From the IMG/VR virus record IMGVR_UViG_3300034375_007901, positions 1 through 26,865 of that record: a DNA stretch of 26,865 nucleotides. The stretch is one strand, 5' to 3'. A model generated the notes under the pieces. It had not been told where the DNA came from. It was given only the letters and a program-made list of their open reading frames with translations, and ran no database searches. This document shows, one piece after another, positions 1 to 26,865 of the stretch. The translations under genes and the position numbers were made by a program. Every line of letters starts with the position of its first letter. Position 1 is the stretch's first letter. Source of the stretch: a virus.

Positions 1-495
1 CCTACTTTAGAAGCATTTGCTAAGTGGTGGATTGAGTTTAAAGATATAAAGGGTTTAGAAGATTACGATGTATGGCTCTTAGGTAGCTTCTGTGAGAAGC
101 ATTACGGTCATTATGAAGGAGTACCCAAAGATTTGGATATCGTTCTTACAGGCGAAATAAAAGATGAAGAACAATTAAAGTATATTCTTTCACATGGAGT
201 CAGTATGGGTTTTGAAAATAAAATCTTAGTTGATTTAACTTGGGCTACTACTTTACACTCATACGATGCATGGGAGCCATTTTGTAGAGTCAGAATTGGT
301 AAGACTTTCACAAAAATATTAGGAGAAAGAGCTAGTGTAACCGAATACAAAGCAGATGAAGAGTATAGATTGGATTCAGGTCTTTGGCAATTTTGCTATA
401 ATGAGCCGCCCAACTCATGGTTCAAAGCATTTCATCGTTTTCAAGATGGTGATTATGAGGGAATTGTAGCAAATGTGCGAACAATGTTTGATTAA
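1..495 (+). CDS. Nucleotidyltransferase-like protein, 5' end cut by window edge
   Basis: The reading frame is open from the first base and ends at TAA 493-495, so the start lies left of the window. The visible part aligns almost residue for residue with the protein at 13760-14326, beginning at residue 25 of that copy. It shows the pol-beta-type nucleotidyltransferase pattern: LLGSF, then KDLDIVLTG, then LVDLTWA, which supplies G-S and three spaced aspartates. The family transfers a nucleotide to a protein, RNA or small molecule; the substrate here is unknown. It is the only + strand gene left of 14.9 kb and converges on the minus-strand virion operon, with 11 bp between stops. A first internal start (TTG 133) would remove the G-S motif, so it is not the true start. 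The fold is fairly sure; the function is not. Confidence 0.75.
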   Translation, partial: PTLEAFAKWWIEFKDIKGLEDYDVWLLGSFCEKHYGHYEGVPKDLDIVLTGEIKDEEQLKYILSHGVSMGFENKILVDLTWATTLHSYDAWEPFCRVRIGKTFTKILGERASVTEYKADEEYRLDSGLWQFCYNEPPNSWFKAFHRFQDGDYEGIVANVRTMFD

Positions 496-506
496 AATTT
501 GGATAT
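495..506 (+). promoter_or_regulatory. Remnant of a phage promoter (upstream half only)
   Basis: AAATTTGGATAT directly overlaps the stop of the left nucleotidyltransferase. The same 12 bases begin the full promoter that follows the right copy (minus strand, 13761 downwards). Here no TAnnTTTG element lies 20 bp downstream, so the site looks inactive. It is most simply the edge of a duplicated segment. Confidence 0.45.
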
Positions 507-674
507 TTACAAATCGCTTTCTCCCTTTTTATTTTTTAGATTATCTCTAATACGGAGCGCATTTAAGATGATACCGCTAATCAATAGTGCAATTGTTAAT
601 ACGGATTCCCAATTCATAAATACACTTGCCAATCCTGCGTAAGACACTACATTTGCTAATGAATCTTTTTCCAT
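507..674 (-). CDS. Small one-helix membrane protein, candidate holin (55 aa)
   Basis: A 55-residue ORF runs from ATG 674-672 to TAA 509-507. A hydrophobic stretch at about residues 20-41 (contains VLTIALLISGIILNAL) is followed by a basic, hydrophilic tail rich in K, R and N. One membrane segment, a charged C-terminus and a position as last gene of the late virion operon fit a class III-like small holin or other lysis accessory protein. It starts 6 bp after the stop of the preceding gene, which indicates co-transcription. No endolysin is visible beside it, which weakens the holin call. A generic small membrane protein is the alternative. That it is coding is likely from the tight packing and clean membrane profile. 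Confidence 0.6.
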   Translation of the reverse strand: MEKDSLANVVSYAGLASVFMNWESVLTIALLISGIILNALRIRDNLKNKKGESDL

Positions 675-680
675 TTTAAT

Positions 681-938
681 TTAGTCTTTAATTGGAATAC
701 AATTTGGAACTTCTCTACCATCAACGATTTTTGTACCATATTGTTCGTAGCCATCCCAACAAGGTTCTTTCATATCAACTTTACCCAATACTAAATTAAT
801 TCCTTTAAAGTTTTCTTCTCTCCAAGTATCGTAACAGATAGCTAATGATTGGTCTTGTGGATACTCTCCACCGATAGCAGACATACATTTTGAAATGTAT
901 TCTTTTTGTGTTTCTCCTGATGGTTTTGGTATTGGCAT
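681..938 (-). CDS. Small phage protein with cysteine/tryptophan motifs (85 aa)
   Basis: The N-terminus has a PIPKPSGETQKEYISKCM motif, then EYPQDQSLAICYDTW. The C-terminus has PCWDGYEQYGTKI and VPNCIPIKD. Both motifs recur in phage proteins, often as terminal extensions of head or protease proteins, and the second resembles a short zinc-free Cys-Trp-Gly module of unknown role. Four cysteines are present. It stands between the 113-residue protein (1 bp gap) and the candidate holin (6 bp gap) at the end of the virion operon. The neighbouring protease carries a comparable Cys/Trp-rich module, so a role in head assembly is plausible but inferred. Function is not known. Confidence 0.7.
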   Translation of the reverse strand: MPIPKPSGETQKEYISKCMSAIGGEYPQDQSLAICYDTWREENFKGINLVLGKVDMKEPCWDGYEQYGTKIVDGREVPNCIPIKD

Positions 939-939
939 A

Positions 940-1281
940 TTACTTTATTTTAAATAGTTGTCCGTCTTTTTCTATTTGTGTAATCTTTTTGATTGGATAA
1001 GTTCTGAATCCACTCTTCTCAACATTGTAAAGAATAATGTATCCATCTTGTACATATTTGTTAGTCCAATACCTAGCTCCACTCATTGCTCTACCACCTG
1101 GCCCTTGAACTGAATATGCTTGTACTCTTTTTAGAGATTTGTTTTCCTTTTCAGTTCTTCCCCAAATGTAGAAGGTTTCGTAGGTATCATAAAGCATTTG
1201 TTTGAGTTGTGCAAGCGAAATAGTTTCAGCTTGCATCTCAACCAATCTTCTACTTACTTTTTTATTCCAACCGAATATCAT
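940..1281 (-). CDS. Hypothetical protein, SH3-like C-terminus (113 aa)
   Basis: The N-terminal third is helical and charged (KKVSRRLVEMQ). The middle contains WGRTEKENKSLKRVQAYSV. The end (GFRTYPIKKITQIEKDG) resembles the last strands of the small SH3-like barrel proteins common in Bacteroidetes phages, where an aromatic G(W/F)R(S/T) step precedes the final strands. Its start codon overlaps the stop of the protease gene by 4 bp (1278-1281), so translation is probably coupled and the two products may work together. No catalytic residues are recognisable. The fold suggestion is weak; the coding call is firm because of the coupling and tight packing. Confidence 0.65.
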   Translation of the reverse strand: MIFGWNKKVSRRLVEMQAETISLAQLKQMLYDTYETFYIWGRTEKENKSLKRVQAYSVQGPGGRAMSGARYWTNKYVQDGYIILYNVEKSGFRTYPIKKITQIEKDGQLFKIK

Positions 1282-2669
1282 AGGTATCTTTTTATTACCT
1301 CAATGTGTCCATCCATATATGAGATATCATGCTGCATTCCTGTTCTTTCATCTACAGTCTCAAATACATCTTTGAACATCTCTACTAATATTTGTGCTCT
1401 TCTTAAATCTCTTTCATCTGCACTATTTTGTTTGATAACTCTATCTTCAATCATAAATACAGTATCAGCAATAACCGCTGCTGCTCTAATCATATCAATT
1501 AAATCATCATCTTGAATATTCATCTCATTTACTAAATGATTGAATGTTCCAATAGCGCCAGGACAAATGTAGAAGTGTGTGGTTTCGTATCCATATACAT
1601 CCAACTCACCTTCTTCTGCTAAAGTAGCAGGTGCGATTGAACCGCTAGCTACTTCCCCTGGATATGTTGAATCAATTGTAGGTTCTGCATTCTCTTGTAG
1701 TAATCCTAACTCTCTTAGTTTGTTTCTACTCCATCCCAATGCAGCTTTACCTCCCCATAAGAAATATGAGATAGTACCACACTCAGTAGTTGCGTTTGGG
1801 TCATAGTACTCTTCTGCTCTACTAAGATAAGAATACATTCTCTTAATCGTTTCAACTGAGATAGCTTCTTTGTTTGCTAATTGTTGCGCTCTAACTTTAC
1901 CGGTTTGAGTTGCACACTTATTACCCTGTCTCTCATTCAGCTCAATACCTTTCTTTGCGTTATTGGAGACACTATCAGGGTAATCTGTGTACGATTCCAT
2001 TTCAATTCTTTTACCACCTTTTACTCTACCATCTTTTTTGATAAGAGCTTTTATTTTAGATAAGAACTCAGTTGCTTCTACTTCAGATAATTCATTTACA
2101 TTCTTATCCATAAAATCAGCAAATGATTCCATTAATAAAGCAGATTCTAATTGGTTTTTTGGAGTTTTATCCAAGTGGGTAAATAAACCTTCAATTGATA
2201 CCGCTCTCAAATCACCATTTCTAAACTTTTCTCTTAGTTCTTCGTTATCGATTTTGAAAGTACCAATCCAACTACCAGCGGGAACATTAAGACCATATAA
2301 TTTAGATTTATCAGATTCAACACTTTCCTTAATCCAACTCTCTACCATAGTAACTCCGTTAACATCCATATCATGTTCTTCGGTTACTTTGTCTTGGTAT
2401 TTCTTTTCTAAGTAATTTTGAGCTAGTTTCTTAACAGTTTCTGGTGTGAAGAATACTTCGTATGGTACACCTGCTCCATCCACTCTTAGAATCTTTTTAT
2501 TTGGTATTAGGATAGGTGCCATAAACAAACCTTCCTCTTTCATTTCCGCAAAGTGAACTTCTTCCTTATGGAAATATTGTCCCAATGCTTCGATAGCAGG
2601 GTTATGAACTAATGAGATAGCAAATACCTCATCTTCAAAATCTTCTATAGTCAATTCAAATAATCTCAT
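1278..2669 (-). CDS. XkdF-like prohead protease with two extra C-terminal domains (463 aa)
   Basis: Residues 1-170 match the XkdF-type phage serine protease: FELTIEDFEDEVFAISLVHNPA at the start, a TEEHD motif (His99) and AVSIEGLF (Ser158) as the likely catalytic pair. This enzyme matures the procapsid by cutting scaffold or capsid. Residues about 222-322 form a second domain (YPDSVSNNAKKGIELN, NKCATQTGKVRAQQLANKE, RMYSYLSRAEEYYDP, CGTISYFLWGGKAALGWS) that recurs fused to phage head proteins and has no known function. Residues about 355-463 are a third, mostly helical domain (TTHFYICPGAIGTFNHLVNE). Unusually, the gene lies downstream of the tape measure gene rather than next to the portal, and no capsid gene is nearby. 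The protease call is fairly sure; the roles of domains 2 and 3 are open. Confidence 0.8.
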   Translation of the reverse strand: MRLFELTIEDFEDEVFAISLVHNPAIEALGQYFHKEEVHFAEMKEEGLFMAPILIPNKKILRVDGAGVPYEVFFTPETVKKLAQNYLEKKYQDKVTEEHDMDVNGVTMVESWIKESVESDKSKLYGLNVPAGSWIGTFKIDNEELREKFRNGDLRAVSIEGLFTHLDKTPKNQLESALLMESFADFMDKNVNELSEVEATEFLSKIKALIKKDGRVKGGKRIEMESYTDYPDSVSNNAKKGIELNERQGNKCATQTGKVRAQQLANKEAISVETIKRMYSYLSRAEEYYDPNATTECGTISYFLWGGKAALGWSRNKLRELGLLQENAEPTIDSTYPGEVASGSIAPATLAEEGELDVYGYETTHFYICPGAIGTFNHLVNEMNIQDDDLIDMIRAAAVIADTVFMIEDRVIKQNSADERDLRRAQILVEMFKDVFETVDERTGMQHDISYMDGHIEVIKRYL

Positions 2670-2695
2670 ATTCTTTTTAACAATTTAATTTAATT

Positions 2696-5044
2696 TTATC
2701 CGAAGGTTGCTGCAACATTAGTTCTTCTATCTAATGCTTGCGCTGATGATACATCGGATGAAACTACATACGCTTTTATTGGTTGTTCACTTTCTCTTTG
2801 TTGTGCACCCGCAATGATTTCTGCAATCTGTCCACCTGTATTAACCTCACCACCGCCAGTTCCTACTGTTTGTGGAATTGATGTACCACTTACAGATGGT
2901 GCAGCTGGTCTTGGTAATTTAGCACCACCTCCACTTGCTGCTCCAGCTTTATCACTATTTTTAATATCTCTAACTGCTTTAACACCAGCGGCAACCGAAG
3001 ATGCAATACCAATTGCTGCAGTAGCGGTATTGATTCCCACCCAAGGTTGTCCGAAGGTTAAAGGTGATGCCGCAACAGCCTTAGCGTTAGCGATACCAGT
3101 GTTAACGATAATTCTACCAATAGCCGCAACTTGCTCTGCGATAACCGCAGCAATTTGTAGCTTTTTATTTTCTCCCGCAATCTGACCTAAGAATCCAGCA
3201 AAATCAGAAAGTAAATCCAATTGAGCGTTTTGAAGTTCTGCTCTCGCATCTAACTCCATCTGGTCAATTGCTATTCTTTCATCTGCTGCAGCTCTCTTAA
3301 TAGCTGTTCTTTGTTCTTCGGTTAAACCTTCTTGCTCTAAGAGTAGTTGTTCTTTCTCATTAATTAACTCTCTCTGTCTATCATAGGTCAAACCTAATTG
3401 AGTTAACTCCGCTTCAATTGATAACAACTTATCTTCATCCTCTACTAACTGAACTTCTTTTCTTCTCATACGGAACTCATTATCAATAAGTTCTCTTTGT
3501 TGTTCAGCTTGTAATTTTATTGCAGTTCTTTCTTCTTCAGTTAACTGAGTATTTTCTAACAACAATCTTTCAGTTTGGTTGATGTTGTTTAGTAAATTAG
3601 TTTCCTCCTGTCTAATTACTGCTAATCTTTCTTCATACCTTCTTTGTTGAGCAGCAATTCTTTTTTGAGATGCTTCTTCTTCGATTCGTTCTCTTTCTTC
3701 TTGTGATAAACCTTCGATAGAAAGTAACATCTTTTCTCTTTCGTTTATCTTAGCTATCTCAGCATTGAATCTCTCTTCAACTCTTTGAGCTTCTAATTCA
3801 CTCTCTAACGAACGATAATTCGTCAACCCATCTAAGAGTTCCTTTTGCTTAGCTATCTGTTCTTCCTGTTTAGCTATAGCCTCCGCATCGTACTTATCGT
3901 TTATCTCTTCTACATCTTTACGATATACTTCTTCTAAATTAGTAAAATCAGTAATACCTGCAGCTTTGAGTTTCTTTAAATCCTCTTGATACTTTTGTTC
4001 TCTGGTGTAGAGTTCAGCATTTCTAGCATCCAATGTTGCAATGTATGCTTCGGTTTGTACTCTTTGAGCTTCTTCAACGGCTTTTAATCGTTCTTCTTCT
4101 CTTTTCTTTCTTTCCTCTTCAGCCTTTTCAGCTTCTTCCTTTTCAGCTTCGGTTAATCTACTAAATCCTTCTTTGAATTGTTTTTCACCAGCTTTGAATC
4201 CATCTACTGCTGCATCTACAATTCCGTTACCTAATGTTTTAACATTATCAACTGTACCTTTAACTCCTTCGGTTACCGCTTCAAATGCTGCGTTTGCGCC
4301 TGATTTAATTCTATCCCAATCAAAGGTGAATACACCAGCGATAACATCACCAGCTCCTTTAGCAACTCCGATAAGCGTTTTGAAGTTTGTTACTAAAGTA
4401 TTGATGATAAATCCAGCAACTGATTGTAGTGTACCAAATAATGTGGTGAATACACCTGTAAGAACACCCACAGTTTTTGATAATCCATTCATCACTTTAT
4501 CGTTTTCCAATAACCCAACTACTAAATCAGCAAGTTGCATTGCTATTGGTTCGATAATGGCAAATAATCCGTTTAGAATCTTAGTAAATCCTTCAGTAAT
4601 TTTTGATAATTTCTTTTGACCTTCTTCAGTTCTTGTCAAAGATTCTCTAAGGGCAAGAAATGCCCCTGCAATCCCCGCTAATACAGCGATAATAGGATTT
4701 GCCATAAACACTTTGAAAGTTCCTCTAAGCCCCTCTAATGATTGACCTACGAATCCTATTACACCTGGCTGAGCCGCTAACGCTTCGGTAAATCTAACTG
4801 ATTGGATTTCAGTATCTTTAAGGTTATCTTTTAAACCCTGCAATTCTTTGGATAACTCTTTAAACTCTGCTGATTTTGGGTCTAATTTACCTAAAGTATC
4901 CTGCGTTTTACCAATGGCTTCATTAAGATTCTCAAAATCTCCTAATGATGTAGACACTTTTTTATTAAGCAAATCAACATTCTTTGCCGCATTTTCAGTT
5001 TCTACTTCAATTGTAGTTTTATATGTTCTTTCGTTATCAGCCAT
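2696..5044 (-). CDS. Tape measure protein (782 aa)
   Basis: This is the longest minus-strand gene. The N-terminal 100 residues form coiled coils (NVDLLNKKVSTSLGDFENLN). Hydrophobic alanine/glycine-rich segments follow at about 110-230 (NPIIAVLAGIAGAFLAL, VVGLLENDKVMNG). Then comes a very long charged coiled coil rich in E, K, R and Q (about 290-600). The C-terminus is low-complexity, Ala/Gly-rich (SGGGAKLPRPAAPSVSG). This architecture is that of phage tail tape measure proteins, which set tail length and are ejected with the DNA. A length of 782 residues suggests a long, non-contractile tail if the usual length rule holds. It follows a 44-residue ORF by 1 bp. No lytic-transglycosylase or peptidase motif was seen. 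Confidence 0.88.
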   Translation of the reverse strand: MADNERTYKTTIEVETENAAKNVDLLNKKVSTSLGDFENLNEAIGKTQDTLGKLDPKSAEFKELSKELQGLKDNLKDTEIQSVRFTEALAAQPGVIGFVGQSLEGLRGTFKVFMANPIIAVLAGIAGAFLALRESLTRTEEGQKKLSKITEGFTKILNGLFAIIEPIAMQLADLVVGLLENDKVMNGLSKTVGVLTGVFTTLFGTLQSVAGFIINTLVTNFKTLIGVAKGAGDVIAGVFTFDWDRIKSGANAAFEAVTEGVKGTVDNVKTLGNGIVDAAVDGFKAGEKQFKEGFSRLTEAEKEEAEKAEEERKKREEERLKAVEEAQRVQTEAYIATLDARNAELYTREQKYQEDLKKLKAAGITDFTNLEEVYRKDVEEINDKYDAEAIAKQEEQIAKQKELLDGLTNYRSLESELEAQRVEERFNAEIAKINEREKMLLSIEGLSQEERERIEEEASQKRIAAQQRRYEERLAVIRQEETNLLNNINQTERLLLENTQLTEEERTAIKLQAEQQRELIDNEFRMRRKEVQLVEDEDKLLSIEAELTQLGLTYDRQRELINEKEQLLLEQEGLTEEQRTAIKRAAADERIAIDQMELDARAELQNAQLDLLSDFAGFLGQIAGENKKLQIAAVIAEQVAAIGRIIVNTGIANAKAVAASPLTFGQPWVGINTATAAIGIASSVAAGVKAVRDIKNSDKAGAASGGGAKLPRPAAPSVSGTSIPQTVGTGGGEVNTGGQIAEIIAGAQQRESEQPIKAYVVSSDVSSAQALDRRTNVAATFG

Positions 5045-5045
5045 A

Positions 5046-5180
5046 TTACAATCTTCTTAACAAATTCCAAAGAGATTTCCACTTATATGGGATTTTATAT
5101 TTTCCCTTTGCAGTATCAACTCTTTTTGATACTCCGTAGAATTTATCTTCTTTTAATAAATCAATTACCGTTGTTATCAT
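5046..5180 (-). CDS. Small basic protein upstream of tape measure (44 aa)
   Basis: An ATG at 5180-5178 opens a 44-codon frame ending at TAA 5048-5046, one base before the tape measure ATG. The product is basic and aromatic (KRVDTAKGKYKIPYKWKSLW). The leader reads AATTGTTAAA immediately before ATG, shared with other starts in this phage. It fits exactly between two virion genes and probably couples to tape measure translation. A small tail chaperone or tube accessory role is possible, but nothing in the sequence identifies it. Confidence 0.6.
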   Translation of the reverse strand: MITTVIDLLKEDKFYGVSKRVDTAKGKYKIPYKWKSLWNLLRRL

Positions 5181-5200
5181 TTTAACAATTTTAGTTAATT

Positions 5201-5749
5201 CTATACCTTACTAGCAAAATACTCATCCAATGTATCTTGAATGATTGGACCTAATAATTGTAATTTACATTGTCCAGTTACTAAATCATAATTATTAATG
5301 GCACGAAGGTGGTAATAATTGGAACGAAACTCTACCACATCGTTTAGTTCCATCTTAAAGTAATCAGCAAGAGGAATGTTAGCTGAACAATTTATTAATC
5401 TAGTACGTGGGTCATATAACAAACTAATATATTTTGCCCAATATTGTGAAAAAAGAGTTTGTGTTGGTGTAGTTCCATATGCAGGTGTTTCATTAAAGAA
5501 TAATAATGAATCAGAATCTGCAGCGGGATTTCCCTCAGCTGATGAACCTGTGTTGTAATGGTCAAAGTATGGAATCTCAGTTTGAGTTCTTATGTTTGCT
5601 GAATTTAATGTATCATCGAATGTTTGTACAAACCTATATGGTTGCACCTCTTTTAATCCATTGTAAAAAAAGAAACGTGGAAGTACATTCGATGGATTAA
5701 AATCGTTATCAGCTATAAATGTTGGTATGTAAATTTTATCTGCTGCCAT
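5201..5749 (-). CDS. Tail/baseplate protein, C-terminal part of a split structural protein (182 aa)
   Basis: The N-terminus (DKIYIPTFIADNDFNPSNV) leads into LPRFFFYNGLKEVQPY. The C-terminus has IPLADYFKMELNDVVEFRSN, YYHLRAINNYDLVTGQCKLQ and LLGPII, a beta-rich pattern that I recall closing much larger tail proteins of Bacteroidetes phages. The ORF starts 2 bp after the stop of the 674-residue gene upstream and has no independent leader. The pair therefore looks like one ancestral tail-tip/hub protein split by a stop-start, or two obligate partners. It is probably a baseplate or tail-tip component. Confidence is high that it is a structural gene, moderate on the split. Confidence 0.7.
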   Translation of the reverse strand: MAADKIYIPTFIADNDFNPSNVLPRFFFYNGLKEVQPYRFVQTFDDTLNSANIRTQTEIPYFDHYNTGSSAEGNPAADSDSLLFFNETPAYGTTPTQTLFSQYWAKYISLLYDPRTRLINCSANIPLADYFKMELNDVVEFRSNYYHLRAINNYDLVTGQCKLQLLGPIIQDTLDEYFASKV

Positions 5750-5751
5750 AA

Positions 5752-7776
5752 TTAACTTGTTGGTTCATCGGCACAAGTTGTAACAAATGAAACAACTTCA
5801 CCGGTTGATGAACTGATTGAATATATATCACCTACCAAAGCGTTAGCCACATATCGATAACCTGTTAAAGGTGTACCCAATGTATTTGTATATATTACAT
5901 CACCTTCATCAAAAGTAGAAGAATTTCTGGTAATATATCCAATTCTAGGTGTAGCACTACACACAGCCCATTCGTAAGTAGATGTGCTTCTTTGATAAAG
6001 AATTTGGTAATAAGTTACGGCTGGTGCCGCACTACCACTCAAACCTGTACCTTGTACATATCTCAAAGGGGATGCAGCTGTGGTTGGTTCTACTTTAAAT
6101 TCACCTTGAGAGAAAAAGTTTTCAGTATCGATGTAAAAACTTTCACCATAAGGTCTATTAGTTTCTTTCTTAAAGTTTTGTGCTAATAAATCTGCATCTT
6201 CAGTATGTCCAAATGTTAGTTTATTAACTGCTAAGTTGTTAGCTGGAATAACTTCAAACTTATCATCTAAATTAATGTATTTGTTAAAGTTTTTTACCTC
6301 ACCCTGTTTATACCAATTATTAAAGGTTTCAACAATGAATTCTTTTGGTTTTGTTTTAGATGGATAGATTACTAAATTAAAGTTTCTTTGTACAGCTTTA
6401 ATAAAGTCAATCATTTTAATACCATTCTTTCCAACAGGCATTTGGTCTGCAATATCCATTACTCTCCAATCTGCTGCATAAGTTTGTTGGTTAACTTCCC
6501 AATACGATTTTTCATCTCCATCTGGTGCAAGTGTTACTGTAAAATTAGAACCACCAAAGGTTTCGTATTTTAACATTGGATAAACCGCTTTATTGGCTGG
6601 TATTACATTTGATTTCCAATAGTATTCTAAATCGTATTCCACATCACCTACACCTGAAGTTACTGAGTATTCTTGTTGTAGGTAATTGTTCCAATTCGTT
6701 ATTTCTTCACTCCAATACGAACCCGTACCATCATTAATATCCGCTTGTGAACCTGTGTTTATTGAACCTGTTTCGTATAATCCAATACTAAATTGTGGAA
6801 CACCTGCTGAACCTGATACTTTGAATTTTAATCGGATACTACCTTCTAATGGTGATTGTCTATCATCTTGCATATATGACATATTGTCACCAATGTTGAA
6901 TTGTGGGTCAAATTGGTTGTTCTCCCATCTTAATTGAGCCCAATTCCCTTCAGTAATTAATTGAGTATCTGATGTAGAACCTGATATAGGTCCTATCTTT
7001 ACTTGCCCATAAGTTTCTAAATCAACACCATCAAACTCAGGATACCTACCACCATTATGTAATACCATATACATTTGGTCGAAAATTGATGAGGTAAGAA
7101 AATCTGATTGATAAGTGTAACCAAACTGCTCAAATATAGCATCCCATACTTTCTTTACCTTAATAGCAGGTTTGAAATCTTGTACCGATAATGCTCCATT
7201 TGGATTATCTATACCATACTTTCCATCCAATGAGGATTGATAAGCGATATCCTTTCCATAATCAATAAGTGGATACACAATATCACCATTAAACAAACCA
7301 TCACTCCACGAAGAAGTAATGTTTGCATAAGATGCAGAGTGATTCAAATCGGTAAGTGTAGTTATATCGGTTAAGAACGCCCTATTTACCTCTCTCGCAA
7401 ATGATGCCAACGAACCAAATATGGTAACCTCATACGAATCGATATATTTGTTCGCAACAACATTTACTTTATTTAATTGTAGATATCCGCTTGCGAGGTA
7501 TAATCCATCAAAATCAAAATATGCATCAACTTTGTTGGATGTTGAGAATAGAAACGGATTCTCAACCGATATATCGTAATACTGCTCAAAGAATTGATTA
7601 TTTTTCTTAGAGCCAGGTAAAGTAATCTGACGTGAGAAATCAGTAGGTAGTGTACCTACATCAAATAGCCCCGTAATGTTATCGGAGATGGTAATAGTTT
7701 CATCCTTAAATAAATCTAAACTAACACCATTGGCTACTAATTTAAAATTGAAACCTTGTGTTGTTCTAACTCCCAT
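5752..7776 (-). CDS. Large tail-tip/baseplate protein (674 aa)
   Basis: A beta-rich protein beginning GFNFKLVANGVSLDLF. It has FSRQITLPGSKKNNQFFEQY near residue 48, a pattern recurring in putative tail hub or baseplate proteins of Bacteroidetes phages. The centre has VKKVWDAIFEQFGYTYQSDF, MIDFIKAVQRNFNLVIYPS and LDDKFEVIPANNLAVNKLTF, as expected for a multi-domain hub. The last 75 residues (IGYITRNSSTFDEGDVIYTN) resemble a small beta decoration domain. Its start overlaps the stop of the 387-residue gene by one base (7776), and its stop is 2 bp from the next start. Position between neck genes and tape measure supports a distal tail role. No enzyme motif was recognised. Confidence 0.72.
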   Translation of the reverse strand: MGVRTTQGFNFKLVANGVSLDLFKDETITISDNITGLFDVGTLPTDFSRQITLPGSKKNNQFFEQYYDISVENPFLFSTSNKVDAYFDFDGLYLASGYLQLNKVNVVANKYIDSYEVTIFGSLASFAREVNRAFLTDITTLTDLNHSASYANITSSWSDGLFNGDIVYPLIDYGKDIAYQSSLDGKYGIDNPNGALSVQDFKPAIKVKKVWDAIFEQFGYTYQSDFLTSSIFDQMYMVLHNGGRYPEFDGVDLETYGQVKIGPISGSTSDTQLITEGNWAQLRWENNQFDPQFNIGDNMSYMQDDRQSPLEGSIRLKFKVSGSAGVPQFSIGLYETGSINTGSQADINDGTGSYWSEEITNWNNYLQQEYSVTSGVGDVEYDLEYYWKSNVIPANKAVYPMLKYETFGGSNFTVTLAPDGDEKSYWEVNQQTYAADWRVMDIADQMPVGKNGIKMIDFIKAVQRNFNLVIYPSKTKPKEFIVETFNNWYKQGEVKNFNKYINLDDKFEVIPANNLAVNKLTFGHTEDADLLAQNFKKETNRPYGESFYIDTENFFSQGEFKVEPTTAASPLRYVQGTGLSGSAAPAVTYYQILYQRSTSTYEWAVCSATPRIGYITRNSSTFDEGDVIYTNTLGTPLTGYRYVANALVGDIYSISSSTGEVVSFVTTCADEPTS

Positions 7777-8939
7777 TATAGAATTAATTTATAGTTCTGT
7801 CCCCATTCAAAATCAAATGAATATTGGATAAGCTTATCTACCACATTTGTCTTAAAGGTAATAGAGTTTGTTTTAATGGTAATAGGTCTTAAATCTCCTG
7901 ATGTTTCATCGTAAATCCAATATACCTCATCACTCACCATTAATTGCTTCAGTATATCGTTATAATCTTCACTTAACCAGTCCGAATTTACAGTTAGGTT
8001 TTGTGTTGAATCCGTTGAATAATTTTGAGTTGATGAATCGTAGTTGTTGTACGATAAAGTTGGAGATGACCAACTACCTACTTGTCTTTGGAATGTTCTA
8101 ATTTGAGTATTAAATCCTTCTCTACTTACCAAGTTGAAGTTTAAGAAATCAAACTGTCCGAATCTATTTTTCCATTTGATTCTAACATTAGGGTATTTCT
8201 TTTCACACTCTATATTGAATTGAATTGAATCCCCAATCTCACTTCCTAATTTTAGAGGAGTTACGGTAAATGAATCGTATGAAGAACTTAATGGGAAATC
8301 AAATTCTCCGTTTCCAATTGGGAAAGTAGCAATTTGCCCATCAGTAGATTCTGAACCTGTAATAGGAAATGCTGATGTTTGTGTAGTTGATGTATATAAT
8401 ACTGCATCAGGAATATCTCCACTACCACTCCATGCAAAAATACCCATTCTACCAACATTACCATCAAACGATGTTTGTACTGATGGTCCATCACTCATTA
8501 TTGGCCAATGAGGTGTTTTGTTTTGTATATCTTGTCCAATTGGTTCTTGGAATACTCCATATCCATCAATCGCTTTATATACTCCTGTCTCAACATGCGA
8601 TGATGTATAGAATGTTGATGCTGAAATGTATTGATGATATAAATCTGCTTTAAAGAATATTACATTAGATGGATTCTCTTCAATAGAATCTTCCAATGTT
8701 GAGTTGATAATTTTACTAAAATCAAAAATACCACTAAGTGATTCGTTTGGATATTTAGCAAGTGTAAAGTCAGATAGCGAACCACTATCGTTTACACTAC
8801 CTGTCCAATAATACAACTCAGCAATGTATTGGAATGATGATGATGCTATTACCCCACTATTAGATTCACTAACTGCACAAACTATTGGAGATTGTGCTAG
8901 TGAACAACTTGCGGGTAATTGTAAGATTTCGATAGCCAT
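7776..8939 (-). CDS. Tail structural protein (387 aa)
   Basis: A serine/threonine-rich, mostly beta protein starting AIEILQLPASCSLAQSPIVC. The C-terminal third contains YPNVRIKWKNRFGQFDFLNF, then LVSREGFNTQIRTFQRQ, EVYWIYDE and a terminal FDFEWGQNYKLIL. I recognise this as a conserved layout among tail proteins of Bacteroidetes phages but cannot assign a named fold. It sits between the gp10-like neck gene and the large tail-tip protein, so a tube or distal-tail component is the likeliest role. The leader is A/T-rich (TTAAATTAAAAAG) after a 49-bp gap with no convincing promoter or terminator. Confidence 0.65.
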   Translation of the reverse strand: MAIEILQLPASCSLAQSPIVCAVSESNSGVIASSSFQYIAELYYWTGSVNDSGSLSDFTLAKYPNESLSGIFDFSKIINSTLEDSIEENPSNVIFFKADLYHQYISASTFYTSSHVETGVYKAIDGYGVFQEPIGQDIQNKTPHWPIMSDGPSVQTSFDGNVGRMGIFAWSGSGDIPDAVLYTSTTQTSAFPITGSESTDGQIATFPIGNGEFDFPLSSSYDSFTVTPLKLGSEIGDSIQFNIECEKKYPNVRIKWKNRFGQFDFLNFNLVSREGFNTQIRTFQRQVGSWSSPTLSYNNYDSSTQNYSTDSTQNLTVNSDWLSEDYNDILKQLMVSDEVYWIYDETSGDLRPITIKTNSITFKTNVVDKLIQYSFDFEWGQNYKLIL

Positions 8940-8988
8940 AAATTAATCTTTTTAATTTAACCTTTCTAAGAAAAAATATATTTGATGG

Positions 8989-9447
8989 TTAGGTTATCTT
9001 CCATCCAGCTTTGTTGAACATATCATCTAACTTTTCCAACTCTCCTTCTACTTCTTTTTCTGATTCTCCAATCATAAACTCATTTAGAGCTTGTTGGAAC
9101 TTTGGTTCATTAGCTGCAAGTTCTGCAAAAGGTCTTGCCATCATTCTTCGTGTCCCAAAGTGTACCCATCTACCATACTCAGCTCCCTCAGGAGAAACAT
9201 TTACCACAATTTGGTATCCGTTACCTATTTTAGATGCAATAGTATCTATTGCGTTTTGTGGTGAGGTAATAAACTTAGTTAATAAGTTACCTGTACTAAA
9301 TGCTCTTGATTCTTGCCCCGGTGGATTAGGTGGTAATAGAGATTTAGGTGCTCTTTGGTATTTAGGATAAGGCAAACCAGGGTAGATTGCCTCTGCAGCT
9401 GATTTACGATATTGTTTGGCTAAATCTTGAAGTGTTTTCATTAACAA
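8989..9447 (-). CDS. HK97 gp10-like neck/tail-completion protein (152 aa)
   Basis: The diagnostic stretch is EYGRWVHFGTRRMMARPFAE at about residues 105-124. It matches the core of HK97 gp10-family proteins (aromatic, GTR, then R-P-F), which sit at the head-tail joint. The N-terminus is helical and basic (LQDLAKQYRKSAAEAIYP), and a proline-rich linker (RAPKSLLPPNPPGQ) follows. It overlaps the stop of the upstream gene by 7 bp. The order portal, connector, terminator-like, gp10-like is close to the standard siphovirus neck cluster. The size is usual for the family. Confidence 0.7.
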   Translation of the reverse strand: MLMKTLQDLAKQYRKSAAEAIYPGLPYPKYQRAPKSLLPPNPPGQESRAFSTGNLLTKFITSPQNAIDTIASKIGNGYQIVVNVSPEGAEYGRWVHFGTRRMMARPFAELAANEPKFQQALNEFMIGESEKEVEGELEKLDDMFNKAGWKIT

Positions 9448-9983
9448 CTAACATCTAAATCCGAATCAGTTAATAGATTGAAAGTACATCTATTTCTATT
9501 AGCAAAAGATACCAATCTAAAAGATGCCACATGTCCAGCTAAACCATTGTTGAATCTATCCTTAAATGGTGTAACAATAATATTACCATCAATATCAAAT
9601 GCTTCTACTGAAAATTGTGTAAATGTAGTTAAATCGTTAATAATCGCCATAGTATTAGCCAAAATATCAACTGAATCATCTGTCCCATAGTAGGGAATCG
9701 ATTGTTCATTGGTTGTAGGTGTTGAATCGTTGTTTTTTTGTTTGATTTTATCAGCAACAATCAAATCTACCGTATGTACAATGGTTTTTTCTCTTAATTC
9801 CGATTGTGAAATCATTACATTAGCTACTGGATATGCTGGAAACTCATTCTGGTCAAAATCAGAAGCATCTCCCTGCGATACGTGATTAATCGAAGGGTGA
9901 TTTTTCATAATAATCTTAAAATAATCCAACACATTGTAGTACAATGCGTAATTTACATCCTGATTTTTAACAATATCCGCCAT
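9441..9983 (-). CDS. Putative tail terminator / neck protein (180 aa)
   Basis: The protein starts with an N-terminal helix (VNYALYYNVLDYFKIIMKNH) and continues with beta-rich segments (FPAYPVANVMISQSELREK, TIVHTVDLIVADKIKQKNND, SVDILANTMAIINDL). A helix followed by a sheet carrying a VxLxVxD-type strand is what tail terminator proteins look like, and the position between connector and tail proteins agrees. A direct family match cannot be made by eye, so this is an inference from fold pattern and synteny. The gene is 3 bp downstream of the connector gene. Confidence 0.6.
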   Translation of the reverse strand: MADIVKNQDVNYALYYNVLDYFKIIMKNHPSINHVSQGDASDFDQNEFPAYPVANVMISQSELREKTIVHTVDLIVADKIKQKNNDSTPTTNEQSIPYYGTDDSVDILANTMAIINDLTTFTQFSVEAFDIDGNIIVTPFKDRFNNGLAGHVASFRLVSFANRNRCTFNLLTDSDLDVSC

Positions 9984-9986
9984 ATA

Positions 9987-10499
9987 TTATAAATTTAGTC
10001 CACCAAAGTATTGGTTAGTTTGGTCTGGGTAGATTTGAGTAGAATCTCCAACTGATTGTAAGAACTCAGGTATCTGATTTGAGTATGCAATTAGATAATC
10101 CTGTAATCTTGTAGCGTAATAATCAGCGTTATCTTGTGATTTTTGAGCCAAATAATCAATTTCATTCTTACTGACAGATTCAGCTTGTTCTGATTTGTAT
10201 TTTACAGCTCCTTCACTCTTAAATTGAGTGGCTGAGAATGGTATATACTCAACGCATGCGTACCAAATAAGGGTTGGCTTTACATAATCATTCATTAGGG
10301 TAAGATAGTACCCAGAAAACGCTGTTTGAGATTCTATATCATCTTGCAGTTTGTTATACAATACTGTACCTAATAGGTTTAGTATATATTTTTCTTGAGC
10401 CGTTCTAATGAATGGTAATAATCTATCAGCATCAACAGCACCCTGTAAAGGTGTGTTTTTAATGATATCGTTTCGTGTTACAAATAATCCAAAAGCCAT
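9987..10499 (-). CDS. Head-tail connector, gp6-like/DUF6712-type (170 aa)
   Basis: The protein starts MAFGLFVTRNDIIKNTPLQG, continues DADRLLPFIRTAQEKYILNL and LGTVLYNKLQDDI, and is almost all-helical. This is the pattern of the head-tail adaptor proteins placed directly after the portal gene in Bacteroidetes phages (the DUF6712-type connector as I recall it). The start codon shares one base with the stop of the portal gene (10499), so translation is coupled. The protein would form a ring below the portal. The tail end is Gln/Tyr/Pro-rich (DSTQIYPDQTNQYFGGLNL). Confidence 0.72.
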   Translation of the reverse strand: MAFGLFVTRNDIIKNTPLQGAVDADRLLPFIRTAQEKYILNLLGTVLYNKLQDDIESQTAFSGYYLTLMNDYVKPTLIWYACVEYIPFSATQFKSEGAVKYKSEQAESVSKNEIDYLAQKSQDNADYYATRLQDYLIAYSNQIPEFLQSVGDSTQIYPDQTNQYFGGLNL

Positions 10500-11740
10500 T
10501 ATTCAAATATTTTATCGTTAGTAGTTTCGTTTATATCATCAACCTTATCTTCGTATTCCATCTCATCAGGATTTTCCATTTGTTCGTTTACATCCTGCTC
10601 AACTTCTTCAATTGTTTGGTCAGTTTCTTCTGCAGTTTGTGATAAGATAGCCAAAGGTGTTAATTGTTCAAAATATAACTCCATATCTTCCAAACCAGCT
10701 TTTTCAAATGCATCAGATATAACATCGATTAACATTTGTTGGAATGGTTGAATAGTCATTGTTTGCATGATAGAGAATGCTGTCATCATTTCTTCACTCT
10801 GAGAAGAGAATCCGTTTTGTGCAGTTCTAATACCAAAAAGGAGTGGAGAAGTAATTCTATGTGCTACCAATATTCTATCCTGAGCGTATTCTGCTACATA
10901 TTGGTACTTATCGTGCAGATTCTCAGTTTGTATTGTATCAATGGTTGGTTTATTTGCTGGGTCATCGTTAAATGATACCATAAATCTACCAGCATTACGA
11001 GTACCTGTAAATTTACCTTCAATCAATGCTTCAATTGTATCTCTTTCTTCAGGTGCAGGTACACCATTGTTCATATTAACCATTACTAATGGCAAGAATC
11101 CATTTTCAATGTTGTTAATGTGTAGGTTTGATAATTCTGCTTCTGAGAATGAGAATTGTAAAGCTGATATCCAATCAGGTAATCCGTAATAGAATCTAGA
11201 AGGTGTGTAATCCTTAATATAAAGAATTTCCATTTTTTCCATTGATGTACCAAAAGCAGGAATTACTTTTTTGTTTCTTTGTGCTCTTTGGTCTGACCAA
11301 TCAGTACAATAGTAGTAGTTTTCAATATCGATAGAATCGTATATTTTTTCTGCTCTTAGATTTTGTACAGGCACATGGTACATTTTTTTAATGGTAGTGT
11401 GTGAGTTATCCCAAATTACTTGGAATGCAGCATTACCATAAAGTTTCAAATCAAATGAAACTTTTTTCATATCTTTTTGTGAGAGGATACTTTGTAATTG
11501 TTTATCCTTTACCTCATTTTTAGAATATAAACCCTTTCCGTAAATCAAATCGGCTACACCTTCAATACAAGCCGCATTTGTGGTTGAGGTTTGATAAGCA
11601 TCAGTAATGATTGGGAAGTAATCATCTTGCCCAATTATACCCACAGGTACCCAGCTATATCTTGTCTTTGTATCTTCAACAATTTCAGGTATATCCTGAC
11701 GAGTTAGATTTACGAAGCTTAAATTTTCAATCTTCTTCAT
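10499..11740 (-). CDS. Portal protein (413 aa)
   Basis: Segments typical of phage portals are visible. These are an N-terminal helical region with AACIEGVADLIYGKGL, a YGNAAFQVIWDNSH strand pair, RFYYGLPDWISALQ and AYAQDRILVAHRITSPLLFG. The crown side has GFSSQSEEMMTAFSIM, then IQPFQQMLIDVISDAFEKAG. The C-terminus is highly acidic (EEVEQDVNEQMENPDEMEYE). Portals form the dodecameric DNA entry ring and dock the terminase. The terminase genes are on the opposite strand about 7 kb away rather than adjacent. A length of 413 residues is normal for a compact portal. It overlaps the connector gene by one base. Confidence 0.85.
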   Translation of the reverse strand: MKKIENLSFVNLTRQDIPEIVEDTKTRYSWVPVGIIGQDDYFPIITDAYQTSTTNAACIEGVADLIYGKGLYSKNEVKDKQLQSILSQKDMKKVSFDLKLYGNAAFQVIWDNSHTTIKKMYHVPVQNLRAEKIYDSIDIENYYYCTDWSDQRAQRNKKVIPAFGTSMEKMEILYIKDYTPSRFYYGLPDWISALQFSFSEAELSNLHINNIENGFLPLVMVNMNNGVPAPEERDTIEALIEGKFTGTRNAGRFMVSFNDDPANKPTIDTIQTENLHDKYQYVAEYAQDRILVAHRITSPLLFGIRTAQNGFSSQSEEMMTAFSIMQTMTIQPFQQMLIDVISDAFEKAGLEDMELYFEQLTPLAILSQTAEETDQTIEEVEQDVNEQMENPDEMEYEDKVDDINETTNDKIFE

Positions 11741-11741
11741 A

Positions 11742-12101
11742 TTAAGTTAAAATTATGTATTCGTTAGCAGTATCGTTAGAGATATATGAACCTGTTGTGT
11801 TCTGATTTGTATATACTGGCTTATTAATTGATTGAGATGCGTACACCTGAATAGTTCCATCCCATAATCTATTATCACAACTATCCTTAATGTGTGCTCT
11901 ATACTCATCGCCTGTATTTGCTGTGATAGAAGCAGTAAATTGTAAGATAGATTGTTCAGTATTGTATGTGTAATCACTAATAGCTGCTGATGATGTAGAT
12001 AGAGTTAACATATCCTCTAAATACAATGTCAAATCAGATGAGCCCGTAGGTTTGGTTCTAAAAGTGAATACATTTGAACCTGAAATGTAATACGATTGCA
12101 T
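11742..12101 (-). CDS. Small beta-rich structural protein upstream of portal (119 aa)
   Basis: A Ser/Thr/Asn-rich protein with alternating hydrophobic residues (SDLTLYLEDMLTLSTSSA, ILQFTASITANTGDEYRAHI, LWDGTIQVYASQSINKPVYT), i.e. a small beta-sandwich with no catalytic motif. It directly precedes the portal gene (1 bp gap) and so opens the virion block after the homing-endonuclease terminator. I recall similar small proteins beside portals of Bacteroidetes phages and consider a capsid decoration or minor virion protein likely. This is an inference. Confidence 0.6.
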   Translation of the reverse strand: MQSYYISGSNVFTFRTKPTGSSDLTLYLEDMLTLSTSSAAISDYTYNTEQSILQFTASITANTGDEYRAHIKDSCDNRLWDGTIQVYASQSINKPVYTNQNTTGSYISNDTANEYIILT

Positions 12102-12174
12102 ATATCTTGTCTTTAGGTTGTCTTTAAGTCTTTAACAACTCTACATAGATAAGTATTTGACAATCTAAAAGCAT
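12102..12174 (-). promoter_or_regulatory. Leader of the portal operon with triple GTCTTTA repeat
   Basis: These 73 bases lie between the endonuclease terminator and the start of the virion block, so a new promoter is expected here. No good TAnnTTTG element is visible. Three copies of GTCTTTA (+ strand at 12109-12115, 12120-12126 and 12128-12134) lie just upstream of the ATG, spaced 11 and 8 bp. They may bind a phage regulator or be chance AT-rich repeats. Confidence 0.35.
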
Positions 12175-12199
12175 AAAAAAAGGAATAATCTCTTATCCC
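12175..12199 (-). terminator. Rho-independent terminator after the GIY-YIG gene
   Basis: Read on the minus strand, GGGATAA pairs with TTATTCC (one G-T pair) around a GAGA tetraloop, followed by seven T. The first arm contains the stop codon of the endonuclease gene, so the gene ends inside its own terminator. It would insulate the virion operon from read-through. Confidence 0.8.
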
Positions 12200-12771
12200 T
12201 CTTTATATTTCCAAATAAATCCACCTGTTGATTTTAATCTACCTCTACAAACTGCAGTAATACTTGACCTGGTTAAATTTAATTTTTTTGAAGCTTGTGT
12301 AGCACTAATCCATTCTTTTATAAAATTATTATTTTTATCATATTGTATTATTGGAATATTATTAGCCTTTATCATCTTTTGTAATTCACCAGATTGCTTT
12401 TTTTTAAGGCCACTTACTTTTCCACCCAATTTTTGGCATTGTTTCCATTGGCCTGATTTTACATTTCGTTTACCTACTATTGCACCAGAAACTTTTCCTC
12501 CTTTACTTCTACCTTTTGTAGTTGCCATTTTTATAGTTTTCCAATAAGGTTTTGTATCTACTGGATACCCATATTGTTTTTGTAATTCTCTTTCTCTTAT
12601 GCTAGCTGTATATATACAATCATATTCTTCAAGCACTTCCCAAAAATTAAATTTATTTTTTGAAATATATTTGTTATCTTGAATTCTAGCATCTATATTA
12701 TATGTACATCCTATTTTACCAATAGAACCATCTTTGTACATAAAATCTGGGATGTGATAAATGTAATACAT
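12193..12771 (-). CDS. GIY-YIG homing endonuclease with NUMOD domains (192 aa)
   Basis: Residues 1-60 form a GIY-YIG-type nuclease start: YYIYHIP, then GKIGCTYNIDARIQ, where KIG plus a downstream Arg replaces the classical YIG-x-Arg. The middle has a glycine/lysine-rich NUMOD3-like DNA-binding stretch (KGRSKGGKVSGAIVGKRN and LGGKVSGLKKKQSG). The C-terminus is a NUMOD1-like helix-turn-helix (IIQYDKNNNFIKEWISATQA, LTRSSITAVCRGR, STGGFIWKYKEG). Such genes are selfish elements that nick a target site and copy themselves in. It is inserted between the methyltransferase and the virion genes (3 bp gap upstream) and carries its own terminator. The gene is intact with no visible frameshift. Confidence 0.85.
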   Translation of the reverse strand: MYYIYHIPDFMYKDGSIGKIGCTYNIDARIQDNKYISKNKFNFWEVLEEYDCIYTASIRERELQKQYGYPVDTKPYWKTIKMATTKGRSKGGKVSGAIVGKRNVKSGQWKQCQKLGGKVSGLKKKQSGELQKMIKANNIPIIQYDKNNNFIKEWISATQASKKLNLTRSSITAVCRGRLKSTGGFIWKYKEG

Positions 12772-12774
12772 AAA

Positions 12775-13521
12775 TTATCTATTATCAATATAAATTATTA
12801 CTTCATTATAGTATTCAATGAAATGTTCATTAAACAGGTCCCATTTTATATCCACGCCATCAACCGAATATATCTGATGATTAGGAAATAATCTCAAATA
12901 GGTATCTCTAAAGATTCTAAACTTTTCTTTTAATTGAGGATTAGATAAATGCCATTCACCTGCAATCTTCTTCATATTATCTTTAATCCACCAAATATTT
13001 TCACTATTAAACACATCGTACTCACCACCTTCGCAATCCGTTTTAAGAAAGTCAATTCTATCTATATTATATTCTTTAATTAGCGTAGAAAACTTAATAC
13101 CATCTACCCATTGTGGTGTGAGAAATGTAGGTACTTCACCATCCGAATCAGGTTCACCATACACTTGTTCCATATTAGTTGGAGCATCCTCATGCCAAAT
13201 AGCTTTGTTGATACAAGTGATATTATCTTCTTTAGTATTCTTTAGTAAAGTTGGAAACTGAGAATAAGAAGCTTCTACACAATATATCTTAGAAGGGTTC
13301 TTATCTTTAATAACGCAAGGAAAAGGACCGATAGAAGCTCCTAAATCTAAAACTACATCACCTTCTTCTACTTCAAAATGTTTTTCGTATATGTTAGTAT
13401 CAGTTGTAAAAAATTCTTCTTCTATCAATCTCCTCATTCGATTCTGAGGTGCTGACATCCATCCCCAATCAAAATTACTTAGTGAATGCATCTTGGAAAT
13501 TTTCTTTATCATAAACACCAC
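12775..13521 (-). CDS. FkbM-family methyltransferase (248 aa)
   Basis: This is a SAM-dependent methyltransferase. Motif I VVLDLGASIGPF is at residues 56-67, the acidic end of strand 2 is YCVEAS (Glu83), and the FkbM signature IDFLKTDCEGGEYDVF is at 156-171. FkbM enzymes O-methylate sugars or other hydroxyl groups. In phages they may modify surface glycans or DNA/virion sugars; the substrate is unknown here. Start choice is open: ATG at 13521, 13512 or 13491 all overlap the upstream small gene, and the shorter start MHSLSNFDWGW gives only a 17-bp overlap. It belongs to the transcription unit driven by the promoter at 13724-13761. Confidence 0.82.
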   Translation of the reverse strand: MVFMIKKISKMHSLSNFDWGWMSAPQNRMRRLIEEEFFTTDTNIYEKHFEVEEGDVVLDLGASIGPFPCVIKDKNPSKIYCVEASYSQFPTLLKNTKEDNITCINKAIWHEDAPTNMEQVYGEPDSDGEVPTFLTPQWVDGIKFSTLIKEYNIDRIDFLKTDCEGGEYDVFNSENIWWIKDNMKKIAGEWHLSNPQLKEKFRIFRDTYLRLFPNHQIYSVDGVDIKWDLFNEHFIEYYNEVIIYIDNR

Positions 13522-13708
13522 TATCGATGTTTGTAATCATTGCTTTGAATATTGAAATCTTTGAATTGTGTTCTCTATAATCTATCTTAGGTAAACACTC
13601 ATTAGGATGTTTTTCTATAATCCATGCTAATTTTTTTCTTTCTTCTGAATGATACGCTATCATATTATTAAGATGCGCTTTTATATTTTCTTTAATTAAT
13701 TCTGCCAT
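13475..13708 (-). CDS. Hypothetical protein, first gene after the minus-strand promoter (77 aa)
   Basis: A helical, charged 77-residue protein (NIKAHLNNMIAYHSEERKKL, CLPKIDYREHNSKISIF). It begins about 16 bp after the TAnnTTTG promoter element and overlaps the start of the methyltransferase gene, so the two are co-expressed. No family recognised. Confidence 0.6.
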   Translation of the reverse strand: MAELIKENIKAHLNNMIAYHSEERKKLAWIIEKHPNECLPKIDYREHNSKISIFKAMITNIDSGVYDKENFQDAFTK

Positions 13709-13723
13709 ATTATTTTATTTGTA

Positions 13724-13761
13724 TTACAAATATACAAAATTATTTTTATATATCCAAATTT
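13724..13761 (-). promoter_or_regulatory. Bacteroidetes-type promoter (minus strand)
   Basis: On the minus strand TTTG (13758-13755) is followed by exactly 20 bp and TATATTTG (13734-13727). This matches the -33 TTTG / -7 TAnnTTTG consensus of Bacteroidetes sigma factors. The flanks match the promoter at 14888-14925 as well: AAATTTGGAT on the upstream side and G-TATATTTG-TAA on the downstream side. It starts directly at the stop codon of the nucleotidyltransferase gene and fires into the 77-residue gene and methyltransferase. Confidence 0.8.
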
Positions 13762-14326
13762 ATTCAAACATTTTTCTTACATCTGCGCAGATACCCTGAT
13801 ATAATCCATCTTCCCATCGTTGATATGCTTTAAACCAACTGTTAGGTGGTTCTTTAAAACAAAAAGCATGTAAGCCACAATCTAATCTTCGTTCATCATC
13901 TCCGTGATATTCACTTACATAAGCTTTATCTCCTAATATCTTTGTAAATGTTTTACCTACTCTGATTTTACAAAAGGGTTGCCAATTATCAAACTTACTT
14001 ATCTCAGTTGCCCAAGTCAAATCAACCAACATTTTATTCTCAAATCCTAAATGGATTCCGTGTGAAAGAATATATTTTAGCTGTTCTTCGTCTTGTAGTT
14101 CGCCTGTGAGAACTATATCGAGGTCTCTTACTATTCCGTTGTAATGACCGAAATGCCTCTCACAGAAGCTACCTACTAAGTTTACCTCATAATCTTCTAA
14201 TCCCTTAATAGTTTTAAATTCAGTCCACCAATTAGCAAAAGCTTCTAAGGTAGGTCTACGGTATGGAGTTGTTGTGGTAACATCACCCCAAGTTGCCTGA
14301 AAGAATGGTGGTTTCTTTAATCTCAT
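13760..14326 (-). CDS. Nucleotidyltransferase-like protein, complete copy (188 aa)
   Basis: Complete paralogue of the truncated gene at the left edge. It begins MRLKKPPFFQATWGDVTTTT. The pol-beta-like elements are VGSF (G52-S53), RDLDIVLTG (D68, D70) and LVDLTWA (D102), giving the usual two-plus-one metal-binding acidic residues. The C-terminal half (KIRVGKTFTKILGDKAYVSE and CFKEPPNSWFKAYQRWEDG) is equally conserved in both copies, so it is probably functional rather than linker. Substrate is unknown; tRNA, protein or antibiotic-type transfer are all possible. The gene follows a terminator-like hairpin by only 4-14 bp, suggesting attenuation, and is followed immediately by the promoter at 13724-13761. 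Confidence 0.78.
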   Translation of the reverse strand: MRLKKPPFFQATWGDVTTTTPYRRPTLEAFANWWTEFKTIKGLEDYEVNLVGSFCERHFGHYNGIVRDLDIVLTGELQDEEQLKYILSHGIHLGFENKMLVDLTWATEISKFDNWQPFCKIRVGKTFTKILGDKAYVSEYHGDDERRLDCGLHAFCFKEPPNSWFKAYQRWEDGLYQGICADVRKMFE

Positions 14327-14329
14327 ATT

Positions 14330-14360
14330 CTACAAAAAGAAAAAGGGGATTCCTCCCCTC
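14330..14360 (-). terminator. Terminator-like hairpin in the leader of the nucleotidyltransferase gene
   Basis: On the minus strand AGGGG (14359-14355), loop AGGAAT and CCCCT (14348-14344) are followed by TTTCTTTTTG. A G-T pair extends the stem. It lies just before the ATG at 14326. It therefore either ends a short minus-strand RNA or conditionally terminates ahead of the gene. Confidence 0.65.
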
Positions 14361-14470
14361 TCTCCTCAAATTAATTAACCTTAAAAAGTGAAGGCCAACT
14401 CAACAATCAAGGGTAAACGAATAAAAATATGATAAGAATAGTTAGATGTTGACCTTCTCTAATAAATATA
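14361..14470 (-). ncRNA. Minus-strand leader RNA or short ncRNA
   Basis: GAAGGTCAAC (minus strand, 14457-14448) can pair with GTTGGCCTTC (14399-14390) over 10 bp with one G-U pair. On the + strand the same position would be a C-A mismatch, so the minus strand is the structured one. The long stem followed by the terminator at 14330-14360 looks like a leader with an attenuator, or a small stand-alone RNA. A weak TATATTTA element lies just upstream. No ORF is present. Confidence 0.4.
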
Positions 14471-14639
14471 TACGAGCGTATGTTTTTAAAAAAATATTTA
14501 AAATTTTTTATGTTTTTGGACACTGTGTTATATTTATAGATGTAAACGATAAAACGAATAAACTATAAAACTTAATAACATTAATTGGAGCTCGTACAAC
14601 TCCCTCTCTTATTTTTTGTAATACACCCTTCGTAAGATG

Positions 14640-14870
14640 ATTAGTTGTATGTAAAATGTACCTTAGGCACCGTTGAGAATACGGGAATAACTCTGAAAAG
14701 AGGAATAAGTGAAACTAAGGCAAGGTGGAGCTAAGAAAGTAGGTAATGAGGTAATTCCTTTTTCTTAGTCTGGTGTAGGACCAGTTGTTGACTGATGACA
14801 AGTTAACATTCTCACCCCAATGTGAGTAATATCACAGAAGGGTGGATTGTATCCCTCAGACAAGTTAAAC
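14640..14870 (+). ncRNA. Candidate structured non-coding RNA, no known family recognised
   Basis: There is no ORF in any frame worth noting, yet local helices are densely packed. CCTTAG 14661-14666 pairs with CTAAGG 14715-14720, enclosing CCGT/ACGG (14670-14684) and CTCT-GAAA-AGAG (14691-14702). GCTAAGAAAG at 14730 pairs with the U-rich arm ending 14769. CTGGT/ACCAG spans 14770-14784. GTTGAC/GTTAAC spans 14787-14807, with a G-U pair. CTCAC/GTGAG spans 14811-14826, and AGGG/CCCT spans 14839-14856. The GNRA loop and G-U pair make sense only on the + strand. GACAAGTTAA occurs twice (14797 and 14859). The element lies between divergent units, just upstream of the promoter at 14888. It is not tmRNA, RNase P RNA or a group I intron by any motif I can see. 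Confidence 0.5.
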
Positions 14871-14887
14871 TGTTATTTCTTCTTTAT

Positions 14888-14925
14888 AAATTTGGATTAT
14901 TAAGATTTATTTCGTATATTTGTAA
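14888..14925 (+). promoter_or_regulatory. Bacteroidetes-type promoter (plus strand)
   Basis: TTTG 14891-14894, a 20-bp spacer and TATATTTG 14915-14922 match the Bacteroidetes consensus. The same AAATTTGGAT upstream and G-TATATTTG-TAA downstream context occurs at the minus-strand promoter 13724-13761. It drives the run of + strand genes starting at 14945. Confidence 0.82.
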
Positions 14926-14944
14926 AAATTAAATAATAAAAGTT

Positions 14945-15082
14945 ATGAGTGCAGAAAAAAAATACAATGAATGGTTTGAATTTACAAAAGATAAGGTAGA
15001 TGTACATCTAGCAAACGAATTCAATAGAATTTTTAAAGATTTATTAGAAGAACACAACATTGAACCAATGAAAACGCAATAA
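14945..15082 (+). CDS. Small hypothetical protein (45 aa)
   Basis: First ORF after the + strand promoter: ATG 14945 to TAA 15080-15082, with an A-rich leader (TAATAAAAGTT). The product is helical and acidic (AEKKYNEWFEFTKDKVDVHL). It stands 6 bp before the next gene. Function unknown; a small early phage protein is the plain reading. Confidence 0.6.
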   Translation: MSAEKKYNEWFEFTKDKVDVHLANEFNRIFKDLLEEHNIEPMKTQ

Positions 15083-15088
15083 ACCAAT

Positions 15089-15283
15089 ATGAAATCAAAA
15101 TTATTTAAACATTACGAAAGAGAATTTGAACAATCAGAATTTTCAGATAGACCTAATTTAAAAGAAGGATGGATTCAAAATAAAATGAAGAGAGACTTAG
15201 AAGATTATCTATGGGATGTCAGAAATAGAGATTTAGCTGAACAAGAAATAGAAAGACTAGAATCAAAAAAAGACATAAGCTAA
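15089..15283 (+). CDS. Small hypothetical protein (64 aa)
   Basis: A highly charged helical protein (LFKHYEREFEQSEFSDRPNL, KMKRDLEDYLWDVRNRDLAE). It is co-directional with the 45-residue ORF and 6 bp behind it, and is followed by a hairpin at 15337-15366. No family recognised. Confidence 0.6.
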   Translation: MKSKLFKHYEREFEQSEFSDRPNLKEGWIQNKMKRDLEDYLWDVRNRDLAEQEIERLESKKDIS

Positions 15284-15336
15284 TATTTATAAATGATAAT
15301 TATTTATCTGCCAATAAATATTTATTTTCCTTATTC

Positions 15337-15370
15337 AAGAAAAGGGGTCATAGTATCCCTTTTCTTTTAA
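15337..15370 (+). terminator. Terminator-like hairpin
   Basis: AAGAAAAGGG (15337-15346) pairs perfectly with CCCTTTTCTT (15357-15366) around a 10-base loop, followed only by TTAA. The short T tail makes it a weak terminator or partial attenuator separating two small early genes from those starting at 15384. Confidence 0.6.
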
Positions 15371-15383
15371 CCTTACTTAATAT

Positions 15384-15569
15384 ATGATTTGTTTAATAAA
15401 ATTTGGAAACATAGTAGAGGGATTAATCAATGTAATTACATTAGGTTGGGGAAAAGATTTAGCTATGTGGATAGCAAATAAATTAGGATACGCAGATTGC
15501 GGGTGCGAAAGACGTCGTGTGTATTTAAATAAGTTATTTGGTTGTAAAGAAAAAGGGATATCATTATGA
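15384..15569 (+). CDS. Small phage protein with CGC motif (61 aa)
   Basis: An amphipathic/hydrophobic N-terminal half (FGNIVEGLINVITLGWGKDL) is followed by DCGCERRRVYLNKLFGC. I associate the C-G-C-x-x-R-R-x-x-L-N-K-L-F motif with small proteins encoded near the terminase genes of many Bacteroidetes phages; its role is unknown. The stop overlaps the start of the next gene by 4 bp, so translation is coupled. Membrane association is possible but the hydrophobic part is short. Confidence 0.68.
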   Translation: MICLIKFGNIVEGLINVITLGWGKDLAMWIANKLGYADCGCERRRVYLNKLFGCKEKGISL

Positions 15570-15799
15570 GTTCAGAAAAGTATTTACCTCTTACTGAAGA
15601 GGAATTTAAAAGATTAGAAGGAGAATTAAATTTAATAAAAGCTTTCCTACCAGAAGGACAGATGCATTTTATTTGGTTGATGTATAACAAAATCAGAAAT
15701 AAAACAGAAACACAGCCGTGTTCTTGTAAAAGTTCTGCTAAGTTATGGGCACAAGCAGTTAATGCATTACGTGATTTTGTGAAGGAAAGAAGTGAATAA
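15566..15799 (+). CDS. Small phage protein with CSCKSS motif (77 aa)
   Basis: A helical protein (LPLTEEEFKRLEGELNLIKA) with a central PCSCKSSAKLWAQAVNALRD motif. This Cys-x-Cys pattern also belongs to the set of small proteins I associate with Bacteroidetes phages. It overlaps both neighbours: 4 bp with the CGC-motif protein and 8 bp with the sigma-like gene. The three genes form a translationally coupled group. Confidence 0.68.
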   Translation: MSSEKYLPLTEEEFKRLEGELNLIKAFLPEGQMHFIWLMYNKIRNKTETQPCSCKSSAKLWAQAVNALRDFVKERSE

Positions 15800-16334
15800 A
15801 GAAACTAAAAAAAGATTAGATGTACTATACAGAAAACATCATCAATGGTTATTTTCTGTTGCATTCAAAGCTAGCAAAGATATGATAATATCTGAGGAGT
15901 TAGTTCAGGAATTGTACCTCTATCTTTTAGAAAGAAATGATGAAGCTCTCTACTTTAAAGATAGTTACAATCTACAATATTGTAGAGCGTTTATCATCAG
16001 TAGATTCTACAATCTTAAAAAAGTAGATAATAGATGGTTACCTTTATTTTCAGATTGGGATAGTGAAGATATACCATATGATGAAGAATGGGATAATAAA
16101 TTGGAAAAATCATATAAAGAAGTTTTAGATGAATTATCTCAAATGAAGAAAAAGAAAGGTTGGTCATCAGCAATGTTGTTTGAATTATATTGGTTTTCAG
16201 ATAAAACATTTGATGAATTGAGTAAAGAAATAGGCATATCTAAGAGCACAGCGTTCTTAAATGTAAAGAAAATAAAAACATTATTAAAAGAAAAATTAGA
16301 TAATCCATTTAATAAGGAAAAAAATGAAGAATAA
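15792..16334 (+). CDS. RNA polymerase sigma-70-like factor (180 aa)
   Basis: Residues about 10-50 (LYRKHHQWLFSVAFKASKDM, ISEELVQELYLYLLER) look like region 2.1/2.2 of an ECF-type sigma factor. Residues about 138-165 (KTFDELSKEIGISKSTAFLN) form the region 4 helix-turn-helix that reads the upstream promoter element. The start is GTG at 15792, inside the preceding gene. Similar proteins occur in this position in Bacteroidetes phages, and a role in late transcription or small-terminase-like DNA binding are both possible. Region 2.4 is not clear, so promoter recognition may be degenerate. If active, it may read promoters other than the host-like pair at 13.7 and 14.9 kb. Confidence 0.6.
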   Translation: MNKETKKRLDVLYRKHHQWLFSVAFKASKDMIISEELVQELYLYLLERNDEALYFKDSYNLQYCRAFIISRFYNLKKVDNRWLPLFSDWDSEDIPYDEEWDNKLEKSYKEVLDELSQMKKKKGWSSAMLFELYWFSDKTFDELSKEIGISKSTAFLNVKKIKTLLKEKLDNPFNKEKNEE

Positions 16335-16494
16335 AGAATTAGAGCAGATAAGAAAGAAAAATAGTAAAAAATTAGAACAACTTCTAACTAATCCAAAACG
16401 GGTAGAAAGAGCAGCTAAGAAAATGTATCCTAAGAATTGGAAAGTTATATTCTCAGGAGAAAGACATCCCTTAAATCAAAGTAGAGATAAATAA
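16324..16494 (+). CDS. Small basic protein (56 aa)
   Basis: ATG 16324 overlaps the sigma-like gene by 11 bp and TAA 16492-16494 precedes the next ATG by 1 bp, so packing supports coding. The product is lysine-rich and helical (LEQIRKKNSKKLEQLLTNPK) with AAKKMYPKNWKVIFSGERHP. That segment is similar in pattern to VLGRKYYGDNWLATLWGNHP of the protein at 17343-17777. A nucleic-acid-binding role is plausible. Confidence 0.6.
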   Translation: MKNKELEQIRKKNSKKLEQLLTNPKRVERAAKKMYPKNWKVIFSGERHPLNQSRDK

Positions 16495-16495
16495 T

Positions 16496-16765
16496 ATGGA
16501 AGCAAAATTAAAAGAAAACTTTAGAAGTTTAATGAAAAAAGGCAAAGAAGGTGTATGGTCATACATTGAAGAAGCCGAAACTTTGGGTGCAAAGATTGAC
16601 AACCCAAATGAATATGATGGATATGTAGCAGATATCTTAATTAAGGTAAGAGAAGAGAAAAGATTTGATTTCTCACAATATAAAGAAGTGAGAAGGTTCA
16701 TTATAGAACATCAAAGATTAAACTCAGTAAAACCGCAAGAAGATAACGATTTTATAGTATTATAA
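16496..16765 (+). CDS. Hypothetical protein (89 aa)
   Basis: A mixed-charge helical protein (LKENFRSLMKKGKEGVWSYI, NEYDGYVADILIKVREEKRF). It starts 1 bp after the small basic protein and ends 12 bp before the HNH gene. No family recognised. Its place between sigma-like and homing-endonuclease genes says little about its job. Confidence 0.62.
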   Translation: MEAKLKENFRSLMKKGKEGVWSYIEEAETLGAKIDNPNEYDGYVADILIKVREEKRFDFSQYKEVRRFIIEHQRLNSVKPQEDNDFIVL

Positions 16766-16777
16766 ATTAAAATAAAA

Positions 16778-17371
16778 ATGGAAAATAAAGAAGAATGGAA
16801 AAGAGTAGATATTAAAACTCAGTTTGGTAACACATTAGACTTTTTAGTATCTAACACTGGTAGAGTAAAATACCCACAAAGAGAAGTATTGACAAGATGG
16901 GGAAATTATCGAAAAACAAAAGAAAGAGAAGCTAAGTATTCATTAGCTAATACTGGTTATCCTAGATGTTCAGCTGGTCTTGTACATAGAATTGTTGCAC
17001 AAGTTTGGTTGGACACGCCTGAAGGATGGGAAGATACTAAGAGTTGGGTAGTGAATCACAAAGATGGTAATAAAAAGAATAATCATTATACAAATTTAGA
17101 ATGGGTTTCTCATAAAGAAAATTGTAAACATTATTTTGATTCAGATAAATCAATAGAAGATGGTAAGTCTCAGCCCGTAGAAGTTTGGCATAAAAATGGA
17201 GAATGGGTAGGAGTATTCCCACAATATCGCAAAGTAGGAGAAGCTTTAGGTATTTTACCACAATCAATATACTCACAATTATCAGGAAAAACAAAATCAA
17301 CAGGCGGATATATTATAAAAAGGATTACACTAAAAGAATATCATGCCAAAAAAGATAAAAAGAGATTATAG
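16778..17371 (+). CDS. HNH homing endonuclease with NUMOD4 and NUMOD1-like domains (197 aa)
   Basis: Residues 6-35 match NUMOD4 (EEWKRVDIKTQFGNTLDFLV, SNTGRVKY). The HNH nuclease follows: VHRIVAQVWL (residues 69-78), then VVNHKDGNKKNNHYTNLEWV (91-110) with the catalytic His94 and Asn residues. A NUMOD1-like helix-turn-helix closes the protein (PVEVWHKNGEWVGVFPQYRK, STGGYIIKRI). It is a complete selfish endonuclease. Its 3' end overlaps the next gene by 29 bp, and the next gene also carries a NUMOD1-like tail, which suggests linked invasion. Confidence 0.9.
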   Translation: MENKEEWKRVDIKTQFGNTLDFLVSNTGRVKYPQREVLTRWGNYRKTKEREAKYSLANTGYPRCSAGLVHRIVAQVWLDTPEGWEDTKSWVVNHKDGNKKNNHYTNLEWVSHKENCKHYFDSDKSIEDGKSQPVEVWHKNGEWVGVFPQYRKVGEALGILPQSIYSQLSGKTKSTGGYIIKRITLKEYHAKKDKKRL

Positions 17372-17777
17372 CTACGAAGATTACTTAGAAATCAAAAAAG
17401 AAACCAAACGAAAGTTAGATAAGATATTCGCTATGGAGAATTATCAAGAGGTTTTAGGTAGGAAGTACTATGGTGATAATTGGTTAGCTACTTTATGGGG
17501 AAATCATCCTGCAAGAGCTGAGAGGCATAAAGAGAATACTCAAAAAGCACTTCGAAGAATGAAAGGAGAATTTGTTCCTTATAGAAAAACACAAAAAGAA
17601 TTAGCATGTATTCAATTTGATTTAGAAGGAAATAAAATAAAAGAATGGGAAAGTGTAAATCAGGTAATAGAAGAATTAGGATGGAAAGAATCAGCAGCAT
17701 CTCAAATATTAAGATGTTGTAAAGGAGAACATTTAACAGCTTATAATTTTAAATGGGAATTTAAAGAAGATGAATAA
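17343..17777 (+). CDS. NUMOD1-bearing protein, possible homing endonuclease remnant (144 aa)
   Basis: The C-terminal 55 residues form a NUMOD1-like module (CIQFDLEGNKIKEWESVNQV, KESAASQILRCCKGEHLTAY, NFKWEF) like those of the GIY-YIG and HNH genes in this window. The N-terminal 85 residues are basic and helical (YLEIKKETKRKLDKIFAMEN and RKYYGDNWLATLWGNHPARA) and show no HNH, GIY-YIG or LAGLIDADG motif. Either the nuclease domain has been lost or an unrecognised one is present. Overlaps on both sides (29 bp and 8 bp) show it is packed like a native gene. Confidence 0.68.
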   Translation: MPKKIKRDYSYEDYLEIKKETKRKLDKIFAMENYQEVLGRKYYGDNWLATLWGNHPARAERHKENTQKALRRMKGEFVPYRKTQKELACIQFDLEGNKIKEWESVNQVIEELGWKESAASQILRCCKGEHLTAYNFKWEFKEDE

Positions 17778-18267
17778 GATACAAGTATATGGAATGCAGA
17801 GAAGTGGTACAAACTTCTTAGAATGGACATTAAGAAACAACTTTGTAGATTTAGAATATGATGGTTCACTACATTCAATTGGAAATGTGAAAGGAGATAT
17901 GAGATTTGGTATTCAACAATCCCTAAAGCATTGTTTACCTAATTTGGAAAACGGAAAAGCTCTAATCATAATGAGAGATTACGAAGAATGGAACAACTCA
18001 GTAAGAAAAAACTTTAGTGGTTGTACCTATACACTTAAAGATTACAATTACTATTATCAAACACCTCTTAGAGAAAATTGGCATCAAGACGATTATATCT
18101 TAGTAAATCACAAATGGGCTATACAAAATTATTATACACTTCTAATAGCAATTCAGGGTAGGTTTGGAGTTCGTATCAAAGAAGATTGGAAACAGCCAAT
18201 GAAGCGCTTGCATTGGGATGGTGGTAAAACGCTAACGAATATAGATTTCAACTTGAATGTTAAATAG
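17770..18267 (+). CDS. Sulfotransferase-like P-loop protein (165 aa)
   Basis: The N-terminus IQVYGMQRSGTNFLEWTLRN (residues 4-23) has the G-x-x-R-S-G-T-(T/N) loop with which sulfotransferases bind the 5'-phosphosulfate of PAPS. ALIIMRDYEEWNNSVRKNF near residue 65-83 matches the second signature (R-D-x-x-E-W-x-x-S) that binds the 3'-phosphate. It is shorter than cellular sulfotransferases (165 residues), so it would be a minimal domain. In phages such enzymes could sulfate sugars on the virion or host surface. Another Walker-like fold is the alternative. It is placed just before the terminase genes. Confidence 0.6.
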   Translation: MNKIQVYGMQRSGTNFLEWTLRNNFVDLEYDGSLHSIGNVKGDMRFGIQQSLKHCLPNLENGKALIIMRDYEEWNNSVRKNFSGCTYTLKDYNYYYQTPLRENWHQDDYILVNHKWAIQNYYTLLIAIQGRFGVRIKEDWKQPMKRLHWDGGKTLTNIDFNLNVK

Positions 18268-18290
18268 TTAGTTAAATACTACAATTTACT

Positions 18291-18614
18291 ATGGGATTTA
18301 AAAAAGGAAAAGATTGGAACGGAAATAAATTTGGGAGACCTAGAGGCTCTCAGAATAGAAGTACTGAGATGATGAAAGTCAATGTTGCTCGTGCTGCTAA
18401 TTTCGGATTAGATACCATCAAAGAAGATTATGAAAGATTGAGAGAAGAGGACCCTAAAGGTGCTCTTAATCTTTTAATGAAACTTTTAGAATTCAATTTA
18501 CCAAAATTAAAATCGGTAGATATGGATGTAAAAGCTGAAGTAAATAACAAAGTAGAAAAGATAACAGTAGAAATAAAACAAAGAGATGACAACAAAGAAA
18601 ACAACGAAGAGTAA
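18291..18614 (+). CDS. Terminase small subunit-like, DUF5681-type N-terminus (107 aa)
   Basis: It opens with GFKKGKDWNGNKFGRPRGSQ NR, the W-x-G-N-x-x-G-R-P-x-G-S pattern of the DUF5681 domain of phage small-terminase-like proteins. A helical segment (DTIKEDYERLREEDPKGALN) and a lysine/glutamate-rich tail follow. Small terminases bind the packaging site and load the large subunit, and the position two genes upstream of the large subunit agrees. At 107 residues it is a compact member. Confidence 0.7.
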   Translation: MGFKKGKDWNGNKFGRPRGSQNRSTEMMKVNVARAANFGLDTIKEDYERLREEDPKGALNLLMKLLEFNLPKLKSVDMDVKAEVNNKVEKITVEIKQRDDNKENNEE

Positions 18615-19041
18615 AAAGCTAGGCTTAATCTTCGGACATAAATTAGGTGATATGTCTCATGCAGTTAATAAAATGGAAACATTAGGATATGAGCCCGTTT
18701 TAGTTACATGGGACAGATATAAAGATAATTTTAGTGAGTTAGATTATACTATATGGACACAACCCACACCATTACATCAGGGAATGGATTGTATGAACTT
18801 ATTTTTAAAATCTAAGGATTTAGCCCTTACTCAACTAAAAAGAAAATCTATTGGAGCAGTAGCTAACTGCCACACTATTCCAACTCTTTGGGATTGGGAT
18901 TTAACTAACAAAGAGTGGGAAACGCTTTTTGATTTCGAACTACATAAGGATTATGTAGATGATGTAATCCAAAGAAGATATAAAGAATTATATGGAACTA
19001 AAGATTCAGACGAGCAAGACGTTTTTGGACTTGCTGAATGA
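18586..19041 (+). CDS. Hypothetical protein between the terminase subunits (151 aa)
   Basis: A basic N-terminus (TKKTTKSKK) is followed by LGLIFGHKLGDMSHAVNKME, TLGYEPVLVTWDRYKDNF and LHQGMDCMNLFLKS, with an aromatic C-terminal helical part (LWDWDLTNKEWETLF). The hydrophobic-G-x-x-G start hints at an alpha/beta Rossmann-like unit, but no family is recognised. It overlaps the small subunit by 29 bp and the large subunit by 50 bp, so all three are translated together. It might be a packaging accessory protein or a moron. Confidence 0.6.
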   Translation: MTTKKTTKSKKLGLIFGHKLGDMSHAVNKMETLGYEPVLVTWDRYKDNFSELDYTIWTQPTPLHQGMDCMNLFLKSKDLALTQLKRKSIGAVANCHTIPTLWDWDLTNKEWETLFDFELHKDYVDDVIQRRYKELYGTKDSDEQDVFGLAE

Positions 19042-20173
19042 AGATAGAATAGCTATCTTACAGGGTGGTACTCGTAGTGGTAAATCCTATTCAGCAATCC
19101 AATACCTTATAACTAAAGCATTAGAGAACCCTGGCGTTCTTATTTCGGTTGTAAGGAAGTCATTCCCATCCCTTCGTATATCTGCGATGAGAGACTTTAA
19201 AACAATCCTTAAAGAATGGGAGATTTGGGATGAGGAGAATTGGTATGCTTCTGAAAACTCTTATACCTTTGATAATGGTTCATCTATTGAATTCTTATCA
19301 GTACAAGATTCGGAAAGAAGGAAGGGCACCAAGCGCAATTACTTGTTCATTGATGAAGCAAATGAATTGAACTATGAAGATTACTTCCAGCTCTCTATTC
19401 GTACAACGGATAAGATTATTATTGCATATAACCCATCGTTCGCTACAAACCATTGGATATTCCAACAAGTACTCACACACCCAGACGCTACTAGATACAT
19501 TACAACCTATAAAGATAATCCATTCTTAGATGATACATTAGTAACTGAGATTGAAAGATTAGAGAAAACCTCACCATCTTATTGGAAAGTTTATGGATTG
19601 GGATTAGAGGGTGTAGTAGAAGGTCTAATCTTTGATAATGTAGAAGTAGTAGATTATATACCTGAAGAATCAGAATTAATGGGATATGGTATTGACTTTG
19701 GATATACGAATGACCCAACAGCTTTAGTAGCACTTTGGAAAACACCAGAAGGCATTCTATTTGATGAGATTTGTTATATGAAAGGATTACTATCCAATCA
19801 GATAGCAAACTTTATTAGAGCCGCTTATAATCAATTTGGTAAAAAAGAAGTAATCGCTGACTCATCAGACCCAAGACTTATAGAAGAGATATTCAGAAAT
19901 GGAATCAACATCAAACCAGCGGTAAAAGGACCTGATTCAATCTTAGCTGGTATAGATACAATGAAACAACACAAAATATTCATCACTAAGAAATCAGATA
20001 ATATAATTGATGAATTTTACTCTTATACATTTAAGAAAGATAAAAATGAAGAATTTTTAAATGAGCCCGTAGATACAAACAATCACGCAATTGATGCTTG
20101 TAGATATATCGCTACATTTAAACTAAGTAATAAAAGAAAGAGCTTTGGCTCATACACAATTTCAATTAGATAA
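18992..20173 (+). CDS. terL: Terminase large subunit (393 aa)
   Basis: The ATPase and nuclease of DNA packaging. Walker A is QGGTRSGKS (residues 24-32), Walker B is YLFIDEANE (117-125), and coupling motif IIIAYNPS is at 142-149. The RNase H-like nuclease has YGIDFGYTNDPTA (Asp235), VIADSSDPRL (Asp290) and NHAIDACRY (Asp368). All motifs are present and correctly ordered, so the protein is complete at 393 residues, a compact Terminase_3-like size. The start at 18992 lies inside the preceding gene; the next in-frame ATG would remove Walker A. The portal partner is encoded on the other strand at 10499-11740. Confidence 0.93.
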   Translation: MELKIQTSKTFLDLLNEDRIAILQGGTRSGKSYSAIQYLITKALENPGVLISVVRKSFPSLRISAMRDFKTILKEWEIWDEENWYASENSYTFDNGSSIEFLSVQDSERRKGTKRNYLFIDEANELNYEDYFQLSIRTTDKIIIAYNPSFATNHWIFQQVLTHPDATRYITTYKDNPFLDDTLVTEIERLEKTSPSYWKVYGLGLEGVVEGLIFDNVEVVDYIPEESELMGYGIDFGYTNDPTALVALWKTPEGILFDEICYMKGLLSNQIANFIRAAYNQFGKKEVIADSSDPRLIEEIFRNGINIKPAVKGPDSILAGIDTMKQHKIFITKKSDNIIDEFYSYTFKKDKNEEFLNEPVDTNNHAIDACRYIATFKLSNKRKSFGSYTISIR

Positions 20174-20174
20174 T

Positions 20175-20441
20175 ATGGCAACAATACACGGAAAACCTGA
20201 TGATACACCTAAAGAAATGAATGTTGAAGATTTAACAAAAGAACAAATCTTACAACTAGCTCAATGGGCTAACATTTTGAATGAGGAAAATAAAAACCTT
20301 AAAGGGTATATCGTTCAACTACAAGCTCAATTAAAAACAGCAAGAGGTGATAGAGCAGTAGCTCAACATCATTTAGCTCAACACCAAGCTAATGTAATAA
20401 TGACAGAAACACATATAACCACACCATTTGATAATGAGTAA
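20175..20441 (+). CDS. Small coiled-coil protein (88 aa)
   Basis: ATG 20175 follows the terminase stop by one base and gives MATIHGKPDD; an in-frame ATG at 20145 lies inside terminase and is less likely. A coiled coil follows (LTKEQILQLAQWANILNEEN, KNLKGYIVQLQAQLKTARGD), with a His/Gln-rich tail (QHHLAQHQANV). Small coiled-coil proteins often sit beside terminase, but no role can be named. It ends 5 bp before the long inverted repeat around the tRNA-like gene. Confidence 0.68.
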   Translation: MATIHGKPDDTPKEMNVEDLTKEQILQLAQWANILNEENKNLKGYIVQLQAQLKTARGDRAVAQHHLAQHQANVIMTETHITTPFDNE

Positions 20442-20445
20442 GAAA

Positions 20446-20556
20446 ATAAATTTCGCGGTCCTGTAGCTCAGATGGCTTAGAGCATTTCGATGTAGGGTTT
20501 TAACCCGAACTCTGATTGCGCGTGGGTTCGAGTCCCATCAGGACCGCGAAATTTAT
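20446..20556. repeat. 18-bp perfect inverted repeat closing the tRNA-like gene
   Basis: ATAAATTTCGCGGTCCTG (20446-20463) is the exact reverse complement of 20539-20556. Seven of these pairs are the tRNA acceptor stem and 11 extend into leader and trailer. In RNA this gives an uninterrupted 18-bp helix; in DNA it could extrude as a cruciform. Confidence 0.9.
20457..20546 (+). tRNA. tRNA-like gene with expanded anticodon region, isotype unclear
   Basis: Acceptor GGTCCTG/CAGGACC (20457-20463 and 20539-20545), D-arm GCTC/GAGC (20466-20483) and T-arm GTGGG-TTCGAGT-CCCAT (20522-20538) are all canonical, with no encoded CCA. The space between D- and T-arms is 38 nt, where a class I tRNA has 23. No ordinary 5-bp stem with a 7-nt loop forms. 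TTCG/CGAA (20486-20489 with 20506-20509) closes a 16-nt loop that could present GTA (Tyr) at 20492-20494. GGG/CCC around TTTTAA (20495-20506) could present TTT (Lys) or TTA instead. It may be a short-intron or class II variant, a decaying tRNA or a tRNA mimic. It lies between the coiled-coil gene and the chaperone-like gene. Confidence 0.6.
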
Positions 20557-20569
20557 AAAATAGTAAACT

Positions 20570-21244
20570 ATGAGTAAGAAAGTAAATTTAGAAATAAGTG
20601 TTCCGCAGAATTGGAAAGCAGTAACTCTAAGAAAGTATTTAGAATTACTAAAAGATATGGAAGTGTACAAAGATACACCAGAAGCAGTAGATGCGGCTCT
20701 ATTCCATCATCTATGTGGAGTTGATGTAAGATACCTAAGTAAGTTGGATATATCTATATATACGGATATACGAACTCAACTACATAAACTTATGTCTGTT
20801 GAAGATTTGCCATTGGTTCGCAGATTTCATTTAGATGGAATAGAATGGGGATTCGAACCTAATCTTTCTGAAATGAGTTATGGCGCTTATGTAGATATAC
20901 AAAAATACGAAGAGGTAAAGATAGATAAGAATTGGGCAGAAATAATGTCTATCTTATATAGGCCTGTTACAAATAGAATAGGTGAGTTATACGAAATCAA
21001 ACCTTACAGCGGTAAAATAGATAAAGAGAAGTTTTTAGATGTAAGTATGGATGTGCATTTTGGAGCCATGTTTTTTTTTCTCAATACCTTAACGGACTTG
21101 TTGAAAGATATCCAGAGCTCTTTGAGTCAGAAACTCCAGAAGCAGGTGCTCAAGTCCAATACAACTTTCACAAAAAATGGAGCGGATACTCAGCAATTTA
21201 TCAATTATCTAAAGGGAATATCCTCACCTTCGATGAAGTTTTAG
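20570..21244 (+). CDS. Tail assembly chaperone-like protein, frame-0 product (224 aa)
   Basis: It begins SKKVNLEISVPQNWKAVTLR and continues RYLSKLDISIYTDIRTQLHK, WAEIMSILYRPVTNRIGELY and FLDVSMDVHFGAMFFFLNTL. The FFFLNTLTDLL region coincides with a run of nine T at 21071-21079. Beyond it frame 0 continues for 54 codons to 21244 (INYLKGISSPSMKF), while the -1 frame is open to 21348 with protein-like sequence. Two overlapping products from one start is the hallmark of siphovirus tail chaperones (lambda G/GT type), although the tape measure gene here is elsewhere. I recall both tails as conserved in related phages, which supports both being real. Confidence 0.65.
   Translation: MSKKVNLEISVPQNWKAVTLRKYLELLKDMEVYKDTPEAVDAALFHHLCGVDVRYLSKLDISIYTDIRTQLHKLMSVEDLPLVRRFHLDGIEWGFEPNLSEMSYGAYVDIQKYEEVKIDKNWAEIMSILYRPVTNRIGELYEIKPYSGKIDKEKFLDVSMDVHFGAMFFFLNTLTDLLKDIQSSLSQKLQKQVLKSNTTFTKNGADTQQFINYLKGISSPSMKF
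21071..21079 (+). promoter_or_regulatory. Predicted -1 ribosomal frameshift site (nine T)
   Basis: Frame 0 reads ATG-TTT-TTT-TTT-CTC. U-UUU-UUU is a classical slippery heptamer on which both tRNAs re-pair after a -1 step, giving TTT-TCT-CAA-TAC. Only a weak GAGT/ACTC hairpin is visible about 45 bp downstream. Polymerase slippage in the T run is an alternative mechanism. Confidence 0.6.
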
Positions 21245-21348
21245 CTCTAGCACTGGAAAAATGTTTATTATTTTTAGCTTTTGAAAGTGATAAACAACGA
21301 ATGGAAAATATGATACATAAAGAAGTGATGAAGAAATACCAAAAGTAG
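21079..21348 (+). CDS. -1 frame extension of the chaperone-like gene (89 codons, fusion of 259 aa)
   Basis: After the T run the -1 frame is open to TAG 21346-21348. It encodes SQYLNGLVERYPELFESETP, QYNFHKKWSGYSAIYQLSKG, NILTFDEVLALALEKCLLFL and AFESDKQRMENMI. This has normal amino-acid composition, a W-x-x-x-Y-x-L-x-x-G pattern and no ATG that would let it start alone near its beginning. Fused to residues 1-170 of the gene it gives a 259-residue product. It fills the otherwise empty 147 bp before the next gene. An indel in the assembled sequence would look the same, but that would leave the frame-0 tail unexplained. Confidence 0.62.
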   Translation, partial: SQYLNGLVERYPELFESETPEAGAQVQYNFHKKWSGYSAIYQLSKGNILTFDEVLALALEKCLLFLAFESDKQRMENMIHKEVMKKYQK

Positions 21349-21391
21349 TTCTCATACAATTCTTAGATTGTTTGTTAAATATAAAAACATT

Positions 21392-21565
21392 ATGAAGCTC
21401 AAAACCGTTACTCTACCAATACCAAAGGTAGAACCAACAAAATCACACTCTTCACCTAAAAAAAGTAGAAGAGGTTGTTTATGCCCGAAAGGAAACAAAT
21501 ATTCGGTGAAATGTTGTAATGGTAACATGCAAGCTCAAGGAATTGGACTTATATATAAAAAATAA
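21392..21565 (+). CDS. Cysteine-motif small protein A (57 aa)
   Basis: ATG 21392 gives MKLKTVTLPIPKVEPTKSHS. The core is RRGCLCPKGNKYSVKCCNGN followed by MQAQGIGLIYKK. The pattern C-x-C-P-x(3)-Y-S-x-x-C-C-x-G-x(4)-Q-G-I-G is shared with the next gene. I associate it with short proteins near fibre genes of marine Bacteroidetes phages. Four cysteines could bind a metal or form disulfides. No function is known; a virion-surface role is inferred from position only. Confidence 0.7.
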   Translation: MKLKTVTLPIPKVEPTKSHSSPKKSRRGCLCPKGNKYSVKCCNGNMQAQGIGLIYKK

Positions 21566-21570
21566 TTAGT

Positions 21571-21801
21571 ATGGGAAGATTAAGACCAGATAAATGGAGT
21601 GGAGTATATATAGGAGATACTAGAGGTAGAGCAATTCCTAGAAGAGGAAGAAGAGGATGTTTGTGTCCTGATGAAAATAGATATAGTAGAGAATGTTGTA
21701 AAGGAGCTTTAATAGGACAGGGAATCGGACAAACCGAAGTACCTGGCGGACAAGAAAGAGGAGCATTCTCATCAGGTTTCTCAAACGGATTTGATATATA
21801 A
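21571..21801 (+). CDS. Cysteine-motif small protein B (76 aa)
   Basis: It has the same [19 protein letters not shown] core with GQGIG after it, preceded by a basic N-terminus ([19 protein letters not shown]). A Gly/Ser/Phe-rich C-terminus ([13 protein letters not shown]) is absent from protein A. It starts 5 bp after protein A, so the pair is a tandem paralogue. It ends 11 bp before the collagen-like fibre gene, so co-expression with the fibre is expected. Confidence 0.72.
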
Positions 21802-21812
21802 AAGAATTAAAA

Positions 21813-24800
21813 ATGGCTGAACAAACAAAAGACCAATTAAGGTTAACGAACCAAACAAATTTTCCAAACAACAATACTAACTTCATTACACCTGATAGGT
21901 TAAGAGGGTTTAATGATGATATGATTGATTCTATTGCTACTACGCAAGATTCAGCATCATTTGCACAAACTGATAACTCTCTTCAAGACCAAATCAATTC
22001 ATTGGTTTTAAGTGGTAGTGGTATTGTTGTTGAAGATGAAGGTACATCGATAGGTGTAGCTACCGCTCTAAACTTTACAGGTAGTGGAGTAGTAGTAACA
22101 AACCCATCAGGTACAGCAAATATCTTTATAGATGCCATTGCTGGTACAAATGGTACATCAGGTACCTCTGGTATAGATGGTACTTCAGGAACCTCAGGAA
22201 TCGATGGTACATCGGGTATCGATGGTACGGATGGTACTGCAGGGACAAGTGGTGTTGATGGTACTAGCGGTACATCAGCAGTAGATGGAACGAGTGGAAC
22301 GAGTGGAGTGGATGGCACATCAGGTGTGAATGGTACATCAGGAACAAGCGGAATAGATGGAACTTCCGGCGTAGATGGAACTAGCGGAACATCGGGTGTA
22401 GATGGCACATCTGGGACTTCGGGTGTAGATGGTACATCCGGAGTTGACGGTACAAGTGGTACAAGCGGAGATAGTGGTACAAGTGGTGTAGACGGTACAT
22501 CAGGTACTTCTGGAGCAGATGGGACATCAGGTATTGATGGGACATCAGGTACCAGTGGTGTTGATGGGACATCTGGAGTAGATGGAACTAGCGGAACAAG
22601 CGGAGTGGATGGAGATAATGGCACTTCAGGTACTTCTGGTGCAGATGGGACAAGTGGAACTTCTGGCGCTGATGGTACAAGTGGTACATCGGGCGCTGAT
22701 GGTACGAGTGGTACATCTGGCGAAGATGGTACTAGTGGTGTTGATGGAACATCAGGTACCAGCGGAGCTGATGGCACATCAGGAGTTGATGGAACTTCTG
22801 GAACATCGGGAGTTGATGGGACAAGTGGAATAGATGGTACTTCAGGTACTTCAGGTACTTCAGGTGTAAATGGTACATCGGGAACATCTGGTGTAGATGG
22901 AGATGCAGGAACAAGCGGTACATCTGGCGAAGATGGAACATCAGGCACATCAGGAGCAGATGGAACTAGCGGAGTGGATGGTACAAGCGGAACGAGTGGA
23001 GCTGACGGTACTTCTGGAGTTGATGGTACATCCGGCACAAGTGGGGCTGATGGTACATCTGGTGTCAATGGTACTTCGGGTATAGATGGTACATCAGGGA
23101 CTTCAGGAGATAGTGGTACGAGCGGTACAAGTGGTATTGATGGTACTGCTACATTCCCTTATACTGGTTCTGCAATCTTTAGTGGTTCAGTAATCGTAAC
23201 AGGTTCAATATATTCTGATTCAGAAGCATTCTTAACTGCTAGTTGGGCTTATTCTGCAAGTAGTGCTGTACTTGCAGATAACGCAACTGAAATATTTGTA
23301 AGTGCTAAGAATGTTAGTGGTGATACTATTCTTAGAGGTACTGTGGTACATTCTAATGGAGTAACTGGTGAGAATCCTAACATAGTAACTGCATCTTACG
23401 ATAACCCGAATCAAATGCCAGCAATTGGTATTACACAAACTGATATTAATTCTAATGGTATCGGAGAAGTAATCCTTACAGGTAAAATAAAAGATATTGA
23501 TACATCTAACTTAGTAGCAGGAGCAAATGTATATGTAGGATTAAATGGAGCTCTTACTGCAACTAAACCAACTGGTTCTTCTAACCTTATACAAAACATT
23601 GGTATTGCAACTAAGATAAATGCAACTGAAGGACAACTATTAGTATTAGGTAGTGGTAGAAGTAACGATGTACCAAACATATTAGAAGGATACGCTTGGG
23701 TAGGAGATTCTGATGGAGCTGCTCAACCTGTAGCTACATCATCTTTAGATGTAGCAACTGCAGTAAGTTCATCATACGCATTAACTGCTTCATACGCTGA
23801 AACAACGGATGTTGTTGGATTCCCATTTAGTGGTTCAGCTCAGATTACTGGTTCGTTAGGTGTTACTGGTTCGATAGAAGTACAAGCAAACGATTCAACA
23901 GGTTCAGTAGTAACTACATTAGGAGATTCATTCTTAGATGTAGCAAAAGCAGATAAGATTGTAACACTTACACAAACTGATTACGATGCATTAGGTTCTT
24001 ACGATGCAAATACACTTTATGTAATCTCAGGTTCTTATGTACAAGATGGTACATCAGGAACTTCAGGAGCTGATGGTACAAGTGGTACAAGCGGTGATAG
24101 TGGAACTTCGGGTACTTCTGGAGCAGATGGTACTTCAGGTATAGACGGTACAAGTGGAACGAGTGGAGTTAACGGAACGAGTGGTGTAGATGGTACGAGT
24201 GGTGTAGATGGCACATCGGGCACAAGTGGAATTAATGGTACTAGTGGAGTTGATGGGACTTCTGGAACAAGTGGAGCAGATGGAACTAGCGGTGTGGATG
24301 GTACATCCGGCACCAGCGGAGTTAATGGAGATGCTGGTACGAGTGGTACTTCTGGAGCAGATGGTACATCCGGCGTAGATGGTACATCGGGTACCAGCGG
24401 AGTTGATGGAGATGCAGGAACAAGTGGTACATCTGGCGCTGATGGAACATCAGGCACATCGGGTGTAGATGGTACTAGTGGAACAACAGGAACATCAGGA
24501 ACAAGCGGTGAAACAGGAACATCTGGAACATCAGGAGATGATGGTACTTCAGGTACCTCTGGTGTTGATGGAACAGCTGATGTTTCGGTAGCAGAGACTG
24601 GAAGTATAGAAGGTCAATTTGGATTATTAAACTTTACGGGTAGTGGTGTTAGTGTTTCTTTAACTAACTCAACTGCATCAATTAACATACCAGGCGGAGG
24701 TAGTGGAGCTGGATTCCCATTCACTGGTTCTGCTGGTGTAAGTGGTAGTATTGATTTAGATGGTGTATTTAACCAAACTGTTAACTCAGCATCTTTAGAT

Positions 24801-25880
24801 ACCAACACCGTTGTTTTAGATGTAGCTAAGCAAGATATGCACACAGCGTTAATGAACGCAAGTACTTTAATTAGTGCTAGTAATGTTACTGCTGGTGTGA
24901 GAGGTGAGATTATGTTACAAGCTACTGTAGAATCATCTTCAGTATCGTTTAGTTCAAACATAATAACCGCATCTAACTTCTCTCAACCAGAACCAGCAAA
25001 TGGTAGTAGATTATTAGTAGAATATAGTGGATACGAATTTAATTCAACTTCTTCTCTATATGTAAGAAGCGCACCATATATCATAACTGGTGTGCCTGGT
25101 TTAGATTACCAAATTAGAACTGATGCATACGCTGATTATGTATATATGGCAATTCCTGGTACATTGTTTAGTGGTACAACTGACTTTACACAAACTAACG
25201 CTTACGATGATATTAGTGGTGATATCAATAGTGGTGTAAGTTCTAAAACTATTACTCCAACAACTGGTGGAGCAACAGGTCAGTATTGGGTATCATCTTC
25301 TTACTCATACTTTACAGCAGAAGATTATACAACATCATTAGTTGCGAGTGGTTCAGCCGCTTGGGATATAACTGCTGCTAGTGATTTACCATTTGGTAGT
25401 AATGATTGGGTTGTTGAAGCTTGGGTATCTCCAACAAAACAATTTACAGGCCCTCCATTCCAACAACCATTCGTTAGAAGTAACGAAGGTAATGCTGATT
25501 TCTATTGTGATTTAACTCGTAACTCAACTGGTGGTGTTGATAGTAGTAGAGCTAGAATCTTAGAAAACGGTGTTCAACATATAGCAGGTAATGGAGTTCT
25601 AACATTCTCAATAGATACTTGGATGCACATTGCCTTTGTTAGAAGTGGTAATACTTGGTTTATTGCTAAGAATGGTACAACATTCTATTCATTTACTGAT
25701 ACATCTTCATTACCAGCACCTCCTGAAGGATTTGCATTGATGGGTTATACCGCAACTAATACAAATAACGAAACAAATGGTTGGGCATTCTCTGACTATA
25801 GAATTACTATTGGTAGTAATAGAGGATATTCAACAGGTGGATTTACAGCACCTCAATCAATCATTGAAAAAGTAAGTTAA
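21813..25880 (+). CDS. Collagen-like tail fibre with LamG-type tip (1355 aa)
   Basis: Residues 1-110 form an N-terminal attachment part ([36 protein letters not shown]). Residues about 111-445 and 745-921 are Gly-X-Y collagen-like repeats made of GTS, GVD, GID, GAD and GED triplets. Between them lies a beta-rich module ([34 protein letters not shown]-like turns, TASYAE repeats). After the second block comes [19 protein letters not shown], echoing the N-terminal module. The C-terminus about 1180-1340 is a LamG/concanavalin-like domain ([35 protein letters not shown]). The protein is presumably a trimeric host-binding fibre. The repeats use many synonymous codons, so DNA repeats are weaker than the protein repeats. 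Confidence 0.88.
22143..23155 (+). repeat. Collagen-like repeat block 1
   Basis: About 1 kb of Gly-X-Y codons, mostly 9-, 12- and 15-bp units reading GTS-GTS-G(V/I/A/E)D. Perfect DNA identity rarely extends over several units because ggt/gga, aca/act/acg/acc/acc and tca/agc/agt/tct/tcg are mixed. Confidence 0.9.
24046..24577 (+). repeat. Collagen-like repeat block 2
   Basis: A second Gly-X-Y block of about 530 bp with the same triplet vocabulary, plus [12 protein letters not shown] and GDS variants near its end. It is separated from block 1 by about 900 bp of non-repeat coding sequence. Confidence 0.9.
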
Positions 25881-25884
25881 TATT

Positions 25885-26010
25885 ATGTATAGATTTGAAG
25901 TAATTATAGAAGGGCAAGACCCATACATCGTAGAATCAACGCATTACGATTTATCACAAGATGAAACACTAATGCCAGCGGTAGAATGTACTGTTAGAAA
26001 ATTAGACTAA
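25885..26010 (+). CDS. Small protein between the two fibre genes (41 aa)
   Basis: ATG 25885 to TAA 26008-26010, 4 bp after the fibre stop and 1 bp before the next start. The product MYRFEVIIEGQDPYIVESTH then LMPAVECTVRKLD looks like a small beta-strand protein. Tight packing on both sides supports translation. It may be a fibre chaperone or adaptor, but nothing identifies it. Confidence 0.6.
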   Translation: MYRFEVIIEGQDPYIVESTHYDLSQDETLMPAVECTVRKLD

Positions 26011-26011
26011 T

Positions 26012-26788
26012 ATGGCATTAACACAAAAAATATACTTAGGAACTCACCCAGTAGAAAAAAGATACTTGGGTGAACATCCTATTAAAATACAATTAGCTGA
26101 ATTTGGAGTTATTGCACAGGGGTTAACCTTTTACTTTAATTCTAAGTTAGGAGCTAATGTTACGGAATGGCCTGCTACAATTAGTGATAGAACAGGTTCG
26201 TATGTAACTGCAGCAACATACTATAATGCAACCGAAGAAGTTGTAGAATTAGATGGAGGAGCTGCAACCACACCATCATTAAGTTTTGGAAGTTGGCCAT
26301 ATAGTGGAACACCTGCTGCAGAACATAGTGTGTTAATATTCACCAAACCTAAAAGAGCCGCTACTAAGCAAGTAATGGAATTTCAAGGTATTGTTGGTGG
26401 TATTGAAGATAGAACAACTTTAGAATTAAGAAACGATGTAGATTCTACTAATTACTTTGTTTGGAGAAATGCAGGTGGTGGTACAACATATTATGCATCT
26501 GAATTTGGTGAAGTAACTCTTAATGATTGGCATATGTTTGGATATGGCTTCTCAGGAAGTGCACAAACAGATGTTGATTTATTTTTTGATACACAAACAA
26601 CACCTGTAACAGGTAGTGGAGCTAGTATGGATATATCATCTAACTTTTGGGAAGCTGGTTCTGAAGGTGGACAAACTGCAACGGATTATAGCGGTTCTCT
26701 TGCTGCAGTATTAGTGTACGATAGAAAGATAACTGCTGAAGAAGCTAGATTGAATTATCTCATTCTTTCATCTAGCTTTGCTGAATAG
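26012..26788 (+). CDS. LamG-like fibre/receptor-binding protein (258 aa)
   Basis: A short N-terminus with a repeated anchor (KIYLGTHPVEKRYLGEHPIK) leads to a single jelly-roll domain. GVIAQGLTFYFNSKLGANVT and SVLIFTKPKRAATKQVMEFQ come first, then TLELRNDVDSTNYFVWRNAG, NDWHMFGYGFSGS and SGSLAAVLVYDRKITAEEAR. The last pattern (Y-D-R-x-(I/L)-(T/S)-x-E-E-x) closes LamG/concanavalin-A-like lectin domains. It probably binds glycans on the host surface and attaches near the collagen-like fibre. The KRYLG/KIYLG motif also occurs at the start of other phage tail proteins. Confidence 0.8.
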   Translation: MALTQKIYLGTHPVEKRYLGEHPIKIQLAEFGVIAQGLTFYFNSKLGANVTEWPATISDRTGSYVTAATYYNATEEVVELDGGAATTPSLSFGSWPYSGTPAAEHSVLIFTKPKRAATKQVMEFQGIVGGIEDRTTLELRNDVDSTNYFVWRNAGGGTTYYASEFGEVTLNDWHMFGYGFSGSAQTDVDLFFDTQTTPVTGSGASMDISSNFWEAGSEGGQTATDYSGSLAAVLVYDRKITAEEARLNYLILSSSFAE

Positions 26789-26800
26789 ATATAAACTAAA

Positions 26801-26812
26801 TAACAATTGTTA
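26801..26812. promoter_or_regulatory. 12-bp perfect palindrome TAACAATTGTTA
   Basis: A perfect palindrome 20 bp upstream of the last start codon in the window. It sits 20 bp after a TTTG (26777-26780), where a -7 element would be, but lacks the TAnnTTTG sequence. It could be an operator overlapping a weak promoter. Confidence 0.35.
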
Positions 26813-26831
26813 AATTAAAAAACATAATATT

Positions 26832-26865
26832 ATGAGCGGAAAAATTCAAAACGAACAAGCATATG
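26832..26865 (+). CDS. Start of a further gene, cut by window end
   Basis: ATG 26832 with an A-rich leader (TTAAATTAAAAAACATAATATT) opens MSGKIQNEQAY and runs off the window. The leader type and the 43-bp gap from the fibre gene suggest a real start. Too short to identify. Confidence 0.5.
   Translation, partial: MSGKIQNEQAY

Follow-up and report, generated by a model that had tools for sequence, protein, structure and literature searches.

The closest described systems are the untranslated leaders and small RNAs of phage divergent regions; phage small RNAs are the subject of a review (PMC12197685). The locus considered here, positions 14640–14870 of the window (the whole stretch of DNA analyzed, a 26,865-base virus record, IMG/VR IMGVR_UViG_3300034375_007901), shares with them a non-coding, hairpin-rich sequence that separates divergent operons and, beside it, an RNA on the opposite strand that is predicted to end in a terminator. 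It has no sequence or structural match to a named RNA, and both host and phage are uncultivated. For transcription signals, the nearest reference is Flavobacterium psychrophilum, in which TAnnTTTG is the −7 promoter consensus (PMC9723704).

The window carries tailed-phage genes, including those for the tape measure (2696–5044), the portal (10499–11740) and the terminase (18992–20173). Genes run mostly leftward to the left of about 14.3 kb and rightward to the right of 14.9 kb, with 14640–14870 between them; the leftward gene that adjoins the control region is nucleotidyltransferase-like (13760–14326, − strand), and the rightward operon begins with a small ORF of 45 aa (14945–15082, +) of no clear family, whose Pfam match is sub-threshold only. 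A tRNA-Thr gene (anticodon TGT) is found by ARAGORN and Rfam at 20457–20547 (+), where it separates the terminase region from the genes that follow. The nucleotidyltransferase-like gene exists in two opposed copies, the first at the start of the window (133–495, +) and the second at the control region, with proteins 67% identical; their function, given here for genes with no Pfam or PHROG match, is a guess. In a diverged relative, designated L007, the counterpart lies at 5338–5904 and the control region adjoins the opposite end of the segment between the nucleotidyltransferase-like copies, as if 14 kb had been inverted.

Much of what the first-pass annotation described in 14640–14870 is present on the + strand. 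No frame of at least 40 aa beginning with ATG, GTG or TTG occurs in 14543–14945, so the stretch is ORF-free as stated; the CCTTAG (14661–14666)/CTAAGG pair and the GNRA tetraloop hairpin (CTCT-GAAA-AGAG) are both in the sequence, and the minimum free energy (MFE) fold of the + strand gives about eight helices, in line with the series of at least eight that had been listed. The claimed repeat of GACAAGTTAA exists at 14797–14806 and 14859–14868, but as a signal it stands at chance level when taken alone, because a repeated 10-mer of one kind or another turns up in 48% of the control region's dinucleotide shuffles. Similarly, the description of the stretch as far more GC-structured than its surroundings holds for composition (GC 0.39–0.41 vs. 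0.20–0.24 in the flanks) but not for structure far above chance: the fold z is −2.04 on the + strand, where 9 of 200 shuffles fold equally well, and −3.11 on the − strand, and when each strand of the whole record was scanned in steps of 230 nt, the stretch stood at about the 14% level on + and at 8–14% on −, with one + window starting at 14721 reaching z −3.3. G-U pairing and the tetraloop had been taken to assign the RNA to the + strand; the MFE favors that strand and the z-score favors the other, and folding leaves the strand unsettled. A search against Rfam 15, made for L007 as well, gave sub-threshold matches only and none at gathering score, in agreement with the earlier view that no known RNA family is represented; relaxed thresholds applied to the window and L007 gave nothing credible, and the Rfam search of the window had no CRISPR match. 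No terminator-like site was found on the + strand, and BLASTN against phage records returned weak matches only, with E about 0.8 for those listed. From its modest fold and the lack of an ORF or Rfam match, the stretch is read here as a candidate leader or spacer of the rightward transcript.

Homologues were sought among viral contigs using the terminase, sigma-like, 89-aa and nucleotidyltransferase-like proteins and two DNA patterns as queries. Two other records carry the region identically, with zero substitutions, and L007, whose terminase is 88% identical to that of the window, is the single diverged relative in which the control region was found; its gene order to the right of that region is that of the window. 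Searches of bacterial genomes and of isolate phages with the sigma-like protein returned no homologue, and more distant relatives with a conserved terminase did not show the region. L007 keeps a 5′ block (14488–14584, 81% identical) and a 3′ block (14889–14941, 91% identical), while the 222-nt middle between them does not align, none of the listed + helices sought in L007 is kept, and the 226 nt that correspond to the stretch are no more stably folded than shuffled sequence (z −0.04). The sole piece of the stretch recognizable there by local alignment is GTTGTTGACTGATGACAAGTTA (14784–14805, +), and the core common to the two phages is 22–25 nt long, GTTGTTGA..CTGAkGACAAGTTA, with an alignment score of 33 that is reached in about 1% of dinucleotide shuffles (p about 0.01); since this core is shared, 14640–14870 is probably homologous in L007. 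The other matches of the core pattern in IMG/VR look coding, and most are of a single kind, judged by eye to be DNA polymerase. The comparison of + helices thus comprises two identical records and one unalignable homologue, and because the records are identical, L007 lacks the listed helices and only the short core is common, a new + strand family is neither shown nor excluded. The shared core and the z of −3.3 for the 14721 window leave room for a real + strand RNA.

The two conserved blocks that flank the stretch are promoter-like. Just upstream of the first + ORF, within the 91% identical block, a flavobacterial-type element TTTG-N20-TATATTTG is found at 14891–14922 (+), which fits the −7 consensus TAnnTTTG (PMC9723704). 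Unrelated phage contigs also have its core, there ahead of other genes, and for these two reasons the first + ORF is most likely transcribed from this element. The 5′ block carries the promoter-like TATATTTATAG of the rightward transcript, which may act as a promoter without a canonical TTTG box at the usual spacing. In addition, the inverted repeat I12 places TATATTTAT at 14529–14537 (+) and 14462–14470 (−) as candidate −7 boxes of the + and − transcripts, respectively; facing apart, these boxes form a plausible divergent promoter pair, again with the TTTG box missing at the usual spacing, and they match the flavobacterial −7 consensus only partly. A + transcript from 14543 is one that we can only infer, because no TTTG box stands at the usual spacing from 14529–14537.

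On the opposite strand, a structured RNA is predicted at 14458–14333, upstream of the leftward gene at 13760–14326, and consists of a long stem-loop followed by an intrinsic terminator. The 5′ stem arm GAAGGUCAAC (14448–14457, −) pairs with GUUGGCCUUC at 14399–14390, and the stem holds a U-G pair that fits the − strand only; the loop, about 48 nt in all, contains UUUAUUCGUUU (14415–14425, −), and the terminator GAGAGGGGAGGAATCCCCTTTTT, with its T-rich tail, lies at 14340–14362 (−) ahead of the leftward gene. The fold z is −2.73 for the window and reaches −5.24 for L007, and the 230-nt window from 14337 on the − strand ranks at 3.4% in the whole-record scan. It was found that the arms in L007, GAAGUGAG and CUCACUUC, differ from those of the window yet still pair, with a terminator after them and an identical layout, and MAFFT does not align the stem arms of the two phages; the stem rests on one comparison, as only two independent sequences exist. 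The evidence leans towards the − strand, outside 14640–14870, as the site of the RNA structure kept in the diverged relative, and the RNA at 14458–14333 is better supported as an RNA than the + stretch.

The loop of this RNA is connected with a repeated motif. Both the window and L007 have, in their control regions, same-direction repeats of the 10-mer AAACGAATAA, a situation matched in 1 of 3000 shuffle pairs; this figure overstates the significance because the two phages are related. AAACGAATAAA (14552–14562, +), close to the 5′ end predicted for the + transcript, repeats 14415–14425, and the UUUAUUCGUUU loop is complementary to it; in L007, the − strand loop UUAUUCGUUUA (6016–6026) is complementary to 6164–6174 in the same arrangement. 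The − loop and the predicted start of the + transcript are thus complementary over 10–11 nt in both phages, and their duplex would have 11 pairs at about −10 kcal/mol. The sequence concerned is identical in the two phages, and an operator would give the same result.

Meanwhile, a different small RNA, R1, unrelated to 14640–14870, was found near the same place in many relatives of about 47–56% terminase identity, which keep the p61-p77-sigma-p107-terminase order. In R1, a 9-nt bulge UUAAUnAAU separates an outer from an inner stem, and a terminator hairpin comes after them; its loci are L041:219–276, L044:648–702, L045:3769–3823, L056:2127–2184, L067:3161–3219 and L071:1997–2055, and L030:3114–3171, L036:4280–4334, L047:2362–2417, L076:3134–3190 and L028:236–294 on the − strand. 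In eight sequences, 12 of the 15 pairs show changes on both sides and 0 of 500 shuffles reach the covariation score; when the model is fitted to 13 distinct sequences, this holds for 14 of 15 pairs. With no match in an Rfam search, R1 is a candidate new RNA family. Its covariance model finds it absent from the window and L007, the best unfiltered score in window positions 12000–18000 being 10.7 bits (E 1.2). R1-pattern matches in bacterial genomes have scores at chance level. As this comparison shows, covariation of RNA structure can be detected in the phage group where such structure is present and sequences exist. In two further relatives (L099:3230–3345 and L100:1590–1720), a + strand hairpin with the loop UUUAGUGCCAUUUAG (UUUAAUGCCAUUUAG in L099) stands in place of R1, after a promoter-like site and ahead of the first gene.

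The terminator loop of R1 could pair with the neighboring + gene around its start codon, to which it is complementary (UGCCAU/AUGGCA, UGUCAU/AUGACA), over as many as 11–12 nt in L061 and L045, and R1 loops match their own neighbor better than the neighbors of other phages (permutation p 0.00025, which is optimistic because, for 3 of 12 genes, the start was reset manually with knowledge of the loop, and some of the loops are identical or nearly so). The loop of L039 does not fit this complementarity, and a cruder Fisher count was tallied by eye with near-duplicate loci included. Among five neighbors tested, those from L030, L041, L044 and L061 have an HNH_3 domain and that of L036 has none. The window resembles R1 in that its RNA also adjoins the p61-p77-sigma-terminase operon and has a stem-loop and then a terminator hairpin, but it has neither the 9-nt bulge nor a start-codon-complementary terminator loop. 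In the window, complementarity to gene starts was counted for 10 genes with the + RNA vs. 8 expected and for 9 with the − RNA vs. 5, with no loop match; the longest match, 12 nt to a 77-aa gene, involves no loop but the T-rich tail of the terminator, and neither of the two RNAs is complementary to the start of the gene that follows it.

To our preferred reading we give about an even chance: 14640–14870 would be the middle of a fast-evolving untranslated leader or spacer, beside the − strand RNA, with the divergent transcripts under cross-control. The + transcript would begin at the conserved AT-rich block, near 14543, and extend as far as 14891–14922, where a second promoter would drive the first small + ORF; the + hairpins would be phage-specific and turn over quickly, while the surrounding promoter blocks are kept. 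The − strand stem-loop and terminator (14458 to 14333) would sit upstream of the leftward operon, and the loop and the 5′ end of the + transcript could form a 10–11 nt duplex. The likeliest mechanism would be that the divergent transcripts control each other, either through RNA pairing or through a protein that binds AAACGAATAA in DNA. The narrower proposal, in which the two divergent RNAs regulate each other via the UUUAUUCGUUU loop and the 5′ end of the + RNA, as a sister to the R1 arrangement, is tentative and rather doubtful.

Of the competing explanations, the one that survives best, possible but somewhat unlikely, is that of a phage-specific + strand small RNA gene with its own promoter, in which exchangeable hairpin modules surround a short core (UUAGUUG ... 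GUUGUUGA..CUGAkGACAAGUUA) and the product acts in trans on phage or host RNA. The core common to L007 and the position between two promoter blocks agree with it, as do L100, L041 and L067, which have a separate small RNA unit and terminator before the operon promoter; however, the lack of a + strand terminator-like site, the failure of L007 to keep the hairpins, the missing Rfam match and the absence of any excess in the gene-start complementarity of the + loops (10 vs. 8 expected) speak against it. It is quite improbable that the region works only as DNA, that is, as a replication origin or an operator, AT-rich and with iterated AAACGA-type sites, its hairpins being incidental and on either strand. 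An AT content of about 77–78% at 14450–14600 and the same-direction repetition of AAACGAATAA in both phages would be expected of such a region, and the cumulative GC skew minimum near 14.0–14.3 kb would be as well, but the divergent gene direction explains that minimum equally well, and the arms around one motif copy have changed yet pair, with a one-strand G-U pair, as expected of an RNA. The role in packaging, immunity or anti-defense that had been suggested is very improbable, since nothing beyond position and hairpins favors it, no Rfam family is matched, the terminase gene is 4 kb distant and the more remote relatives in which the terminase is kept do not show the region.

Although it lies outside the window, R1 is the more interesting result: it is a testable translation-control device, and the next gene is in several cases homing-endonuclease-like. 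For the window itself, mutual control of the divergent transcripts, if true, would make the region a compact RNA switch that acts at the principal control point in a group of uncultivated phages.
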